The notes under the pieces were generated by a model. The model saw only the letters and a program-made list of their open reading frames with translations. It was not told the origin of the DNA and did not search any database. Source: Paenibacillus tianmuensis (GTDB lineage: Bacteria; Bacillota; Bacilli; Paenibacillales; NBRC-103111). From it: a stretch of 64,000 bases of DNA. This document shows positions 1 through 64,000 of this stretch, piece after piece. The stretch's first letter is position 1; the number at the start of each line of letters is the position of its first letter. The stretch covers positions 62,001-126,000 of the forward strand of contig NZ_FMTT01000013.1 of the NCBI RefSeq assembly GCF_900100345.1, read 5' to 3'. Both the position numbers and the translations under genes were made by a program.

Positions 1-2392
1 GGCGGATCGGCTTGCCGATCGGAACGTTCGTTTCATGCGGCCCGGTGATGGGGTAACAGGTGGAAAACGTCGTGTTTTCCGTCGGCCCGTACATGTTCTG
101 GATGCGAAGGCCGGGGACGGCCGCCAGCACCTTGTTGACATGCCGGACGGACAAGGCGTCGCCTCCGATCAGCAGAACTTTCAAAGGAGCGAACAGCTCC
201 GGCTTCATGTCCGAAAGCTGGTTGAAGAGCGGCGCCGTCAACCAGAGATGGCTTATGCCATGGTTCGCTATAAAGCGGCCGAGATGGTCCGCGTTGAGCA
301 GCACGTTATCGCTTGTCACATACAGCTTGATTCCATTCAGGAGAGCACCCCATATTTCGAACGTCGTCGCGTCAAACGCCGGGGCTCCCGTCTGCAAAAT
401 CGCATCGCTGTCCTCGAAACGGACGTAATCGGTATTTTGGACAAGCCTTATGACGTTCCGGTGCTCCACCATAACGCCTTTCGGCCGGCCGGTCGAGCCG
501 GACGTATACATCACGTAGGCGAGACTGCGCGCATGCGTATCGCTTTTTAAATCATCGGGGCTATGTAGGGACCGTTCTTCATCCCCGATTTCGATGGCGA
601 TGACCTCTGCTTCCAGCTTGCCTGCGCTCAGCCTCCCCTTCTGAACGAGCACGACCTTGGCTCCGCTATCCTGCAGCATATACTTGATCCGGTCCTCGGG
701 ATAACCGGGATCGATGGGCATATACGCGCCGCCCGCTTTCAATACCGCGAGCATTCCGACTACCATCTCAAGGGACCGCTCGGCCGCAACGCCGACAATC
801 TGGTCCGCACCGCTCCCCTTGCTGCGTATCATTCCGGCGAGCTTGTTCGCCCGCTCGTTCAGTTCCCAGTAAGTCAGCTCCTTGCCTTCGTGCCATAGCG
901 CGACCCGTTCCGGCGTCTTCCGCGCCTGTTCCTCGAACAGCTCATGAATGCATGCCTCGCGCGGATACGCCGCCCCCGTACGGTTCCAGTCTGCAAGCAG
1001 CCGGTTCCGTTCCGCCGGGTCGAGCATCCGAAGCTCCTTCACCCGGGCCTCGGGCTGTTCCATCGCCGCTCGGAGCAGGTTCACGTAGAAGCCGATAAGC
1101 CGCTGGACCGTTTCCTTGCGGAACAAGTTCGTGTTGTACTCCACCCGGATTTCCATCTCGTCATCCTCCTGATGGATATCGAACAGCAGATCGACTTGGG
1201 TCGCATCCATATCCGGTTCGATCCAACCTTCCTTCGCCTCGGCGAACGCCGCTTCTTCCTTCGCCGCAACGACCATGTTAAACATGACGCGGAACAACGG
1301 ATTCCGGCTGCTGCTGCGGTACGGATTCAGCTTTTGAATAAGCCGTTCAAACGGGTAATCCTGCATATCGTAGGCTTCGTCCACTTGCTCGTGCACCCGG
1401 CGGAGCAGCTCGTCAAAGGCCGCTTCCCCGTCCATCTCCATCCGGATGGCGACGGTGTTTACGAAAAAACCGACCGCTTGCTGCAACTCCGGGCTGTAAT
1501 GCCTTCCCGCAAACACCGTGCCCACCACGACATCGCTCTGGCGCGAGCATTTATGCAGCAGCACATAGTAGGTGCAAAGCAGCGCGGAAAACGGGATCAC
1601 CCGCTTCTGCATACAAAGCGTCCGCAGTCCCTGAACCACCTCGCGGGGGATCAGCTGAATTTCAAGCGCCCCTGCGAAGCTGAGCCCGGGCCGGGCAGGG
1701 AAATCCGTCGGCAGCTCAAGCATAGGCAGCTCTCCCTGAAACTGCTTCAGCCAATACGCTTCCTGCTCCCGGGTATGCGCCTCTTCGAACGTTTCCCGCT
1801 GCCACAGCACATAGTCCGCATACCGGATTCCCGGCGCGGGCAGCTCCTCGCCGTTCGGTACGCCCGCATGCGCGTTATAGAACCACTTGAAGTCGTGCCA
1901 AATGCGCTGGAAGGTCGTGGCATCCGAGATGATATGATGCAGCTTGAGGATCAGCATCCCCTCCGCTTCGCCCATACGTATCCAAATGATCTGAAACAGC
2001 GGCCCCCGGCGCAGGTCGACCGGCTTCAAGCTCGCTTCGGACAACAGGCGCAGGGCCTTCGCTTCCCGCTCCTCCCCCGGCTCCGACGACAAGTCGACGC
2101 AGCAGTAAATGCGATCCATCGTTTCGTCGAACGACTGAACGGGCGCACCGCCCGCATAGCTTACTTTCGTCCGCAGCGCGGGGTGCCGCTCGGTCAAATC
2201 TTCGGCTGCCCACAATATGGCGTCCGAATCGACGGGACCCGTCAGCCGTTTGCAGGAAATTAAATTCCAAACCGCGCTGTCCGGCAGCAGCTCGGACAAG
2301 TACAGCACCCGTTCCTGCTGGAACGAAAGCGGATAATGCGGTCTTGCCCTTTGGCGGGGGATGTCCGGATATTTTCGCAGGCGTTTGCCCAT
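1..2392 (-). CDS. Single-module NRPS, C-A part (truncated by window edge)
   Basis: The 5' part of an NRPS gene, about 797 residues, open at the left edge. It begins MGKRLRKYPDIP and has the same N-terminal layout as the C-A-T protein just upstream, so the two are tandem paralogues. The condensation domain covers about residues 15-450, with active-site motif HHIISDA: the catalytic second His and the Asp are present, but the final Gly is Ala. The adenylation domain follows, and the window ends just after the NMYGPTE (A5) motif. Pocket residues read by eye are D-A-F-W-L-G-M-T-F, close to the classic valine code DAFWIGGTF, so Val is the best guess. The ATG at 2392 has an AAAGG about 9 bases upstream and lies 29 bases after the preceding stop, so the genes share a transcript. 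The end of the A domain, any T domain and the release step are not visible. Confidence 0.9.
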   Translation of the reverse strand, partial: MGKRLRKYPDIPRQRARPHYPLSFQQERVLYLSELLPDSAVWNLISCKRLTGPVDSDAILWAAEDLTERHPALRTKVSYAGGAPVQSFDETMDRIYCCVDLSSEPGEEREAKALRLLSEASLKPVDLRRGPLFQIIWIRMGEAEGMLILKLHHIISDATTFQRIWHDFKWFYNAHAGVPNGEELPAPGIRYADYVLWQRETFEEAHTREQEAYWLKQFQGELPMLELPTDFPARPGLSFAGALEIQLIPREVVQGLRTLCMQKRVIPFSALLCTYYVLLHKCSRQSDVVVGTVFAGRHYSPELQQAVGFFVNTVAIRMEMDGEAAFDELLRRVHEQVDEAYDMQDYPFERLIQKLNPYRSSSRNPLFRVMFNMVVAAKEEAAFAEAKEGWIEPDMDATQVDLLFDIHQEDDEMEIRVEYNTNLFRKETVQRLIGFYVNLLRAAMEQPEARVKELRMLDPAERNRLLADWNRTGAAYPREACIHELFEEQARKTPERVALWHEGKELTYWELNERANKLAGMIRSKGSGADQIVGVAAERSLEMVVGMLAVLKAGGAYMPIDPGYPEDRIKYMLQDSGAKVVLVQKGRLSAGKLEAEVIAIEIGDEERSLHSPDDLKSDTHARSLAYVMYTSGSTGRPKGVMVEHRNVIRLVQNTDYVRFEDSDAILQTGAPAFDATTFEIWGALLNGIKLYVTSDNVLLNADHLGRFIANHGISHLWLTAPLFNQLSDMKPELFAPLKVLLIGGDALSVRHVNKVLAAVPGLRIQNMYGPTENTTFSTCYPITGPHETNVPIGKPIR

Positions 2393-2421
2393 AGCAACCA
2401 ACCTTTCGGGCTTCCCTGTCG

Positions 2422-5400
2422 TTAAGCTTGTGGTACGGCTTTGGGAAGCATAGGCTCGATGATTTTGGCAATGTCCTTAATCACCGGCAAATCGATAAAA
2501 TCCATCAAGGTCAAGGTAATCTGGAACGCGCTCTCGATTTCGGAAACGAACCGGATCGTTAATAAGGAATTTCCGCCCAGCCGGAAGAAATTGTCGTTCA
2601 CGCCGATGCCTTGCATGTTCAGGATGTTTTCCGTAATTTCGATCAGCTTTCTCTCGATTTCCGTCACAGGCGCGTCGTCCGCCGGTTGGGGCGACAAGGC
2701 GGCTTCCGGCGACGGCAGCGCTTTGCGGTCCACTTTGCCGCTCGTGCTTAAAGGCAGCTTTTCCAGTCTCATGTAACGGGTCGGAAGCATGTAGGACGGC
2801 AGCCAATGCCCGAGATGCCCGGTCCACTCCTCATCCGGCTTCTCCTCGTCAGTCACGACATAAGCGACGAGACATTCGAGACCCGCCGAATCTTCTTTCA
2901 CCGCAACGGCAGCCGCTTGTACCGACGGATGCAGCAGCAGCGTCTTCTCGATTTCCTCCAGCTCGATCCGGAAGCCCCGCAGCTTGACCTGCTGGTCGAT
3001 CCGCCCTCGGAAGACGATATTTCCATCCTCCTGCCAACGGGCCAAATCCCCTGTCCGGTACAGCTTCTCGCCCGGGCAGAACGGATGGTCTACGAATGCT
3101 TGCGCCGTCAGCTCCGGCTGGTTCAAATAGCCCCTCGCCAGCCCTTTCCCGGCAAGACAAAGCTCGCCGTCCACCCCGACCGGCTGCAGGTTCATATGCT
3201 CGTCGACAATATACGCCCGCATGTTGCCGATCGGCTTCCCAATGGGCACCCGGTGCAGCTCTTCGCCACCCGTGAAAGCGAAGCCCGTTGCATAGATCGT
3301 TGCCTCCGTCGGACCGTACAGATTGACCAGCTGCGCCTGAAGCCCCAAGGACTGAAATGTTAGGACCGTGTGAGCGCCTAACGCCTCTCCAGCGGCGAAT
3401 ACGTATTTCAAGCTTTGCAATACAGGAGCAGCTTCCTTGCTCTCGGCCACATCCATAAACGATTGCAGCATGGACGGCGCGAAATTGATATGCGTCACTT
3501 GATGACGCCGGATCGTCTCGATGATTCTCGTCGGCTCCTTCTCCGCTCCCGGCTCCAGAATGACGAGCTTGCCGCCCGTAAAGAAGCAGCCGAACAGTTC
3601 GCTCATGGACACGTCGAAGGTAAACGACGTTTTGAGCAGATACGCGTCTTCTTGCTCCAAAGGAAACGATCCCTGCAAATGGGCCAGCGTATTGACGAGC
3701 GAGCTATGCTCCACCATGACCCCTTTGGGCTTTCCGGTCGAGCCCGACGTATACAGGATATACGCCAGATCGCTGGAGACGCTCACACGGCTGAGATTCG
3801 GGCTATCCCCTTCGGCCTTCTCCTCGATCACGAGCGTCGGAACAGGCAGGCCGACTTCCGCTGTTTCGCCCTCACCGGGCGGAACAAGCAGGACGCGGGC
3901 TCCGCTGTCCTCCAGCATGAACCGCTTGCGCTCCTCCGGGAACCCGGGATCGATAGGAAGATACGCTCCCCCGGCTTTGAGCACCGCGAGGATGCCGATC
4001 ACCATGGCAAACGACCGTTCCGTCATCACCCCGATGACGCTTTCGGCGGCAACTCCGCGGTCCCGCAGCGTACGGGCCAGCCGGTTCGCCTGGTTGTTGA
4101 GCTCCCCGTAGGTCATCGTCCGCTCGCCGAAGGCCAGAGCGACGCGTTCCGGCGTCTTCTCCGCCTGCGCTTCGAACAGCTCGTGAACGCAGATTTCGCG
4201 GGGAACATCCGCCTCGGTCCGGGTCCACTCGGTCAGCAGCCGCTTGCGCTCCTGCGGGTCCAGCATATCCAGCTCCTTCACTTGAACCTCGGGATGCTCC
4301 ACCAGCTTTCTTAGCAGGGTCACATATAACTCCATCAAGTGCCGGACGGTTTCCCGGCGGAACAGGTCCGTATTATATTCCAACCGCATTTCCATCGCGT
4401 CATCCTGCTGATGGATGTTTAGCAGCAGATCCACTTGGGTCGCATCCAGCGCCGGCTCCTCCCAAGCCTCCTCCGCACCGGCGAACGTTTCTTTTTCCTT
4501 GGTGGAGCTAACGAGGTTGAACATGGCGCGATACAACGGATTGCGTACGCTGCGCCGCTCCGGGTTCAGCTTCTGGATCAGCCGTTCGAACGGATAGTCC
4601 TGCATGTAGTACGCTTCGTCGACTTTGTCGTGCACGCGCTTCAGCAGCTCGTCAAAGGCCGCTTCCCCATCCACCTCCATCCGGATCGCCACGGTGTTGA
4701 CGAAGAAGCCGGCGGTCTGGGCCAGACTGGAGCTGTAATGCCTTCCCGAAAATACCGTCCCGACCACGACGTCCTGCTGGCGGGAGCACTTCTGCAAAAG
4801 CACGTAATACGCGCACAGCAACGCCGAGAAAGGAATCACCTTATGCCGCATGCAGAGCGACCGCAGCTTTTTCACCAGATCGCCCGGCAGCGCCCGGATC
4901 TCTAGCGCTCCCCGGAAGCTGAGCTGCGCCGGCTCCTGGAAATCCGTCGGCAGGTCGAGCACCGGCAGCTCTCCTTGAAACTGCCCGAGCCAATAAGCCT
5001 CCTGCTCCTGCGTATGCGTCTCGTCGAAGGCCGACCGCTGCCAGCTTACGTAATCCGCGTAATCGACCGCGAGCGGCTTGAGCTCTTCTCCGCCGGTCAC
5101 GCCCATGCGCGCGTTGTAGAATGCTTTTAAATCGCGCCAGAGAAGCTGAAACGTCGTCTCGTCAGAAATAATATGATGCAGCTTCAAAATGACGAGGCAT
5201 TCGGCTGCTCCCGCGCCTCCCATCGGCACGACGATCACTTGGAACAGCGGGGCGCGACTCACGTCAATCGGCTCCCGGCACACTTCTGCCAGCTTCCGCA
5301 AAGCCGCTTCATCCTGCAGCTCCGCCTCCTCCGCCGAACCGTCGATCCGTTGGAAAATAGCTTCCAACGTCTGATCGAACGTTTGAACCGGAACGCCATT

Positions 5401-5643
5401 CTCATAGCTCACTCTCGTCCGCAGGGCCGAATGCCGGCCGATCAAGTCGCCCCCCGCTTGACGCAAGGCCTCCGAATCAATGTCCCCAGTCACGCGCTTG
5501 CAGGAAATTTTGTTCCACAGCGTGCTGCCCGGCAGCAGCTCGGAGAGGTACAGCACCCGCTCCTGCTGGAAGGAAAGCGGATAGCTCGGCTGCTCGCTTT
5601 GACGCGAAATCGCCGGGTACTTGCGTTTTGCCCGTTTCGTCAT
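2422..5643 (-). CDS. Single-module NRPS, C-A-T (1073 aa)
   Basis: A complete elongation module. The condensation domain (about 20-455) has HHIISDE where HHxxxDG is usual. The adenylation domain (about 475-990) has YTSGSTGKPKG, NLYGPTE, YRTGDLARW and the A10 lysine in TSGKVDRKALP. A thiolation domain (about 1000-1070) carries LGGNSL with the phosphopantetheine serine. Pocket residues read by eye are D-V-S-N-F-A-L-I-Y, which I cannot assign to an amino acid. The longest reading frame starts nine bases earlier. I chose the ATG at 5643 because AAAGGA sits 8 bases upstream, and because MTKRAKRKYP then matches the MGKRLRKYP start of the next gene. There is no epimerisation or thioesterase domain, so the chain must pass to the next protein. 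It lies 27 bases after the dehydrogenase gene in the same operon. Confidence 0.93.
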   Translation of the reverse strand: MTKRAKRKYPAISRQSEQPSYPLSFQQERVLYLSELLPGSTLWNKISCKRVTGDIDSEALRQAGGDLIGRHSALRTRVSYENGVPVQTFDQTLEAIFQRIDGSAEEAELQDEAALRKLAEVCREPIDVSRAPLFQVIVVPMGGAGAAECLVILKLHHIISDETTFQLLWRDLKAFYNARMGVTGGEELKPLAVDYADYVSWQRSAFDETHTQEQEAYWLGQFQGELPVLDLPTDFQEPAQLSFRGALEIRALPGDLVKKLRSLCMRHKVIPFSALLCAYYVLLQKCSRQQDVVVGTVFSGRHYSSSLAQTAGFFVNTVAIRMEVDGEAAFDELLKRVHDKVDEAYYMQDYPFERLIQKLNPERRSVRNPLYRAMFNLVSSTKEKETFAGAEEAWEEPALDATQVDLLLNIHQQDDAMEMRLEYNTDLFRRETVRHLMELYVTLLRKLVEHPEVQVKELDMLDPQERKRLLTEWTRTEADVPREICVHELFEAQAEKTPERVALAFGERTMTYGELNNQANRLARTLRDRGVAAESVIGVMTERSFAMVIGILAVLKAGGAYLPIDPGFPEERKRFMLEDSGARVLLVPPGEGETAEVGLPVPTLVIEEKAEGDSPNLSRVSVSSDLAYILYTSGSTGKPKGVMVEHSSLVNTLAHLQGSFPLEQEDAYLLKTSFTFDVSMSELFGCFFTGGKLVILEPGAEKEPTRIIETIRRHQVTHINFAPSMLQSFMDVAESKEAAPVLQSLKYVFAAGEALGAHTVLTFQSLGLQAQLVNLYGPTEATIYATGFAFTGGEELHRVPIGKPIGNMRAYIVDEHMNLQPVGVDGELCLAGKGLARGYLNQPELTAQAFVDHPFCPGEKLYRTGDLARWQEDGNIVFRGRIDQQVKLRGFRIELEEIEKTLLLHPSVQAAAVAVKEDSAGLECLVAYVVTDEEKPDEEWTGHLGHWLPSYMLPTRYMRLEKLPLSTSGKVDRKALPSPEAALSPQPADDAPVTEIERKLIEITENILNMQGIGVNDNFFRLGGNSLLTIRFVSEIESAFQITLTLMDFIDLPVIKDIAKIIEPMLPKAVPQA

Positions 5644-5670
5644 GAGTTTCATCCTTTCGTCCTGGTTTCC

Positions 5671-6831
5671 TTAAGAGCTTCGGCTTCCTCGCTTGACGAG
5701 TTCGTCCGCAATGATCAACCGCTGAATTTCCGACGTTCCGTCTCCGATCTCCGTCAGCTTCGCATCCCGGAAAAATCGCTCCAGCGGCAGGTCTCTCGAA
5801 TAGCCGTATCCACCGAACAGTTGGATCGCGTCCTTCGTCACTTGGGTTGCCACCTCCGAGGCAAACAGCTTGGCCTCCGACGCCTCCTTCGCGTACTTCT
5901 CCCCGCTGTCCTTCATCCGGGCCGCTTTTTTTAGCAGCAGATCGGCGGCGTTGATATTCATCTCCATATTCGCCAGCATATTTTTCACCGACTGAAAATG
6001 GTAAAGATATTGATCGAACTGCTTTCTTTGCTTGACGTAGCCGATACAGTGCTGCTTGGCCTCCTCCGCGATGCCGACGGCAATCGCCGCCATCCCCAGT
6101 CTGGCGCTAACGAGCGTCTGGTGCAGGATGTCCAGACCGAAATTTTTTCGCCCGATAAGGCAAGTCTTAGGAACCTTGACTCCGTCCAGAATCAGCTCGC
6201 CCGTATCGGAGCTTCGCATCCCGAGCTTCCGCTCTTTTTTGCCGGACGTGGACAGGCCCAGCATCCCTTTTTCCAGCAAAAATACGCTGATGCCCAGCAG
6301 CTTCTTCTCGGGCGCCGTCTTGGCGGGCACGATGAAGTAGTCCGCATAGTTGCCGTTCGTCACAAAAATTTTCGCGCCGTCGAGCACATAATGATCGTCC
6401 GCTTCCACCGCCTTCGTCTGCATCGACGACATATCCGACCCGCTGCCGGGCTCTGTGAGCGCGAAGGCGCCGATTTTTTCCCCGGAGAGCATCGGCTGCA
6501 AGTAGCTCGCTTTCTGCTCCTCCGTCCCGAAGGCGCTGACCGGGTTGCAGGTTAAGCTGGTGTGCGCGACGACGGTCATCGCGGTAGAGGCGCAGGCCTT
6601 GGCCAGCTCCTTCACGAAGCCGGTATACGTCGCATAGTCGAGATCCAGGCCTCCGTGCTCCTTCGGATACGGAATGCCCAGCAGACCGAGGCGTCCCATT
6701 TCCTGAATATTTTCCAGCGGAAATTGCTCGTGCTCATCTGTTTCGCTTGCGATAGGCCGAACCTTTCGCTTAATGAACGTTTCGGCCGTATCAAAAACCG
6801 CCTTCCGCACTTCCCCGTATTCCAGTTCCAT
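5671..6831 (-). CDS. Acyl-CoA dehydrogenase-like flavoprotein (386 aa)
   Basis: A full-length acyl-CoA dehydrogenase-family protein: N-terminal helical domain, central beta domain with FALTEPGSGSD (FAD contact), and C-terminal QLFGGYGYSRD. In this family the base that removes the alpha proton is usually Glu in a Y/G-E-G-T motif; here the motif is IGDGTSEIQ, so Asp (about residue 364) takes that place. The alternative Glu position used by isovaleryl-CoA dehydrogenase also appears to be absent. In this operon it probably oxidises an acyl or aminoacyl thioester held on a carrier protein and passes electrons to the EtfB/EtfA pair encoded at the head of the operon. The ATG at 6831 is chosen over the longer frame because it starts four bases after the asnB stop, with GGAG upstream, which implies translational coupling. 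The substrate is not known. Confidence 0.9.
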   Translation of the reverse strand: MELEYGEVRKAVFDTAETFIKRKVRPIASETDEHEQFPLENIQEMGRLGLLGIPYPKEHGGLDLDYATYTGFVKELAKACASTAMTVVAHTSLTCNPVSAFGTEEQKASYLQPMLSGEKIGAFALTEPGSGSDMSSMQTKAVEADDHYVLDGAKIFVTNGNYADYFIVPAKTAPEKKLLGISVFLLEKGMLGLSTSGKKERKLGMRSSDTGELILDGVKVPKTCLIGRKNFGLDILHQTLVSARLGMAAIAVGIAEEAKQHCIGYVKQRKQFDQYLYHFQSVKNMLANMEMNINAADLLLKKAARMKDSGEKYAKEASEAKLFASEVATQVTKDAIQLFGGYGYSRDLPLERFFRDAKLTEIGDGTSEIQRLIIADELVKRGSRSS

Positions 6832-6835
6832 ATCC

Positions 6836-8611
6836 TCACACTCCAAACGTTTTGTGCCAGCATTCAAGCGCGATTAAAGCGTGCGACGTTCTGAAAATTG
6901 CCAGATTGTCCATATGCTCATACCCGTTCTTTTTGTTGAAAAAATCGTTGGCCGCCCGTTTGTCGAAGTAAGCGGAAATTTTGGAATTGCCCGATTGGAT
7001 CAGCTCGTTGGCGATGTTTTTCTGGACGACGACCGATTTCGGATCGACCGGGAACGGAAATGGCCGTTTTTTCCGCTCGACGATTTCCGCCGGCAGCAGC
7101 TCTCTGGCGATTTCTTTCAAAATAATTTTCTCCTTGCCGTCCTTGAGCTTGTAGGCCGATGGAATATTCGCCACATAGTCGACGATGTGGTAGTCGAGAA
7201 AAGGAACTCTCGCCTCGATGCCCCAAGCCATGCTCGTTTTGTCCTGCCGTTCCAGCATTTCCAGCAAATAGAGCTTGATGAACAAGTACAGCACCTTGTT
7301 CAGTTCGTCGTCCGTCTCGAAACGGGAAGTCATGTCGCGCAAGGTCGAGGACACGTTTTCCTTGAACCGGGTTTGCCTGGCTACATCGGGATTCAACAGG
7401 CCGGACACCTCTTGGAGATACGGCGCCCACGGAAATTCCGTCAGCTCGCTTGCAGGCTTTTGATTCAAGAAGAAGAAATATCCACCGAACAGCTCATCCG
7501 ACCCTTCGCCCGACAGGACGACCGTGACGTCGCTTTTTAATCTCTGATACAGCAGATACACGGAAGGGGTCGTCAGATCGACCGGCTTTTCCACGTGCCA
7601 GGTCGTCTTTTCCAGCATGTCGTGGTAGTCCTCCGGCCGGAAAATAAATTCCTTATGGTCGGTTTGCAAGGCGTCCGCCATCAGCCGGGCGTAGATCGTA
7701 TCCGAGTTCGACCCGGCCACCTCGCTATTCTTGCCGTATTCCATCGAAAATGTTTTCAGCCGGTGGGACGCATGCCCCGCAGCAAGGGCGGTAATTAAGC
7801 TGGAGTCCAGCCCTCCGCTAAGCAGGGAGCCGAACGGCACGTCGCTCATCAGCCGCATGCGCACCGACTCTTGAAGGAGCGCGAGCGTATGCTCTTTGTA
7901 ATCGCTGAATGTCTGAGGCTCTTCCGCTGACTGTCGCAAAACGATATCCCAGTATGGAATAAGCCGCTTCGTCTTGTTGCGGAACAGCAGCGTATGGCCC
8001 GGCGGAACGGACTGAATGTGCTTGAACATCGTGTGCCCGTTCAAAAGCGCGGTGCAGAACAAATACTCGGGAACGGCCGCCGGCTCCGCCTCCGCCCGGA
8101 TATCCGGGTGCTGCAGGATCGCTTTGACCTCCGACGCGAACAGCAGCGCTTGATCGGACAAGCTGTAGTAGAGCGGCTTTACCCCCAGTCGGTCGCGGGC
8201 CAGAAAAAGCGTCTCCGTCTTCTCATCCCAGATCGCAAAAGCAAACATGCCGTTGAACCTGCTCACGCAGTCCGGGCCGTACTCCTCATAGCTGTGCACG
8301 ATGACCTCGGTGTCGCAATCCGTCACGAAGCGGTGGCCTTTATTCTCCAGATCGCGCTTCAGCTCGCGAAAATTGTAAATCTCGCCGTTGTAGGTGACCC
8401 AGACGGTATGATCCTCGTTCGTCATCGGCTGCTTGCCGTTCTGGAGATCGATGATCGACAGTCGCCTGTGCCCGAGCCCGATAAACGTATCGACGAATAC
8501 GCCCTGACCGTCCGGACCGCGATGCGCCAGCGCCTCGTTCATCCGGTTCAGCACCGCTTCCGAGACGGGCGATTCCTTCCCATAGTGGTACGCTCCGCAA
8601 ATGCCGCACAT
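6836..8611 (-). CDS. asnB: Asparagine synthase (glutamine-hydrolysing) family, AsnB type
   Basis: 591 residues, the usual length for AsnB. It opens MCGICG, so Cys2 can act as the class II glutaminase nucleophile once Met is removed. GLGHRRLSIIDL and YNGEIYNF are typical of the amidotransferase half. The synthetase half has the PP-loop SGGLDSS, which binds ATP and adenylates a carboxylate. AAAGGAGGG lies 7 bases before the ATG. Inside an NRPS operon such enzymes often amidate the product or a precursor rather than make free asparagine, and that is my inference here. A second role could be to supply ammonia to the PP-loop ATPase two genes upstream, which lacks a glutaminase domain. The stop is four bases before the dehydrogenase start. 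Confidence 0.93.
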   Translation of the reverse strand: MCGICGAYHYGKESPVSEAVLNRMNEALAHRGPDGQGVFVDTFIGLGHRRLSIIDLQNGKQPMTNEDHTVWVTYNGEIYNFRELKRDLENKGHRFVTDCDTEVIVHSYEEYGPDCVSRFNGMFAFAIWDEKTETLFLARDRLGVKPLYYSLSDQALLFASEVKAILQHPDIRAEAEPAAVPEYLFCTALLNGHTMFKHIQSVPPGHTLLFRNKTKRLIPYWDIVLRQSAEEPQTFSDYKEHTLALLQESVRMRLMSDVPFGSLLSGGLDSSLITALAAGHASHRLKTFSMEYGKNSEVAGSNSDTIYARLMADALQTDHKEFIFRPEDYHDMLEKTTWHVEKPVDLTTPSVYLLYQRLKSDVTVVLSGEGSDELFGGYFFFLNQKPASELTEFPWAPYLQEVSGLLNPDVARQTRFKENVSSTLRDMTSRFETDDELNKVLYLFIKLYLLEMLERQDKTSMAWGIEARVPFLDYHIVDYVANIPSAYKLKDGKEKIILKEIARELLPAEIVERKKRPFPFPVDPKSVVVQKNIANELIQSGNSKISAYFDKRAANDFFNKKNGYEHMDNLAIFRTSHALIALECWHKTFGV

Positions 8612-8651
8612 TGGGGTTCCCTCCTTTCGGTTCCGTGTGGCGGATCAGAAG

Positions 8652-10478
8652 TCAGAAATAATACCAGATCGTCTTGTAATCGTCCGGATGTTCCCCCAAG
8701 GCTTCCAATCGGCGCAGGAAATCGTAAATCGGCGTATCCTTGTACACGTACGTATTGACCGGGGCCATATATTTTTCCCAAGGATAAAATTCGTAAATCC
8801 GGCTCCCGTCGTTCAAAATCATAATGATCTCATGGTCCTGCCAAGCGTTCAGCTCGTTCTTCCCGAGCGTAGGCACGTTAAACACCGGTTTATCCGTCCG
8901 CACCAGTCCGGGCATTAACCGCGCCTCCTCCTTCTGCTCCTGAAGCAGCCGGGCCACGGGCACCTTGAAGTCCGCCGTCTCCTCTTTTCCCTTCAGATTG
9001 AACAAATAGTAGGGCGAAATGCCGATTCCCTTCAGCGATTCCCGCAAAAAGCAGGTCTCGAACTTCCGGCAATTTTGCATGGTGAACACCTGCTGGTTAT
9101 ACACGTCGATGCCAAGCGACTTGATGTTCCGCATCGCGTCCGCCATTTCTTGCGAAATCTCATACGGATGCTGCACATGGGTGACCAGCGTAATCGTCTG
9201 CTCGGGAGGCCGGTGATACGTTCGCAGAATCGCCAGCAGCTCCTCGTCGAAGCGCATGGGCGCCGTGACGAGTGTCCGCGTGCCGATGCGGATGCGCTTG
9301 ATGTGCTTCATGTCCGTAAGCGTCTGCAAAATGGACGCGAGCTTGTCGGTGCTGACGGCCAGCGGGTCCCCGCCTGTAATCAGCACCTCGCTAATGCCCG
9401 GGTTCGCCCGGAACCACTCGTACGCTTCCGCCAAATTATGAATCGCCGGATCGGCTTTGCCGCAGGAATCCTCCGCCAGCTCCCAGTTTCTTTGGCAGTA
9501 GATGCAGATTTGCGGACACCATAAGTAAGGTTTGACGATCGCGATCTGCGAGTATCTTCTCGTCACAAAGTCGGTAGGTGAAGTGTCCATCTCGTGCATA
9601 AAATCCAGCTCTTCCTTCGGAAGCAGCCTGGCTTCCAGCATTTTGTCCAGATAGATCCGGTTCGGAATGACCTGCGCCCGCAGACTCCGGTCGTGCCGAT
9701 GCCGGTCCTCCTTGGAATCGGGGTCCATCAAAGACAGGTAGAACGGTGTGATCTCGCAAGGAATCCCCTGTGCCATCGCCGCATCAATGCACGCTTTCTC
9801 TTCGGCGGTCAGCTCGATGATTTCGCCGATTTTGCCGGCATCGCGGAAGCGGTGCTTGAACTGCCAGCGGTAATTCGCCCAATCCTGCTCCGTCGCGCCC
9901 AACGCCTGCAAAATCCGCTGCCGATGCTCCTGCCTACGCCGGACAACCTCGTCGTCCAGCCCGCTTCTATAACCGTTCTTGCGGATAAAACCGGCATACT
10001 GATCCGCTTTCACATTGAGTAGCTCCGACCGGACGACGGCTGCCTCGCGCCCTTCCAAATGCATGAAAGCGGGAACCTCGCGCTTGCAAATGCCCGATTT
10101 CGAATAAATCCCCGAAAGACCGATCACCCCCTTAAACAAGTGCTTCATTTCCACAAGAAACGCATCCGTCACCTCGGGCCACTCCTGCCGCCGCCAATGC
10201 TCGGCAGCCAGCTTCCATAAGGTGTCCAGGCAGCTGTGCTTCGTTTTGTGCTCGTTGCTTTCCGAAATAATGCTTTTGAATACCGTAATGCAGTCCCGGG
10301 TATTTTTCTTTTCCAACAGATGCAACGGGCAGTCGGCTCGCCGCACCTTGTCCTCGCATTCATTCAAGTAGCCGAACATCCGGCTGCGGGCGTCGGATAA
10401 CGTCTCGCTGTCGACGAGCAATCGCAAAATATCCGGATTGGCGTCCAGCAGCTCGGAAATTTTCTCATGAGTAGCCAT
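8652..10478 (-). CDS. Radical SAM 2,3-aminomutase-like enzyme (KamA family, 608 aa)
   Basis: A radical-SAM protein of the lysine 2,3-aminomutase family, with CPQICIYC (Cys321, 325, 328) binding the 4Fe-4S cluster, a VLITGGDPL stretch for SAM, and a Lys near residue 540 that aligns with the PLP lysine. Family members move an alpha-amino group to the beta carbon. It is longer than typical KamA (about 420 residues) owing to an N-terminal region of about 200 residues that I do not recognise. In an ungapped comparison with the clostridial enzyme recalled from memory, the Asp that holds the lysine side chain (Asp293) becomes Lys496. That change is known from glutamate 2,3-aminomutase, so the substrate is probably not lysine. 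The start at 10478 follows GGAGG by 6 bases. The likely product is a beta-amino acid used by the neighbouring NRPS. Confidence 0.88.
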   Translation of the reverse strand: MATHEKISELLDANPDILRLLVDSETLSDARSRMFGYLNECEDKVRRADCPLHLLEKKNTRDCITVFKSIISESNEHKTKHSCLDTLWKLAAEHWRRQEWPEVTDAFLVEMKHLFKGVIGLSGIYSKSGICKREVPAFMHLEGREAAVVRSELLNVKADQYAGFIRKNGYRSGLDDEVVRRRQEHRQRILQALGATEQDWANYRWQFKHRFRDAGKIGEIIELTAEEKACIDAAMAQGIPCEITPFYLSLMDPDSKEDRHRHDRSLRAQVIPNRIYLDKMLEARLLPKEELDFMHEMDTSPTDFVTRRYSQIAIVKPYLWCPQICIYCQRNWELAEDSCGKADPAIHNLAEAYEWFRANPGISEVLITGGDPLAVSTDKLASILQTLTDMKHIKRIRIGTRTLVTAPMRFDEELLAILRTYHRPPEQTITLVTHVQHPYEISQEMADAMRNIKSLGIDVYNQQVFTMQNCRKFETCFLRESLKGIGISPYYLFNLKGKEETADFKVPVARLLQEQKEEARLMPGLVRTDKPVFNVPTLGKNELNAWQDHEIIMILNDGSRIYEFYPWEKYMAPVNTYVYKDTPIYDFLRRLEALGEHPDDYKTIWYYF

Positions 10479-10514
10479 AAGCAGCCTCCGCCCCATAACG
10501 TGAATTGGCCACAC

Positions 10515-11516
10515 TCAGCTCAGCAATTGCTCCTCCACCTGCTCGGCGAGCCGCAGCGCTTTTTCCTCCGGGTCCTCGACGCGCTTCAGCGCCTCTTCCC
10601 GGGTAATGATGCCCTGCCGCACCAGCAAGCTCATTTCAAAATCGTACGGATGAAACCGATGAACCTGCTTGTGCTTGACGATCCCCAGCGAATTCAACCG
10701 ACAATTCGTCGAATTGGGATCGACGTCCTCCGGCTTGGTCCATCCCAGCTCCCGGATCGTACGGTAAATTTCGTCCTCCTGGTACCCGATGATCGGGAAG
10801 GCGTTGATCGTATAAGGGAACGGATTCGTTTTGTATTCGTCCTTATCCAGCATGAGATACGTATACACGTCGTCCCCTACTCGCTCCGCGAGTGGCTTGA
10901 ACAAATGTTTCCGCAGCTCGTACGGAATTTTGTTGTCCTGAAAAATAATTTCGTTCTCGGATTGAATCAATTGCCCCGGGCTGTTGCCCAGCATCACCAT
11001 CGGAATTCCTTTTTCGATAGCGACCCGCAAGCACATGTTCGTCACAATGCGGATGCACGAGATGCAGATACCGCTGCCGAATTGCGTCAGATGGGTCGGA
11101 TAAACCTCGAGCGCCGAGCTTTGCAGAAAAATTTGCTTCATCAGGTCGTATCGGGGCCGGACAATCGTATGATCCACATTCAAGCGGTTCAGCACCTTGC
11201 GCATGTTCACAAACGAGTATTCCGACATGAAGCCGTTGTCGAGCGTCACAGCCAGCATGCGAAGCCCGTACTTTTCCTTGAGCGTATGAATCAGGAACGT
11301 GCTGTCCTTCCCTCCGCTGTAGGCAACCAGCGCATCGTACTTCCGGTTCTGCGCCTTGCATTCGCGAATGATTTCATCCAGCTTCGCCTGAAGCTTGGGG
11401 AGCGACGGAACAGGCTGTTTCCCGCTCTGCTTGCTGCAAAAGGAGCAGACGCCTTCGGAATCGAACGAGATTCCGGGGTAGGTTTCGGGCATCACGCATA
11501 AGGTGCACCGTTTCAC
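10515..11516 (-). CDS. PP-loop ATPase, N-acetyl-sugar amidotransferase-like (333 aa)
   Basis: An N-terminal Cys4 motif (C-TLC at residues 4-7, then C-SFC) is followed by the PP-loop YSGGKDST, which binds ATP and activates a carbonyl or carboxylate by adenylation. This arrangement resembles the WbpG/LegG-type amidotransferases that convert an amide to an amidine with ammonia from a separate glutaminase. No glutaminase domain is present here, so the AsnB two genes downstream could be the ammonia source; this is inference. The start is GTG at 11516, preceded by AAAGGGG at 9 bases. Sugar biosynthesis genes are absent around it, so a role in modifying the peptide or one of its building blocks is more likely than in surface polysaccharide. 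The aminomutase is translated 36 bases downstream. Confidence 0.8.
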   Translation of the reverse strand: MKRCTLCVMPETYPGISFDSEGVCSFCSKQSGKQPVPSLPKLQAKLDEIIRECKAQNRKYDALVAYSGGKDSTFLIHTLKEKYGLRMLAVTLDNGFMSEYSFVNMRKVLNRLNVDHTIVRPRYDLMKQIFLQSSALEVYPTHLTQFGSGICISCIRIVTNMCLRVAIEKGIPMVMLGNSPGQLIQSENEIIFQDNKIPYELRKHLFKPLAERVGDDVYTYLMLDKDEYKTNPFPYTINAFPIIGYQEDEIYRTIRELGWTKPEDVDPNSTNCRLNSLGIVKHKQVHRFHPYDFEMSLLVRQGIITREEALKRVEDPEEKALRLAEQVEEQLLS

Positions 11517-11537
11517 GGTTGGGTTCCCCTTTCTGAA

Positions 11538-13076
11538 TTAGCTTAATTCGGACCGGTTGATTTTGAGATTGGCGGTCTTGGGCAGCGGCTCGCGAAATTC
11601 GACGGTGTCGGGAATCATGTAATAAGGCAGAATCGATTTGCAGTAGCGGATGACCTCCTTCTCCGTCAGCGCGAGCCCCAGTTCCGTGACGACCAGCGCC
11701 TTCAAGCTGCTGCCTTTATCCAGATCATGCCTGCCGATCACCGCAGCCTCGATCACGCCGGGCATCCGGCACAAGCGCTCCTCCACTTCCTCCGGACTGA
11801 ACCGGAAGCCTTGCGATTTCAGCATCTTGTCTTTGCGCCCGACAAAATACAGGTAGCCTTCCTCGTCCAGCTTTCCGAGATCGCCGGTATGCAGCGCCCC
11901 GTTCCGGAATACTTCGCTCGTCTTCGCCGGATCGTTCCAATAGCCCGGAGACACGAACGCACCCCGGTGCACGATTTCGCCGATCTCGCCCGGACCGCGC
12001 AAGCGGCCGTCCTCGTCTTCGACGGTAATGTCCACGCCGGGCAAAGGCTTGCCCACCGACGGGATTTTGCGTTCGAACTCTTCGGGAAGCAGGCAAGTGG
12101 AACGAAAAGCTTCCGTTATGCCATACATCATATAAAATTTCGTCTGCGTCAGCAGGGCCTTTAATTTCATTAGCTCATCATGGGGAAAAGGTTCGCCGAT
12201 AATCGAGATGTATCTGAGGTGAGGGTAGTGGTGCTTCGCCAATGGAGAGTGTTTTTGGAGGAGCATCCTCCAAAGCGACGGTACGCCGTGGAAGCCGGTA
12301 ATCTGCTCGCGAAGCATCGTTTCCACGATATCATGAGGGAAAAGGGATTCTTGCAAAACTAAGGTTCCGCCAACATACAGCATGGTGAACAATTGACTGA
12401 GCGCCCCGTCGAACGAAAACGGGGTCACGCTGATCAGCCGGTCGGTGCGCCGGTTTTCCAAAACCTGCGCGGAAGTGATCGTCGCCTCGCTAAAAATACG
12501 ATGCGTCACCACAATGCCCTTCGGCTTTCCGGTGGAGCCGGAGGTGTACAGGATCGCTGCCGGATCGTCTTCATGCACGGCTTCTGTCTGAAGGCTGCCC
12601 GCGAAATCCGCATCCGCGCACTGTAAAATGTCTTCCAGCGCATATTCATGTTCGTACTCCGACCGATCTCTGCGCTGCGCCTGCGCCTGAGATAATCTTA
12701 CGAGCAGCTTGATGCTGCTTTCTTCCAGACCGGCTTGGTTCAGAACGCCGATTCTGCTGTCATGAACGAACAGCGCCCGCATCCCGCAGTTCGCGACAAT
12801 ATGACGAAGCTGCTCGCTTTTGACATGGGGATTGATATGAACGAACAGCGCCCCCATCTTCATCGCCGCCAGGATGACGACGATTTCTTCGATACATTTG
12901 GCCGAAAAGATGCCCAGCCGGTCGCCTTTGCGAATGCCTTGAGAGAGCAGAAATTGCGCGAGCCTGCCAGAAGCCTCGTCGGCTTCCCGAAAGGTCAATC
13001 GCCTGTGCTTCTCGATAAATGCTTCCTTCTGCGGATCGTCTGCCGCAGCCTTGGACAACATGTCGGGAATCAGCAT
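11538..13076 (-). CDS. Stand-alone adenylate-forming ligase (512 aa)
   Basis: A class I adenylate-forming enzyme with YTSGSTGKPKG (A3), FSFDGALSQ (A4), MMYGITEAF (A5), HTGDLGKLDEEG (A7), GRKDKMLKSQGFR (A8) and a C-terminal Lys in TANLKINR (A10). It activates a carboxylic or amino acid as the AMP ester. It is not fused to a carrier protein, but a small carrier protein is encoded only 10 bases upstream, so it most likely loads that protein. Pocket residues read by eye are D-G-S-H-S-I-M-R-S; they match no standard amino-acid code I know, and the Asp235 equivalent is retained, which fits an alpha- or beta-amino acid substrate. AAGG lies 7 bases before the ATG. It could be the activating enzyme for the beta-amino acid made by the aminomutase downstream. 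Confidence 0.88.
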   Translation of the reverse strand: MLIPDMLSKAAADDPQKEAFIEKHRRLTFREADEASGRLAQFLLSQGIRKGDRLGIFSAKCIEEIVVILAAMKMGALFVHINPHVKSEQLRHIVANCGMRALFVHDSRIGVLNQAGLEESSIKLLVRLSQAQAQRRDRSEYEHEYALEDILQCADADFAGSLQTEAVHEDDPAAILYTSGSTGKPKGIVVTHRIFSEATITSAQVLENRRTDRLISVTPFSFDGALSQLFTMLYVGGTLVLQESLFPHDIVETMLREQITGFHGVPSLWRMLLQKHSPLAKHHYPHLRYISIIGEPFPHDELMKLKALLTQTKFYMMYGITEAFRSTCLLPEEFERKIPSVGKPLPGVDITVEDEDGRLRGPGEIGEIVHRGAFVSPGYWNDPAKTSEVFRNGALHTGDLGKLDEEGYLYFVGRKDKMLKSQGFRFSPEEVEERLCRMPGVIEAAVIGRHDLDKGSSLKALVVTELGLALTEKEVIRYCKSILPYYMIPDTVEFREPLPKTANLKINRSELS

Positions 13077-13086
13077 ACGGCTACCT

Positions 13087-13320
13087 TCATGATCTTAACC
13101 GTTCGACCAGCGACACGACACCGTTCATCGTTCCGAGGCTTTCCATGTTCACGTCATCCTCGGAAATGCTCACACGAAACGTTTCTTCCAGAAAAGAAAT
13201 CAGATCCAGCACATCCAGCGAGGTCAGCAAGCCTGCTTCGAACAGATTCAGCGAAGGATCGGTTACTGGCTCGTGGGTCAGCTCGCGAATATAATCGGAA
13301 ATTTGTTCTCGTACCGTCAT
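13087..13320 (-). CDS. Small acyl/peptidyl carrier protein (77 aa)
   Basis: A free-standing carrier protein: four-helix length, acidic, with the phosphopantetheine serine in GLLTSLDVLDL. The residue before the Ser is Thr instead of the usual Asp. The longer frame begins 11 codons earlier, but GGGAGG lies 8 bases before the ATG at 13320, so that start is preferred (MTVREQISDY). The ligase begins 10 bases after its stop, which points to a ligase and carrier pair. Its position between the ETF genes and the ligase suggests that the tethered acyl group is a substrate of the dehydrogenase; this is inference. Confidence 0.85.
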   Translation of the reverse strand: MTVREQISDYIRELTHEPVTDPSLNLFEAGLLTSLDVLDLISFLEETFRVSISEDDVNMESLGTMNGVVSLVERLRS

Positions 13321-13377
13321 CGTCTGCGCCTCCCGCACTTTTCCATTTTCCATAAAGGTACAATCAGGTTTACTTGG

Positions 13378-14640
13378 CTATATCATTGCTTGCTGCTTCT
13401 CCACTTTCAACGTCTCGATAAAAGCCGGAATCACTTCCAACAGATCGCCTACGATCCCGTACGTGGCCAGATCGAAAATAGGCGCATTCGGATCGGAATT
13501 AACCGCGATGATCGTTTCCGCTTCATCCATCCCTACCGTATGCTGGAGCGCCCCGGAAATCCCACAGGCAAAATAGACGCGGGGCTTCACAATGCTTCCG
13601 GTTTGGCCGATCTGATGGGAAGGGTGAATCCAGCCCAGATCCACAGCGGCCCGAGTAGCTCCCACGCTGGCCCCTATCGCATCGGCGAATTCGTAGATGA
13701 GCGGCAGGTTTTCCGCCTTCTTGATCCCCCGCCCTACCGCGACAATCGTATCGGCCTGCAGCAGATTGGCGGGGTCCGCTCTCCCCCTCACAATTTCTAA
13801 AATTTCAAGCACTGTCTTGGACACGCGAATCTGCGAGCTCATATCCCTCACGATGCCGCTAGGGGTACTTACTTTGGCCGCCGATCGGAATACATGCTCC
13901 TTGATCGTCGCCATTTGCGGTCTTTGGTGCGGAATGACGATTTTTGCGACGATGCTTCCCCCGTAAGCGGGTCTCGTGACAACCAGGTGGCCCGTTTCCT
14001 TGTCAAGCGACAAGCTGATACAGTCGGCGCACAATCCGGTATCAAGCCTTGCGGCGACTCTCGGGAAGATCGAACGGCCGCGCCGGGTGCCGCTTCCGAG
14101 CACGATGGCCGGCTTCAGCTCGGCCAGCAGCTCGCTCATGCAGCGGGCTTCCGCATCCTCCGCGTAGGGCTGAAGATTCGGGCTGTCGACCAGCCATACC
14201 TCATCGACGCCCAGCTCCAGCAGCTCGCCGGTTAAATGGCCGATCTCGCTGCCGAGGAGTACAGCCGATACGGGCAGTCCCGTACCTTCGGCCAATTGCC
14301 TCGCGGCCCCGATCACCTCCGGCACCGATGGAACAAGCGCTCCGTCGGCATGCTCCGCATAGACGCAAATGCCGCTAAACGACGCCTCGTTACTCTTAAC
14401 GCCCGATTCGTCGGGGATGGACCAGTCGACCATGGAATCTCTGGGCATAAAGTTATCCGGCAAGGAATCGTCGACGATCGCATCCGCCGGGCATACCGGC
14501 ACGCAGGAGCCGCAAACGACGCACCGATCTTGGTCGACATTCGCCTGACCTTCCAGCAATCTCAAAGCTTCAAATGGACAAAGCTGCACACAGGTTCCGC
14601 ATCCGATGCAATTCGATTGGAGAATGCGAATTTGGCTCAT
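13378..14640 (-). CDS. etfA: Electron transfer flavoprotein alpha subunit with N-terminal ferredoxin
   Basis: The first 60 residues hold two 4Fe-4S motifs, CIGCGTCVQLCPF and CVVCGSCVPVCPA. The ETF alpha domain follows, with the FAD region around GRGIKKAENLPL and GQTGSIVKPRVYFACGISGALQH. It forms the flavin-binding heterodimer with EtfB and carries electrons to or from acyl-CoA dehydrogenases. A ferredoxin domain fused to EtfA is familiar from anaerobic clostridial reductase systems and unusual next to an NRPS. The ATG at 14640 overlaps the EtfB stop (ATGA) and has GGGAG 7 bases upstream; the longer frame is ignored. The likely partner is the dehydrogenase at 5671-6831, the only such enzyme seen in the operon. 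Confidence 0.92.
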   Translation of the reverse strand: MSQIRILQSNCIGCGTCVQLCPFEALRLLEGQANVDQDRCVVCGSCVPVCPADAIVDDSLPDNFMPRDSMVDWSIPDESGVKSNEASFSGICVYAEHADGALVPSVPEVIGAARQLAEGTGLPVSAVLLGSEIGHLTGELLELGVDEVWLVDSPNLQPYAEDAEARCMSELLAELKPAIVLGSGTRRGRSIFPRVAARLDTGLCADCISLSLDKETGHLVVTRPAYGGSIVAKIVIPHQRPQMATIKEHVFRSAAKVSTPSGIVRDMSSQIRVSKTVLEILEIVRGRADPANLLQADTIVAVGRGIKKAENLPLIYEFADAIGASVGATRAAVDLGWIHPSHQIGQTGSIVKPRVYFACGISGALQHTVGMDEAETIIAVNSDPNAPIFDLATYGIVGDLLEVIPAFIETLKVEKQQAMI

Positions 14641-15455
14641 GTGAAAACTCCCGTTCCTTTGTCGTCGCAGGCCCCGATTTTGGATAAAATACGGGCTGCG
14701 CATTGCCGGTTGTCCGCATAGCGGACGATTTCCCCGTTGGCTTTCCTCTCCTTTCCGGCCGGGTGGTAGACGCCGACGACCCGGGTAGGTGATCCGCTTA
14801 GACCGATCCGTCCGGGCTCAATCCCCAAATCGTCCGGACCCCAAACCGTGATTTGCGTGGTCTTTGCCTTCATGAGGCCCAGAACCGAAGGTATCCGCGG
14901 CTGATTGATATGCTTGCGGATGCACAACAGCGCGGGCAAGGGCAGCTTGATCGTGATTTCGCGGTCCTCCAGCTCCCGTTTGACCACCATTTCCCGGTCG
15001 TCATGCACAGAGCAGATTTCGCTTACGTTCGCCACATGAACGATGCCGAGCTGCTCTGCCAAGCTCGGGCCGACTTGGCCGGTCTCCCCGTCAAGCGACT
15101 GTTCGCCGGTCAGTACAAGCTGGAAGCCGCCCAGCTTGCGAATGCCTGCCGCCAGCGTGTACGAAGTGGTCAACGTATCCGCCCCGGCAAAATCCCGGCC
15201 CGACAGCAGTACGATCCGATCGACGCCCAAGGCAGCGATTTCGCGAAGCTGCTCTTGGCATTTTTCCGGTCCCATCGACAGGCACGTCACGGTACCTCCG
15301 TACCGGTCCTTCCATTTCAGCGCTTCTTCCACGGCATAATAATCGTTCGCGTTGTTGACTAACCGGCTCGCTTCCCGGCTTGAATCGCCCGTTTCTTTAC
15401 TTTCGTCCGCCATATCGTGCAGCATCACTTGTTTGACGCAGACTACAATGTTCAC
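14637..15455 (-). CDS. etfB: Electron transfer flavoprotein beta subunit
   Basis: 272 residues, typical EtfB length, starting MNIVVCVKQV and containing LTGEQSLDGETGQVGPSLAEQLG, the AMP/nucleotide-binding segment of the family. It pairs with the EtfA encoded next. The GTG start at 15455 has AAGGAGG 6 bases upstream. It is the first gene of the long operon: the 195 bases upstream hold no gene on this strand, and a terminator for the gene further upstream sits at about 15591-15622. Putting the redox pair first suggests that oxidation or reduction of a carrier-bound unit is central to the pathway. Confidence 0.92.
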   Translation of the reverse strand: MNIVVCVKQVMLHDMADESKETGDSSREASRLVNNANDYYAVEEALKWKDRYGGTVTCLSMGPEKCQEQLREIAALGVDRIVLLSGRDFAGADTLTTSYTLAAGIRKLGGFQLVLTGEQSLDGETGQVGPSLAEQLGIVHVANVSEICSVHDDREMVVKRELEDREITIKLPLPALLCIRKHINQPRIPSVLGLMKAKTTQITVWGPDDLGIEPGRIGLSGSPTRVVGVYHPAGKERKANGEIVRYADNRQCAARILSKIGACDDKGTGVFT

Positions 15456-15590
15456 CGAAAACCTCCTTCCCGAATGCTACAATATCAGGGCCCGTAATTC
15501 ATATTATTATCTACTTTGGGTAATTTTGGTAGTGATGAATTTCACAAATTTTGTTAACATTTTGCAAACGTCATAACCACCGCTCGGCAT
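15456..15590 (-). promoter_or_regulatory. AT-rich 5' region of the etfB-NRPS operon
   Basis: An AT-rich stretch between the etfB start and the terminator of the ferritin-like gene. It must hold the promoter of the left operon if the terminator works. A TAATAT-like -10 candidate is visible near 15500 on the minus strand, but no -35 box at good spacing is convincing. Confidence 0.4.
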
Positions 15591-15622
15591 TAAAAAAGAG
15601 ACTGTCGCCCCGACGACAATCC
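15591..15622 (-). terminator. Intrinsic terminator of the ferritin-like gene
   Basis: On the minus strand GATTGTCG-tcgggg-CGACAGTC can fold (one G-U pair) and is followed by a run of six T. It lies about 30 bases after the stop of the ferritin-like gene. Confidence 0.75.
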
Positions 15623-15650
15623 CCTTGGTTTGTGTTGACTTTCATGATCA

Positions 15651-16205
15651 CTAAGCTTCTTCTCTTTTCACTTTTCGGCTCAAGTCCAGATTCAAAATAT
15701 AGTTGTACTTGTCCGCATGCTTTAATTCATCGGTGAGAATTTCAAACACCATGTCGCGATAGTAGCGGTTCGGCATGCCCGCCCGGATGATGCGGTATCT
15801 CTCCATCGCGCTCAATTCGCCGAAAAACGCCCGCTTCACCCCGTCTATGAAAGACCGGGGCTTCTCGAAAGATACATTCTGCGGCGTTTCAATCACTTGG
15901 CCGGTCAAGTCCCGATAGATCGTTCGAAACATTTTGTTGTGCTTGCGTTCGTCGTCCCGAATGCTGGCGATGATGTTCTTTTCTTCTTGCGACGGGGCAA
16001 CGGAAATTAAGTAGTCATAGAACAACTCGTCTTCCCGCTCGCCCTGGACAGCCTGTTTAATCAGTGGAAGCGCTTCTTGGAGGGTCTTGTAGGTGGGCGG
16101 TTGGGTGTGGTAACCCGTGCCGGAAGCATGAGACATCCCTCCAACAGCTGCAACGGGATATGTGTGGCTTCGCGAAGGATAAGCATAATAAACCGATGGA
16201 TACAC
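15651..16205 (-). CDS. Ferritin-like / rubrerythrin-family protein, YhjR-like (184 aa)
   Basis: The C-terminal 125 residues carry the paired carboxylate motifs of a four-helix diiron protein: EREDELFY, DDERKHNKMF, GELSAMERYR and TDELKHADKYN, spaced as in rubrerythrin-type proteins. The N-terminal 50 residues are rich in Tyr, Pro, Ser and His. Proteins of this shape in bacilli (YhjR) have been linked to spores, but nothing here proves that. The frame can be read from a TTG at 16271, but a GGAGG 7 bases before the GTG at 16205 makes VYPSVYYAYP the better start. It is a single-gene unit ending in its own terminator. The frame stays open upstream towards a small signal-peptide ORF, described separately. 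Confidence 0.85.
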   Translation of the reverse strand: MYPSVYYAYPSRSHTYPVAAVGGMSHASGTGYHTQPPTYKTLQEALPLIKQAVQGEREDELFYDYLISVAPSQEEKNIIASIRDDERKHNKMFRTIYRDLTGQVIETPQNVSFEKPRSFIDGVKRAFFGELSAMERYRIIRAGMPNRYYRDMVFEILTDELKHADKYNYILNLDLSRKVKREEA

Positions 16206-16341
16206 GAGATGACCTCCGTGATGAAAGAATGAACTCTGAGTTAGTGTATGTTTGCCTTCGTAGAAAAGCAACTTGTCATCCCCAAGGACCGCCCTGCCAT
16301 CATAACCGCGTCTCCCCCTTCCCCGACGGTGTTCGTAAATA

Positions 16342-16419
16342 TTATGACCTGCCAGCGCCTGTACCGAGAGTCAGCAGGAGCGCGGCGCATGCCGCCATTT
16401 TGAACAAGCTTGATTTCAC
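16342..16419 (-). CDS. Signal-peptide-only ORF (25 aa), probably frameshifted small secreted protein
   Basis: A GTG with GGAGG 8 bases upstream begins VKSSLFKMAACAALLLTL, a good signal peptide, then stops after GTGAGRS. If the frame slips by one base after ACAALLL, the reading becomes TLSVQALA followed by GHNIYEHRR, giving a signal-peptidase site (AxA type), and it stays open into the ferritin-like gene. So this is either a very short peptide or, more likely, the start of a small secreted protein damaged by a one-base change (or a sequencing error). Confidence 0.45.
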   Translation of the reverse strand: MKSSLFKMAACAALLLTLGTGAGRS

Positions 16420-16653
16420 GTGCTTTCCCTCCGATGTGTCTGCACCTGTTTGATGTGATTTCCTGAATTGCGATTCGCGGTTGACGGCGAAATGCCTGTT
16501 GCAAATTGATTCGCTACAAATCATTTAGTATAGTAGTTGCGAGGTGCAGCAAGCAAGTGAATCTATGCTTCAAGACTTGAATCGGCATTTTTATTTCGGT
16601 TTCATCGGGAGATCTCCGGAACATCGCGTCCGGGCTGAGAAAGGAGGCCAGAT

Positions 16654-17427
16654 GTGGAGCGCCTAGACGAGGTTATTTGGGTCGAAAAAACGAGCTTCGT
16701 TGACTGCGTTGTACTCAAAATATGGAACAAAGCTTGGAGTCCGGATGTTCATTTTCAACATGGCCTACTGGCCGCACTTCGCCACAGAGATATTTCAGTC
16801 TCAACGTCTTATGGGTGGGGATACACCCCTTCCCGGCATTAAGTATTGTTAACAAGCTACGATGGCAGCCCGCCTTCAACAATCACGAGCCAACATGTAA
16901 AAGATTTCGCCGAGTTGTTGCTGGGACTGCATCAATTATCGGTTGAGGAGCTGGAGCCTGCACTCCTTAAAACATACGATTTCACTCCCTATTTTTATCC
17001 GGGAATTGAAGAGCATCAAGACATCCTGGCCGAGCTGCTCCTTTTGGTTACAAGCTCCAAGCTGAAACAAAACAAGCTGATTCACGGCGACTTTAACTTG
17101 GGCAACATCCTGGACAATCAAGGAAAGTACACCATCATCGACTGGACCAATGCGCAATTAGGAGACGCCAGATACGATTTGGCTTGGTCGAGCTTCCTAA
17201 TCCATATCTACAATGGAGAAATGCTGGCCTCTGCATTCCGGAATGCCTATTTAGCACATCGTGAATTCGAAACGGAAGAAATGCTAAGGTTCGAAGCGAT
17301 TGCATGTCTCCGATGGCTGCTGTTCCATAGAACCGCCGATGTCCCCAGAACCGAGACGACGATCCAGCGGGTCAATGACATCATCATCGGAAATAAATAC
17401 TTGAATACGACGCTTATGTTGGTGTAA
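16654..17427 (+). pseudogene. APH/choline-kinase-family phosphotransferase, split by an in-frame TAA
   Basis: A GTG start at 16654 (AAAGGAGG 6 bases upstream) gives 62 residues including VVLKIWNKAWSPDVHFQ, the start of a kinase N-lobe. A TAA at 16840-16842 then interrupts the frame. In the same frame VLLTSYDGSP and about 195 more residues follow, with the catalytic loop IHGDFNLGNIL and metal-binding IDWTNAQLGDARYDLAW. Both halves belong to one aminoglycoside phosphotransferase-like fold. The stop falls exactly where the hinge strand should be, so a single base change of a CAA or AAA codon explains it. Its original substrate cannot be told. A 193-residue fragment could start at TTG 16846, but it would lack the ATP-binding lobe. 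Confidence 0.8.
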
Positions 17428-17487
17428 CGACCGAGGCCGGTTGTTTGGATGGAACTTTAGAAAATTGAACGAAATGGGAGGATTTCA

Positions 17488-17796
17488 GTGAGCAAGCGTT
17501 ATCGGATTACAAGAGAATTTAAGGAAAATGGAACTTCGGAACAAGGCATCTCGTTGGAAGAGTGCAAACGGTATTTTTCGACCAAACCCGACTTTGCCTA
17601 TACCCCGGTGTTTACGGTGACAGGGGCTACCACCATGTCCATTGAGGGAGATTTTTTCATGTGGAGCTTCGGCGATAGCAAGATCCCTTTCCGGCATTAC
17701 CATGGGGATATTTACGTATCCGGCTCCAATGAAGCGGTGATCCCCAAGATGATGGAGATTGCAGGCGAATTGGACGCGGATGTGCTGGAAGGATAA
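17488..17796 (+). CDS. Small soluble protein of unknown function (102 aa)
   Basis: A GTG start with GGGAGG 6 bases upstream, reading MSKRYRITREFKENG and ending ELDADVLEG. It has no signal peptide and no membrane segment; it is an alpha/beta mix with aromatic-rich strands (FFMWSFGDS, FRHYHGDIYV). I do not recognise a family. It follows the broken phosphotransferase gene by 60 bases on the same strand and may have been co-transcribed with it. Its good ribosome-binding site and balanced codon use favour a real gene. Confidence 0.7.
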   Translation: MSKRYRITREFKENGTSEQGISLEECKRYFSTKPDFAYTPVFTVTGATTMSIEGDFFMWSFGDSKIPFRHYHGDIYVSGSNEAVIPKMMEIAGELDADVLEG

Positions 17797-17996
17797 TCTG
17801 GCGGAAACGATAGTATGAGGCCATGCCCAGCAGTTGGGATAGCCTCAAAAAAGCTTATACCCGGCTCTGCCGGTGAGCCTCCTTCACCCGCTCGCCTTGC
17901 TCGGCTGTCAGATGGGTTAGTACAGGCTGCATACGGGCACGCAGCAATTGAAACAGCAGCAGATCGCTTCGGTTATTTGGGCTTGAATTCGTGCAA

Positions 17997-19661
17997 TTAA
18001 AGCTGGCGAGTTAATATTGATGATATTACTTGAAGCTGTTCATCAAGCGAGTACGGGTCTTCAAAGGCGAAACGGTATGGATTGATAAAATAAACACGAC
18101 GATTCTTTACAGCAGGGAGGCTTTGCCAAATCCCGCTTTCCGTTAACGTGGAAGGGTCGCCGTAGACGGATATGAAAATATGATCACCTGCATATGCAGG
18201 CAAAGCTGAGAACGGGATTTTAATACTCAACGAAGCTTCATCAAGTTCCCTCCGCTGCAGGGGAGGAGCTTGCAGCTGCAAGGCTTGATAAAGGCTGAAG
18301 CTGCCGTAACCCGCATGCTGGCCCAATACGTACAGCTGCCCATTCAATAGCAGCAAATTCGTTACAAAGTACCCCAACCCGAGCTTACTCACGATTTGTG
18401 CCCGAGTTTGTTCAATTCGCCACTCGTAGTCTTCAATCCATTGCTCTGCCAAATCGGTTTTATTGAGAACGCCGCCTATCAATCGCAGCTTCTCCAAAGG
18501 ACTGGTACTTTGATAAGGAATCAGAAGCGTGGGTGCGATTTGCTCAAGCTGCTGATATTGGTGTTCATTTTGCGTTACAATCAGATCCGGCTGCAGTCCG
18601 GATACACGGGGCAAGCTGATGGGAAAGCCTTTCCCCAGATCGACAATGCCTTGCAAGCTGCTGCTGCTTTTCTCTGCTGCAGCTAACTCTTTTCTTAGCA
18701 TTTCCGTTCGGGCACCTACAGGAATCACGCCAAGCTTCAGCAACTGTCCCATATATTGATCGGCTACAATGCGCTGAGGGCTGGATGCGAGCGTGAAGCT
18801 TCGAATCAATCTCTGCTTGTTCTGTGCATATTGACGGGGCGATTGTCCGACGATCTGCTTGAAGCGGCGATTGAAATAGAACTCATCCCGGTAGCCGACA
18901 GTCTGGGCAATATAGGATAACTGGCCGCCGGCGAGCAGCAGTTTCTTGGCCTCTTGAATTCTCAAATCGGTCAAGTAACCGGACACGCTTCTATTGGTGA
19001 GCTTGCGAAACAGCTCGGTAAACTGTCTACGGCTAAGCCTAGCCTTAGCGGCCAGCTTATCGACTGTAATGTCTTCATGATAAGCCGCATGCATATAGTC
19101 GAGGGCATGTTCGACGGCCTTCTTGCTGTCGTGCTCCTTGGCACGGTGAAAGTTACGTTCTGTAAAAATGAACATCATCCATTCTTGAAAGTGCATGTGA
19201 TTGGCCAATTGCTGCAACGGATCTGAACTCCATCTATTTTTGCAAAGCTGCTCCAGTCCTCTTGAGAGGCGCTGCCAAGGCGCCTTCCATAAATCCTGGT
19301 GAGGCAGGAAAGAACCTGAGCCACCTAAATCGTCCAAATTGTCCCAATCGCCTGTACGCTGCATGGCATAGGAAATGATATAACAGGCAAAAGGGCGTGC
19401 AGTTGTATTGTTTAGTTGAATGTCGGCAGTTGAAACAAGGGAAAGCAGCTCCCCCGGATGCAGATCCGCCTTCATGTCATCTGCTTCAACGTGCAGGCTG
19501 CCCCTAATCATGACGATTAATGTTAAATAATTCAAAGAATATCGAAAGGAATTCATGGTTTGAGGTGAATCTGAATCGAACTGTTCTATATTAAGAAGTG
19601 CAAAGGAAATGGAACGAGGCATGCGCTCCGGCTGCTCCTGCAGTTTGCGCAATTCGATCAT
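17997..19661 (-). CDS. AraC-family regulator with fused siderophore-binding domain (Btr type, 554 aa)
   Basis: Three parts can be seen: an N-terminal sensor-like region (1-170); an AraC DNA-binding domain (about 185-285), with ITVDKLAAKARLSRRQFTELFRK and a second helix pair in ISYIAQTVGYRDEFYFNRRFKQ; and a C-terminal periplasmic-binding-protein-like domain (about 300-550). The last part closely resembles the lipoprotein encoded just upstream (DQYMGQLLKLGV and DPYSLDEQL match DQHMGHLLKLGV and DPYSLEAQL). In Bacillus subtilis, Btr is built this way and activates siderophore uptake on binding ferric bacillibactin. By analogy, this protein should sense the ligand of its neighbour. AAGGAAGG lies 6 bases before the ATG. 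Confidence 0.9.
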   Translation of the reverse strand: MIELRKLQEQPERMPRSISFALLNIEQFDSDSPQTMNSFRYSLNYLTLIVMIRGSLHVEADDMKADLHPGELLSLVSTADIQLNNTTARPFACYIISYAMQRTGDWDNLDDLGGSGSFLPHQDLWKAPWQRLSRGLEQLCKNRWSSDPLQQLANHMHFQEWMMFIFTERNFHRAKEHDSKKAVEHALDYMHAAYHEDITVDKLAAKARLSRRQFTELFRKLTNRSVSGYLTDLRIQEAKKLLLAGGQLSYIAQTVGYRDEFYFNRRFKQIVGQSPRQYAQNKQRLIRSFTLASSPQRIVADQYMGQLLKLGVIPVGARTEMLRKELAAAEKSSSSLQGIVDLGKGFPISLPRVSGLQPDLIVTQNEHQYQQLEQIAPTLLIPYQSTSPLEKLRLIGGVLNKTDLAEQWIEDYEWRIEQTRAQIVSKLGLGYFVTNLLLLNGQLYVLGQHAGYGSFSLYQALQLQAPPLQRRELDEASLSIKIPFSALPAYAGDHIFISVYGDPSTLTESGIWQSLPAVKNRRVYFINPYRFAFEDPYSLDEQLQVISSILTRQL

Positions 19662-19796
19662 AGGCTTCCTTCCTTTCTTTACTTGCTATTGCTGTGGCGC
19701 ACCAATGATCCAATGATACCTAAGAAGCCCGTTGTCCACAAGGTCGTGGAAACAGGCTTGAGAATTTATCTAATGCGAAGGTCTGCCGCGCTTAAG

Positions 19797-20753
19797 CTAA
19801 CGGGCTTTTGTCAGCAGGTTAACGATAATATTAAGCTGTGCTTCCAATGAGTAAGGATCGTCCATTGCGAAAATTTTCGAATCATAGAAATAGACTTGAT
19901 CGTTCATAACGGCCGGAATACTTTTCCAAAAATTACTGTCCAGCAATTCTTTGGCTTTATCCTCGTTCACAACTGTAATGAAAGCATGATCGCCCATGTA
20001 TTCAGGGACAGCTTCAAATGAAAGCTCGGCACTGCCCATCTCTTTATCGCGCAGCGTTTCAGCCTTGTCCGTCGGTTTCAGCTTAAGGTAATCGTAGATC
20101 ATGTACCCGCCATATGCCCCATTGGGACCGAAAACAAACACATTCTTGTCGAAAACGGCCATGACGGATACCGTTTGCCCCTCTTTTAATTTCCCGGAAG
20201 CGGCAATTTTCTGTTGTGCGTCTTTTAATTGGCCCTCAAATTCTTTGATCCACTTATTTGCTTCTGCGGTTTTGTCGAATAGCTCGGCAATTTTGAGCAG
20301 CTTGTCCATTGGTGTCGTATAGCTTTTGGACCAGTAAGGGATTCGGACCGTAGGTGCGATTTTACTATAAGACTCATGGTTATTTGGGAGTGCGCTAATG
20401 ATCAGGTCAGGCTCCAGCGAGGCAAGTTTCTCCAAATTAAGTGGAAATCCTCCCAAATTCTCAATCCCTTCTAATGCATCCCTCTCCAGGTTCGCGTATG
20501 GAATCCAGGCTTCCTTAAGCATATTCTCGCGAACGGCAATTGGTTTAACGCCCAGCTTTAGCAGGTGGCCCATATGCTGATCTGAGGCAACCCGCAGAGG
20601 CTGAACGGGAACCTCCGTCACGCCGGCTTCATGCTCAAAGGCACGTGTGGGCTGGATGGAATTGTTGGTTTGCTTGCTGCAGGCGGCTAGCAGTAATACA
20701 ATCACGATGGTTAGCAGGCATAGCTTTGCGGAAACGGTTTGGCTCCTTAACAA
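19797..20753 (-). CDS. Iron-siderophore ABC transporter substrate-binding lipoprotein
   Basis: 318 residues starting with a signal sequence and lipobox LLLAAC (Cys25), then a FecB/FhuD-type two-lobe binding protein: NLGGFPLNLEKLASLEPDLII is the usual first-lobe stretch. It should sit outside the membrane and hand a ferric siderophore to a permease. No permease or ATPase gene is next to it, so it must use one encoded elsewhere. The TTG start at 20753 has AAAGGGG 8 bases upstream; an ATG nearby is out of frame. A Fur box lies about 45 bases upstream, so iron should repress it. The Btr-like regulator follows on the same strand after 135 bases. Confidence 0.9.
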   Translation of the reverse strand: MLRSQTVSAKLCLLTIVIVLLLAACSKQTNNSIQPTRAFEHEAGVTEVPVQPLRVASDQHMGHLLKLGVKPIAVRENMLKEAWIPYANLERDALEGIENLGGFPLNLEKLASLEPDLIISALPNNHESYSKIAPTVRIPYWSKSYTTPMDKLLKIAELFDKTAEANKWIKEFEGQLKDAQQKIAASGKLKEGQTVSVMAVFDKNVFVFGPNGAYGGYMIYDYLKLKPTDKAETLRDKEMGSAELSFEAVPEYMGDHAFITVVNEDKAKELLDSNFWKSIPAVMNDQVYFYDSKIFAMDDPYSLEAQLNIIVNLLTKAR

Positions 20754-20796
20754 TTTTCATACCCCTTTACACAATAAAAAGTGGAATTAATAATAA

Positions 20797-20811
20797 TAAT
20801 AATCATTATCA
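20797..20811 (-). promoter_or_regulatory. Fur box upstream of the siderophore-binding lipoprotein
   Basis: The minus strand reads TGATAATGATTATTA, matching the 7-1-7 Bacillus Fur consensus TGATAATnATTATCA at all but one defined position. It sits upstream of the TTG start at 20753, where a bound repressor would block transcription. Confidence 0.85.
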
Positions 20812-20877
20812 TTTATTATGGGGGTATGAAGATGTGGTCACAATGGAAATCCAGGCGGTTTTTTTATACTTTTTAGC

Positions 20878-20915
20878 GCCCTCTTGTTTCGCCCAAAAGG
20901 CTTAAACAAGAGGGC
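20878..20915 (-). terminator. Strong hairpin after the lipopeptide synthase gene
   Basis: A perfect 12-base inverted repeat, GCCCTCTTGTTT / AAACAAGAGGGC, with a 14-base loop starts 6 bases after the synthase stop. The minus strand lacks a clean T-run after it (the plus strand has TTT), so its strength as a terminator is uncertain. It separates the synthase from the Fur-controlled genes. Confidence 0.6.
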
Positions 20916-20921
20916 TTTCCG

Positions 20922-23900
20922 TTAGCGTACGGAGTCCGCTGCGAGAGTTTTATCCCGAACGATGTCTTGCAAGACGAGCCGGATCGCATGGACATTATGC
21001 TCAATATTGGCTGGTTCAAAAATGTCAAGGTGACCGCCAATCAGCGCGTACTCCACGACCTCTTCTGTCGTCGCCTCGTTCCAATCCTCGGCTCTGGCAG
21101 CTTCCATTTCCGTAATGAAAGCGTGCAGGTTGGCCCGAACCGCTCCGTCATTGATCAATTGACCGCTGTATGTGCCATATGCCAAAATTTTGCTCCTGGC
21201 CTTTTCCCAGTCGGCCCGATTGGCCAAAAAGGACGCGTTCCGTTCGGAGACGATTTCGAGCATGGCATCGACTCCCCGTTCCAGTTCTTCGCCGGAAAGT
21301 TTCTTCGTCCCATCCCGTCTATCGGCATCAAGCAACAAAATATCCGATACCGCATATCCCCTGCGCTCCATCGTCTTGGCGACCTGATAGGCTAAACTGC
21401 CGCCGAGCGAGTAGCCTAACAGCACATAAGGCGCTTCGCGCTGAACGCTCACAATCGCATCGACGTACCGGTTTAACAGCTCCTCCTCATCGCGCCACCC
21501 TTCGATGAAATCGAATGCGTAGACGACATATTGATCCTCCAGCATCCTGGCCATTTCGTTATACACAAGCCCGTAGCCTGCTGAGGGAGGGAAGCAGAAG
21601 ACGTTCATCCGTCCCCGCTCGTTCAGCTTCATCGGCCCGTCGCCGTCATCCTGGACTTGCCCGGAAGAGAGCAGCGCCGCCATTTCTTCAATCGTCGGCG
21701 AGGCAATGACGGCACGCAGAGACAGCTCTGCCCCCATGACGGTGTTGACCTTTTCGGTCAACTGCATCGCTTTGATCGAATGACCGCCAAGCTCGAAGAA
21801 ACGATTCCTCACTCCGATGCGCGGAGCTCCTAACACCTCTTGCCACAGCGCCGCCAGCTTCGCTTCAACCGGCGTTCGCGGCGCCACGTACTCCGCTAAA
21901 GCGTTCGCGGCATCTTCCGTAGAAGATGAATGCACGATCGCTCCTTGCAGCAGCTCAGCTTCCGTACCAACCAAGCCCGCCAGGCACTGCTCCTCTTCGG
22001 CGGGGGACAGCAGCTGAAGCTCCTGCACCCGAACGTCCGGATTCGCCGCGAGTTGTTTCAAGATCCGCATCCAGTGCCCTTGCAGGCGTTCCATCACTTC
22101 GCGTTCATATACCTGGGCGTTGTAATCGAATCGGATGCGCATGTCATTGCCCGGCTGCATGATGACAGTCAGATCATAGCTCGTCTGTCCCTCGGTCCGG
22201 AACCCGCTCATTTCCAGCCCTGCCGCCTTTGCCGCCGCTTCGGCCGCGACCGAAGACGGGCTATCGGTTTCGAATACGAGAATGTGGTTAATTAGCTGCT
22301 GTTTTGGAGCGCTAAGCGCTTGGATTTCATACAGCGGATGCATAGCGTGCTTTTCGGATGACAACGCCTGCTCCTGAACGCTTCGCATGACGTCTGCCAC
22401 CGTTGCCCCGGCCCCGCTGCGGATACGGACCGGGATCGTATTGCTGCGCACCCCGATCATCGTTTCCATGCCCGGCACAAGCGCCGGTCTGACGGGCACG
22501 ACGGTTCCAAATACAACGTCGTCCGTGCCGTTATAGGCTTGCAGCAGCAGTCCCCACGCCGTTTGGAGCAGCGTATTTACCGTCACCTGATGCTGCTTTG
22601 CCGTATTGCGCAGTTCCCGGGTCAGCCGTTTTCCCAAGCTGCTTGTTAGCCGCTCGGCCGCACACCCTGCCCCTTGCTGTCCTTGGGCCTGAACCCGCGG
22701 CGGCACGGCTTGATGGCGGTAGCCCGCCAAATAATGGCTCCAGTAAGCGGATGCCGCGGCAAGATCCTGCCCCTCCAGCCATTCGATATACCGCCTGTAT
22801 GGCTTGACCGCGCCCAGTTCCGGCCGGGCTTGCTTCCGGTAGGCGGAGTACACCGCGAACACCTCTTCGATGATCCGCCCCGTATCCCGGCCATCCATCA
22901 CGATCTGATGGAAGCTCCACAAGAAACGGTACGTTTCGTCGCCGGTTCGCAGAATCGACACGCGCAGCAACGCTTCTTCGCTTAGCTCGAAGCCGCGGAG
23001 CTTGTCTGTCTTCGTAAGCGCACGGATATGCGCCTCTTGCTCGCTTTCCTTCCACCCCCTCACGTCTTCATAAACAAAGCCGGCCGGTTTGTTGCGGTAC
23101 ACCACCTGCAAAGGTTGACCGTTCCATCCGCTATAGAAGTTCGTCCGCAGCGCGTCATGACGCTGCACCACGACGTCCAAACTTTGCTTGAACGCTCTGA
23201 TGTCCAAGCTTCCGCACAAGGTAAACGCCGTTTGTTCGAAGTATGCTTCCGATTCCGGGTTCAGCAGTCGGTGGTACAGCATCCCTTGCTGCAAGGGCGT
23301 TAACGCGTACACGCTTTCGATCTCACCGATGCGCCGCAGCCGTTCCGTCACGGCAAGTCCTTTGAAAACGACGTCGCTTGGCGTCAACTCCGGCCTCTCT
23401 TTTGCCACGCAGTGCGCGATGATGTCCTGAAGGCTGGCATGTAGCAACCCAGCCAGCCGCTCCATCGTTTCCCGCCGGTACTGCTTGCCGCTGTAGCTGA
23501 CCGTAAGCGCCAGTTCTCCGCCTGCGATACTGCCGCTAATATCCAGCGCATGGGACCTTTCGGTTTGCCCGCTAATCTCCGAGCCGCATGCAAAAGGCGA
23601 TACTTGCAGCGCATTTTGAGTTAAATCTTGATCGAACTGGCCCAAATAGTTAAAGCTGATTTCCGGCTTTGCTGCGTAGCGGGCGTCCTCGGACGCTTCG
23701 GACAAGTATTTCAGTATGCCGTAGCCGATTCCTTTGTTCGGAATTTGTCGCAAGCTGTCTTTCACCCGTTTGATCCGGTAAGCGAGCGTATCGGAATCGC
23801 CCGGACCGCCGCCTGCTCCCATCTCCAGCACCACAGGATACTCGCTCGTAAACCAGCCGACGGTGCGCGCGATGTCGATATCCGGCAGGACGGCCTCTCT

Positions 23901-26900
23901 TCCGTGTCCTTCCAGACCGACCCATACCCGCTCGATTCCCGTCCAACGGTACACCGCCATGCCCAGCGCGGTCAGCAGCAGGTCGTTGATGTCAGTGTTG
24001 TAGGCATGGTGCGCCTGCTTCAGCAGCTGCTCCGTTTCCTCCCGCGTCCACTGCACCGTCACCGTTTTGCTGTCCCGCATGAGCCCGTATGCTTGCTCCT
24101 GCCCGGCTTGTTCAACATCTCGGGGGAGCGGCTTGCTTTCAGACTGTTCGAGCTGCTGCCAATACGCCCGCTCCGCCTCCAACGCCGGAATGTTCGCATA
24201 ACCCGCGAGCTGCTCCGCCCACGTCTGGAACGCATCCGTCTTGTCCGGAAGCCGGATCGCCTGTCCGCTTACGGCTTGCTCGTAGCCGTAGGCCAAATCT
24301 TCAAGCAAAATGCGCCATGATACCCCGTCAACGACCAGATGGTGAATCGCGATCAGCAGATGGTCCCCATCCGCGCAGCGGAACAGCCCCAGCTTGATAA
24401 GCGGCCCCGTACTGAGCTCGATGCTACTCTGGATCTCATTCGCTTTTGCTTCAATCGCTTGCGCGACGTTGTCGGCTGCCTTCTGGAAGTCCATGACTTC
24501 TAAAGTGTACAGCTCGCCTTCGTCGATGCCGCGAATCCAGGCCGCATAACCGCCTTCCGTCTGTCGAAATACCGTGCGCAGCGCGTCATGATGCTCCGCC
24601 AGTTTCCGCACCGCCTTCCGAAGCGCCGCTTCATCGTAGCCTTGCTCCCGGTACAGCATAACGGCTTGGTTATAGTGGTGCGGCGCAGCATTGTTTTGCC
24701 GGAAAAACCATGCTTGAATCGGTGTCAGCTTCGCCCAGCCCTTCACTTCCCCTTGGTCCGCCATACGGGTAATCGGCTTGACATGCGCGCTCAGCTCCGC
24801 AATCGCAGGGTAAGCAAACAAATGTCTCATTTCCACCTTGTACCCGGCTTGATGCAGCTTCGCCGAAACTTGAATCGCTTTGATCGAGTCGCCTCCCAGC
24901 GCAAAGAAGCGATCATTCACGCCGACCTTCTCGATCCCGAGTACCGTCTGCCAGACGGAAGCCAGCGCTTGCTCCACGGCCGTGCATGGAGCGACATAGT
25001 CCGTGTCCGCAGCCATGCTTTCCTTCGGAGCAGGAAGCGCTTTGCGGTCTACCTTCCCGTTTGGCGTCAGCGGCAGCTGCGGAAGGGGCACGAAATAGGA
25101 TGGAATCATGTACTCGGGCAGCGTTTGCGACAACGCCTTCCGTAGTTCGCCTATCGCCAGCTCGCGATCCGACACCACATACGCGCACAGCTGCTTTTGT
25201 CCGGTTTCGTCCTCCCGTGCGATGACAACTGCTTCCTGCACGGATTCCGTTTTCAGCAGCTGCACTTCCACCTCGCCCAGCTCGATCCGGTAGCCGCGGA
25301 TTTTCACCTGATCGTCGAGCCGCCCCAAATATTCGATGTTGCCATCCGGCAGCCATCTCGCCGCATCGCCCGTCCGGTACATCCGCCTGCCCGGCTCGAA
25401 CGGGTCATATACAAATTTCTCCGCGGTCAGCTCTGGACGGTTCAGGTACCCCCGCGCCACCCCGCGTCCGCCGATATACAACTCGCCCGGCACACCAGCC
25501 GGCTGTAGCGCCATGGCTGCGCTTAAAATATACATTCTCACGCCCGCGTATGGCTTGCCGATCGGCAAACTCCGGTATTCATACGGATATGGATGCGATC
25601 CGACGTCCTCCGTCTGCTGAACATAATAACTTGAATCGACGCACGCTTCCGTTACCCCGTAGCTGTTTACGATCCGCATCGATGCACCGAACCGGTCGTT
25701 TAATTGCTGAAAATCGCCTACCGGACATTGATCCGAGCCGACAATGAGCGTTTTCAGGAAGCCGATATCCCGCCCGTGCTCATACACGTCATTCATCAGC
25801 GGAATGACAAGCGCCGGGGTCGCATCGAACATCGTGACGCGGTGCTGCTGCAGCAGCCCGTAAATCGCCTCCGGGTCGTGCCGAGCGTAGCTTGGGCATA
25901 CGATGAGCTGGCCGCCATTCAGCAGTGACCGCACGATATCGGCCGTAAACACGTCGAATGAAAAGCTTGCCCACTGCAATAGCCGTACCGGTTCCTCCCG
26001 CAGCCGATACTCCTGCTTCCATGCTTCGGACAAAGCGATGACCTGCCGGTGCTCGATCATCACGCCCTTCGGTTTCCCCGTCGTTCCCGACGTATAGATG
26101 ACGTAGGCCAGATGATGCGGCTGCGCTGTGGGCACCAGGTTTGTTCCGTCGGCATCATAGGCTTCGGAAGCATCCAGAAACAACACTTTCTCCGCGGCAT
26201 CCGCCGCACGTTCCTGCAAGCGGCGATGCGTTAGCAGCAGCTGTGCCCCCGAATCGTCCAGCATGTAGCGAACCCGCTCTTCGGGGTAGTCCGGATCGAT
26301 CGGCACATAAGCGGCTCCCGCCTTCAAAATCCCGAACATCCCGATGGCCATCGCAAGCGAGCGCTCGGCCATGATGCCGACGGTCTGGTCCGGCTGCACC
26401 CCTTTGGCCCGCAAGGTGCGCGCAAGCCGATTCGCCTGCTCGTTCAGCTCGCGGTAAGTGAGCCGCTCGTCCTCGCAAATGACCGCCACTTGATCCGGCG
26501 TCCGCTCCGCCTCTTCCTCCAACAGCTGATGGATCGTCTTCTCCTGCCAGTCGCAAGATACGGAGCCGACTCCGCTATCGTCGGGTGGGCCCGTTAGCAG
26601 CGCCTTTTCCTCCGGCGTGACGATCTCGAAAGACGACAGCTTCGCCTCAGGAGCCGCCAAAATACCGTCGATGAGCTGCATGAAGTGACCGGCCATTCTC
26701 CGGACCGTATCCACGCTGTACAGCGAGCTAGCGTATTCGATGCTGCTCGTAAGCGTCCCTGCCTCATCTACCGTTATTTGGAAGCTAAGGTCGAACTTCG
26801 CCGTCTTCGACTCGATTTCATATGGCTTGAGTTCCAACCCATGTACGGTATGTTGTTCCGCCACCCCATGCTGCATGTCAAACATCGTGTCGAACAGCGC

Positions 26901-29900
26901 ATGACGGCTCAAATCCCGCGTAACGCCTACTTTCTCGACCAGCGCTTCAAACGGGTAGTCCTGATGCTCGAACGCTTGGAGCGTCATGCCCTTGACTTCC
27001 TGCAAGTAATCCAGAAACGTCTTCTCCCCGACCGGATAGCCGCGCAGCGCCAGCGTCCCGACGAACATGCCGATCAGTCCGTCCACATCCGCATGCGTTC
27101 GACCCGCCACCGGGGTGCCCACCACGATATCTTCCTGCCCCGTGTATTTGTACAGCAGCGCCGTGTAAGCCGCCAGCAGCACCATATACAAGGTCGTGCC
27201 GGTTGCGCTCGCAAGCTGCCGCAGCGCGTCGCTTCGTTGCGAACCTAGCGCGAAGGGAACAAGCCCTCCCTCAAAGCGCTGCACGGCCGGACGCGCGTAA
27301 TCCGTCGGCATATCCAGCACAGGGAGTTTGCCCTGGAACACATTCAGCCAGTACGCTTCCTGACTGCTCATTCGCTGCCCGGACAGCTCCGCCTGCTGCC
27401 ACGTCGCGTAATCCTTGTATTGGATGCGCAGCGGCGGCAGCTTTTCCCCGCCGTATAACCGGCCGAACTCGCTTATTAAAATGCCCATCGACACGCCATC
27501 CGAGACGATATGATGCATATCGAACAGCAGCAGATAACGTTCCGGCTCCTGATTCACACCAGGCTTGTCCGGATCCAACCGAATCAAGCCCACCCGCAAT
27601 AGCGGTGGCTGCCGCAAATCGAACTGCCGAACAAATTGGCGGATGCTATCCAGCGTATCCGTTTCCCCACCGTTGCTCTCGGCGTAGTCCACGGCAAACT
27701 CCACTTCGGATTCGGAGTACACCCGCTGGAACGGTTCGCCGTCTACCAGCTCAAAGCCAGTCCGCAGCGTCTCGTGACGCCGGATGAGCCCACGGAACGC
27801 CTCCTCGAACCGTTCCCGGTCCAGCGCGCCTTCAAGCAGCATTACCCCCGGCATGTTGTAGCTCGTTTCCCCGCCTTCGAACTGCTGCAAGACGTACAGC
27901 CGCTTCTGTGCCGAAGATACGGGATAATGCGACTGCACGGGGGCAACCGGTATGCCTGCAAATGTCTGCTGCCGGAGCCCTTCGATGACAGCCGCGAGCT
28001 GCTCCATGGTCGGGGCGGCGAACACGTCCTGCAGCGGCACATTTACATGCATTTCTTTTTGGATATGGGCCGCCAGCCTCATCGCTCGAAGCGAGTGACC
28101 GCCGAGCTCGAAGAAGTTATCCCTGATCCCGACGCTCGGCACCCCAAGCACCTCTTGCCACAGCTCCGCCAGCTTCGCTTCCACCGGCGTCCCCGGAGCA
28201 GCGTACTCTGCGCCTGTAGGCACGATACCCTCCGGCGCAGGCAGCGCTTGGCGGTCGATTTTGCCGTTCGGCGTCAGCGGCATCTCCTCGAGCTGAACAA
28301 AGAAAGCCGGCACCATATAGCCCGGAAGCTCCCGCGCCAGCTCGCTGCGCAGCGCCCCGGCCGCCTGCTCCCCATCAGCGGTAAAATAGGCGCACAAATA
28401 CGTTTGCCCGGTTTCGTCCGTGCGTGCCAGAACGATCGCCTCTTGTACCGCTGCCACGTTCAGCAGCTGCGCTTCAATCTCGCCGAGCTCGATGCGATAG
28501 CCGCGAATTTTGACCTGATGATCGATCCGGCCCAAATATTCGATGCTGCCGTCCGGCAGCCAGCGGGCCAAATCGCCCGTCCGGTACATCCACTGTTCAG
28601 GGGCAAACGGAACCGGCATGAATTTGTCCGCCGTCAAGTCTGGGCGGTTCAGATAGCCTCTGGCCAGACCGATACCGCTGACACAAAGCTCTCCGGCCAC
28701 GCCGATCGGAGCAAGCGCGTTATGCGCACTCAGAATGAAGACTTGATGATTCGGGATCGGCCGGCCGATGGGCACCGTCTTTTCCATCGGCGTATGGTCT
28801 GTATAAGCCCACGCGGTCGAGCAAATGGAGTCCTCGGTCGGGCCGTAGTTGTTAAAATAGCGAACGTGGTCCTTCCACTGCTGAACAAGCTCGCCGGAGG
28901 ATGCGGAACCCGCCGTAATGAGCGTTTTCAATTCGGGCATATGCTCGGGATTCAAGTAAACGGCATAGGTCGGAGGCAAAGTCGCGACCGTTATCCCGTG
29001 ATCGTGAACATATTGCTCAAACAGACGGTAATCCGCTATGACAGAAGCATCGGGCACATACAGCGCTGCTCCGGTCAATAAGCTCATAATCAACTCCGAG
29101 CACCAAGCATCGAACGAAAAGCTCGCAAACTGCACGATGCGATCCCGCTCGCTAATTTGCAAAGTGTGCTCGCAAAACAGCTTGAAGTTGCACACGCCTT
29201 GATGCTCAACCAGCACACCTTTCGGCTTGCCGGTCGTACCTGACGTATAGATGACATAAGCCAGCTGATGCGGATCGACAACCCCCCCGGGACTAGACCC
29301 GTCGCCGCTATAGCTCCGCTCGTCGTCCAGCAGAAGCAGCTCGCCGCCGTACGCCATGCGATCCCGCAAATGCGATTGCGTCAGCAGCAGCCGTACGCCG
29401 GAGTCGCCGAGCATGTAGCGGATGCGTTCCTCCGGGTATTCGGGATCGACCGGAACGTATGCGCCGCCCGCTTTCATCACGCCGAGTACGGCGGTAACCA
29501 TGTCCAGCGACCGCTCGGTCATAATGGCAACTAGTTGCTCGGCCTCCATCCCTTTGGCCAAAAGCGTGCGCGCCAGCCGGTTCGCCCGCTCGTCCAGCTC
29601 CCGGTACGTAAGCTGCCGGTCTTCAAACACAACCGCAACCTGCTCCGGCGTCAGCGCCGCTTGCCGTTCGAACAAACCGTGGATCGTCATGTCCGCAGGG
29701 TATGGCAGCGCCGTTTCGTTGAACGTCTCCAAAATTTGCGTCCGCTCATGGACAGTAAGGATGTTCAAGGACGCAAGCCTCGCTTCGGGGGTCTGAATGA
29801 TTTCTTCGATCAACTGAATAAAATGCTGCGCCATGCGCGAGATCGTTTCCCGTTTGAACAGACGGTCGCCATATTCGATGCTGAACGCAATGCCGCCCGC

Positions 29901-32900
29901 TTCCTCAGCAGCGGTAAAGGTCAAATCGAACTTCACGATAGGATGCTCGCTCTCGTGCGAACTTACGCGGAGCGATGTAAACCCGGGCGCGACTGTCTCC
30001 GTATTTTGCAAGACGAACATCGTATCGAACACCGGATTGCGGCTCATGTCCCGCTTCACGTTCAGTTTCTCCACCAGCGTTTCGAACGGGTAATCTTGAT
30101 TCTCGTACGCTCGCAGCGCCAGCTCTTTCACTTCCTGCAAGTAGTCCAAGAACGTCTTCTCGCCCACCGGATAGCTTCGCAGCGCCAGTGTTCCTGCAAA
30201 CATCCCGATCATCGGCTGCAGATCGGTATGCGGTCGGGCTGCGATCGGCGTTCCGACGATCATATCTTCCTGTCCGCTGTATTTGGACAGCAGCGTCGTA
30301 TAGGCGGCGAGCAGCACCATAAACAAGGTAGCTCCCGCCTGCGAGCCGAGCCGCTTCAACCGGTCCGCCTGCCGCGAATCGATCGTGAAGGACAGCGTAC
30401 CACCGGAAAAGCTGCGGGCAGGCGGTCTCGCATAATCGGTCGGCAACTCAAGAATCGGAAGCTCCCCGTCCAATTGCTCCAACCAATACGCTTCCTGCTT
30501 GCTCATCCGTTCACTGTCGCCATCCGCCTGCCGCCACACCGCATAATCCTTGTATTGAAGGCGCAGCGCCGGCAATTCGTTGCCCTCATACAGCTGCGCC
30601 AGCTCTTCCAGCAGGATGTTCATCGACACTCCGTCGGAAATCAGATGGTGCATATCAACCAGCAGTCGGTGCCGCTGCGGCGCTTCTTCCACCAAAGCCG
30701 CCCGCAGGAGCGGCGCTTTCCCCAGATCAAACGGCCGGATAAAACCGGCCATTGCCGCTGCGGCCTCCCCTTCTCCACTTACCCGGATGCGCTCCAGCGT
30801 AAAATCCGCCGTCTCCGCAATGCGCTGAACCGGCTCGCCGTCCGCATCCAGCTCAAAGGAGGTGCGCAGCGTGGCATGACGACGGAGCAGCCCGCGAAAC
30901 GCCGCTTCAAGCCGCTCCGCATCCAACTCGCCTTCCATCAGCAGTTCGCCCGGCATATTGTAGCTAGTCGCGACTCCTTCCAGTTGGCTCAAAATGTACA
31001 ACCGTTTTTGCGCCGAGGAAAGCGGATACGTGTCCTGCTGCCCGGCGACGGGAATGTCGGCATAAGGGCTAGGCTGTAATTGCTCAATCGCCTGCGCCAT
31101 AAGCTCAAGCGTCGGATGCTGAAACATTTGCCGCAGCGACAGCGATACGTTCAGCACCAGGTGAATTTTCGCGCCCAGCGTGGTCGCCCGCAGCGAGTGG
31201 CCGCCGAGATCGAAAAAGTTGTCCTTGACGCCAACGGCGGCGGACAGGCCGAGCACTTCTTTCCACAGCTCCGACAGCTTCGCCTCTACCGGTGTACGCG
31301 GAGCGACGTAGTCGGCATCCGCAACAAGTCCGACCTCCGGCGCCGGCAGCGCTTTGCGGTCGACTTTGCCGTTGGGCGATAGCGGAAGCTCTGCCATGAC
31401 AACGATAGCCGTCGGCACCATGTAGTCCGGCAGCTTGCGGCGCAGCTCGCTGCGCCATAGCGCTGGGAGCCCGGACGCCGCCCGCTCCTTGGCCCCCTCT
31501 TCCGGCACGGCATAAGCGACGAGCCGGATGTCCCCCGGCCTATCCTCCCGGGTCATCACGAACGCATCTTTGACGCCTGCGCATTCCCGCAGCGCCGCTT
31601 CAATTTCACCCGGCTCGATCCGGTAGCCCCGCAGCTTGACCTGATGGTCGATCCGACCCAAATACTCGATCGTTCCGTCTGGCAAATACCGCGCCAGATC
31701 CCCTGTGCGGTACAAGACCGGCGCCTGCTCGTCCCCGTACGGGTTCGCCACGAATTTGTCGGCCGTCAGCTCCGCGTCGCCGACATAGCCGCCGCCGACC
31801 TGCACCCCCGCGATGCACAGCTCACCCGGCAGCCCCATCGGCTGCAAGCCCAGCTCCCGGTTCAAAATATATACGCGCGTGCCGGCCACCGGGCGGCCGA
31901 TCGGCACCGGCTTGCCGACCAGGGACGGCATATTCGTCAAACGGCCGTACACCGTCACATCCGTACACTCCGTCGGACCGTACGTATTGACCACCTCGGC
32001 CCGGCACGCTTCCGACGCCGTCCATGCCGTAAGGCGGTCGGCCGCAATCGGCTCTCCGCCGAGGAAGACGTGCCGCAGCGTCGCGAGCGGCCCATAGCCC
32101 GCCGACGCGGTAATGTCCAGCAGCGGATAAAACGCGCTCGGCGTCCCGTTCAAGAGCGTAACCCCATGCCGCTCGATCAGCGAAGCCACTTCGGCGGCAT
32201 CATACGGACCGGACGGCAGCAGCACCAATTGGCCTCCGATGACGAGCGGGGCGAAAAAGTTCTTTTGCGTCAGGTCGAAGCTGGGCGATGAGATCATCAG
32301 CACCCGGTCCTCTTCCGTCATGCCAAATTCGCAGGTGTACCATTGAAGCAAATTTTCGAAGCCGGACCGGTAGACGCTTGCTCCTTTCGGCGTCCCGGTG
32401 GAACCGGAAGTAAAGATCACATACATCAAATGCCCGGCTCCCGCCTTGCTGTCCGGGTTATGCTCAGGCTCCGCTTCCAGTCTTGCCGTTCCGTCATCAA
32501 GACATACGACCGCCAAATCAGGCCGAACCGCGAGCCCTTCCGCCCAAGCCAGCTTCGTTACAAGCGCCTTCACCCCCGCGCGCTCCGTCATGTAGCCAAG
32601 CCGCTCCGGCGGCAGCGCTGGGTCCAACGGCACATAAGCGCCTCCGGCTTTCAGCACGGCGAGCAGCCCCGCTACCAGCTCCGGGCTGCGGTCCAAGCAG
32701 ACGCCGACCAGCGTATCCGGCCCGACGCCGAGCGTTTGCAGCCGATGCGCCAACCGGTTGGCTTGGCGGTTCAGCTCCCCGTACGACATCGTCTGCCCGC
32801 CAAACACAAGCGCCGTCCGCTCCGGCGTCCGGGCCGCCTGCTGCTCAAACCGCTCGCAGATCGTCTTAGCCTCCGGATACAGCAGCGCCGTCTCGCCGGA

Positions 32901-35900
32901 AACGCGCTGAAGCTGCCGCTTTTCCGCTTCCGTCAGCATATCGATATCGGAGAGCCGCAGTTCTTGACAATTAATGACGCCCTCCAGCACGCGGACGTAA
33001 TGCTCCGCCATCCGCCGGATCGTTTCCGGCTTGAACAGCTTCGTCGCATATTCCCAGGTGCAGGAAAGTCCTGCTTTGTCCGCCGTCACGCTTAAGGAGA
33101 AGTCAAATTTCGACACGCCGGGGTTGAACTCTTCCGATTCGAACGTCAGACCGCCGGCTTCGAGCGTGTGCACCGCTTCATTTTGCAGCATAAACATCGT
33201 GTCGAAAATCGGGTTGCGGCTCAAATCCCGCACGAATCCGAGCTTCTCCGTCAGCTCGTCAAACGGATAATCCTGATGCTCGAAGGCGAGCAGCTCCTGC
33301 CGCTTGACGTCCTGTAAAAATTCACCAAACGTTTGTTCTCGTTTCGGTCGATTCCGCATGGCGAGCGTACCGACGAACATCCCGATCACGGCTTCCGTGT
33401 CCGCATGTCTTCTGCCGGATACCGGCGTTCCGACGATGATATCGTCTTGTCCCGTATAGTTGGCGAGCAGGACACTGTACGCCGCCAGCAGCACCATATA
33501 CAGCGTCGTTCCCGACTCCTGCGCCAGCTTGTACAGCGATGCCGTCAGCCCGGGGTCCAGCTTCAGAGAAAAGGTGTCTCCTTCAAAGCTTTGCAACTGC
33601 GGGCGCGGATAATCGGTCGGCATGTTCAGCACCGGAAGCTCGCCGGCAAGCTCGCTTAACCAATACGTTTCCTGCTGCTCAAAAGCGCCCTCGGCGATCC
33701 GGTTCTGCTGCCAGACGGCATAGTCTTTGTAATGCACGTTCCTTGGCGCCAACTGCCTTCCCTGATACGTTTGAAGCAGCTCGTCCAGCAGCACGGCCAT
33801 CGAAAATCCGTCAGCCACGGCATGATGCATATCGACCAAAAGCGTAAAGCTGTCAGCTGCCAATTGCAGCAGCTTGGCGCGGAACAGCGGAGCCAGGCCG
33901 AGATCGAACGGTCGGACAAACCGCGCTCGCGCTTCATCCGCCTCTTCTTCGCTAATCCGTGTCACCTCGACGTTCAGCACAGCGTCCGGGCTAATTTTCT
34001 GAACGATCTCGCCCTCCTCCAGCGCAAAATAAGTGCGCAGCGACTCATGCCTCCCGAATACGTGCCGGAGCGCCTCGATCAAACGCGCCGTATCCAGCTC
34101 CCCTTCGATCTTAAGCTGCCCGGATATGTTATATGTCGTGCTGTCGCCTTGCTGCTGCAGCACGTACATGCGCTTTTGCGAAGACGACGCAGGGTACGCC
34201 TCCCGGCGATCCACCGGCACAATCGGCGTGTAGTCGCCCTTTTCCCCGCCCCGGATGTATTGGGCCAGCTCGTCTATCGTTTGAAGCTCGAACAAGTGAG
34301 CTAGCGGAATTTGTACATGGAATTCTTTATTCACTCTGGACAAAATCACCGTTGCTTTCAGGGAGTCGCCGCCTAGCTGGAAAAAGTTGTCGCGACGGCC
34401 CACGTTCGCCGCCCCAAGCACTTCCTTCCAGATGCGGACCAGCGTCTCCTCCGTAGCGTCTCCGCCGTGAACATCGGGGGCTGCGGTGAAGCCGCCTCCT
34501 TCCCCGGGCTCCGGCAGCTGCGACCAGTCCGGCTCTCCGCTTGGCATAAGCGGGAGGCTCGCCATCTTGACCACGTAGCGGGGCTGCGTGTAATCCGGGA
34601 GCGCTGCGCTCATCGCTTGCTTGAGCTCGGACTCCTCCCAAGGGTGCGATAGATCGGCAACGATGTATGCGGTCAAATCGGCAGTGGTGTCCGTATCTGC
34701 TTCGGAGCGAACGGTGAAGGCGCAAGTTTGAAGACCGAATGTACGACGTACGTGCTCCTCCAGCTGCTGGAGGTTGACTTGATGTCCGCGAAGCCGGACA
34801 AAACGGGACGTTTTCCCGACAGGCGTCAGCTTTCCGTCTTCCGCACAATGCACCCATTCCCCGGTGCGAAGAAAGGAGTCCCGGGAGTTCCGGGAATTCC
34901 CATTCTTAGGCCGCACGATATACAGCTCCCCCATCGTTTCTGACGGAACCGGCTGAAGGTATGTATCCAGCACGCAGGGATAGGTGCCTTCCGCATCGGC
35001 AAGGGCGGCCCACGCCGCCCATTTTTGCGCGATTTCTCCGGCGCTCAGTAAGGCAAGCCCAGAGAGGCGCAGCGTCTGCTCCTGCCCGATCGCAAGCAGC
35101 AAATGCACATAGTACCGCGCCCATATCCGGATCGTTTCGGCCGGGAACAAATCGGCGCTGTAATCGAAATTGAGCCGCAGCTCGCTTCCGATCTCGATCG
35201 CATTCAGGAAAAGCTCGTATTTGCTGTACGAAATCGGGTTCGGCAGCAGCTCCGCATCCAATCCGTGGAAGCGGAGCCTCGGCAGACGGTCCATATTGAA
35301 GACGGTCGTGATCGCCGGCAAATGCCCGAGTCCCCTTTCCGCCAAGGCGGCAAAGCTGTAGGGCTGAAACGGTTCGATCTCGTTCATTCCGTTCTTGACC
35401 GCTTGCGCATATTCGGCAAACGTAAGCTCCGGCTTGACCTCGCTCGCTACCGGCAGCAGATTGACGCAGTTGCCGATGAGCGAGAAAGCCTCCATCTGCG
35501 CTTGTCCGGCCGTCGGTATGCCTACCGTGATCTGCCGCAGCCCGGTCAGCCGGTGCAAAAACAGCTGGAACGCGGACAGCAGCGTCACGAACAAGCTGCT
35601 GCCCTGCCGCATGCTGGCCGCTTTCAACTCCTTCGCAAGCCGGCTGTCCAGCATAACCGTATGCCGGCCTCCGCGGGAGGTCGGCACCGACGTTCCCCGC
35701 CGGAGCGACGGCAGCTCCAGCACCGGAAGCCGTCTGTCGGACAAAGCCGCCCAGTACGCTGCGGCTTCCCGGCTTTCCGGCTGCTCAAGCTTATGCCGCT
35801 GCCAAGCGGCATAGTCCCGGAAAGCGGCCGGGGCAGGGAGCGCCCAGCTCTCCTGTCGTACGAGCGCGGAGTAAATGCGCTCCAGCTCTTGGATGAACAC

Positions 35901-38900
35901 GCCCATGGACCAGCCGTCGGCGATTAAATGATGAAAAGTAAACAGCGCGACATACTCGTCCCCGGATTTTTTCAGTAGACCGATGCGGAACAACGGCTCG
36001 CCCGCCGACATGCCGAACGGCGCTTCCGCATTCCGGTCCAGCCATTCACGATGGCGCTGCTCTTGCACATCCGCAGCGCAGTCGCTCACATCGAGCAGTG
36101 GAATGCGAATCGTCAGCTCGGGTGCGACAGCCTGTGTCTCCCCGTCTCCGCTCATATGGGTGCGCAGCGCTTCGTGCCGCCGGACGACGGCGTTGACCGC
36201 TTCGCTCCACGCATCGATGCGCAGAGGCCCGCGCAGCCGAAGCAGCGCGGTCTCGTGCAGCGATTGCGCTTCGCTCCGGCCGGACATCGAAGCGAACCAC
36301 AGCTGCTTTTGCTCCGGCGTCAAGGAAATGACCGCATCAGGCCCTTTATCCCGCGATTCCGGTGCAGGCAAGGATCGCTTCCCCGGATCGCTGCCGTCCG
36401 GAGGCACATCCGGCAAGAAGCCGCCGTCGCGCAGCTCCCGGATGCTGTCTTTCACCGCCTGTACGATCCGCCGGATATCCGCTTCCGAGTGGGCCGTCGA
36501 CAGGAAGCAGTTGCGGCCCTCCCAAATATAGACCCCTTTATCGAGCATATGGTAGAAGAACAGCTCCAAATCGCCTTTGAGCACGAAGCGGAACAAAGAA
36601 CCGAAGTGAACCACTTTCATTGGTACGTTGCCTTGGACGAAATAGTCGTTCAGCTCCGCCGCCAAGGCTGCCGTTCTGGCATTCAACTCGGCCTGCAGCT
36701 TCCCTCCACTTTGCTCAAGCTTCTCCAGCACGGCCAGAGCCGCCGCCAGCGCCAACGGATGATGGCAGAAGGTGCCGGCAACGAACGTCCGGCGCTGCTC
36801 CTGCTGCGGATACGAATCGTCGCCGAAGCGCCAGAAGCCGCCGTCGATCCCGTCTATAAATGCCGCCTTCCCACCTACGATGCCGATCGGCATGCCGCCT
36901 CCGATGACTTTGCCGTAGGTCACAAGATCGGCCTGGATACCGAACCACGCCTGTGCGCCTCCGGGATGCACGCGGAAGCCCGTAATCACCTCGTCGAAAA
37001 TAAACGCGGTGCCCGATTGCGCCGTAATCCGGCGGATCTCCGCCAGAAACGCCTGCGGCTGGAAGTCGGGCCGCCGGCTTTGCACCGGTTCCACGAGCAC
37101 GGCTGCTAGCTCATGCGCATGCGCGCGAAGATAAGCCAGCGCCTCTTCCGTGCCGTAATTCAGCACGACCACATCGTCGACCATATGCTGCAGGATGCCC
37201 GGCGCCAAAGGCACGGAGTGCTCTTGATCCGCTCCGGAGCTGCCGAGCGCCAGCACGCCGTCGAACGTGCCGTGATACGATCCGGCAAAAAGCACGACCT
37301 TCGCCCGTCCGGTTGCCGCCCGGGCCAGACGCAGCGCCACCATCACGGCCTCCGTGCCGGTGTTGAACAACGCGATGCGCTCGACACCCGTCATTTTGCT
37401 TATGCTTTCGGCTACCTGTCCGGCCAGATTGGACATCGGACCGACGCACATGCCGTTTTGCAGCCCGGCTTCAATGCTCTCCCGGATGAAATCCGGGTTG
37501 TGTCCGAACAAATTGACACCGAAGCCCATGGTCAGATCGATATATTCGTTGCCGTCCAGATCCCAGATTTTGGAGCCTTCGGCGCGTTCCGCCACGATCT
37601 GGTACACCATTTCCTTCAACACCGGCCGGAAACCCGCCACATTGCGGTTGTTTGCATAGACGGGGCGGTATTGCTGCGTGTATTCCTTCGTCCGGCGGGT
37701 GCGGGCCGTATACCGTTCGATCAAATCGCGCAGATGCTGCTCTTGCCGGAACGGCAGCGATTCGCGCACCTTCACGTCAATCGTCTTGAAGGGCGTGAAC
37801 GGCTTCGCCTCGGCGCTGTCCGGATGGCGGACAGCGGTAACGCTTGATGCGGCCGCCACTTCCCTGCTCGCATCGGCATAAACGAAGCTGTCCGGCCGGG
37901 CAGCGGAGATAGGCTCGGGCGCAGGCTGCCGGTTCAGGACGGCCGGTACCGGAGCCGGATACTGCCGCAGCACGTCGAGCTGTTGGGACATCAGGCGGAG
38001 CTGCTGCTCCATGATGCGTTCCGCCCCGGTAGAGGCGACGCTACCCGGAAGCGGCAAATACGATTCCGCTGCGACCGCAGGAGCCTCCACGTAGTAGCCG
38101 GGCGCAGGTGCGGGTACTACCGGCAAAATCGGAATCTGGCTTGACGGTTGAGCTGCCAGAACCGGCACATTCCCCTCCTCCTGGACTTGCGGGGCAAGAG
38201 GCTGTGTCGGCGCCGTATGCTGCGCGATGTAATCCGTCAGCAGCTCCAGATTCGTTAACGATTCGAAGAAGCTGCTCATCGGAATATCCAGTCCGAACGT
38301 ATCTTTAATGCCGTGCCGCACCTGAGTTAAGATGATCGAATCCAGTCCGAGCTCCAGAAAGTGCGTTTGCGGTTGAAGCTCGTCCATGTCAAGCTGCGAT
38401 ACGTTACGGATCATCTGCATCAGGGAACTTGCGACCGTTTGCCGATGGAGATCGGAAACGGCCCCTGGGCCGGAATGGTCGTACATCAATTGAACACGCT
38501 CCTCTGCTATCTCAGCTATCGCTGCCAAGGCTGTCGTCTTGACGCTGCGTTCAGGCCGTACCGCCGGCACATCGATCCAGCATCTTTTCCGTTCGAACGG
38601 GTACGTAGGCAGCGCCACTTTCGGATAACGCCGATCCGCATACACCGAGCTCCAGTCGATCTTGGCTCCCTGTACATAATGCAAGGCGGTTTGCGTCACT
38701 CCCTCCTCCGTATCCAGACGCAGGGGCACCGCGTCCCTTTCCACGGACGGATTCGCAACCGTTCCACCGGCTCCGCTCCGATATACGCCTTCCTCCGCCA
38801 AGCCTTCGTTATGCAGCCGAATCACTTTCGCCCGCAGCTCGGAGGCTCCGGCAGCGGTCACCGCAATCCGGTGCGTCAAGTGGCTCCGCCCCGTATTCGC

Positions 38901-41900
38901 CGTAAAGCAAACGCTGCGCATATCCAGCTCCGGCCGGCGTTCGAACAGCTCCGCATACTGCTCGATCATTGTCCGCAGCGCGGTTTCGCTGCGCGCCGAC
39001 AAGGTTAACAGCAGCGGCCCGCTTTCGGGTGAATTCGGCAGAACCGGCGCCGTATCGTCAGGAACATACTCTTCCAGTACCATATGGCAGTTCGTCCCGC
39101 TGAATCCGAACGAGCTGATGCCGCATCTTCTCGGAATCCCGTTCGGCTGCCAGTCTGTCAGTTCCGTGACGGGGTAAACCGGCGATTCCTCAAAGCTGAT
39201 CTTGCTATTCGGCTGACGGAAATGCACCAAAGGGGCAATTTGCCGATGCCGAAGCGACAGCACCGCTTTGATCAAACCGGCGATCCCCGCTGCTTCGTAC
39301 AGATGCCCGATGTTCGTTTTCACCGTGCTGATGGCGCAAAACTGCTTGCGCTGTGTTTGTTTGCGGAACGCTTTCATCATGCCGTCGATTTCGACGGGAT
39401 CGCCCAGCTTCGTCCCTGTCCCGTGCGCTTCGATGTAAGTGATCGTTTCCGGATCGATGCGCGCGCTGCGCCAAGCCTGCGCGATCACTTCCGCTTGCGA
39501 CGAGGCGTTCGGAGCGGAGATGCCGACCGTGCTTCCGTCCTGATTGATCGCGGTCCCTTTAATCACGGCAAGAATGTTGTCCCCGTCCTGCACGGCTTTG
39601 CGCAGAGGCTTCAGGAGCACGGCCCCGACCCCCTCACCCCAGCCCGTTCCGTCCGAATTGTCATCGAACGCTCTGGCCCGGTCGTCGGAAGATTCCATGC
39701 CGATGCCCGCCTTGTGCGGCAGCAGAATGGTCTTGACGCCGCCCGCGAGCGCCATCTCGCAATCCCCGCCGAGAATCGCCTGGCAGGCGAGATGCACCGC
39801 GACGAGCGAAGACGAGCAAGCGGTGTCGACCGTGACCGCAGGCCCTTTCAAATCAAGCAGATAAGCGATGCGGCTCGAAATGATCGACGGCAGGTTGCCG
39901 AGCACAAAATGAGGCAGCGTTTCCGGCGCGACTTCCGTCAACAAGCGCTCGTATTCGAAGCTCGTTTTGGAAAATCCGACGTATACGCCGACTTTTTTGC
40001 CGGACAGCGGGGTTCCGCCATATCCCGCGTCTTCGAGAGCGCTCCACGCCGTCTGGAGAAAAAGACGCTGGTTCGGGTCCATCAGCGAAGCTTCGCGTGG
40101 CGTCAGCCGGAAGAACGAGTAGTCGAACGTATCGATCTCGTCTAAATAACCGCCTTCCACGGATTGAAGATTCCGGTCCCCGGTATACAGATGGGCCATA
40201 TAGGACGCGGCATCCTTCATTCTTTTTTCGTTAAAGGGCCTTATACAATCTTTGCCTTCCGCCAGATTCGCCCAGAACTGCTCCAGCGTATCCGCTTGGG
40301 GAAACTTGCCCGCCATGCCGATGATCGCAATATCGCGGTCCGCCGGGCTGGCCGCATCGGGGTCATGCTCCGCAGACGCTTCCTGCTCTCCTTCGGCGAT
40401 ATAAGCGGCCAGCTTCGCGATGGTGGGATACGAAAAGAAGTCGGTCACCGCAATGTTCACGCCGAGCTGGCTTTCCAGCTGCTCCGCCATTTGCGTCAGC
40501 TGCAACGAATTCGCGCCGAGATCAAAGTAGCTTTCGTCGGTGCCGATGGCATCGGTCTGCAAAATTTGCTTGCAGATGTCCAGCAGCTTTCGCTCCGCTT
40601 CGTTCTGCGGGATAGCGACGGGCCTGGCCTCTTTCTCCTTCCGCAGCAGCTCTGCCAGCTGCTCCGAGACTGCTTGAAACTGCCCGGCTTCATACTCCTG
40701 CGCTAGCTTGAAACGCTGCACCTTGCCGCTCGTCGTTTTGGGGATACGCCGGATCGGCACGATATCGTGAAGCTCCCAGCCGCCCCGATAATTCAAGTGC
40801 TTCCTTAGCCTTTGGGCGACCGGAACGAAATCCTCGACCTTCTTCGTATGCATAACGAAGACGACAATGCGGTCCTGTCCTACCCCGGCGTCATGAACGC
40901 CGCACACCGCCACCTTGCCAAGCTCCACGCCGTCGACTTCCTCGGCGACCCGCTCGATATCGTGAGGATAAACGTTCTGGCCGTTCACGAAAATAATATC
41001 CTTCGCCCGTCCGGTGATGACCAGCCGCCCGCTGCGCATAAAGCCCAGATCGCCGGTCCTGAGCCAGCCGTCCGCCGTCTTCACTTTGGCCGTCGCTTGC
41101 GGGTTGTTGTAATAGCCGGAAGTCACATTTTTTCCGATGATTTGAATGTGTCCGATGACATTGTCGGCCAGTACCGCGTCGTCATCGTCGCAGATGCGGA
41201 TATGGCAGCTTGCGAGCGGATAACCGACATCGACGAAGGTTACGCAGCGATTGTCGGAAGGCTCGACGGGCACGACCGCCTTGCCGATATTCAACTGCTC
41301 CCGATTCAAGTACATTGGCAAATACATTTCTTCGAGCGGTGGATGGGAAACGCCGACGCAGGCTTCCGCCATCCCATAGACGCACAGCATCGCCGATCTC
41401 CGGAGTCCGTGCTGCTCCATAGCATCAAGGAATTGATCGCAAACTTCGGTAGAAATCGGCTCGGCGCCGTTGTAAACGATGCGGATATACGACAAGTCCC
41501 AGTCTACGGCCGTCTCCGGTTTATATTGAGCCAGGAAAAATTTATAGCCGAAGTTCGGAGAGCAGATCTGGGTCACCCGGTGCTCGGACGCCTTTTTCAA
41601 CCATAAGGTCGGACGCCGGATAAACAGCGCCGTCGGCATAATGAACTGGTTGGCATTGGCGATGACGCAAGTCAAGTGAAAAGCGATCAAGCCTAAATCA
41701 TGCGTCAGAGGCATCCAGCCGAGGTAGCTGTCCTGCTCGTCCATGCGCGCCCCCGATGCGCCATCGCGAATATTGTGGACCAGATTTTCATGCGTCAGCA
41801 TAACCCCTTTCGGGTCGCCCGTCGACCCGGAGGAGAACTGGATGAAGGCAAGCTGCTCCGCTTTGAGCGGCATTATATCCCCTCTATTCCGAGAGGAATA

Positions 41901-42347
41901 ATTAAGTTTATCCGTAAATAAAACCGCTTGCTTCATCTCTTCGAACACATTTTGCAGTTCGTTTTGCCCGGCGTATTTCTCCAGATAGTCCAACGCTTTG
42001 GCATCGCTTATCAGATAAGGACGATTCAGCGTCCTCCAAATTTTGAACAGCTTGATTTTGTGCTCGTCGTTACTGCCTACCGTGACGGGCACCGGTACGA
42101 TGCCTCCAAGCAGGCAGCCCCAGAACACCGACAAAAATGTGCGGTTATCGTCAATCTGCATCAGCAATTCATCCCCGGGTTTCATGCCGCTGCTCTGCAG
42201 CTCATACAGCACGATTAGCGCCCGGTCGAGCAAGGTTCCGTAAGACTCGTACTCTTCCTGCCGGTCTCCGGAAATATAAGTGATGCCTCTTGTTGCCAGC
42301 CTGCTTCGGTCTTGCAGGACATTGACTAACGTTTGAAACTGATTCAT
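20922..42347 (-). CDS. Giant iturin-type hybrid PKS-NRPS lipopeptide synthase (about 7141 aa)
   Basis: Domains in order, with approximate residues: acyl-AMP ligase 10-560 (SSGSTGDPKG); ACP1 590-655 (LGANSL); KS 680-1095 (DTACSSS, EAHGTGT, NIGHL) with the KS-AT linker but no AT; ACP2 1300-1370 (GLDSI); PLP aminotransferase 1560-1960 (YGKVIGGG); C1 (HHLIADG); A1 remnant 2460-2625; T1; C2-A2-T2; C3-A3-T3; C4-A4-T4; E (GLEGHGRE, TVGWFTSEYP); C5 (HQIVMDG) 6340-6780; T5; TE 6920-7141 (GYSLGG, GGH). The front half matches MycA/ItuA and builds a beta-amino fatty acid. Pocket codes read by eye: A2 DLKNFGTDV (unassigned), A3 DASTIANIC (Tyr/Phe-like), A4 DVADIGSVD (perhaps a basic residue, followed by E, so D-form). 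Modules 1 and 5 lack a working A domain. GGAGG lies just before ATGATG; the second ATG (42347) has the better spacing. It is co-transcribed with the malonyltransferase 28 bases upstream. Confidence 0.95.
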   Translation of the reverse strand: MNQFQTLVNVLQDRSRLATRGITYISGDRQEEYESYGTLLDRALIVLYELQSSGMKPGDELLMQIDDNRTFLSVFWGCLLGGIVPVPVTVGSNDEHKIKLFKIWRTLNRPYLISDAKALDYLEKYAGQNELQNVFEEMKQAVLFTDKLNYSSRNRGDIMPLKAEQLAFIQFSSGSTGDPKGVMLTHENLVHNIRDGASGARMDEQDSYLGWMPLTHDLGLIAFHLTCVIANANQFIMPTALFIRRPTLWLKKASEHRVTQICSPNFGYKFFLAQYKPETAVDWDLSYIRIVYNGAEPISTEVCDQFLDAMEQHGLRRSAMLCVYGMAEACVGVSHPPLEEMYLPMYLNREQLNIGKAVVPVEPSDNRCVTFVDVGYPLASCHIRICDDDDAVLADNVIGHIQIIGKNVTSGYYNNPQATAKVKTADGWLRTGDLGFMRSGRLVITGRAKDIIFVNGQNVYPHDIERVAEEVDGVELGKVAVCGVHDAGVGQDRIVVFVMHTKKVEDFVPVAQRLRKHLNYRGGWELHDIVPIRRIPKTTSGKVQRFKLAQEYEAGQFQAVSEQLAELLRKEKEARPVAIPQNEAERKLLDICKQILQTDAIGTDESYFDLGANSLQLTQMAEQLESQLGVNIAVTDFFSYPTIAKLAAYIAEGEQEASAEHDPDAASPADRDIAIIGMAGKFPQADTLEQFWANLAEGKDCIRPFNEKRMKDAASYMAHLYTGDRNLQSVEGGYLDEIDTFDYSFFRLTPREASLMDPNQRLFLQTAWSALEDAGYGGTPLSGKKVGVYVGFSKTSFEYERLLTEVAPETLPHFVLGNLPSIISSRIAYLLDLKGPAVTVDTACSSSLVAVHLACQAILGGDCEMALAGGVKTILLPHKAGIGMESSDDRARAFDDNSDGTGWGEGVGAVLLKPLRKAVQDGDNILAVIKGTAINQDGSTVGISAPNASSQAEVIAQAWRSARIDPETITYIEAHGTGTKLGDPVEIDGMMKAFRKQTQRKQFCAISTVKTNIGHLYEAAGIAGLIKAVLSLRHRQIAPLVHFRQPNSKISFEESPVYPVTELTDWQPNGIPRRCGISSFGFSGTNCHMVLEEYVPDDTAPVLPNSPESGPLLLTLSARSETALRTMIEQYAELFERRPELDMRSVCFTANTGRSHLTHRIAVTAAGASELRAKVIRLHNEGLAEEGVYRSGAGGTVANPSVERDAVPLRLDTEEGVTQTALHYVQGAKIDWSSVYADRRYPKVALPTYPFERKRCWIDVPAVRPERSVKTTALAAIAEIAEERVQLMYDHSGPGAVSDLHRQTVASSLMQMIRNVSQLDMDELQPQTHFLELGLDSIILTQVRHGIKDTFGLDIPMSSFFESLTNLELLTDYIAQHTAPTQPLAPQVQEEGNVPVLAAQPSSQIPILPVVPAPAPGYYVEAPAVAAESYLPLPGSVASTGAERIMEQQLRLMSQQLDVLRQYPAPVPAVLNRQPAPEPISAARPDSFVYADASREVAAASSVTAVRHPDSAEAKPFTPFKTIDVKVRESLPFRQEQHLRDLIERYTARTRRTKEYTQQYRPVYANNRNVAGFRPVLKEMVYQIVAERAEGSKIWDLDGNEYIDLTMGFGVNLFGHNPDFIRESIEAGLQNGMCVGPMSNLAGQVAESISKMTGVERIALFNTGTEAVMVALRLARAATGRAKVVLFAGSYHGTFDGVLALGSSGADQEHSVPLAPGILQHMVDDVVVLNYGTEEALAYLRAHAHELAAVLVEPVQSRRPDFQPQAFLAEIRRITAQSGTAFIFDEVITGFRVHPGGAQAWFGIQADLVTYGKVIGGGMPIGIVGGKAAFIDGIDGGFWRFGDDSYPQQEQRRTFVAGTFCHHPLALAAALAVLEKLEQSGGKLQAELNARTAALAAELNDYFVQGNVPMKVVHFGSLFRFVLKGDLELFFYHMLDKGVYIWEGRNCFLSTAHSEADIRRIVQAVKDSIRELRDGGFLPDVPPDGSDPGKRSLPAPESRDKGPDAVISLTPEQKQLWFASMSGRSEAQSLHETALLRLRGPLRIDAWSEAVNAVVRRHEALRTHMSGDGETQAVAPELTIRIPLLDVSDCAADVQEQRHREWLDRNAEAPFGMSAGEPLFRIGLLKKSGDEYVALFTFHHLIADGWSMGVFIQELERIYSALVRQESWALPAPAAFRDYAAWQRHKLEQPESREAAAYWAALSDRRLPVLELPSLRRGTSVPTSRGGRHTVMLDSRLAKELKAASMRQGSSLFVTLLSAFQLFLHRLTGLRQITVGIPTAGQAQMEAFSLIGNCVNLLPVASEVKPELTFAEYAQAVKNGMNEIEPFQPYSFAALAERGLGHLPAITTVFNMDRLPRLRFHGLDAELLPNPISYSKYELFLNAIEIGSELRLNFDYSADLFPAETIRIWARYYVHLLLAIGQEQTLRLSGLALLSAGEIAQKWAAWAALADAEGTYPCVLDTYLQPVPSETMGELYIVRPKNGNSRNSRDSFLRTGEWVHCAEDGKLTPVGKTSRFVRLRGHQVNLQQLEEHVRRTFGLQTCAFTVRSEADTDTTADLTAYIVADLSHPWEESELKQAMSAALPDYTQPRYVVKMASLPLMPSGEPDWSQLPEPGEGGGFTAAPDVHGGDATEETLVRIWKEVLGAANVGRRDNFFQLGGDSLKATVILSRVNKEFHVQIPLAHLFELQTIDELAQYIRGGEKGDYTPIVPVDRREAYPASSSQKRMYVLQQQGDSTTYNISGQLKIEGELDTARLIEALRHVFGRHESLRTYFALEEGEIVQKISPDAVLNVEVTRISEEEADEARARFVRPFDLGLAPLFRAKLLQLAADSFTLLVDMHHAVADGFSMAVLLDELLQTYQGRQLAPRNVHYKDYAVWQQNRIAEGAFEQQETYWLSELAGELPVLNMPTDYPRPQLQSFEGDTFSLKLDPGLTASLYKLAQESGTTLYMVLLAAYSVLLANYTGQDDIIVGTPVSGRRHADTEAVIGMFVGTLAMRNRPKREQTFGEFLQDVKRQELLAFEHQDYPFDELTEKLGFVRDLSRNPIFDTMFMLQNEAVHTLEAGGLTFESEEFNPGVSKFDFSLSVTADKAGLSCTWEYATKLFKPETIRRMAEHYVRVLEGVINCQELRLSDIDMLTEAEKRQLQRVSGETALLYPEAKTICERFEQQAARTPERTALVFGGQTMSYGELNRQANRLAHRLQTLGVGPDTLVGVCLDRSPELVAGLLAVLKAGGAYVPLDPALPPERLGYMTERAGVKALVTKLAWAEGLAVRPDLAVVCLDDGTARLEAEPEHNPDSKAGAGHLMYVIFTSGSTGTPKGASVYRSGFENLLQWYTCEFGMTEEDRVLMISSPSFDLTQKNFFAPLVIGGQLVLLPSGPYDAAEVASLIERHGVTLLNGTPSAFYPLLDITASAGYGPLATLRHVFLGGEPIAADRLTAWTASEACRAEVVNTYGPTECTDVTVYGRLTNMPSLVGKPVPIGRPVAGTRVYILNRELGLQPMGLPGELCIAGVQVGGGYVGDAELTADKFVANPYGDEQAPVLYRTGDLARYLPDGTIEYLGRIDHQVKLRGYRIEPGEIEAALRECAGVKDAFVMTREDRPGDIRLVAYAVPEEGAKERAASGLPALWRSELRRKLPDYMVPTAIVVMAELPLSPNGKVDRKALPAPEVGLVADADYVAPRTPVEAKLSELWKEVLGLSAAVGVKDNFFDLGGHSLRATTLGAKIHLVLNVSLSLRQMFQHPTLELMAQAIEQLQPSPYADIPVAGQQDTYPLSSAQKRLYILSQLEGVATSYNMPGELLMEGELDAERLEAAFRGLLRRHATLRTSFELDADGEPVQRIAETADFTLERIRVSGEGEAAAAMAGFIRPFDLGKAPLLRAALVEEAPQRHRLLVDMHHLISDGVSMNILLEELAQLYEGNELPALRLQYKDYAVWRQADGDSERMSKQEAYWLEQLDGELPILELPTDYARPPARSFSGGTLSFTIDSRQADRLKRLGSQAGATLFMVLLAAYTTLLSKYSGQEDMIVGTPIAARPHTDLQPMIGMFAGTLALRSYPVGEKTFLDYLQEVKELALRAYENQDYPFETLVEKLNVKRDMSRNPVFDTMFVLQNTETVAPGFTSLRVSSHESEHPIVKFDLTFTAAEEAGGIAFSIEYGDRLFKRETISRMAQHFIQLIEEIIQTPEARLASLNILTVHERTQILETFNETALPYPADMTIHGLFERQAALTPEQVAVVFEDRQLTYRELDERANRLARTLLAKGMEAEQLVAIMTERSLDMVTAVLGVMKAGGAYVPVDPEYPEERIRYMLGDSGVRLLLTQSHLRDRMAYGGELLLLDDERSYSGDGSSPGGVVDPHQLAYVIYTSGTTGKPKGVLVEHQGVCNFKLFCEHTLQISERDRIVQFASFSFDAWCSELIMSLLTGAALYVPDASVIADYRLFEQYVHDHGITVATLPPTYAVYLNPEHMPELKTLITAGSASSGELVQQWKDHVRYFNNYGPTEDSICSTAWAYTDHTPMEKTVPIGRPIPNHQVFILSAHNALAPIGVAGELCVSGIGLARGYLNRPDLTADKFMPVPFAPEQWMYRTGDLARWLPDGSIEYLGRIDHQVKIRGYRIELGEIEAQLLNVAAVQEAIVLARTDETGQTYLCAYFTADGEQAAGALRSELARELPGYMVPAFFVQLEEMPLTPNGKIDRQALPAPEGIVPTGAEYAAPGTPVEAKLAELWQEVLGVPSVGIRDNFFELGGHSLRAMRLAAHIQKEMHVNVPLQDVFAAPTMEQLAAVIEGLRQQTFAGIPVAPVQSHYPVSSAQKRLYVLQQFEGGETSYNMPGVMLLEGALDRERFEEAFRGLIRRHETLRTGFELVDGEPFQRVYSESEVEFAVDYAESNGGETDTLDSIRQFVRQFDLRQPPLLRVGLIRLDPDKPGVNQEPERYLLLFDMHHIVSDGVSMGILISEFGRLYGGEKLPPLRIQYKDYATWQQAELSGQRMSSQEAYWLNVFQGKLPVLDMPTDYARPAVQRFEGGLVPFALGSQRSDALRQLASATGTTLYMVLLAAYTALLYKYTGQEDIVVGTPVAGRTHADVDGLIGMFVGTLALRGYPVGEKTFLDYLQEVKGMTLQAFEHQDYPFEALVEKVGVTRDLSRHALFDTMFDMQHGVAEQHTVHGLELKPYEIESKTAKFDLSFQITVDEAGTLTSSIEYASSLYSVDTVRRMAGHFMQLIDGILAAPEAKLSSFEIVTPEEKALLTGPPDDSGVGSVSCDWQEKTIHQLLEEEAERTPDQVAVICEDERLTYRELNEQANRLARTLRAKGVQPDQTVGIMAERSLAMAIGMFGILKAGAAYVPIDPDYPEERVRYMLDDSGAQLLLTHRRLQERAADAAEKVLFLDASEAYDADGTNLVPTAQPHHLAYVIYTSGTTGKPKGVMIEHRQVIALSEAWKQEYRLREEPVRLLQWASFSFDVFTADIVRSLLNGGQLIVCPSYARHDPEAIYGLLQQHRVTMFDATPALVIPLMNDVYEHGRDIGFLKTLIVGSDQCPVGDFQQLNDRFGASMRIVNSYGVTEACVDSSYYVQQTEDVGSHPYPYEYRSLPIGKPYAGVRMYILSAAMALQPAGVPGELYIGGRGVARGYLNRPELTAEKFVYDPFEPGRRMYRTGDAARWLPDGNIEYLGRLDDQVKIRGYRIELGEVEVQLLKTESVQEAVVIAREDETGQKQLCAYVVSDRELAIGELRKALSQTLPEYMIPSYFVPLPQLPLTPNGKVDRKALPAPKESMAADTDYVAPCTAVEQALASVWQTVLGIEKVGVNDRFFALGGDSIKAIQVSAKLHQAGYKVEMRHLFAYPAIAELSAHVKPITRMADQGEVKGWAKLTPIQAWFFRQNNAAPHHYNQAVMLYREQGYDEAALRKAVRKLAEHHDALRTVFRQTEGGYAAWIRGIDEGELYTLEVMDFQKAADNVAQAIEAKANEIQSSIELSTGPLIKLGLFRCADGDHLLIAIHHLVVDGVSWRILLEDLAYGYEQAVSGQAIRLPDKTDAFQTWAEQLAGYANIPALEAERAYWQQLEQSESKPLPRDVEQAGQEQAYGLMRDSKTVTVQWTREETEQLLKQAHHAYNTDINDLLLTALGMAVYRWTGIERVWVGLEGHGREAVLPDIDIARTVGWFTSEYPVVLEMGAGGGPGDSDTLAYRIKRVKDSLRQIPNKGIGYGILKYLSEASEDARYAAKPEISFNYLGQFDQDLTQNALQVSPFACGSEISGQTERSHALDISGSIAGGELALTVSYSGKQYRRETMERLAGLLHASLQDIIAHCVAKERPELTPSDVVFKGLAVTERLRRIGEIESVYALTPLQQGMLYHRLLNPESEAYFEQTAFTLCGSLDIRAFKQSLDVVVQRHDALRTNFYSGWNGQPLQVVYRNKPAGFVYEDVRGWKESEQEAHIRALTKTDKLRGFELSEEALLRVSILRTGDETYRFLWSFHQIVMDGRDTGRIIEEVFAVYSAYRKQARPELGAVKPYRRYIEWLEGQDLAAASAYWSHYLAGYRHQAVPPRVQAQGQQGAGCAAERLTSSLGKRLTRELRNTAKQHQVTVNTLLQTAWGLLLQAYNGTDDVVFGTVVPVRPALVPGMETMIGVRSNTIPVRIRSGAGATVADVMRSVQEQALSSEKHAMHPLYEIQALSAPKQQLINHILVFETDSPSSVAAEAAAKAAGLEMSGFRTEGQTSYDLTVIMQPGNDMRIRFDYNAQVYEREVMERLQGHWMRILKQLAANPDVRVQELQLLSPAEEEQCLAGLVGTEAELLQGAIVHSSSTEDAANALAEYVAPRTPVEAKLAALWQEVLGAPRIGVRNRFFELGGHSIKAMQLTEKVNTVMGAELSLRAVIASPTIEEMAALLSSGQVQDDGDGPMKLNERGRMNVFCFPPSAGYGLVYNEMARMLEDQYVVYAFDFIEGWRDEEELLNRYVDAIVSVQREAPYVLLGYSLGGSLAYQVAKTMERRGYAVSDILLLDADRRDGTKKLSGEELERGVDAMLEIVSERNASFLANRADWEKARSKILAYGTYSGQLINDGAVRANLHAFITEMEAARAEDWNEATTEEVVEYALIGGHLDIFEPANIEHNVHAIRLVLQDIVRDKTLAADSVR

Positions 42348-42375
42348 CATATCCCTCCGCAACTACGTTGAGTCA

Positions 42376-43551
42376 TTAAGCGCGCTCTTTTCCTTCCGGC
42401 CCCCGCTTGGTTTGCAGCACAAGGCACATGAAATCCAAAGCTTCCTTTCTTTGCTCACGGGCCTGAGCTCCTGTGATCCTGCTTTCTTTCGCGCTTTGCA
42501 GCATTTCCTTCAGCTTGCGCACAGGCTGGACGACGCCCGCTTGGTATTCCTCCTCGTTCCAATTGGCATTAGGGGCAGCTACGGCCTCTGACAGACAGCC
42601 GGCAATAAAATCGTGAAGCGGAACCTCCCGGGCCAAGCGCTCTGCCTCCTGCTCCCGCTCGAAAACAAACGTCCGCGGCTTGTCCGTCATATCATTCGCC
42701 AAATTTTTCAAGACGGAACGGGGACCTAATTCGACGGCCCACTCTACCTTCCGCTCCTTCAAATAACGCATCGATTGCAGCCACATGACCGGATGCGTCA
42801 TCTGTAAAATCAAGCCGTCCCGGATTTGCTCCGCATTAGCGTAAGGCAGCGCCGTCACGTTGGATATAACCGGCCATTGGCTTTCGCGGAACGTATACTT
42901 CCGCAGGATGTCGGATAGACGGTCCGCAGCTTGTGACATCAGCGGACTGTGAAACGGGCCGCTGACCTGCAAACGGGTAACTTGAGCGCCTCTTAGCTCC
43001 GCTGCAATCGTTACCCGGGCCAGGGCTGCCCGATGACCCGACAGCACGTACTGGCTCTCGGAATTGCAGCAGGCGATGACAACAGGCTGTTCAGACGACG
43101 AATGCTTGCCGCACAATGCCTCCAGCGCCTCAAGCTCCACGCCCCGCACGGCGGCCATTTCGCCCAGACCTGCATCGGCGGCCTCCTGCATCACGATCCC
43201 CCGCTGCTGCACCAGACGCAAGGCGTCCGCAAACGAAAGAACGCCGCTGCTCACCAGCGCGGTGTATTCCCCCAGACTATGTCCGGCGGAGAACCGGGGA
43301 ACGATGCCAATCTCTTGCCTGTACTGTTCCAAGGCCATGACGCTGACCGTCAGCAGAGCCGGCTGCGCATACGCCGTTCTCGACAGCTGCTCGGCGCTGC
43401 CTTCAGTGCATATCGATTTCAAATCATACCCCAGGATATCATTCGCTTCCTCGAACAATTGGTCGGCACCTTGAAATCTCTTGGACCAGACCTTGCCCAT
43501 TCCTTCATATTGTGATCCTTGACCTGGAAATAATAAGGCGATACGCTTCAT
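42376..43551 (-). CDS. Trans-acting malonyl-CoA:ACP transacylase (FenF/ItuD type, 391 aa)
   Basis: LLFPGQGSQYEGMG at the N-terminus, the nucleophile Ser92 in GHSLGE, and the catalytic His in GPFHSPLM mark a FabD-family malonyltransferase. The C-terminal tail of about 80 residues beyond the FabD core is typical of FenF/ItuD/BmyD. The synthase downstream has a KS with no AT, so this enzyme should load malonate onto its ACP for the single chain extension that makes the beta-keto (then beta-amino) fatty acid. The start at 43551 has AAAGGGG 6 bases upstream; the longer frame by nine codons is disfavoured. It is the first gene of the two-gene synthase operon. Confidence 0.93.
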   Translation of the reverse strand: MKRIALLFPGQGSQYEGMGKVWSKRFQGADQLFEEANDILGYDLKSICTEGSAEQLSRTAYAQPALLTVSVMALEQYRQEIGIVPRFSAGHSLGEYTALVSSGVLSFADALRLVQQRGIVMQEAADAGLGEMAAVRGVELEALEALCGKHSSSEQPVVIACCNSESQYVLSGHRAALARVTIAAELRGAQVTRLQVSGPFHSPLMSQAADRLSDILRKYTFRESQWPVISNVTALPYANAEQIRDGLILQMTHPVMWLQSMRYLKERKVEWAVELGPRSVLKNLANDMTDKPRTFVFEREQEAERLAREVPLHDFIAGCLSEAVAAPNANWNEEEYQAGVVQPVRKLKEMLQSAKESRITGAQAREQRKEALDFMCLVLQTKRGPEGKERA

Positions 43552-43897
43552 GCCTAACCCCTTTCCGAGCACCGACATATCAAAATAACGGATGATGTTT
43601 GCACAGAAACGTTAACAAAATGGTATGATGAGAGATTTACAAATGGAAACAAAATAGGAAATGCGGTATGAAAAGTCACGGAAGCTGAGGAGTAAGTTTT
43701 GGAGAATGCATGCTTTCAAGTCAAAATCCATTAAAAGGTATTATGACTTTATACATGAAATTATTAAATATATTACATATTTTATTGCAGAGATGTCAAC
43801 CCAATTAATTACAAATTAAGAATTAATTCATATTTAATTAAACTATCTGGGTATCGACCTTATTGGCAGCCAGCTGCAAAGGAGCGACGCAACGGAA
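43552..43897 (-). promoter_or_regulatory. AT-rich region upstream of the lipopeptide operon
   Basis: About 345 bases without a gene, much richer in A+T than its flanks, especially 43740-43855. It must hold the promoter of the malonyltransferase-synthase operon. Several TTAATT/TTAAATA stretches are present, but I cannot name a -35/-10 pair with confidence. A GTTAAC sequence near 43613 resembles one near 15553 ahead of the etfB operon; this may be chance. Confidence 0.5.
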
Positions 43898-43921
43898 AAA
43901 GGCTGCCTCACGGCAGCCTTT
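43898..43921 (-). terminator. Intrinsic terminator of the cytochrome bd-like pair
   Basis: A perfect hairpin, AAAGGCTGCC-GTGA-GGCAGCCTTT, on the minus strand followed by TTTCC, 8 bases after the stop of the cyd-like subunit II gene. It insulates the lipopeptide operon from read-through. Confidence 0.88.
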
Positions 43922-43928
43922 CCCGGAC

Positions 43929-44951
43929 TTACTTTTGCACGGTGCGCGGCGATTCCTCCATATACGGCTGCAGGTAAATCTCCCTCACCTCGTGCCGAAC
44001 CCAGCTCATCAGCGTCAGCACGATCAGCAGCACGCTAACGGTGGCGGCGAACAGCCTCCGCCCGTCCTGCCTGACCAAGCGGACCAGCAGCCAGCACAAG
44101 CCGATAGCCAGCAGCACCGCGACCGCGAGCAGCGCGGTATGGAACGCAGACCCACCCATAAACGCATGGCGGACGCGACCGTCCATGCTAAGCAGCAGCA
44201 GCGGTCCTGCAAGCAGTTGAAGCAGCGTGAAGCCTGCCGCCATCGTCTTGCCGTAGCGCTTGGCCACCTCCGTGACCGGTCCGGCGCCGTTCCGCTCGGC
44301 GCGTCTCCCCCATCCGTACAGGAACAAGCCGAGCATCGTAAAGCTCGCCGCCATAAAGTGAAGGTAGCGCTGCCAGATGGTCGGATACGCGAACAGTGAG
44401 CGCCAGAAGCCGCGTTCCGGGTCCCACAGCTCGGGATGAAGCATCGAGGTCACGTTCGTGATGAACAGCAGCGGTACGAACAGCAGGATCAGCGTGCCGA
44501 GTAGGCCGAAGCTAAGGTGCAGCGCCTTGCGCTTCTGCCAGCGCTCCCATGTAAATTTATAGACGTACAGCGCCAGAAACGCGACGGTCAGCAGCGGGAT
44601 GAGCAGCAGCCACATTTTGCCGATCAGAATCGTCGACGGATAAAAAAACTGGGTGTAAATGGTGCTGATGATCAGCAGCGGCGCAATGCCGAGCACGACG
44701 GCGATGCTTTTGACAATCGATACGTGCGTCGCCATATGCTGCGCCAAGCGGTCCAGAACCGCGTCCTTGCGGACAATTCCTTTCAGCTCGTTGTACACCG
44801 CGGACACGGAGCCGGCCACCAGAATATTGACGAAAATGATATGTAGAATAAATCCGACGACCATCAGCACTTCGAAAAAAGGCAGGTCGCCCGGAATGGC
44901 CAGCCCCAGATCGTTGGGTACCGGCGATTTGGCGGTCAAATAGGCGTTCAC
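43929..44951 (-). CDS. Multi-spanning membrane protein, partner of the CydA-like oxidase subunit (340 aa)
   Basis: About eight hydrophobic spans, with no signal peptidase site. It starts at a GTG overlapping the stop of the CydA-like gene (GTGA), so the two are translationally coupled and probably form a complex. Its place and topology match a second subunit of a cytochrome bd-like quinol oxidase. Sequence likeness to classic CydB is not obvious to me; it might instead be a second, diverged CydA-type protein. His residues in spans (HIIFVN, HFMAAS, HTALLAV) could bind haem. It ends at a strong terminator. Confidence 0.7.
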   Translation of the reverse strand: MNAYLTAKSPVPNDLGLAIPGDLPFFEVLMVVGFILHIIFVNILVAGSVSAVYNELKGIVRKDAVLDRLAQHMATHVSIVKSIAVVLGIAPLLIISTIYTQFFYPSTILIGKMWLLLIPLLTVAFLALYVYKFTWERWQKRKALHLSFGLLGTLILLFVPLLFITNVTSMLHPELWDPERGFWRSLFAYPTIWQRYLHFMAASFTMLGLFLYGWGRRAERNGAGPVTEVAKRYGKTMAAGFTLLQLLAGPLLLLSMDGRVRHAFMGGSAFHTALLAVAVLLAIGLCWLLVRLVRQDGRRLFAATVSVLLIVLTLMSWVRHEVREIYLQPYMEESPRTVQK

Positions 44952-46267
44952 TCTGCACCGTTCCTCTCCGAAACCATCTTCTGAATATAGGCGGCCAGCG
45001 CCTTAACCTCCTCATCCGTTCCCGCAAAAGGCGGCATAACGGGGCGGACATTGTGCATCTGAGGGATGAAGGCAGCGAGCGCTTCCTCGCTCCAGCCCTT
45101 CGCCCTTTCCGTCATGACCCGGCTGCGCCGGGGACCGTCGATGCTGTGACAGGCGATGCACTGCATGCGGAACAGCTCCTCCCCGGCCTGGGGCTTGTTC
45201 GCCTCCGTCACCTCACGGACCGGAGAAAGCTTCGCTTGCGCCAGCGCGCCCTCCTTGTGAAACCGCTCGAGATCCGTTTTCAGCACGCCGTTGGCGTACA
45301 TATAATTGTAAATGACATACGGCTTGCGAATATTTTCCCGGATGATCTCGAATTCGGTAATCAGCAGCAGCGAGAATGCCGCCGTGAATACGGTGAGCAC
45401 AACCGGATACTTCGTTCGGCCGTCCATCAGCATGACGCCGAGCACGAACATAAGCAGCAGCCCGAGCACGTTGATAAAAGCGAACGTGAAGTCGCTCATG
45501 CCCGACGCCCAGACGACCAGCGTTTGCGCTTGATCGGGCAGCGTCTTTAAATACCACCACCCGGATACGAGCATCAGCGGCACGGAAACGACGAGCCATT
45601 TGCCGTACAGCTTCAAGACGATGTGGCGGTCAAGCGAGTCTTTCACAAACCATCGGTTCAGCGGCGTCAATACCGCAACCCCCAGCGTGATGGCGGCAAA
45701 GGTGCGGAACAGCGTCGAAGGCACCCAAGTCGTATTCAGAAACGCGCTCCAGAACGACAGCGTCTCGACCCAATCGCCCGGATTGATCTGGGCGGCCAAA
45801 ATGCCTGTAATGATCACCAGCGTGAACCAGGACATGACGCACAAGGCGAGGCCGGTCCACAAATGCAGCTTTTTCTTCTCTCCCTTCCAGCGGTCCCATG
45901 TGTAAAAATACGTCAACAGCAAGACGACTTCCGATACAAACACCAGCCATTCCGTAAACCAGGCCCAATGAAAAATACGCAGCAGCGAACCGATCGCATT
46001 GGGCAGTATAACGGTCGTTGTGAACCAAATGCCTACTCCCGTCATCGCTCCCGCCGTCGTCGTGATGATCAGAATCCATTTGCTCAGCCATCTGGCGTAC
46101 GCCTCCAGCCTTTCGTTACCTCTCTTGAAAGCCACATACTCAATGGATACCATAAGAACGGACCCGCCGATGGCTACGGCATGATTGATCATGACGTGCA
46201 GCACCGCCATCATGCCGATCAGGTTGCCGTTGCCGACCCAACCGAAATCGATTGTCGGAAATTCCAC
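44948..46267 (-). CDS. Divergent CydA-like oxidase subunit with fused C-terminal cytochrome c (439 aa)
   Basis: The first 340 residues hold about nine membrane spans with conserved His and Glu (LHVMINHAVAIGG, WFTEWLVFVSEVVLL), reminiscent of cytochrome bd subunit I. The final 80 residues are a class I cytochrome c domain with CIACH (haem c attachment) and MPPFAG (axial Met). Standard CydA has neither this domain nor, as far as I can see here, lacks its Q-loop; the loop is not evident in this protein. The fusion suggests a quinol or cytochrome oxidoreductase that passes electrons through haem c on the outer face. AAAGGGAG lies 9 bases before the GTG at 46267; the longer TTG frame runs through a hairpin and is unlikely. 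Confidence 0.78.
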   Translation of the reverse strand: MEFPTIDFGWVGNGNLIGMMAVLHVMINHAVAIGGSVLMVSIEYVAFKRGNERLEAYARWLSKWILIITTTAGAMTGVGIWFTTTVILPNAIGSLLRIFHWAWFTEWLVFVSEVVLLLTYFYTWDRWKGEKKKLHLWTGLALCVMSWFTLVIITGILAAQINPGDWVETLSFWSAFLNTTWVPSTLFRTFAAITLGVAVLTPLNRWFVKDSLDRHIVLKLYGKWLVVSVPLMLVSGWWYLKTLPDQAQTLVVWASGMSDFTFAFINVLGLLLMFVLGVMLMDGRTKYPVVLTVFTAAFSLLLITEFEIIRENIRKPYVIYNYMYANGVLKTDLERFHKEGALAQAKLSPVREVTEANKPQAGEELFRMQCIACHSIDGPRRSRVMTERAKGWSEEALAAFIPQMHNVRPVMPPFAGTDEEVKALAAYIQKMVSERNGAE

Positions 46268-46285
46268 CTTCCCGCACTCCCTTTC

Positions 46286-46327
46286 TATAAAAAAAATAAT
46301 CCTTGCCGCAAGCGACAAGAATTATTG
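46286..46327 (-). terminator. Hairpin plus T-run between the DUF6262 gene and the cyd-like genes
   Basis: On the minus strand AATAATTCTTGTCG-CTTG-CGGCAAGGATTATT folds and is followed by eight T, a classic terminator shape. It ends only about 20 bases before the GTG of the CydA-like gene, so it lies in or next to that gene's leader. It may simply end the DUF6262 transcript or act as an attenuator. Confidence 0.7.
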
Positions 46328-46405
46328 TATAGAAATCGTTTTCGTTCAAAATGACTCTCTAGGGCTAATATATTGATAAAAAAATGAACAAATACGTTAT
46401 TTACT

Positions 46406-46744
46406 TTAAATAATTACCGGTATCTTCGATTTTCTCAGAATTTCTTGCAGTCTCCGCACTTCTTTTCGCAACTTCTCGTTCTCTTCCTCCAGCCGTTGCG
46501 TAAGCCTGCATGTCCCGTCCGTTTCCGTCGGTTCTGGCCTGCGCAGCCGCTCGATTTTGTCGCGAAGCTCAGGATGGGTATACAGAAACGGCTTGGACAC
46601 GCCAGCCTCGATCGATACGGTATTGAAATTAATCTTCAGCTTTTCCTTCCTCAACCGTTCAATAGCTGATACGGCCTTGCGGTACGCTTCAACCGTCTTT
46701 TGCTCGCTGAATTTTTTAATCCCTTCGACATTTCTACGCTGCAT
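46406..46744 (-). CDS. Tn554 TnpC-like protein (DUF6262, 112 aa)
   Basis: A small protein reading MQRRNVEGIKKFSEQKT, then a helix-turn-helix-like INFNTVSIEAGVSKPFLYTHPELRDKI, then a coiled coil (RLEEENEKLRKEVRRLQEIL). This is the layout of TnpC, the third transposition protein of Tn554-type elements. The recombinases TnpA and TnpB are not present nearby, so it is an orphan, either a remnant of an element or a domesticated DNA-binding protein. The ATG at 46744 has GGGAGG 7 bases upstream; the longer frame is not supported. Confidence 0.75.
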   Translation of the reverse strand: MQRRNVEGIKKFSEQKTVEAYRKAVSAIERLRKEKLKINFNTVSIEAGVSKPFLYTHPELRDKIERLRRPEPTETDGTCRLTQRLEEENEKLRKEVRRLQEILRKSKIPVII

Positions 46745-46805
46745 AAGGCTGCCTCCCTGCATTTTGTTCTTTTCGCGAAACCTCGTCTTTATTATAACGA
46801 ATGAC

Positions 46806-46850
46806 AAAAGGCGAAAAATGACCCCTTTGAGTCAATTTTCCGCCTTTTTT
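46806..46850 (-). terminator. Intrinsic terminator of the histidine kinase gene
   Basis: A long interrupted hairpin between AAAGGCGGAAAATTGAC and GTCATTTTTCGCCTTTT on the minus strand, starting 25 bases after the kinase stop. Both arms end in A/T runs, so it could work in either direction. Confidence 0.8.
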
Positions 46851-46875
46851 ATGAACAAACGATGGATGACCGTCT

Positions 46876-47751
46876 TCAACGTCCTTCTGCCCGGATTACT
46901 CCCTTATGCTCGAATGCTGCGTCATCCGACTTGTTTATGGTCAGTACGGTGTGCCCGTTCTCTCTGCCGAGAGCGAACGTCCAACCCATCTTGGTTGCGC
47001 GATCTTGGATGATTTTCAAGCCGTAGCCGTTCTTCTTGGACAACGGATCGGATACGAAGCCTTGACCGTCGTCCGCAACCGTACACCTCCAACCGTCACC
47101 CGGTCCGTGGGCGTCCTTGCCTTGTATCCAGACGTTCGCCGCCGCCGCATGCTTGAAGACATTGATTAACGCCTCGCGCAGTGTAGCGTACAGCTCCACC
47201 TTTTCTTTCACGGTCATGCGCTCCTCGGACAGCTCCCATTCCAAGTGGACGGCTATGCCGGTATCTTTCCTGAAATCCGCGATCAGATGCTGGATGGATT
47301 CCATCCATGGCTGCGCTTGCGGCACGACCGGATACCGCAAGCCGTTGATCGCCTGACGGACATAGTCGTTCACTTCATGCACGGTTTTCCGCAGGCTTTG
47401 ATACAACTCTCCCATCGGAGCCGCATGGCTTTGCTCCATCCGGTCCACACGGACCGATAATAGAAATAACGATTGGGCGATGCCGTCATGAAGCTCCGAA
47501 GCCACCTTCTCTCGCTCCTCCAAAGCCGCCTTCGCCGCCCGCTCCTGCTGCAGCTGCTCCTGCAATTGCTCCATCAGCGCGAACAGCTTCCGAAGCAGCG
47601 TCATCGTGACGAGGTAAACCAGCAAAGGTGCCAGCCAATTACCCAAATCCATTGAAATGTAAGGAAGCAAAAACGCATGCCGGACATACTCCCATATCCC
47701 GATCGTTAGCGTAGGAATGATCAAAATTAAGCTTTTCAAATGTTTATACAA
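46876..47751 (-). CDS. Sensor histidine kinase, NarL/DesK class (about 291 aa)
   Basis: Two N-terminal membrane spans, a coiled linker (LMEQLQEQLQQERAAKAALEE), the H-box SELHDGIAQSLFLL (His about 88), and an ATPase domain with an N-box (LREALINVFKHAAA) and G-box (VADDGQGF). This is the HisKA_3 class that normally phosphorylates a LuxR/NarL-type regulator. No response regulator gene lies next to it, so it is an orphan in this window. There is almost no extracytoplasmic domain, so it probably senses membrane state or an internal signal. The start is uncertain: GGGAGG precedes two TTG codons (47757 and 47751), and the frame also opens at a GTG at 47790. Confidence 0.85.
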   Translation of the reverse strand: MYKHLKSLILIIPTLTIGIWEYVRHAFLLPYISMDLGNWLAPLLVYLVTMTLLRKLFALMEQLQEQLQQERAAKAALEEREKVASELHDGIAQSLFLLSVRVDRMEQSHAAPMGELYQSLRKTVHEVNDYVRQAINGLRYPVVPQAQPWMESIQHLIADFRKDTGIAVHLEWELSEERMTVKEKVELYATLREALINVFKHAAAANVWIQGKDAHGPGDGWRCTVADDGQGFVSDPLSKKNGYGLKIIQDRATKMGWTFALGRENGHTVLTINKSDDAAFEHKGVIRAEGR

Positions 47752-47867
47752 CGACAAAAATCCTCCCGGATATGAACTCGGCGCAACCACGCTCCTTCAT
47801 CTAAACATAATTAAGCACCCGTGCCTATGACTCGCCGGAGCTATCTTTTCTAACGAAAAACGCCTGC

Positions 47868-47902
47868 AAAAAAAAAAATCCCTGCCGCCTTCGGCAAGGA
47901 TT
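47868..47902 (-). terminator. Intrinsic terminator of the cobalamin transport operon
   Basis: CCTTGCCG-AAGG-CGGCAGGG on the minus strand, followed by ATT and a run of about ten T, 20 bases after the methyltransferase stop. Confidence 0.9.
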
Positions 47903-47922
47903 ATGGTATAGATACAGCCCGA

Positions 47923-49014
47923 TCAGCGCTTCTTCGCCAAGATCGTGAAGGACGCGGCCGCCGCGTGCGCGTTCATTCCGGTGTCCGTTCCGACCGGAAA
48001 GCTTCCTGCGCGCCACGCTTCCGGCCTGTAGGGCAACATCGTCGTGCCGAGACGTCCTTCGGACTCCAGCGTCTCCAAGGTTTCGTCCGGCTTCAGGTCG
48101 GACACGACCCGGTCAAGCCCGCTCGGAAGCACGGTGCTCCACGGCTTGCTGCCGCCTTCGTTTTCCACGAGACCGATCACCTCGAAGCCCTCCGACTCCA
48201 GCAGCAGCACGAGCTCCTTCGGCGTCATCAGGGCCAATTCCCGCTCCACCCGGTATCTGGGCTGCTCCAAGCCTTGCACGAACGTTTCGTAGGTGGAGGT
48301 CAGCCGGTAGATTTGACGCCGCAGCGACGTTTCCCCTTCCACGTGCTTGTAGACGATTTTATCCTTCGGCAGCACCTTGCGCTGCACCGTCTTCCAGCTC
48401 GCTTGCGCGGGTGGCAGCAGCAGTTCCACGGCAAGCAGCCCTTGGGGAACCAGATGGTTCCGGATGTTCCCAAGCACGGTCCGGTGCTCACTCATCCGGG
48501 TCACATGCTGGATAACCCCCTCGGGGCATAGAACATGCGTGAACGTCTCCGCAAGCTCCAGCTCCAGTATGTCCTGTTCCACCAGTTTCAACGTGTCCGC
48601 ACGGTCCTTAAGCACGCGATTACGCTTCGTTTCCGCGAGCTTCAGCATGTCGGTACTCCGGTCCACGCCGCATACCCGAATGCCGTGCTGCGCCAGCTCG
48701 ACCGCGATTCGGCCGGTGCCGGCGCCAAGCTCCAACACGCTGGGCGGCTCGGAGAAACCGGCGGCGGTGCCCATGATCCAGTCGCGGGCAAAGACAATGC
48801 CAGCTTTCCCGACGAACTGGTCGTACAGCTCCGCTTCCAGCCCCGCATACGGCGCGTTGGCGCGCGGCTCGTGCCGCACGCCCTGCAAGCCGCATCGCGA
48901 ACAGACCGTTCCGGCCAAAGCCCCGATCGCCACGCCCGCAGGCACCCCGTTGCGGCAATCGCCGAACCACTCGTCATAAATATAATGGCAAATTGAACAT
49001 TCCGTTGTCGTCAA
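47923..49014 (-). CDS. Rubredoxin-like domain fused to a SAM-dependent methyltransferase (363 aa)
   Basis: The first 45 residues follow the rubredoxin pattern: CSICHYIYD, GDCRNGVPAG, then CSRCG, with four Cys for one iron (or zinc). A class I methyltransferase follows, with motif I VLELGAGTGRIAVEL and VDRSTDMLKLA, then a C-terminal region of about 120 residues. It is the last gene of the riboswitch-controlled ABC transport operon and starts 21 bases after the binding-protein gene, so its job is probably linked to cobalamin or a related corrinoid or metal ligand. The rubredoxin part lacks the usual Trp-Val-Cys-Pro around the second Cys pair (it reads GTVCSRC), so a structural zinc role is possible. 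The substrate is unknown. Confidence 0.8.
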   Translation of the reverse strand: MTTTECSICHYIYDEWFGDCRNGVPAGVAIGALAGTVCSRCGLQGVRHEPRANAPYAGLEAELYDQFVGKAGIVFARDWIMGTAAGFSEPPSVLELGAGTGRIAVELAQHGIRVCGVDRSTDMLKLAETKRNRVLKDRADTLKLVEQDILELELAETFTHVLCPEGVIQHVTRMSEHRTVLGNIRNHLVPQGLLAVELLLPPAQASWKTVQRKVLPKDKIVYKHVEGETSLRRQIYRLTSTYETFVQGLEQPRYRVERELALMTPKELVLLLESEGFEVIGLVENEGGSKPWSTVLPSGLDRVVSDLKPDETLETLESEGRLGTTMLPYRPEAWRAGSFPVGTDTGMNAHAAAASFTILAKKR

Positions 49015-49035
49015 CGCCGCTCCTCCTGACGCATT

Positions 49036-50043
49036 TTAGTTAAATTTTTCGGGATAAAAGCCCTTCGCCATTTTTTCCAAAGCCGTCATGTTTCTTACCC
49101 CTTCGAACACGTCGGAAAGCGGCATGATGACGAACTTGTTGTTTTTGATGGCCGTTACGTTCGCCAAAGCCGGGAGGCTCTGCAAAAACTTAATCTTCTC
49201 CGCAGCCGACGGCTTGTCGTAGTCGAAAATCAGAATAACCTCCGGGTCGCGCTTGACGACTTCCTCCCAGCTGACCTTCGCCCAGCCTTTTTCGACATCG
49301 TCGAATATATTTTTACCGCCCGCAAGCTGGATCAATTGCGTCGACAACGACTTACCTGCCGTATAGGCCGTGTCTTGTCCGCTGTCAAAAGCAAATATTC
49401 GCAGCGGCTTCTCCGGCTGACCGACCTTCGTTTGAATCTCCTTTACTTTCGCTTTCATCGAGTCGATGAAAGCGTCGGCCTTGGCCTGCACGTTGAAGAT
49501 GCGCCCGATATTCGCAATATCCTCATACACGTCCTCCAGCGTGCCGAACGGCACATACGTCCCTTTGGCCACATAGGCCTCGATTCCTTTTTCCTTCAAC
49601 GCTTCGACGGTGCCGACGGCTTTTTCAACAAAGGCGGTTTTGCGGCCGTAGACGAAATCCGGCTCTACGCCCAGCAGTACCTCCTGCGAAGGATATTTTG
49701 CCGCCAACACCGGAATCGCGGCGTACTTCTCCTTTAGTTCCGGGAGAATCTCGTCGTCCATATACGCGGTGCCGACCATCGATTTCTCCAAGCCGAGCGA
49801 CAGCATAATTTCCGTCGTATGCTGGTTTAAGCTGACGGCCCGCTTGGGCGCTTCCTTGAAGGTGAGCGTGCGGCCCATATTTTCTATTGTCACGGGGCTG
49901 TAGGCCGCCGTCTTGGGCGCACCGTTCTGCGGGTTGTCCCCGCTTGCCGCCGGGCTTTTCGACGTCGTTTGACCGCAAGCGGCCAAGAGAAGCAGCGAAA
50001 AGACAAACAGCAGAGATAGAGCAGTAGCTAAGATGCGTTTCAT
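49036..50043 (-). CDS. btuF: Cobalamin-type ABC transporter substrate-binding lipoprotein (BtuF-like)
   Basis: 335 residues with a signal sequence and lipobox LLAACG (Cys23), then a two-lobe helical-backbone binding protein of the FecB/BtuF class (KRAVSLNQHTTEIMLSLGL, GVEPDFVYG). The ATG overlaps the ATPase stop (ATGA). Without context it would be called iron-siderophore binding; the cobalamin riboswitch at the head of the operon makes a corrinoid the likelier ligand. Confidence 0.85.
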   Translation of the reverse strand: MKRILATALSLLFVFSLLLLAACGQTTSKSPAASGDNPQNGAPKTAAYSPVTIENMGRTLTFKEAPKRAVSLNQHTTEIMLSLGLEKSMVGTAYMDDEILPELKEKYAAIPVLAAKYPSQEVLLGVEPDFVYGRKTAFVEKAVGTVEALKEKGIEAYVAKGTYVPFGTLEDVYEDIANIGRIFNVQAKADAFIDSMKAKVKEIQTKVGQPEKPLRIFAFDSGQDTAYTAGKSLSTQLIQLAGGKNIFDDVEKGWAKVSWEEVVKRDPEVILIFDYDKPSAAEKIKFLQSLPALANVTAIKNNKFVIMPLSDVFEGVRNMTALEKMAKGFYPEKFN

Positions 50044-50846
50044 GAAATTAAGGCTCCTTTTGGTGTCAAATGAGATAGCAGCGATTCGGGAAAATACGTA
50101 ATGCTGAGCTTCCGGGTCACCGGATGCACGGCCAGCTGCGCGTTCACGCCGAACACCTGGCGCAGCAGCTCCGCCGACATCACTTCTTCGGGCGTGCCCG
50201 AAGCGTACACTTTGCCCGCATTCATCACAATCAGCCGGTCGCAGAAATAACTGGCCATGTTCAGATCGTGCAGCGCGGATAATGCGGTCATTCCGAGCGT
50301 TTTGACCAAGTCCATCATTTGCAGCTGATGCCGGATATCCAAGTGGTTCGTCGGCTCGTCCATGATCAAAAATTGCGACTGCTGAGCCAGCGCCCGGGCG
50401 ATCAGCACGCGCTGCTTCTCTCCTCCGGATAAGCTGGAGAAGCTCCGCCGCGCATACGATTCCATCCCCACGCGCTCCAGCGCTACGCTGACCATGGCGT
50501 CGTCTTCCCGCGTATCTGCGGCAAACATCCGTTTGTGCGGATGGCGTCCCATGAGTACGATATCCCGTACCGTAAAATCAAATGCCGACGACGTCTCTTG
50601 ACTGACGACGGCCATCCGCTGCGCCGTTTCCTTATGGGTTAGCTCGGACAGCTGCTGCCCGTCCAAGGAAATCCACCCTGCTTGGGGTTTCAGCACGCGG
50701 TATATATTTTTGAGCAGCGTCGATTTGCCGCTTCCGTTCGGACCGATAATGCCGACAAATTCGCCGGGATGGACCTGCAGGTCCACGCCTTGAATGATAG
50801 GCTCTCCCTTCACGTCGTAGGAGAGTCCTTGAACCTCCACCTTCAT
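50040..50846 (-). CDS. btuD: ABC transporter ATPase (BtuD/FecE-like)
   Basis: 268 residues with Walker A GPNGSGKST, Q-loop VVSQET, signature LSGGEKQR, Walker B FLIMDEP and the H-loop ALHDLN. It drives import through the permease encoded 20 bases upstream, and overlaps the binding-protein gene by four bases. The sequence cannot by itself separate cobalamin from ferric-siderophore import; the riboswitch decides. Confidence 0.92.
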   Translation of the reverse strand: MKVEVQGLSYDVKGEPIIQGVDLQVHPGEFVGIIGPNGSGKSTLLKNIYRVLKPQAGWISLDGQQLSELTHKETAQRMAVVSQETSSAFDFTVRDIVLMGRHPHKRMFAADTREDDAMVSVALERVGMESYARRSFSSLSGGEKQRVLIARALAQQSQFLIMDEPTNHLDIRHQLQMMDLVKTLGMTALSALHDLNMASYFCDRLIVMNAGKVYASGTPEEVMSAELLRQVFGVNAQLAVHPVTRKLSITYFPESLLSHLTPKGALIS

Positions 50847-50865
50847 CTTCTTGGTCCCCTCCTCT

Positions 50866-51948
50866 CTAGAACGAGTATGAGCTGCGGCGCAGCAGCCAAA
50901 TGAAGAACGGTCCTCCGCACAGCGCCGTCACGATCCCGACCGGAAGCTCCTCCGGCGCAATGACGAGCCGCGCGAACACGTCGGCCCAGATCATAAACGA
51001 TGCCCCGAGCAATACGCTGACCGGCAAAACGCGGCGGTGATCGGAACCGACCATCAGCCGGACCAAGTGCGGGATCATCAAGCCGATAAACCCGATGGCC
51101 CCGCTCACGGCAACGATCACCCCCGTCAGCAAGGAGGTCAGAATAACCAGAACTTTGCGGAAGCGGTCCATGTTTACCCCCAAGGTCACGGCCGTCTCTT
51201 CCCCCATGAGCAACGCGTTCAGCGAGCGGTATTGGAGCAGCAAATACAGCGTACCGGCGACCACAATAAAGGACGGAAACGTCAAGTAGCTCCATTTGGC
51301 CCCGGTCAGGCTTCCCATCATCCAGAACATCGCCGAGCGAATGCCTTCTTCCTTGGGAGCCATCGTGACGACGAAGTTGGTCAGGGCCGACAGCATCATG
51401 GATACCGCAATACCGGCCAGCAGCAAGCGGGTATTGGACAGCGTGCCTCCTACGCGTGCCAGCATGTACACTAAAGCAATGGCAGTTAACGAACCGATAA
51501 AAGCCGACACCGATAAAGCATACTGCCCGAACAGCTGAAAAGCTCCGAATAAAATGACGAGCGTGGCGGCAGCGGAAGCCCCCGAAGACACTCCCAGAAT
51601 ATACGGGTCCGACAGCGGGTTGCGGGTCAAGGCCTGAATCGCGGTGCCCACCACAGCCAGTCCGCCTCCGACGACGGCGCCAAGCAGCACGCGCGGGAAG
51701 CGGATATCCCAGACGATGTTGCCCTGCGCCTTGGACCAATCCGGCTCCAACCACCCATCCAGTCCGGGGATATGCGAGAAGGCAATTTTCCAGACGGTCG
51801 CCGGTTCGATACGTACCGGTCCCAACATGACCGCGAGCGTAACCGAACCGAGCAAAATTCCGAACAGCCCCAGCAGCACCAACGGGAAACGTCCTTCGGC
51901 TGCGGTTCGTTCCGCCCGCGCAGACTTCTCTTGTATTATGCTGCTCAT
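50866..51948 (-). CDS. btuC: ABC transporter permease (BtuC/FecCD family)
   Basis: 360 residues with about ten spans and FecCD landmarks (VLLGAVVGGGLAVVGTAIQALTRNPLSDPYILGVSSGA, GFIGLMIPHLVR). It is the membrane channel of the importer. The ATG at 51948 follows a GGGGGGAG site at 5 bases; the frame also opens at a TTG at 51981, but that falls inside the terminator hairpin. It is the first gene after the riboswitch. Confidence 0.92.
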   Translation of the reverse strand: MSSIIQEKSARAERTAAEGRFPLVLLGLFGILLGSVTLAVMLGPVRIEPATVWKIAFSHIPGLDGWLEPDWSKAQGNIVWDIRFPRVLLGAVVGGGLAVVGTAIQALTRNPLSDPYILGVSSGASAAATLVILFGAFQLFGQYALSVSAFIGSLTAIALVYMLARVGGTLSNTRLLLAGIAVSMMLSALTNFVVTMAPKEEGIRSAMFWMMGSLTGAKWSYLTFPSFIVVAGTLYLLLQYRSLNALLMGEETAVTLGVNMDRFRKVLVILTSLLTGVIVAVSGAIGFIGLMIPHLVRLMVGSDHRRVLPVSVLLGASFMIWADVFARLVIAPEELPVGIVTALCGGPFFIWLLRRSSYSF

Positions 51949-51980
51949 CGGACTCCCCCCTTTTTTCTTAAGTAAAAACA

Positions 51981-52024
51981 AAAAGGAGCATCTCCAACCA
52001 CGATCAGCGGTTAGAAATGCTCCT
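51981..52024 (-). terminator. Riboswitch-linked terminator (attenuator)
   Basis: On the minus strand AGGAGCATTTCTAACC-gctgatcgt-GGTTGGAGATGCTCCT folds, followed by TTTTTG. It lies between the cobalamin riboswitch and the permease start, so cobalamin binding probably ends transcription here. Confidence 0.88.
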
Positions 52025-52120
52025 CCATAAGAGATGACGACCCGATTGACCCATCAAGGTCCCTAATTGCCCTAGCATCCTAACACCTCCCCATTCTCCG
52101 CAGGTTGTAGCAGTGTTGTC

Positions 52121-52312
52121 AAAACAGGCAGGTCTCCTGACTCAGGGTTTCTCCTTCGGCGTCTTCCCGGAAATATGCTCCAGTGACGCTATGCCGAAAA
52201 ATAGCCGGACCTTCCGGCTCCCATTACAGTGGCGGGACCGCGACGGATTTGCACCGTACTTCCCTTTTAAGCTTCAGCTAGTCGCTGAGGCACCTGTTTC
52301 CACCTATTCGGT
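52121..52312 (-). promoter_or_regulatory. Cobalamin (B12) riboswitch
   Basis: The minus strand carries the conserved blocks in order: GGTGCCTCAGC..., GGTGCAAATCC, CGGTCCCGCCACTGTA, CACTGG, and the B12 box AGTCAGGAGACCTGCCT. The spacing matches the AdoCbl riboswitch aptamer. It controls the permease-ATPase-binding protein-methyltransferase operon through the terminator downstream. Confidence 0.95.
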
Positions 52313-52397
52313 TGTCCACAGTAAGTCTATAGCAGTCTGGAAGCCGATGTCAACTGAAATGTTTCATGCCAAGACAACCCGCTCCTATATCATGAAG

Positions 52398-52443
52398 ATT
52401 GCCGCTCCTCCGGCCTTTCGCGCCAGAGGGTTGGCAATCTTTT
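52398..52443 (+). terminator. Unassigned hairpin with T-run
   Basis: AAGATTGCC ... GGCAATCTT followed by TTTC on the plus strand. No plus-strand gene ends here. It sits between the riboswitch promoter region and the promoter of the fascin-like gene and may act as a boundary. Confidence 0.5.
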
Positions 52444-52516
52444 TCATTTCATAGTTCTAACCATTGGTTTTAATAACATATATTGTAATAATTTGCTTCA
52501 AAAGGAGGTGTATGAG

Positions 52517-52573
52517 GTGACACGGATTGTTCCGCGCAAGGATCGTCTGAGGACGACGGGTTTTTACCCTTAA
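52517..52573 (+). CDS. Possible 18-aa cationic leader peptide
   Basis: AAAAGGAGGTG, an excellent ribosome-binding site, lies 8 bases before a GTG that opens MTRIVPRKDRLRTTGFYP and then stops. A TTGGTT / TAATAA promoter-like pair lies just upstream. It could be a leader peptide in the 5' region of the fascin-like gene, or a coincidence; an overlapping ATG gives only two codons. Confidence 0.35.
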   Translation: MTRIVPRKDRLRTTGFYP

Positions 52574-52647
52574 CTCCAAGAGCACGGCACTAAGCGCGAA
52601 GAAGTCAATAGAACAAATAAAAAAAGAATCAAAAGGAGAGTTATCAT

Positions 52648-53151
52648 ATGAAAATGTTATTGAAAAAAGTTCCGCTTTTCCTGTTCGCTATCGTTATGGC
52701 GTTGTCCTTCTCGCTCGCTGCAAGCGCGGCCCCGTCCGCCGATCAAGCCGCTGCGGCGCCTGTCGTCAGCTTTCAGTCGGCCAATGGATCGTGGATTAAA
52801 GTCAATGGAGACGGCAGCGTAACGGCAGACGCCGGCTCGGCGGATCAAGCGGCCCAATTTGATCTGATTCCGGTGGACGCGCAGTATTTCGCTTTAAAAT
52901 CCCATAGCAACGGCAAATTTGTTTCCTTTAAGGCCGACGGCACCGTAGTCGCGATTGCCGCTTCGGTCAGCACGACTGAAAAAGTAGCCATTACCTACGT
53001 GGTCAACACGCCTCAAGAAAAAGCGATTCAAGCCAAGGCTTTAAGCAACGGCAAATACGTTAGCGCCGTCAACGGCGGCGGCGGAAAAATCGTCGTAAAC
53101 GTTGCTTCGCCGTCCAAATTCGAAACCTTCAAAGTGAAAAACTGGAAATAA
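52648..53151 (+). CDS. Secreted fascin-like beta-trefoil protein (167 aa)
   Basis: A signal peptide (KMLLKKVPLFLFAIVMALSFSLAASAA, cleavage near residue 28) is followed by about 125 residues with repeated strand motifs: VSFQSANGSWIKVNGDG, FALKSHSNGKFVSFKADG and IQAKALSNGKYVSAVNGGG. These are the three lobes of a fascin/RICIN-like beta-trefoil. Such small secreted trefoils may bind carbohydrate or actin-like surfaces; the ligand here is unknown. AAGGAGA lies 8 bases before the ATG. It is a single gene with a terminator after it. Confidence 0.85.
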   Translation: MKMLLKKVPLFLFAIVMALSFSLAASAAPSADQAAAAPVVSFQSANGSWIKVNGDGSVTADAGSADQAAQFDLIPVDAQYFALKSHSNGKFVSFKADGTVVAIAASVSTTEKVAITYVVNTPQEKAIQAKALSNGKYVSAVNGGGGKIVVNVASPSKFETFKVKNWK

Positions 53152-53195
53152 GCCGCCGCAGTCCTTGACCGGAGGGACGACGCGATGAAATAAAG

Positions 53196-53240
53196 AAAGG
53201 CGCCAAGAAATCGCGAACGCGACCGCATTGGCGCCTTTTT
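53196..53240 (+). terminator. Terminator of the fascin-like gene
   Basis: AAAGGCGCCAA ... TTGGCGCCTTTTT, with a loop of about 20 bases, 45 bases after the stop. The arms also fit a terminator for opposite-strand transcripts, but the T-run favours the plus strand. Confidence 0.85.
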
Positions 53241-53319
53241 CGGCTGAATATTTAGAGAATGAAGTCGTGTGGAGGCCCCCAGCCAAAATGCTCGGTGTTC
53301 GCCTTCTCGAAGAAACGTC

Positions 53320-54435
53320 TCATTCGAACGAGCCCTGATGAATTTTGACGTTTAAGACAAGGCCGAGCGCAACCATATTGGTGAGCAGCGAGCTTCCTCC
53401 ATAGCTGATGAAAGGCAGAGAGATTCCGGTCAAAGGAACCAATCCGATATGCATCCCGATATTCACATATATCTGAAAGACAAGCATGGCCGTCGTTCCC
53501 GTAATGAGGTAAGAGCCCGCTAATTCCTTCGTCTCCAAAATAATGCCGACCATCCGGTATACCAACAATAAGTAGAGCATCAACAAAATCGCCGCGCCCA
53601 AAAACCCGTACTTTTCGCCAACAACCGCAAAGATCGAATCGGAGTAGGCGTAAGGGATAGACCCCTGCTGCTGGTCAAGAGCATTTCCATTCAGTTGGCC
53701 CGAACCGATCGCCATCAGCGCTTGTTCATAATGCCACGACTTCTGGGGATCGCTTGCCGGCTCCAGGAACGTCTGAATTCTCGACATCTGGTGGGGCTTG
53801 ATCATTTTGGCCAGCAGTTCATGGTCGACATAATACAGCCACAGCACCGTTCCGATCGCAACCCCGGCAGCGCCAACGGCGGTCAGCATATACGACAATC
53901 GGATGTTGCCCATCCACAGCATCCCGAAAAAGATGCCGACAAATACGAGAGCCGTCCCCAAATCGGGCTGTTTCAGAATAAAAACGATGGGAATCGCAAA
54001 AACGACGCCGACGGGAAGGAGATCTTGAACGAAACGCAGCTTCTCTCCCTGCCGCTTGTGCAGCAAATGCGCAGCAAGCAGAATCGTGAACAGTTTAACC
54101 GGTTCGGAGGGTTGAATTTCCACGGAACCAATGCTTAACCATCGGGCCGCGCCGTTCACGACCTGCCCCTTCCAATGGACGTAGGCCAGCATTCCGATGC
54201 CGAAGGCGTACAAGTAATACGCCAGCTTGCCCGTCAGCAATCGGTAATTGAACACCGTGACCAGCAGCATCGGAATGCAAAAGACACCGAAATACATCAT
54301 GCCGCTGATGTGCAGTCCATCCAATTTAGTCCCTGTGGTGGCCCGGTAAACCGCCACCGTGCCGACGGCCACCAAGCACAACATAAGCACAACGATACCG
54401 CGGTCTATTTTTTTCAGCTTTTCCAGAAATATCAT
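53320..54435 (-). CDS. FtsW/RodA/SpoVE-family (SEDS) protein (371 aa)
   Basis: About ten membrane spans with SEDS landmarks: GAARWLSIGSVEIQPSE, KQPDLGTAL, and GISLPFISYGGSSLL near the end. Members are peptidoglycan glycosyltransferases that work with a class B PBP in elongation, division or sporulation. No PBP gene is adjacent, so which of the three it serves cannot be told; RodA-like features (short loops, 371 residues) fit best. GAGG lies 7 bases before the ATG at 54435. It is divergent from the alkaline phosphatase gene. Confidence 0.9.
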   Translation of the reverse strand: MIFLEKLKKIDRGIVVLMLCLVAVGTVAVYRATTGTKLDGLHISGMMYFGVFCIPMLLVTVFNYRLLTGKLAYYLYAFGIGMLAYVHWKGQVVNGAARWLSIGSVEIQPSEPVKLFTILLAAHLLHKRQGEKLRFVQDLLPVGVVFAIPIVFILKQPDLGTALVFVGIFFGMLWMGNIRLSYMLTAVGAAGVAIGTVLWLYYVDHELLAKMIKPHQMSRIQTFLEPASDPQKSWHYEQALMAIGSGQLNGNALDQQQGSIPYAYSDSIFAVVGEKYGFLGAAILLMLYLLLVYRMVGIILETKELAGSYLITGTTAMLVFQIYVNIGMHIGLVPLTGISLPFISYGGSSLLTNMVALGLVLNVKIHQGSFE

Positions 54436-54687
54436 ACAGGTACCTCGACCTTCAATTCTTGGGTTTGCGTCAATCATTCCGCCATAAAGCCCTGTAATAT
54501 ATAGACGATCACCATGGCAAAAAGTAGCAAGGCGCGCGCCCGAAGTTTCAGAATAGCCTTTTTCCTTCAGGAAGACAAGGATAAAAATTACTTATCCAGA
54601 TGGTGCACCGCTTCCTCGTTTACAAATTTTATTTATTTACCTATACTACTATATGTTGAGATATTTATATACAAATTGGAGGAATCG

Positions 54688-56403
54688 ATGATGAAGAAGA
54701 AAGCCACAGGTCTTTTTATTGCATCCTTTTTATTATGCAACCTGATCCCGGCCTCGCTACACGCTGGGAATGAGGCAGCGAAGCCGCTGTCCAAAAACCT
54801 GATCGTGCTGATCGGGGACGGGATGGGCCCTGCTCAAGTCACGGCCGCGCGGCTTTACTCCAAAACCATTCTGGGAGCGGAGAGCTTGCATCTGGACGGT
54901 TACTACGTCGGCCAGGCCAGCACGTTTTCGGAGCGCGGCGAAGTGGACAGCAGCATTGAATCCGGCCTGATCACCGATTCGTCGGCGGCAGGAACCGCTT
55001 TGGCTACCGGACACAAAACGTACAATTCCGCAGTCAGTGTCTCCAATCATGAGGTGGCCAAGCCGTACGCCTCCGTGATTGAAGCGGCGGAAGCGAAAGG
55101 AAAAGCGACCGGACTCGTCACGACGGCAAGAATCACGCACGCGACTCCGGCGGCATTCGCCTCTCACGTACGCAGCCGCGGGAACGAAACAGCCATCGCT
55201 TCGCAAATGCTGGAAAGCGGCGTCGATGTTTTGCTCGGCGGAGGCGCAGATTATTTTACCGGAAAGGATGCCGGTGGAAAACGTCAAGACAAAACGATTC
55301 TTCCCGATTTCGAGGCCAAAGGCTACTCCGTCGTGAAAGACCTTGCCGGTCTTCAAGCGCTGACCGTAAAGCACGATAAAGTGCTTGGCCTGTTCAACCG
55401 GTCGCACCTCGACTACGCCATTGACCGCAATACCTCTTCCCCGAGCCTGGCTGATCTGACGGGGAAAGCCATCAAGCTGCTTTCGGCAAAGCCCGAGGGC
55501 TTTGTGCTCATGATCGAAGGTGGACGAATCGACCACGCCGCGCATGCCAACGATTTTCCGACCATGGTTAAGGAAATGCTGGACTTCGACGCGGCCGTGA
55601 AGACGGCGATGGATTTCGCCAAGAAAGACGGCAGCACCTCCGTCGTTGTAACCGCAGACCATGAGACAGGCGGTCTGTCTCTGGGCCGCGATAATATGTA
55701 CGAGTTAAATATCGACCTCTGGAACCGGCAAAAGTCATCTTCCCAGGTACTAAATGCAGCACTTGAGCAAGCCCGAACGCCGGAGGAAATCCGGAAGTTC
55801 GTTCAAACGAACACGACGATTACGGATCTGAGCGACGAGGAGGCCCGTTTCATTCTGAAAGGCGACGGTTCGGACTACGAGCGGGAAGGCGCTTATAACG
55901 CCGTCATCTCCAAGCGGCTGCTGGTCGGATGGTCCGGCCATGCGCATTCCGGGGTGGACGTTGGCGTCTGGGCCTTTGGGCCAATTGCCGAGCTGGTGAA
56001 GGGAAAAATCGACAATACAGATATCGCCAAAGCGGGCGCCAATACGATCGGCGTCGATCTCGATGCCGTAACCGCCGGGCTGCAGGCCAAGTACTGGTAT
56101 CCCAAGTTCAAGACGATGCCCGGCCGATCGGTCGTCTATCCGGCCAAGGCGCTCGCCGCGAAGCTGGGCGCATCGGCAGACTGGGACGAGGCTTCCGGTA
56201 CCGTGCGGATGGCCAAAGGCGGCAAAACGATTCTTGTGAACCTGAAAGACGGCAGCGCGACGCTGAACGGCCAAACGGCAGCCTATGCCGTCCATGTCGA
56301 GAAGGGCACGCTGTATTTATCCCTGAACGCCTTCAACGATATCAGCGGGCAAAGCATGACATGGGACCCGCTTTCCGAGCGACTGGTGCTGCAAGCTGGC
56401 TGA
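54688..56403 (+). CDS. phoA: Secreted alkaline phosphatase with C-terminal surface domain (571 aa)
   Basis: A signal peptide ends near residue 26 (SLHA). The phosphatase core has metal ligand LIGDGMG, nucleophile Ser98 in TDSSAAGTALATG, EGGRIDHAAHAND and TADHETGG, with a late GHAHSGVDVGVW ligand set. After about residue 470 comes a 100-residue extension (YPAKALAAKLGASADWDEASGTVRMAKGGKTI) typical of the copper-amine-oxidase N-terminal-like domain common in Paenibacillus exported proteins. It releases phosphate from esters outside the cell. The reading frame is open from 54514, but GGAGG 5 bases before the ATG at 54688 fixes the start. A Pho box was not found by eye. Confidence 0.93.
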   Translation: MMKKKATGLFIASFLLCNLIPASLHAGNEAAKPLSKNLIVLIGDGMGPAQVTAARLYSKTILGAESLHLDGYYVGQASTFSERGEVDSSIESGLITDSSAAGTALATGHKTYNSAVSVSNHEVAKPYASVIEAAEAKGKATGLVTTARITHATPAAFASHVRSRGNETAIASQMLESGVDVLLGGGADYFTGKDAGGKRQDKTILPDFEAKGYSVVKDLAGLQALTVKHDKVLGLFNRSHLDYAIDRNTSSPSLADLTGKAIKLLSAKPEGFVLMIEGGRIDHAAHANDFPTMVKEMLDFDAAVKTAMDFAKKDGSTSVVVTADHETGGLSLGRDNMYELNIDLWNRQKSSSQVLNAALEQARTPEEIRKFVQTNTTITDLSDEEARFILKGDGSDYEREGAYNAVISKRLLVGWSGHAHSGVDVGVWAFGPIAELVKGKIDNTDIAKAGANTIGVDLDAVTAGLQAKYWYPKFKTMPGRSVVYPAKALAAKLGASADWDEASGTVRMAKGGKTILVNLKDGSATLNGQTAAYAVHVEKGTLYLSLNAFNDISGQSMTWDPLSERLVLQAG

Positions 56404-56432
56404 CCCTCTGCCCTTTATGCCGCTTGCTCGTA

Positions 56433-57218
56433 TCAACAGTGTTCTTTTTTGGGGCGAAGCTCCTTTACATGCTTCAACTGGGCGACAATGATAAAGCTGA
56501 CGATGACCAGCAGAAACCAGGAGCTGAATTTGCTCCACGACACCATGCTCCAGCCGTTTTGTTGATGGGGATAACGCCATGCCCCCAGCCAAGTTCCGAT
56601 ATTTTCGGCGATCCAGATAAAGAAGCCAACAAGCGCAAAACCAAGCGTGAGCGGCATCCGGTACACGCTATCTCCCACCTTGAAATACAGCGTCGTGCGG
56701 AAAAACACAATAAATAACAGAGCCGCAAGCAGCCAGCGCAAATCGGGGATGAAGTGGTGGGTCATAAAATTCAAGTAGATCGCCGCCCCTAGCGTTACCG
56801 TCCAGACGGAAGAAGGCCACCAGTCCAAGCGAATGTGAAGCCTGCGCCAGGCTTGACATATATAGCTGGCCACACTTGCGTACATGAAGCCGCTGTACAG
56901 CGGAACGCCGCCGATTTTGGTCCAGCCCGGCTGCGGATAATCCCAAGAGCCCATATGGACTTTATACAATTCCAGCACCAGACCGATGAGATGAAACACG
57001 CAGATCACCTTCAACTCGTCGATTGTTTCCAGCCCTGTCCGTACCATGATGATTTGCACGGCGATGCAGATGACAAGCATCCAGTCGTAAGCCGGCATTC
57101 CGGGAAGCGGTGCAACTTTCAACAAGGCCAACGAAAGAAAAATGCAAGCGGGGAATACGCAGGACATCGCTTCCTCGTAGCCAAAAAGCAGCAGTTGTTT
57201 GCCCCATTTCCAACTCAT
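56433..57218 (-). CDS. DUF817 membrane protein (YoaT-like, 261 aa)
   Basis: About eight spans and the DUF817 signatures KVHMGSWDYPQPGW, GVPLYSGFMYASVASYI and ENIGTWLGAWRYPHQQNGW. The function of the family is not established. The gene converges with the alkaline phosphatase gene, with only 29 bases between stops and no clear terminator between them. The ATG at 57218 has GGAGGGGAATTGG upstream. Confidence 0.88.
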   Translation of the reverse strand: MSWKWGKQLLLFGYEEAMSCVFPACIFLSLALLKVAPLPGMPAYDWMLVICIAVQIIMVRTGLETIDELKVICVFHLIGLVLELYKVHMGSWDYPQPGWTKIGGVPLYSGFMYASVASYICQAWRRLHIRLDWWPSSVWTVTLGAAIYLNFMTHHFIPDLRWLLAALLFIVFFRTTLYFKVGDSVYRMPLTLGFALVGFFIWIAENIGTWLGAWRYPHQQNGWSMVSWSKFSSWFLLVIVSFIIVAQLKHVKELRPKKEHC

Positions 57219-57531
57219 TCCAATTCCCCTCCGTTTGTATCGATTGGCAGCGTTGCATTGATTGCCGCCTCTGCATTTATTGTAATTTGAAAAACAAGAA
57301 CAAAAAGAGAAATGTAGAAATCAAAAAATTCATATTTTCAAATAGGGTGTGCATAGTTTTCGGACATCACAACGAAAGAACCTCCCAAATTTATGGGAGG
57401 TTCTTAGTAGCTACTCCTATTACGCTTGTTGATCCGCACTTGCATCGGATTGGCGGAAATGCCGCCAGACGAATTGACGCCCCTCCTCTCCCACGGTTTA
57501 CCATCAGCGCACGCCGCCATGCGCAGCGCAG
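57219..57531. other. Intergenic stretch with one hairpin
   Basis: About 310 bases without a gene. A perfect hairpin, AAGAACCTCCC / GGGAGGTTCTT, at 57376-57405 could end the ArsR transcript on the minus strand (weak T-run TTCTTTC). The AT-rich part near 57280-57350 probably holds the DUF817 promoter. Nothing else was recognised. Confidence 0.6.
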
Positions 57532-57867
57532 CTACGGTTTGTCATCACGCCTCTGTTCTAACTTTTGCAGTTCTAGCAAATATTCATCCAACCGGTCGAA
57601 CCTTTCCTCCCAAATGCGACGAAACGACGCGAGCCACGCATTCAGCTCCATCAGCGGTTGGGGCCGCAGCCTGTAAATCCGGCGGTTAGCAACCGGCTGC
57701 ATCTCGACAAGACCGGCTTCGCTAAGGACGCGAAGATGCTTGGAAGCTTGCGGCTGATGGAGCCCAAGCCGATCGGCGATTTCCCCTACGGTGAGCGGGC
57801 CGTCACGCAAGAGTTCGACGATACTTAGACGGTTAGGCTCCGCAAGAGCGCTTAAGATCGAATTCAT
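57532..57867 (-). CDS. ArsR-family transcriptional regulator (111 aa)
   Basis: A winged helix-turn-helix protein: ILSALAEPNRLSIVELLRDGPLTVGEIADRLGLHQPQASKHLRVLSEAGLVEM is a textbook ArsR DNA-binding region. No metal-binding Cys pair is visible in helix 3, so it is the non-metal type often paired with enzyme genes. It is divergent from a VOC-family gene, with 122 bases between starts, and probably represses that gene and itself. Annotation of the start is straightforward (ATG, MNSILSALAEP). Confidence 0.9.
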   Translation of the reverse strand: MNSILSALAEPNRLSIVELLRDGPLTVGEIADRLGLHQPQASKHLRVLSEAGLVEMQPVANRRIYRLRPQPLMELNAWLASFRRIWEERFDRLDEYLLELQKLEQRRDDKP

Positions 57868-57989
57868 GAGTTAAATGTACCCGAATTGGAATATTCCTGT
57901 CAAGGTATATTCCAGAATGATTGATTTGGATGATTTACGTCAATACTTCCGATAGGAACAAGCCTATTGAATAGAGGAGCTGGATTAGG

Positions 57990-58400
57990 ATGGGAAGCAC
58001 GAAGCAAAAAATCACCACATTCTTCATGTTCGAAGGCAAAGCCGAAGAGGCCATGAATTTCTACATCACTTTATTTGACCGATCGGAAATCGTTCGCATG
58101 CAGCATTACGGACCGAACGAAACCGGTGCCGAAGGAACCGTGGCGCAAGCTTTATTTTCGCTGAACGGACAAGTGTTTATGTGTATCGATAGCAGCGTAA
58201 AGCACAATTTTACATTCACCCCTTCCATGTCATTATATGTAACATGCGACACGGAGGCAGAGATTGAGAGGCTATTCGGGAGGCTGTCTGACGGGGGATT
58301 CGTTTTAATGCCGCTAGGAGCTTACCCGTTCAGCGAAAAATTCGGTTGGGTTCAAGATAAGTTCGGCGTCTCCTGGCAGCTGAATCTTGAGAAAAAATAA
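57990..58400 (+). CDS. VOC-superfamily protein, PhnB / 3-demethylubiquinone methyltransferase-like (136 aa)
   Basis: MGSTKQKITTFFMFEGKAEEAMNFYITLF is the common opening of the PhnB-like glyoxalase-superfamily group, and SMSLYVTCDTEAEIERLFGRLSDGG with FGWVQDKFGVSWQL completes the fold. Despite the family name, methyltransferase activity is not implied. GAGGAG lies 10 bases before the ATG. It is probably controlled by the divergent ArsR protein. Confidence 0.88.
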   Translation: MGSTKQKITTFFMFEGKAEEAMNFYITLFDRSEIVRMQHYGPNETGAEGTVAQALFSLNGQVFMCIDSSVKHNFTFTPSMSLYVTCDTEAEIERLFGRLSDGGFVLMPLGAYPFSEKFGWVQDKFGVSWQLNLEKK

Positions 58401-58447
58401 TAGCCGGACGGCTCCCGAACGTTAACAAATGTTTATGAACCAAGGTC

Positions 58448-58496
58448 AAAAGCGCCAAAAATCGCCACCGAAGGGCAGCGGTTCTTGGCTTTTTTG
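58448..58496 (+). terminator. Terminator after the VOC gene
   Basis: An imperfect hairpin, AAGCGCCAAAAATCGCC ... GCGGTTCTTGGCTT, followed by TTTT, about 50 bases after the stop. Confidence 0.6.
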
Positions 58497-58694
58497 CTTC
58501 AAAACCAACGCTTGAACATCGACACAAAATAACACTAAACAACATTTTACAAAAAAATATCTTGAAATTATACATAATATCGCATATTATTTTCTACATG
58601 AGCAATATGTTAGGTGAAATGTTCGTTTTTTGTAATATTCTCACACACCTTAAATGTCTGTTGCTCATGAAAATATTTTAGGGGGAACTTCCAA

Positions 58695-58982
58695 GTGAAC
58701 ACAAATGTAAATCCCGGGGCGAACGCGAACTACAATAATCAGCCTCAATCCGCGCCGATCTTGACGGTGAAAGATTGGCTCATTACAATGCTGATAATGA
58801 TCATCCCGCTAGTAAATCTTATTATGCTGTTTGTATGGGCCTTTGGCGGCGGAGAAAATCCGAGCAAATCGAATTATGCGAAAGCCACACTGATCTGGAT
58901 GGTCATCGGATTTGCGCTCTCCATCGTATTCACGATTCTATTCGCGGGCGCCTTCACTAGTGCAGTGTATAATAATCGATAA
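58695..58982 (+). CDS. Small membrane protein of unknown function (95 aa)
   Basis: A polar Asn/Gln-rich N-terminus (about 22 residues), then two membrane spans (WLITMLIMIIPLVNLIMLFVW and TLIWMVIGFALSIVFTILF) joined by a loop FGGGENPSKSNYAKA. Proteins with this DWL...NPSKxNYA pattern are widespread in Firmicutes and uncharacterised. The GTG start follows a GGGGGAA site. It ends at a strong terminator and is a single-gene unit. Confidence 0.82.
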   Translation: MNTNVNPGANANYNNQPQSAPILTVKDWLITMLIMIIPLVNLIMLFVWAFGGGENPSKSNYAKATLIWMVIGFALSIVFTILFAGAFTSAVYNNR

Positions 58983-59000
58983 GTTTATTCGATCAAGCAC

Positions 59001-59043
59001 GCCTGTGCTAAATCTCAAGAAGATTTAGCACGGGCTTTTTATT
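59001..59043 (+). terminator. Terminator after the small membrane protein gene
   Basis: GTGCTAAATCT-caag-AGATTTAGCAC, extended by GCC/GGC, and a TTTTT tail, 18 bases after the stop. Confidence 0.92.
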
Positions 59044-59127
59044 TTGTCAATTCCGCATAGGACAAAATCCGACTTCCATACGTTATATCGTAGGCCGGCT
59101 ATATCCGACGAGCAGGAGGACAAACAA

Positions 59128-59415
59128 TTGCATACCTCAAAAACAAAGCCTAACCCCTATCCGTTCCTTGCCATATACGCATCGGATCTCAAAAAGGATG
59201 TTGTGATTGACTTTATCTCCGGCATCGGGATCTACACGATCGTCCGAAAAGTAACCGCTTCGGAACTGCTCGCCATTGCAGCCAGTATGGTCGTGAGCAC
59301 CGCGCTGCAAAAATGGTCGGAGCGGCATCGGAAGAAAAAATTGCTGAATATGCGACCAGCCAAAGTCATTCCTTGGCCCAGCCCGGAGAACGCAAGACGG
59401 ACCCGCCTAACCTAA
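59128..59415 (+). CDS. Small hydrophobic protein of unknown function (95 aa)
   Basis: A TTG at 59128 with AGGAGG 8 bases upstream opens MHTSKTKPNPYPFLAIYASD. The frame is open from 59044, but without a ribosome-binding site there. There is one or two membrane-like segments (FISGIGIYTIV, ELLAIAASMVVSTAL) and a basic C-terminal tail (ERHRKKKLL, RRTRLT). No family was recognised. Confidence 0.6.
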   Translation: MHTSKTKPNPYPFLAIYASDLKKDVVIDFISGIGIYTIVRKVTASELLAIAASMVVSTALQKWSERHRKKKLLNMRPAKVIPWPSPENARRTRLT

Positions 59416-59497
59416 CTACTTATATCGGTAGGTTCGGTCCCATTCTTAAGTTTTTTCCGGTTTTTGATTTGATAATTTGATATTTACGAACGAGCTG

Positions 59498-60043
59498 TCA
59501 ACGTAAAAATGCAATTTGATTATAAAATTTAGTAGGCTCCTTTGATTTAAAAATATCAAGTGACGTCTTTTCTTCCGATAAGTTTATAACGTTTATAATA
59601 TCCAGGTTGTAATACCAATTATCGCTTGAATATCTTCCATTATAAGTGATACGGCCATATTCATTTGGTTCTAAGGCTAGAGCAAATTCATTTAATTCCA
59701 CATACATGCTGGTTTTAAGGTCATATTTATGTCTTTCTGGGGCAGCCCTATGGAAATCATAGCGATATCTAAGCTCGTAACAATCGCCCTGACGAATCAT
59801 TTCAATGGCTCCAATTCTGACATTTTCATACTTTGTCATTGTATCTTTACGGTTAATTTTTTCTGTTATTCCGGTTTCGGTTTGATACAAATATACATAG
59901 TGGGCAGGATATCCCACAGGGTTATAATCGAAAAAGCCTTTAGGTAAATCATATGCTTTTGGCATTTCATTACGAACTGTAGTATAGGGTGCACCACGGA
60001 ACTTTTTATTCCAATGCACCTTGATATGTTGAGTTAATAGCAT
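59498..60043 (-). CDS. AT-rich orphan protein of unknown function (181 aa)
   Basis: Starts MLLTQHIKVHWNKK; GAGG lies 7 bases before the ATG at 60043 (two earlier in-frame ATGs lack a site). It is rich in Tyr, Asn and charged residues with no signal peptide or membrane span. The base composition is clearly more AT-rich than the genes around it, which suggests transfer from a lower-GC relative. I do not recognise a family. It could be a structural or phage/toxin-immunity-related protein, but nothing in the sequence decides this. Confidence 0.75.
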   Translation of the reverse strand: MLLTQHIKVHWNKKFRGAPYTTVRNEMPKAYDLPKGFFDYNPVGYPAHYVYLYQTETGITEKINRKDTMTKYENVRIGAIEMIRQGDCYELRYRYDFHRAAPERHKYDLKTSMYVELNEFALALEPNEYGRITYNGRYSSDNWYYNLDIINVINLSEEKTSLDIFKSKEPTKFYNQIAFLR

Positions 60044-60311
60044 AACCATTCCTCGCATTCAGTGAAATCAATAACGCATTCCATTAAAACGACAACTTCT
60101 GACAACAATTATACCACATCGGCGCATTTTTAGACCGTCGAGATATCCCCGAATCACCCACCTAAAAGCGATTTCACCGTGTCGTTATACTTTTGCGGCT
60201 CATCAAACAGAAACGCGATACTCACGATCCTCCACTATGACTGTCATATATTACAAATAAAACAATACAATGAATTTCGTAACGCATTCCTATCCTGATG
60301 GAGGTGTCTTT

Positions 60312-61829
60312 ATGTTCAAGCGTCAAAAGCTTTGGAGTACGGTCGCAGCTGCAATCGTACTCACCCTGGCAGTCCCTACGGCTATGGCGGAAACGGAAGC
60401 TCCGGTCAGTGCCGAGCAGAAGCTTCCTGCCGATACCAAAGTTGCCGCAGAGCGGTATCTTAAGGAGCATGCCAAGCAGTATCAGCTGAAGGCCGATTTG
60501 TCCGACTTGAAGTATGTGACCACGATCCAAACCGACGCAGGCTATTATGTCCGTTATCAGCAAATGGTGAACAACGCTTCGGTCTTTAACCGGCAGGTGA
60601 CGGTCACCTTGGACCGTTCTTACCACAACGCACTGGTCATCTCCGGTTACGAGCCCTACACCTCGGTTCAACAGGTTTCACAGCTGCTGCCGGACGGCGA
60701 TCTGAAGGCCAAAGCGCTCCAGTTCGTCGAAGACCAAGCACAAGGAGAATGGGCGCCATCCTCCGAGGAGTACGGCTATACGATACAGAACGGCGTCGCT
60801 ACGCCTACCTACCGTGTCGTCGTCCATTCCAAGGCCCCGTACGGCGCATGGGAAACCTATATTCATGCAGGCAGCGGAGAACTGCTGCGCAAACGGAATT
60901 TGAACCAGAACGTGAACGGTACAGGCAAAATTTTCCTCCCCAACCCTGTCGAATCCCAAGGCTCCGTCGGCAACCTGAAAGATAACAACGACCAAGATTC
61001 CCCCGAATTGACCAAGCAGCTGAAATCCGTTACCCTCCTTGGCTTGGACGGCTCCGGTTACCTGCGCGGGCAATACGTCAACATTAACTCTGCCGCCAAG
61101 ACGTATTCGGCCTCCAACCAGTTCAATTATACCCGTTCCAACGACAGCTTCGAGGATGTCATGGCCTATTACCATATCGATACAGTGCAGCGGTATTTGC
61201 AGCAGCTTGGCTTCAAAAATGTGAACAACCGTGCCATCAAAGTAAACGTCAACGCGTCTCTGGACGACAACTCGTACTATAACTCGTCGACAAAAGAATT
61301 AATCTTCGGTACCGGCGGGGTAGACGATGCGGAAGACGCCGGCGTCATTGCCCACGAATACGGGCACGCGATTCAAGACAATCAGGTGCCGGGCTTCGGC
61401 GATTCCCATGAAGGCGGCTCGATGGGCGAAGGCTTCGGCGATTTTTTCGGCGCTACGTATGAAGATGCTACCTCCTCCCCCGGCTTCGGCAAAGCGTGCG
61501 TGGCCGAATGGGATGGCACGTCGTATTCCAAAGGAAACCCGCCTTGCCTGCGGCGTTTGGACAAAAACAAAGTGTATCCGCGCGACCTCCAAAATGAAGT
61601 GCATGCGGACGGCGAAATTTGGTCCCAAGGACTGTACGATATGGCACAAGCCTTTGGGCGCGACGCAGCCACCAAAATCACCATCCAATCCCACTTCTCT
61701 CTCACTCCGACAGCCACCTTCAAGGACGGCGCCAAAGCGATCAAACAAGCCGATCTCCAGCTTTACGGAGGTCAGCACGCGGCAGAAATCGACCGGATCT
61801 GGAAAGCCCGCGGTATTCCCACCAGCTAA
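60312..61829 (+). CDS. Secreted M36 (fungalysin)-type zinc metalloprotease (505 aa)
   Basis: A signal peptide (KLWSTVAAAIVLTLAVPTAMA), then an FTP/PepSY-like propeptide (about 30-200), then the protease domain. Zinc ligands His348 and His352 lie in HEYGH, with Glu349 as base; the third ligand is Glu373 in MGEGFGDFF. EVHADGEIWSQGLYDM downstream is the M36 rather than thermolysin (M4) form. It is made as a zymogen and degrades proteins outside the cell. GGAGG lies 7 bases before the ATG at 60312. It ends at a strong terminator. Confidence 0.9.
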   Translation: MFKRQKLWSTVAAAIVLTLAVPTAMAETEAPVSAEQKLPADTKVAAERYLKEHAKQYQLKADLSDLKYVTTIQTDAGYYVRYQQMVNNASVFNRQVTVTLDRSYHNALVISGYEPYTSVQQVSQLLPDGDLKAKALQFVEDQAQGEWAPSSEEYGYTIQNGVATPTYRVVVHSKAPYGAWETYIHAGSGELLRKRNLNQNVNGTGKIFLPNPVESQGSVGNLKDNNDQDSPELTKQLKSVTLLGLDGSGYLRGQYVNINSAAKTYSASNQFNYTRSNDSFEDVMAYYHIDTVQRYLQQLGFKNVNNRAIKVNVNASLDDNSYYNSSTKELIFGTGGVDDAEDAGVIAHEYGHAIQDNQVPGFGDSHEGGSMGEGFGDFFGATYEDATSSPGFGKACVAEWDGTSYSKGNPPCLRRLDKNKVYPRDLQNEVHADGEIWSQGLYDMAQAFGRDAATKITIQSHFSLTPTATFKDGAKAIKQADLQLYGGQHAAEIDRIWKARGIPTS

Positions 61830-61900
61830 CGCTTCATTGCGGCAGGCCGGAGGCAAGCTGCTTTCACTCCTCTTCCTTCCGCCCATGCCTGAAAAAAATA

Positions 61901-61943
61901 GAGCCTGCTGTCTGCCGTTCACGGCAGATTGCAGGCTTTTTTT
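61901..61943 (+). terminator. Terminator after the metalloprotease gene
   Basis: AGCCTGCTGTCTGCCG-ttca-CGGCAGATTGCAGGCT followed by seven T, 70 bases after the stop. Confidence 0.92.
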
Positions 61944-62051
61944 GGTGTTATGGTATGAAAAATGATTCCGCCCCGCAAAAAGGCCCCTCGTTACATGGGA
62001 CGAGAGGCCTTTTCGTACCGCACGCTTGAACAAAACGCGCTTTGCCTTGGA

Positions 62052-64000
62052 CTATTGGAACTGGAACCAGTCTATATCTGCAATACCGTTATCGCGGACG
62101 CTCCACTTCGTATAGTTCGGATTCTTAAAAGTCACATGAACAGTCTGTTTGCCGGTAACGGGCTTTTTCAGATCGACGGTATAGTTCTTGTAGAACGGCG
62201 CCAGCTGCTTCGCGTCCACCGGGAGCGCCACATCTGCGATGAGCTCGCCCTGCGGGCCGCCCAAGCGCACTTCCACCCGGGTGTCCTTCGCCAGAACGGC
62301 CGCCCGAACCGTCAGCTTCGACGCTGCTTTTGCCCCGAAATCGACATCTTTAAACGACAGCCAATCGGCAAAGTTCAAGTCGCGGACGTTCACGTAAGTG
62401 CCCGGCACGAACAAGCCATTGGATTGATCGTATTTTTCCGCCTGCAGGACGACGCCATTCTGAGGAATTTCCGGCGCCACGACCTTGACGCGGATCTCCG
62501 TCTTCATGCCCGGCTGGCCGTTGGCTGGCCCCGTCTGTGCCGTCAGTACCGCATCGCCCGGACCCATCGCAGTCACTTTGCCTCGCGCATCCACTTTGGC
62601 GACAGCCTCGTTGTTCGATGTCCAGGTGACGTTGACATTTGCTGCTGTGGAAGGCATGACGCGGATATTGATATAGTTCGTCCATCCGGTTTCCATCGTC
62701 AGCTTGTTGTCCTGCAGGTGCATCGCATGAATGGAAGCTGCGGCAACCGGACCTTTGTTGAATTGAACCTTGTCCCCGTTCCCCCATTTCCAAGTCAGCG
62801 CCTGCGGCTCGCTCGCCGTTCCGTCTTTGCCGACGGCATACAACTCCAGCTTCACTTCATTCTCGCCGAGACGAGGAAGCGACTTGAGGTAATACACTTC
62901 GTCGTAAATCCGTCCGACCCATTCGCGCTTGCCGTTTACCACACGCATGAGGTCGTAATACCAAACATCCTGCTGCTTCGCGTTGAAGTCCCACTTCACG
63001 AACATCGCGGCTTGATTGTCGTCGAACATCGCCTTCTCGACCCGGAAGCCCGTCGGGGCGGCAGGCGCCTGCGGTTTCTTGCCGTCCATCAGCTTCAACT
63101 CGCCGATGTTGGCCTTAAAGGCCACGTCATCCGCCGATTGCGAACCTACGCGGAGACTGATCGCAGCGATCGTGCGTCCCTCGAACGACTTCAGCTTGGC
63201 CGTAGCTGTGGTCCAATCGTCGCTTGGCCCGGCTTTCAAATCGACGGCGGCTGGATGCTGCGGATCGTCCTTGAACGTAAGCAGCGCCTGAATGTCGGCT
63301 GCCTTCTTCAGATGCCCTTTCGCCTGGCCGTTGCCCTTCTTGTCTGGCAATTGGACATCTGATTTGTACGTCAGCGACAGCTCCACGTCTTTGGTCACCG
63401 GCAGCTCGGTCTTGTACAAATGAATATCCGCAGCATGGCTCGAATTCAGTGTGCCTTCCACCTTCAAGGAAGAGCCGCCGTTCCATGCGGTTTCGTAGTC
63501 GTATCCGACCGTAAGCGGCTTGCCTGCGGACTGCGTCCACCACTGCCATGTCGGCAGGATGTCCTGCGCCGCCATGTTGTTCCACTCCGTATCACTGGAC
63601 TTTCGTCCGTTCACGAAGAAGTCGAGCCCGTGCCCGTTATTGAAGCGGGTCACGAACGGATAGGAGCCGATGACGGAGCGCTCCGGTATGTAATGCGCAA
63701 TTCCCGGCCAGCTCTCATATTCGGTGCCGACCGCCCGGCCACTTTCCGCAGGATTGCCCTTCGGCCCGGACCAATAGGCCTGCTCGCGCTTCTCGATTTC
63801 CGGCTGCATGCGGATGTCAAACGGATTCGGGCCTTTGTTCCAGACCATGTCCGTGCCGAAAAGAGCTACGCTCGTCCGGGGCGTGCGGGAGGCGTCGTTT
63901 TTGAAAATCGCATCCAGCTCCAAGCCGCGGTCGAAGCGGAATTTATCGTTTTCGATGCCCGCGAAGAGCGAGGCATACGGATCAAGACCAAGCTTGCGCG
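62052..64000 (-). CDS. Endo-beta-N-acetylglucosaminidase (GH85), C-terminal part; 5' end outside window
   Basis: About 649 residues are visible; the frame continues past the right edge (LGLDPYASLFAGIENDKF just before). The start of the visible part (LFGTDMVWN, NPFD, YWSGP) matches the end of the GH85 catalytic barrel, which cuts the chitobiose core of N-glycans; the catalytic Asn-x-Glu region lies off-window. Then come a beta-sandwich (about 120-270), an Fn3-like stretch (PTGFRVEKAMFDD...), a BIG2-type domain (VTWTSNNEAVAKVD) and a C-terminal CBM6-like domain (LQAEKYDQ, NFADWLSFKDVDFG, GIADIDWFQFQ). The protein is probably secreted and acts on host or fungal glycoproteins. It converges with the metalloprotease gene. 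Confidence 0.88.
   Translation of the reverse strand, partial: RKLGLDPYASLFAGIENDKFRFDRGLELDAIFKNDASRTPRTSVALFGTDMVWNKGPNPFDIRMQPEIEKREQAYWSGPKGNPAESGRAVGTEYESWPGIAHYIPERSVIGSYPFVTRFNNGHGLDFFVNGRKSSDTEWNNMAAQDILPTWQWWTQSAGKPLTVGYDYETAWNGGSSLKVEGTLNSSHAADIHLYKTELPVTKDVELSLTYKSDVQLPDKKGNGQAKGHLKKAADIQALLTFKDDPQHPAAVDLKAGPSDDWTTATAKLKSFEGRTIAAISLRVGSQSADDVAFKANIGELKLMDGKKPQAPAAPTGFRVEKAMFDDNQAAMFVKWDFNAKQQDVWYYDLMRVVNGKREWVGRIYDEVYYLKSLPRLGENEVKLELYAVGKDGTASEPQALTWKWGNGDKVQFNKGPVAAASIHAMHLQDNKLTMETGWTNYINIRVMPSTAANVNVTWTSNNEAVAKVDARGKVTAMGPGDAVLTAQTGPANGQPGMKTEIRVKVVAPEIPQNGVVLQAEKYDQSNGLFVPGTYVNVRDLNFADWLSFKDVDFGAKAASKLTVRAAVLAKDTRVEVRLGGPQGELIADVALPVDAKQLAPFYKNYTVDLKKPVTGKQTVHVTFKNPNYTKWSVRDNGIADIDWFQFQ

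Follow-up and report, generated by a model that had tools for sequence, protein, structure and literature searches.

The window analysed here, a 64,000-nucleotide stretch of the Paenibacillus tianmuensis genome, contains on its minus strand the gene for a hybrid PKS-NRPS synthetase, adjoined by the gene for a trans-acting malonyl transferase. Based on the order of motifs and a reading of the translation, the synthetase has the layout FAAL-ACP-KS-ACP-AMT-C1-(A1 remnant)-T1-C2-A2-T2-C3-A3-T3-C4-A4-T4-E-C5-T5-TE. The names FAAL and AMT come from reading the sequence, with FAAL additionally being an AMP-binding match, and no acyltransferase domain was found after the KS when the synthetase translation was read. 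The FAAL-ACP-KS-ACP-AMT loading part, together with malonyl transferase supplied in trans, is that of the iturin type; the seven-residue peptide and complete modules of that type are not found, there being only three complete A domains beyond the loading part. The features on which the analysis rests are the following.

20922-42362, minus strand: hybrid PKS-NRPS synthetase ORF (7146 aa, TTG start)
42376-43578, minus strand: trans-acting malonyl transferase, adjoining the synthetase (fabD equivalog, 292 bits against a cut-off of 260.9)
35073-36410, minus strand: C1, with HHLIADG intact (35913-35933)
34503-35072, minus strand: A1 remnant, the C-terminal part of an A domain only (Pfam and alignment); A10 lysine replaced by Glu
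34248-34475, minus strand: T1, with LGGDSL intact
25008-26585, minus strand: A4, the last working adenylation domain (AMP-binding match and alignment)
23403-24755, minus strand: E domain after T4, with HHLVVDG intact; D-residue predicted on T4
21987-23318, minus strand: C5, condensation domain of the terminal module with an eroded core (Pfam Condensation, 353 bits)
22890-22910, minus strand: HQIVMDG where HHxxxDG is expected; Gln replaces the catalytic second His in all six orthologues
21894-21986, minus strand: junction at which A5 is missing (31 residues, LSPAEEEQ to EYVAPRT; from alignment, with low confidence in the structure model)
21678-21893, minus strand: T5 carrier domain (PP-binding; LGGHSI serine at 21777-21779)
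20925-21677, minus strand: TE (GYSLGG at 21399-21416, serine at 21408-21410; all six orthologues retain the other two residues, Asp and His, of the presumed triad)

Directly downstream of the synthetase (17997-20753) lie two Peripla_BP_2 genes, one of them fused to an AraC-type domain. We rejected a siderophore role on the strength of these genes because, judged by ORF size and position, they were not seen downstream at the other five loci described below. The window also holds a second cluster (2-16271) comprising two NRPS ORFs together with an acyl-CoA dehydrogenase, an asparagine synthase, a radical SAM protein, an acyl ligase, electron-transfer flavoproteins and a rubrerythrin.

An initial annotation of this DNA had proposed that the terminal module consists of C, T and TE without an adenylation domain, and Pfam bears this out: the last 807 residues contain matches to Condensation (10-453), PP-binding (496-559) and Thioesterase (582-783) and none to AMP-binding. 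Of the parts that make up an NRPS termination module, a TE with its catalytic serine behind a T domain is present (PF00550, PF00975), and the A domain expected between C and T is missing, both by Pfam and as a gap against six related synthetases that end in E-C-A-T-TE. The arrangement is that of the SyrE type, with an A-less C-T-TE at the end of a synthetase; it is not that of the fungal CT type, in which a C fold comes last in place of a TE, as here the TE comes after C5-T5.

LSPAEEEQ (residues 6785-6792), which had been thought to lie within about 40 residues of the linker that follows an A domain, is separated from EYVAPRTPVEAKLAALW (from residue 6824) by 31 residues, and its spacing to EYVAPRTPVEAK in the synthetase translation is 31 residues (our ORF numbering starts at the TTG, a few residues ahead of that used previously). 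In the alignment with the six E-C-A-T-TE relatives, the gap corresponds to the A domain except for some 30 poorly conserved residues. The T domain (LGGHSI) and the TE (GYSLGG) both carry their motifs, as had been noted, and the phosphopantetheine serine of T5 and the GYSLGG of the TE are retained in all six orthologues. The interval to which the terminal module had been assigned, 21770-23290 (residues 6358-6865), leaves the TE, with GYSLGG at 21399-21416, outside.

To what extent this end is shared was assessed at three taxonomic levels. The full 807-residue end occurs in six of 25 genomes of the same genus, the window's own included (E up to 1e-200), and five of the six synthetase genes are open across 7133-7165 codons. 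A5 is absent and the A1 remnant present in all six orthologues. An assembly or sequencing error as the cause of the A-less end was rejected, since the same end is found in six species. Among 104 genomes of the family, a search with T5-TE at 1e-90 recovered only these synthetases and a TE-only remnant in one genome (G016). Among 392 genomes of the order (E up to 1e-75, with no more than 5 candidates scored in each genome), at least 48 further T-TE places were found, and the nine best of the 48 were examined. The initial annotation had suggested looking for an ancestral C-A-T-TE among related synthases; all nine of these nearest relatives have A before T, in the order C-A-T-TE, and six of the nine have the order T-E-C-A-T-TE. 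Four of these six E-C-A-T-TE relatives sit in genomes that also encode an A-less synthetase (two in G005, one in G021 and one in G014). Since the nearest relatives keep A and all six orthologues lack it, an ordinary E-C-A-T-TE end is the likely ancestor, and the sequences indicate that the A domain was lost from such a terminal module. The initial annotation had also allowed that homologues might always have this C-T-TE end with a known function such as release or cyclisation. The orthologues do always end this way, but no release or cyclisation function for such an end was found in the open-licence literature searched.

Two genomes show further changes at this locus. In G004 the synthetase frame breaks in C4 (contig C3, about 202300-202420) to give ORFs of 5162 and 2023 codons, and either decay or sequencing error fits the break. 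In G016, a close sister whose flanks are 95% identical and which retains the second cluster from 8310 onward at 95%, the AT gene and nearly the whole synthetase are gone. What is left is a 272-aa ORF that holds a whole TE with GYSLGG (L037:9495-10313, against window 20877-21747), is only 87% identical in DNA to the window TE, and by eye resembles the G014 type, which suggests that species have exchanged the synthetase among themselves. Exchange is also apparent at A4: the A4 domains of G014 and G004 are 55-56% identical to that of the window and the T4 and E that follow them 84-89%, a replacement that, judged from the sequences, probably alters the residue at position 4.

With A missing as annotated, the loss of A is still not the only loss of module 5, because C5 has also lost its catalytic histidine. 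We compared C5 with 13 reference C domains, all of which follow an E domain: seven from the same genome (assigned by similarity) and six from the nine relatives, with L041, L042 and L046 excluded because no E lies ahead of their C. The second His of HHxxxDG, present in 13/13 references, is Gln in 6/6 orthologues. The window reads HQIVMDGR and the others DQIVIDGR, HQIIIDGR, HQIVLDGR, HQIVLDGR and CQIVIDGR, so that the first motif position is variable (H, D, H, H, H, C) and Gln and DG are invariant; the C domains of the six E-C-A-T-TE relatives read HHI[VI]MDGW. One otherwise normal reference from the same genome (L003, contig C30) has QHILMDG, with the first His replaced and the second kept. 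Of 104 columns that are invariant in the references, C5 has lost 15-21 per species, 13 of them in common to all six; the shared losses include the second His, the W after DG, the G of GRP, the LFI of GLFINT, and the N and P of FENYP. When each reference is omitted in turn and scored against the rest, it loses 0 to 12 columns (up to 12/116). As read from this alignment, the erosion of C5 is moderate in amount yet strikes the catalytic residue, and in all six species C5 is free of stops and frame breaks. An AlphaFold model (15 sequences, mean pLDDT 67), used for fold recognition only, predicts that C5 keeps a C fold near that of the SrfA-C condensation domain (TM by target 0.80-0.83), with an X domain and HtmB2-CT also among the predicted fold matches; the linker at the position of the missing A was poorly predicted.

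Selective constraint was estimated as omega from pooled pairwise counts over the five open genes (ten pairs, which are not independent) with 1000 bootstraps. G004 was excluded because its reading frame is broken, and C4 (0.299) and A4 (0.295) were excluded as controls because the exchange in G014 inflates both. For C5, omega was 0.304 against 0.207 for C1-C3 (higher in 997/1000 bootstraps); for T5, 0.320 against 0.146 for T1-T4 (984/1000); and for the A1 remnant, 0.269 against 0.150 for A2/A3 (990/1000). The TE, at 0.233, is under normal constraint, and omega for C5 exceeds that for E in only 925/1000 bootstraps. C5 and T5 are under weaker yet still purifying constraint, all omegas being far below 1. 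Recent decay of the terminal module was rejected, given omegas well below 1 and a C5 free of stops.

These values bear on whether C5 has acquired a new role. Fungal CT and X domains are C-fold domains in non-elongating roles, and C5 might likewise have been repurposed for chain handling, binding the T4-peptide and T5 and promoting transfer or cyclisation, with Gln and DG in a new active site. C5 would then be a natural non-elongating relay in which His has given way to an invariant Gln and which carries the D-ended peptide from T4 to T5-TE or cyclises it, and an extension module would have become a release module through loss of its A. The invariance of Gln and DG next to a variable preceding residue, the purifying selection (omega 0.30) and the predicted persistence of the C fold would all fit, as would the existence of non-elongating C-fold domains. 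However, invariance of a single residue is weak evidence at 80-84% identity, constraint is below rather than above that of normal C domains, and no new conserved motif was seen in the six orthologues. We regard repurposing as distinctly unlikely, and the relay form of it equally so.

The same data speak to the possibility that the pathway is dying and no product is made. That a single gene has three relaxed parts (C5, T5 and the A1 remnant), that its frame is broken in G004 and that G016 has deleted all but the TE could be taken as signs of this, but five of the six genes are open at 7133-7165 codons, A2, A3, C1-C3 and T1-T4 are strongly conserved (omega 0.12-0.23), and the in-frame exchange of A4 in two species would be a sign of selection on the product. 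We regard a dying pathway as very improbable.

Module 1 offers a comparison within the same protein. The initial annotation had held that this module, too, lacks a working A domain, and Pfam recognises just C and T in it: residues 2430-2705 yield only PP-binding, and in alignment they match no more than the C-terminal portion of an A domain. This remnant of about 190 residues is 81-89% identical in the six genomes even though it is unable to adenylate. With module 5 devoid of an AMP-binding match and module 1 retaining a remnant only, a working A is lacking from two of the five modules, and a one-module-one-residue reading of the synthetase fails, as had been argued; if the product were confirmed, this would caution against peptide predictors that count modules, which would miscount two of the five here. 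Unlike C5 and T5, C1 (omega 0.217) and T1 (0.156) are normally constrained, so the two A-less modules differ. From these sequences module 1 seems to be functional still, using an amino acid supplied from elsewhere or none at all, and module 5 looks vestigial but kept.

We considered whether T5 might be loaded in trans. According to this explanation, T5 would receive an amino acid from an A domain of another module or elsewhere in the genome, or from an unrecognised shuttle, and C5 would form an amide bond with its HQ motif, so that a fifth residue is added. Natural A-less modules are loaded in such a way: syringomycin SyrE ends in C-T-Te and is described as loaded by SyrB1/SyrC (PMC8949500), the T domain of capreomycin CmnI as loaded by CmnA-A1 (PMC12400406), and module 2 of the rotihibin synthetase by RthB, as its authors propose (PMC8552735). 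The T5 serine is kept in 6/6 orthologues. A review further reports that mutation of the second His does not always kill C activity and that streptothricin ORF18, with HQxxxDM, is nevertheless active (PMC11546977). Against loading in trans, every one of the six species has a C5 without the second His and without another 12 core residues, C5 and T5 are less constrained than C1 and T1 of the other A-less module, and a dedicated A-T protein was found neither in the genome nor near the gene at the six loci.

With regard to that search, the genome contains 54 AMP-binding matches, among which no stand-alone A-T protein of the SyrB1 type stood out by ORF size and family name. The named short stand-alone matches are fatty-acid/acetate ligases, a DHB ligase, an acyl-ACP ligase, the acyl-ligase-like protein of the window and a split NRPS module; a 479-aa AMP-binding ORF (L054) received no family name at 1e-100. 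Nor was an A-T gene seen beside the synthetase at any of the six loci, judged by family names in the window and by ORF sizes elsewhere. The acyl-ligase-like protein (11538-13076) is not favoured as a loader of T5: it looks like an acyl-CoA ligase (TIGR03098, with a score under the cut-off), no ORF of its size was noticed in the flanks (up to about 10 kb) of the other five loci, and it persists in G016, where the synthetase is lost. Because the catalytic His of C5 is gone, simple loading of T5 in trans is less likely than was implied by the initial annotation, which had proposed an in vitro test of it, and we consider it on balance rather unlikely.

The explanation we favour, with moderate confidence, is that the terminal module is vestigial and non-elongating and that the chain leaves T4 for the TE, either straight away or by way of T5. 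It builds on the architecture and its conservation, the missing A and missing catalytic His, and the relaxed constraint; from these we infer that module 5 adds no residue and by which route the chain reaches the TE. An ancestral E-C-A-T-TE end would have lost its A, and C5 its catalytic His and part of its conserved core. The chain would be complete at module 4, its final residue loaded by A4 and turned to D by E. With C5 incapable of ordinary condensation and T5 without a cognate A, the finished beta-amino-acyl peptide on T4 would be handed to the TE in one step or via thiol exchange with T5, C5-T5 serving as a spacer or passive relay, and the TE would hydrolyse or cyclise the peptide, cyclisation perhaps involving the beta-amino group, as it does in iturins.

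Several observations support a vestigial module. The TE is normally constrained and has its presumed triad, and no SyrB1-type A-T protein stood out. In reports on the plipastatin synthetase, deletion of A6 gives peptides that skip modules or pass directly to the TE (PMC5984369), and a TE moved forward accepts the peptide of the preceding module (PMC5180189). For myxochromide S, a review gives as the mechanism passage across the idle carrier of the skipped module (PMC4849084). Other observations count against it. Retention of the T5 serine in all six species and purifying selection would exceed the needs of a pure spacer; C domains can be active without the second His (PMC11546977); the C5 frame is open in six species; omega for C5 is above that for E in just 925/1000 bootstraps; and the erosion is moderate.

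Among characterised synthetases, surfactin SrfA-C (2VSQ; C-A-T-TE) is the nearest solved one to C5 in sequence and fold, and it has its A. The start of the synthetase is like that of mycosubtilin and iturin, with an acyl ligase, ACP, KS and aminotransferase and a separate malonyl transferase (PMC3039948). It differs from mycosubtilin, iturin and paenilipoheptin in being one polypeptide with three complete modules, the first and last being A-less. The C-T-TE end matches Paenibacillus tyrfis YSS-72.2.G2 at 86% (339451-361844, contig 02), within a region (288208-391338) that antiSMASH reportedly classes as NRPS/transAT-PKS with 7% similarity to paenilipoheptin (PMC10847853); no characterisation of that cluster beyond the antiSMASH entry was found in the literature searched.

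A-less terminal modules are already known from SyrE, and the kind is not new. SyrE, as described, is alike in that a lipopeptide synthetase ends in a module that has C, T and TE and lacks A (PMC8949500), but a neighbouring A-T protein and a shuttle complete that module, whereas here no A-T protein was found and C5 is without its catalytic His. CmnI and viomycin VioI are alike in having an A-less module whose T is loaded by the A of another module (PMC12400406); that module is separate and internal, and the one here is terminal. No case that combines a lost A with a lost catalytic His and long retention was found in the open-licence literature searched. The normal C1/T1 and relaxed C5/T5 allow two A-less modules to be compared inside one protein. 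A further parallel is engineered plipastatin synthetase (A6 or A7 removed, or TE-translocated), in which, according to the reports, A is taken out of C-A-T with T and TE kept and the chain skips or goes to the TE (PMC5984369, PMC5180189). Those are laboratory constructs; here the arrangement is natural, stable across six species, and accompanied by a decayed C. Engineered A deletion or TE relocation gives low-yield skipping, and nature seems to have arrived at such a change itself and retained it in several species. If the product were confirmed, this synthetase would provide a worked natural example of a chain crossing a dead module to reach its TE.

Follow-up and report, generated by a model that had tools for sequence, protein, structure and literature searches.

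The synthetase described here ends in a condensation domain, a carrier domain and a thioesterase, which raises the question of whether its last module adds a residue to the lipopeptide. We analysed a stretch of 64,000 nucleotides from Paenibacillus tianmuensis (the window), in which the synthetase is encoded as a single protein containing three complete A domains. Pfam and our own profiles gave the domain order FAAL-ACP-KS-ACP-AMT-C1-(A remnant)-T1-C2-A2-T2-C3-A3-T3-C4-A4-T4-E-C5-T5-TE (Table 1). The A fragment between C1 and T1 covers positions 377-486 of the 487 of our own A profile. C5 matches the PF00668 profile with an E value of 2.4e-105. An earlier note had stated that no A domain follows C5, and this was borne out: Pfam shows Condensation, PP-binding and Thioesterase there with zero AMP-binding, and our own profiles show nothing but a linker of about 42 aa from C5 to T5. 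By comparison, A precedes T in 5/5 of the other T-TE loci that were annotated.

The second peculiarity of C5 lies in its catalytic motif. Positions 22890-22913 read TTC CAT CAG ATC GTG ATG GAT GGC on the minus strand, giving FHQIVMDG (residues 6484-6491 of the 7146-aa ORF), with the second His of HHxxxDG replaced by Gln6486 (codon CAG, 22905-22907). The HQIVMDG motif and its Gln had been described correctly in the earlier note, the translation agrees with both, and Gln is found in 6/6 genomes; its placing at 22895-22921 was off by about 5-11 bases. Elsewhere in the protein, C1-C4 and E all have HHxxxDG intact.

Table 1. Positions of the synthetase, its relevant domains and neighbouring genes (window numbering unless a locus is named).
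Feature	Position	Strand	Remarks and basis
Whole synthetase, FAAL-PKS-NRPS, 7146 aa	20922..42362	-	Pfam and custom domain profiles
TE release domain, GYSLGG and GGHLDIFEP	20973..21602	-	Pfam; motifs kept in 6/6
T5 carrier domain, GGHS, intact	21669..21860	-	Pfam, invariant columns
C5-T5 linker at expected A site, about 42 aa	21861..21986	-	without A remnant; fastest-evolving part
C5, DCL-type condensation domain, active site eroded	21987..23318	-	residues 6349-6792; PF00668, tree, invariant columns, AF2 fold
Altered C5 catalytic motif HQIVMDG	22890..22910	-	residues 6485-6491; sequence and ortholog comparison
E epimerization domain preceding C5, HHLVVDG intact	23409..24734	-	Pfam and orthologs
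T4 carrier domain	24783..24971	-	Pfam
A4, last adenylation domain	25053..26522	-	Pfam
Module-1 stretch with C-terminal A-subdomain remnant	34473..35015	-	own domain profiles
Trans-acting malonyl transacylase (AT)	42376..43578	-	directly upstream of synthetase; adjacent in 6/6
Standalone A gene in second cluster	11538-13076		
P450 gene downstream of synthetase	L031:12194-13600		one ortholog locus

The close relatives identified in a genome scan were P. tyrfis MSt1, P. tyrfis YSS-72.2.G2 and P. ehimensis NBRC 15659, all three at 80-87% over the final 847 aa; another four relatives were distant. When 25 genomes of the genus were searched with C5, orthologs (78-84%) were found in five besides the window's own, six genomes in total; genomes of other genera in the family gave zero matches at E<=1e-172 (6 of 104 genomes matched). 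All six carry E-C5-T5-TE without A, and all six have Gln for the second His of C5, encoded by CAG in each. The position of the first His is less constant (H, D, H, H, H, C), and DG is kept in 6/6, as is HH in C1-C4 and E. A sequencing error or private mutation at Gln6486 is ruled out by the five orthologs with Gln at the same codon. The worn state of C5 in related species therefore marks an old and tolerated change, perhaps a useful one, that affects how the chain gets to the release step. Judged from these sequences, both the partner A of C5 and its active site for peptide formation were lost before the lineages of the six genomes split. The synthetase frame is open in 5/6 genomes (7133-7165 aa); in P. 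ehimensis NBRC 15659 (L008, about 6476-6554) two overlapping frames were seen in C4, where the motif reads HHIVSDA, a break that is either a pseudogene or an assembly error. A4 is swapped for a different A domain in 2/6 genomes (G014 and G004, loci L034-L037; minimum identity 0.56), so that species are likely to differ in the last residue.

The state of C5 was compared with that of 90 other C domains, taken from the six synthetases and ten iturin/paenilipoheptin-type relatives after C/E hits under 300 aa had been dropped. The second His is present in 90/90 of them (16/16 C domains after AMT, 43/43 after T and 31/31 after E or at a protein start) versus 0/6 in C5, so that its loss is not chance variation. 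DCL-type domains had been proposed in the earlier note as the comparison to make, and a tree of 60 rows shows C5 to descend from them: all six C5 fall in a single clade (SH-aLRT 100) within the DCL domains of E-C-A modules, with the E-C-A domain of genome G008 (L018) as nearest sister. C5 also follows an E domain, as DCL domains do. By phylogeny, then, it is a normal DCL domain.

The loss exceeds one His. Invariant columns were defined as at least 95% conserved over 44 DCL domains (G084_27365 was left out of the DCL set), and 12-16 of these 62 columns deviate per C5 member, 12 being changed in all six. Held-out DCL rows show 0-5 deviations per row, in a test that took 31 of the 44 rows in 21 groups, the other 13 not being held out. 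The changes lie mostly in the catalytic motif stretches, which presumably line the tunnel: HHxxMDGWC became [HDC]QxxxDGRD (H to Q, and W to R and C to D after DG), SG is replaced by PV, LFI by V with varied residues beside it, and FEN by FET (N to T). On the alignment, the DCL active site is dismantled on a retained scaffold.

That scaffold and the right-hand neighbours, T5 and TE, are preserved while the catalytic centre is not. The AF2 model of C5-T5 (14 rows) has a mean pLDDT of 77.6, and its C5 part superimposes on the C domain of surfactin SrfA-C (8f7g) with TMt 0.94, rmsd 2.1 and Z 43.9 (43-44). It matches the tyrocidine and SrfA-C condensation domains at 2.0-2.4 Å, and none of the 50 structure matches listed for it has a fold outside the C/E/Cy/X superfamily. 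The predicted fold of C5 is thus intact. T5 shows 0 deviations at 10 T-invariant columns in 6/6 genomes, and TE keeps its motifs in 6/6 as well as its triad. The dN/dS values (NG86, 15 pairs) are 0.274 for C5, 0.238, 0.208, 0.186 and 0.267 for C1-C4, 0.208 for E, 0.333 for T5, 0.180 for TE and 0.629 for the C5-T5 linker; all domains other than the linker fall within 0.09-0.33, and C5 is, by these ratios, under purifying selection. The word relic, used for C5 in the earlier note, fits the erosion of the active site beyond one His; it does not fit a domain kept in frame at a dN/dS of 0.27 in six genomes.

We think it reasonably probable that module 5 adds no residue, that the chain reaches T5-TE without amide formation and that a beta-amino-acyl tripeptide is released. 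We infer this, and the path of the chain, from the ancient loss, the eroded site, the fold, T5 and TE, and the lack of a dedicated local loading partner. The chain would consist of a beta-amino fatty acyl group and three residues, the last of them epimerized by E on T4. It would then move from T4 to the T5-TE end, either relayed to T5 with C5 as docking scaffold or taken directly by TE, and TE would release the beta-amino-acyl tripeptide. The intact T5 and TE fit with C5 passing the chain from T4 to T5, and relay without residue addition is supported by the A-less C-T relays accepted in the iturin-type family (ItuA C1). HH is kept in all sixteen of the A-less C1 relays (ten in relatives, six in orthologs), as well as in an A-less C-T-E module in the third protein of genome G019 (L095-L096 joined, from 23680), and relay alone therefore does not explain the loss of His. 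The dN/dS values of T5 and C5 are somewhat above those of most neighbours, which slow decay would fit too. If module 5 adds nothing, a count of modules would overestimate the residues of this lipopeptide by one.

The main rival to a module that adds no residue is loading of T5 in trans by an A domain elsewhere, in the manner of SyrB1/SyrC, with C5 forming the amide with Gln replacing His. We regard this as unlikely, and as the main rival because trans-loading of a C-T-TE end and an active HQ variant are both in print. SyrE, of syringomycin, ends in C-T-TE without A, as the window synthetase does, and is loaded by SyrB1 through SyrC (PMC8949500). The ORF18 C domain of streptothricin has HQ for HH, as C5 has, and according to the accessible part of a review (PMC11546977) this HQxxxDM domain is active and its Gln matters; ORF18 is a separate C-PCP protein and is likened to C5 by description. 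The same part of the review mentions second-His mutants of C domains that stay active, so the statement in the earlier note that this residue is essential went too far; the review treats what this His does in HHxxxDG as still debated. Trans-loading is also favoured by the intact T5 and by the linkage of a standalone A gene to the synthetase: it lies with an ACP about 8-28 kb away in 6/6 genomes (ACP checked in the window only). However, C5 is altered at 12 DCL-invariant columns and not at one alone, and the standalone A belongs to a separate cluster that is 90-99% identical in three genomes (G022, G016 and G010), in none of which an intact C5 synthetase was found. The standalone A therefore does not need the synthetase, and we rejected it as a dedicated partner of T5, though it may still serve as a loader. 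The flanks shared by the six genomes hold AT, a LysR-type regulator (four genomes, by eye) and ordinary genes, and no A, T or shuttle gene that could load T5 was found in them. AT and the synthetase are the only biosynthetic unit conserved around the locus, which is unlike SyrE with its dedicated SyrB1/SyrC loaders.

The second cluster, at 2-15455 of the window, encodes NRPS modules, an AsnB-like protein, an acyl-CoA dehydrogenase, a KamA-like radical SAM protein, a WbuX-like protein, the standalone A, an ACP and an ETF-like protein (the last assigned by eye); the motifs in its two C domains are LHHIISDE and LHHIISDA. Between it and the synthetase, the region 17997-20753 encodes a fusion of an AraC regulator with a periplasmic-binding domain, together with a binding lipoprotein, neither of which was found in the ortholog flanks compared. 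In G022 the second cluster and the far-side genes are in place, with AT and the synthetase reduced to short scraps (L104-L106 joined, 27017-27375). What is left at the deletion scar in G016 (L120:9997-10948) is the beginning of AT, a fragment of FAAL and the T5-TE end (83%).

It is quite unlikely, in our estimate, that C5 is a repurposed transacylase, the true role of its new site (Q...DGRD) being thiol-to-thiol transfer of the peptidyl chain between T4 and T5. C5-T5 would on that account be a new functional C subtype, a DCL domain rebuilt around Q...DGRD that takes a D-peptidyl chain, with a second, never-aminoacylated carrier as a waiting station for TE (for cyclization or the joining of two chains) and a terminal relay matching C1-T1 at the beginning of the enzyme; we offer this with considerable reserve. 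The retained fold and T5 speak for it, as does the A-less C-T relay at the opposite end of the same enzyme family, and one new residue is found in all six genomes at 10/12 changed columns. However, 60% (267 of 444) of all C5 columns are invariant anyway, and 10/12 is not clearly above this background (about 0.08 by hand); selection for the shared new residues is therefore not shown. The Q, R and D codons have zero synonymous variation over the six genomes, so that selection on these residues cannot be shown either, and the C1 relays keep HH.

X domains sit between T and TE, whereas C5 precedes T5, and it is very improbable that C5 acts as X domains do in glycopeptide synthetases, by bringing a P450 or another tailoring enzyme to the peptide bound on T. 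The C5 model does match the teicoplanin X domain (4tx2; Z 33.7, rmsd 3.1 over 419), with the C fold and a lost HH in both. Some orthologs have a P450 gene downstream, but among the C5 genomes it is full-length in only 3/6; one has a 169-aa piece of it, and in two, the window included, a search at E<=1e-80 did not find it. It is also full-length in G022, which lost the synthetase. The excerpted text of PMC11546977 describes X domains as inactivated C-type domains of the terminal module that carry HRxxxDD and recruit P450s; C5 has no such motif, with QxxxDGRD in 6/6, and the inconsistency of the P450 over the six genomes disfavours such recruitment. Finally, we give hardly any credence to the idea that the synthetase end is just degenerating and the pathway being lost. 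The scraps in G016 and G022 and the frame break in P. ehimensis could be cited for it; against it stand purifying selection over all domains but the linker, intact catalytic motifs elsewhere, open frames in the other five genomes and the exchange of A4 from genome to genome, as would be seen in an active pathway that diversifies.

The code fragments of the A domains were read by script and completed by eye, using code positions that we take to be those of GrsA. The specificity codes found no useful match in the literature, the portion of PMC12283262 at hand included, and we claim no substrates. Among the open-licence PMC papers listed for degenerate or inactive condensation domains, for HQxxxDG and for lipopeptides of these species, the entries showed no description of the window synthetase. 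In P. tyrfis YSS-72.2.G2 the region is listed as 'Paenilipoheptin 7%' (Table 3 of PMC10847853, seen in extract), and the available sections of the paenilarvins paper (PMC5070912) contain nothing on domain order. The C5 described here is a naturally disarmed DCL domain between a working E, T and TE, and it offers a test of the C domain as scaffold or transacylase without bond making.

Among known systems, the closest by sequence are the paenilipoheptin-type synthetases of Paenibacillus, at 68-70% over AMT+C1 to nine loci, a label inferred from the architecture given in the accessible part of PMC11959601, with seven of the nine loci annotated and the comparison covering the start and reaching no TE. 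They have the same module-1 A remnant as the window synthetase and differ from it in being divided over several proteins and in having an inactive E behind module 2. The E ending the first protein of the paenilipoheptin-like clusters (L077, L079, L081, L083, L085, L087, L089 and L091) has lost HH in 8/8 (DP, DT, HR or HP), in line with the DPxxxD reported for the paenilipoheptin E domain in that part of PMC11959601. The A remnant in module 1 is found in nine of the ten iturin/paenilipoheptin-type relatives, the exception being G445, and T1 comes next in all. In the section of PMC11751314 at hand, C1 of ItuA is described as the domain that loads the first PCP with the beta-amino acyl chain. The A-less C1-T1 unit is thus normal for synthetases of these types and is not part of the oddity.

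With ItuA/MycA of iturin and mycosubtilin (Bacillus) the window synthetase shares the FAAL-ACP-KS-ACP-AMT start, the trans malonyl transacylase, the A-less C1-T1 relay and an E-C-...-T-TE end; AMT+C1 is 49% identical to that of G445, which we took as iturin-type from its architecture. Unlike the iturin and paenilipoheptin types, it is not a multi-protein heptapeptide line. Iturin is made by three large proteins from seven residues, with C(HH)-A-T-TE as the last module (G445), whereas the window synthetase is a single protein with three complete A domains, in which the last C domain is eroded and its A domain is missing.

Follow-up and report, generated by a model that had tools for sequence, protein, structure and literature searches.

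What does the first peptide module of a lipopeptide synthetase do when most of its adenylation (A) domain is gone? The question is raised by a gene of Paenibacillus tianmuensis in the 64,000-nucleotide stretch of DNA analysed here (the window), an ORF of 7,146 amino acids at 42362-20922 on the minus strand, as are all features located below. Domain parsing with Pfam gives its order as FAAL-ACP-KS-ACP-AMT-C1-[A remnant]-T1-C2-A2-T2-C3-A3-T3-C4-A4-T4-E-C5-T5-TE. The FAAL-ACP1-KS-ACP2 loading and extension part (38208..42344) has no AT domain, and a FenF/ItuD-like malonyl transacylase (42376..43578; Pfam Acyl_transf_1) is expected to serve ACP2 in trans. The AMT aminotransferase domain (36408..37670; Pfam Aminotran_3), the proposed maker of a beta-aminoacyl thioester on ACP2, is followed by the condensation domain C1 (35034..36332; Pfam PF00668 at C52:97034-98332), with an intact HHLIADG. 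Next come the vestigial A1 (34509..35030, residues about 2445-2618), the carrier domain T1 (34245..34451; Pfam PF00550) and a second condensation domain, C2 (32910..34202; HHAVADG). Only three intact amino acid A domains are present.

The first-pass annotation had described A1 as a fragment, and the motifs that it quoted are all in place: GELYIV (A6) from 34931, LRTGEWV (A7) at 34871-34851, RLRGHQVN (A8) at 34796-34773 and the degenerate A10, PSGEPDWSQLP, at 34544-34512, followed by the intact LGGDSL of T1 from 34376. Motifs A1-A5 and the A10 lysine are missing between C1 and T1, where there is just the A6-A10 remnant, with A7, A8 and A10 eroded. The Pfam alignment that had been suggested as a check, run on residues 2430-2722, gave PP-binding (6e-18) without AMP-binding (PF00501), and AMP-binding_C reached only a sub-threshold match in these residues (16.0 bits versus a cut-off of 24.5). 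Against NCBIfam models, the stretch from C1 to T1 corresponds to the final, C-terminal third of an A domain and then a carrier, and a profile built from the remnant and T1 hits the same regions of solved NRPSs, e.g., LgrA. A Foldseek search with the predicted structure of the remnant stretch (AlphaFold, pLDDT 77.6) likewise found the C-terminal part of an A domain and then a carrier (E = 3e-20). A larger AlphaFold model, of C1, the remnant and T1 together, was poor (pLDDT 63) and was left out of the argument. Given the motifs, the Pfam result and the profile and structure matches, the fragment is real.

The loss of A1 is also conserved. The same remnant occurs in five related genomes (P. ehimensis, P. 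elgii, two labelled P. tyrfis, and Paenibacillus sp. A3), and the region of the remnant plus T1 is 82-90% identical in these five other species. An intact A1 in close relatives had been named as something that would overturn the observation, but none of them has one. Because the P. elgii/ehimensis/tyrfis group shares the remnant, an assembly error or a strain-specific deletion is ruled out. The AMT domain is 93-96% identical to those of the five relatives, the HHxxxDG motif of C1 is invariant among the orthologues, and the transacylase gene lies directly upstream of the synthetase in all five (82-85% identity). In more distant Paenibacillus, the remnant region falls to 43-48% identity. Values of dN/dS are well below 1 for every synthetase domain: C1 and T1 (0.216 and 0.120) compare with C2 and T2 (0.202 and 0.124), and the A1 remnant, at 0.265, is somewhat more relaxed, yet still under purifying selection, so a role for it beyond that of a linker is possible.

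The synthetase ORF is uninterrupted, at 7,133-7,165 amino acids, in four of the five relatives. In P. ehimensis (G004; L052), a frame break within C4, at about base 29359-29437 of the merged region, splits the ORF downstream of the remnant, which may be a draft error or a real mutation.

Two homologous systems indicate what such a module contributes. In one Bacillus genome (G343), a complete operon has seven A domains and the order AMT-C-T-C-A(Asn), with a 35-amino-acid linker in the first C-T. Its pocket codes are DLTKIGEVCK (Asn), DALSVGEVVK (Tyr), Asn again, DAQDLGVVSK (Gln), DVQFIAHV (Pro), Asn and DVWHFSLIDK (Ser), and epimerases follow residues 2, 3 and 6. Iturin A is L-Asn-D-Tyr-D-Asn-L-Gln-L-Pro-D-Asn-L-Ser (PMC3039948). 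The operon carries the codes of iturin A, with seven A domains for seven residues, and its first C-T unit has no residue in that product. The earlier statement that the corresponding module of iturin-type enzymes activates Asn thus has to be corrected: in this Bacillus operon the C-T after AMT lacks an A domain, and it is the following C-A-T that supplies Asn1, an arrangement also described for ItuA (PMC11751314).

The second system is that of paenilipoheptin, whose published cluster fits that of two genomes in our set, G087 and G089 (PMC11959601). After the remnant module, both have codes for Ser, a Dab/Lys type, Trp, a Val/Ala type, Phe, Tyr and Glu, and an epimerase domain follows each of residues 1-4. 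The product, by NMR, begins 3-amino-10-methyldodecanoyl-Ser (PMC11959601). Since the beta-amino fatty acid sits directly on Ser1, the remnant module adds no residue.

The window synthetase is homologous to both systems. It shares with ItuA/MycA/BmyA the order FAAL-ACP-KS-ACP-AMT-C-T-C-A-T, a FenF-type transacylase in trans, and a C-T without an A domain after AMT in which the C1 and T1 motifs are intact. However, the A domain is traceless there (the 35-amino-acid linker), whereas the window keeps a remnant of about 160-175 amino acids, and seven residues follow there as against three intact A domains in the window. Paenilipoheptin PhnC-E, whose product is known, shares the C-dA-T module, its A6-A10 remnant being about 160 amino acids long, and falls in the same clade as the window in a tree of AMT plus C1. 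In contrast to the window, it has seven intact A domains over three proteins, and its remnants have clearly diverged from the window's. Locillomycin also starts with an A-less C-T unit (T-C-T-C-A-T-C), but its published order has no aminotransferase, and it has iterative modules and proposed domain skipping (PMC8949500).

To place the module more broadly, we searched with the AMT domain, fetched the loci and parsed their domains, which gave 55 usable AMT-C...T stretches. The A core is missing in 50 of these, and five have an intact A1. A remnant of A6-A10 like that in the window is found in 29 stretches, just two of which keep the A10 lysine; eight are more eroded, with 70-226 amino acids from C1 to T1 and no recognisable A part; and in 13 the remnant is gone, leaving 32-55 amino acids between C1 and T1. 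Throughout the A-less modules the neighbouring domains keep their motifs, HHxxxDG of C1 in 49/50 and the T1 serine motif GG[DNQH]S in 50/50. In the AMT plus C1 tree, the window clade (20 remnant rows) and the iturin-operon clade belong to one group; no intact A1 occurs in this group, and the full-loss rows nest beside remnant rows within it. As this is a quick tree in which several branches are long and forks stay open, its count of losses is approximate.

We consider it very probable that C1-(A1 remnant)-T1 is a relay module that does not extend the chain. FAAL would load the fatty acid onto ACP1, KS would extend it on ACP2 with malonyl from the FenF-like transacylase, and AMT would make the beta-amino thioester. 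C1 would then transfer this beta-aminoacyl chain from ACP2 onto the T1 thiol, which would carry no amino acid, and C2 would join the chain from T1 to the A2-activated residue on T2. The A1 remnant would activate nothing and probably does no more than separate C1 from T1 as a folded spacer. For ItuA, the 2025 paper PMC11751314 has the first C domain loading the first PCP with the beta-amino fatty acid and the second C domain joining it to Asn, and we infer by analogy that the window enzyme performs the same C1 transfer onto T1. That a C domain would perform a pure transthioesterification is a model put forward in the literature. The window module corresponds to its homologues by domain order and tree position, and on this basis their behaviour is expected to extend to it.

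It had also been proposed that the chain skips the module, in which case C2 would take the beta-aminoacyl chain straight from ACP2, and C1, the remnant and T1 would be merely a spacer. We regard this as unlikely. The half of the proposal that holds is that no residue is added, as in the homologous systems, and a review describes skipping in the locillomycin line, [ACS-T-KAS][T-C-T-C-A-T-C], where one of the two C domains is used optionally (PMC8949500). C1 and T1 might also be retained for structural reasons. However, their motifs and dN/dS are typical of working domains, and domains that go unused, which serve as internal controls, lose their motifs. In the window this is C5, in the terminal C5-T5-TE (20943..23318), which has FHQIVMDG; the second His of HHxxxDG is gone in 6/6 orthologues (HQ, DQ or CQ). 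In paenilipoheptin it is the E domain of the Ser module of G087, with DPxxxD. Because C1 and T1 keep their motifs and evolve like C2 and T2, while unused C5 and E domains decay, and because the ItuA paper describes the same transfer, we prefer passage of the chain through T1.

Loading of T1 with an amino acid in trans seems to us very improbable, whichever enzyme is taken as the donor: A2 of the synthetase itself, a C-A-T protein of the left operon, or the stand-alone ligase (11538-13076). Missing or dead A domains are known to be complemented in trans, as for syringomycin and albicidin (PMC8949500), and the ligase gene is on the same contig as the synthetase in all six species. Yet neither paenilipoheptin nor iturin A gains a residue from the homologous modules, and the ligase is missing from the two paenilipoheptin genomes, which have the same module. 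The first-pass suggestion of the ligase or C-A-T proteins as the source is therefore not supported. The candidate ligase is not conserved with the module as a dedicated stand-alone A or A-T protein of the SyrE/SyrB1 or albicidin type would be. In P. ehimensis, P. elgii and the two P. tyrfis genomes, it is outside the roughly 15-20 kb covered downstream of the synthetase, which makes the left operon look like a separate cluster next door. That the truncation kills the assembly line and the gene is decaying, to which the frame break of P. ehimensis, real or not, might be fitted, has a negligible probability, as the ORF is full-length in 5/6 species, dN/dS is well below 1 and the same module occurs in gene clusters with isolated products.

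If T1 relays the chain, the product would consist of the beta-amino fatty acid, the A2 residue, the A3 residue and the D-form of the A4 residue, and TE would release or cyclise it. A2 (31335..32849; DLKNFGTDVK), A3 (28227..29684; DASTIANICK) and A4 (25017..26516; DVADLVSVDK, followed by T4 and E) would specify predicted residues 1, 2 and 3, respectively, codes that differ from the paenilipoheptin order Ser-Dab/Lys-Trp-Val/Ala-Phe-Tyr-Glu. The predicted product, a beta-amino fatty acid with three residues, gave no match to a known compound. The window has the FAAL-ACP-KS-ACP-AMT start, the adjoining trans malonyl transacylase and, after AMT and before the first C-A-T, the C-T unit lacking an A domain that together mark iturinic (beta-amino fatty acid) synthetases. 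Since three A domains are intact rather than seven, it is not an iturin synthetase in the strict sense, a term for the makers of lipoheptapeptides. The arrangement is already known from synthetases of beta-amino lipopeptides, and the form seen here, like that of paenilipoheptin, is transitional and still bears a remnant. The new elements are modest: the graded series of remnants and the synthetase with three intact A domains. We give about even chances to the full reading: that this is an undescribed short beta-amino lipopeptide of three residues, probably cyclised, made with a working relay and a dead A-less module, and that the graded remnants record the change from C-A-T to a C-T relay, the A core being lost ancestrally and the remnant several times.

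For annotation, a first module that follows an aminotransferase and has no A domain can mislead automatic pipelines; it is best taken to contribute no residue, so that product prediction starts one module later. The graded series, from an intact A1 through a C-terminal remnant and more eroded forms to complete loss, may trace how a relay module arose, and the A-less modules offer natural sets of C domains for probing plain thioester transfer by condensation domains.

Several further observations concern the window and the surveyed loci. The final module, C5-T5-TE, was overlooked in the first-pass annotation and has neither an A domain nor an A remnant. Among the orthologues, no other domain varies nearly as much as A4 (75% identity in the core, dN/dS 0.45), and its pocket code is either DVADLVSVDK or DMKD[VI]GVVDK; the variability together with the code change suggests recombination or a subdomain swap. 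At 2-15455 (-), the left operon of the window is an NRPS operon encoding C-A-T proteins, an acyl-CoA dehydrogenase, an asparagine synthase, a radical SAM protein, the stand-alone ligase and ETF/ferredoxin-like proteins.

Stand-alone 534-amino-acid AMP-binding proteins near the AMT genes of some relatives were set aside, their code lacking the Asp typical of amino acid A domains. In P. terrae, an ORF (L063:7919-20332) starts T-C-dA-T-C without AMT, resembling the published locillomycin start, and its remnant region shares 47% identity with that of the window. Four other loci (L146, L147, L151 and L153; G120, G133, G169 and G134) have the same relay module and then three A domains only, with Gly-like, Dab-like and Val-like codes; by their codes these are short three-residue lines and not paenilipoheptin lines. 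Finally, one locus (L141 in G091, reverse strand 7650-18978) carries FAAL-T-KS / T-AMT-C-T-C-A / T-TE on several frames, and its A-less module, single A domain and TE possibly make a beta-amino fatty acid with one residue.
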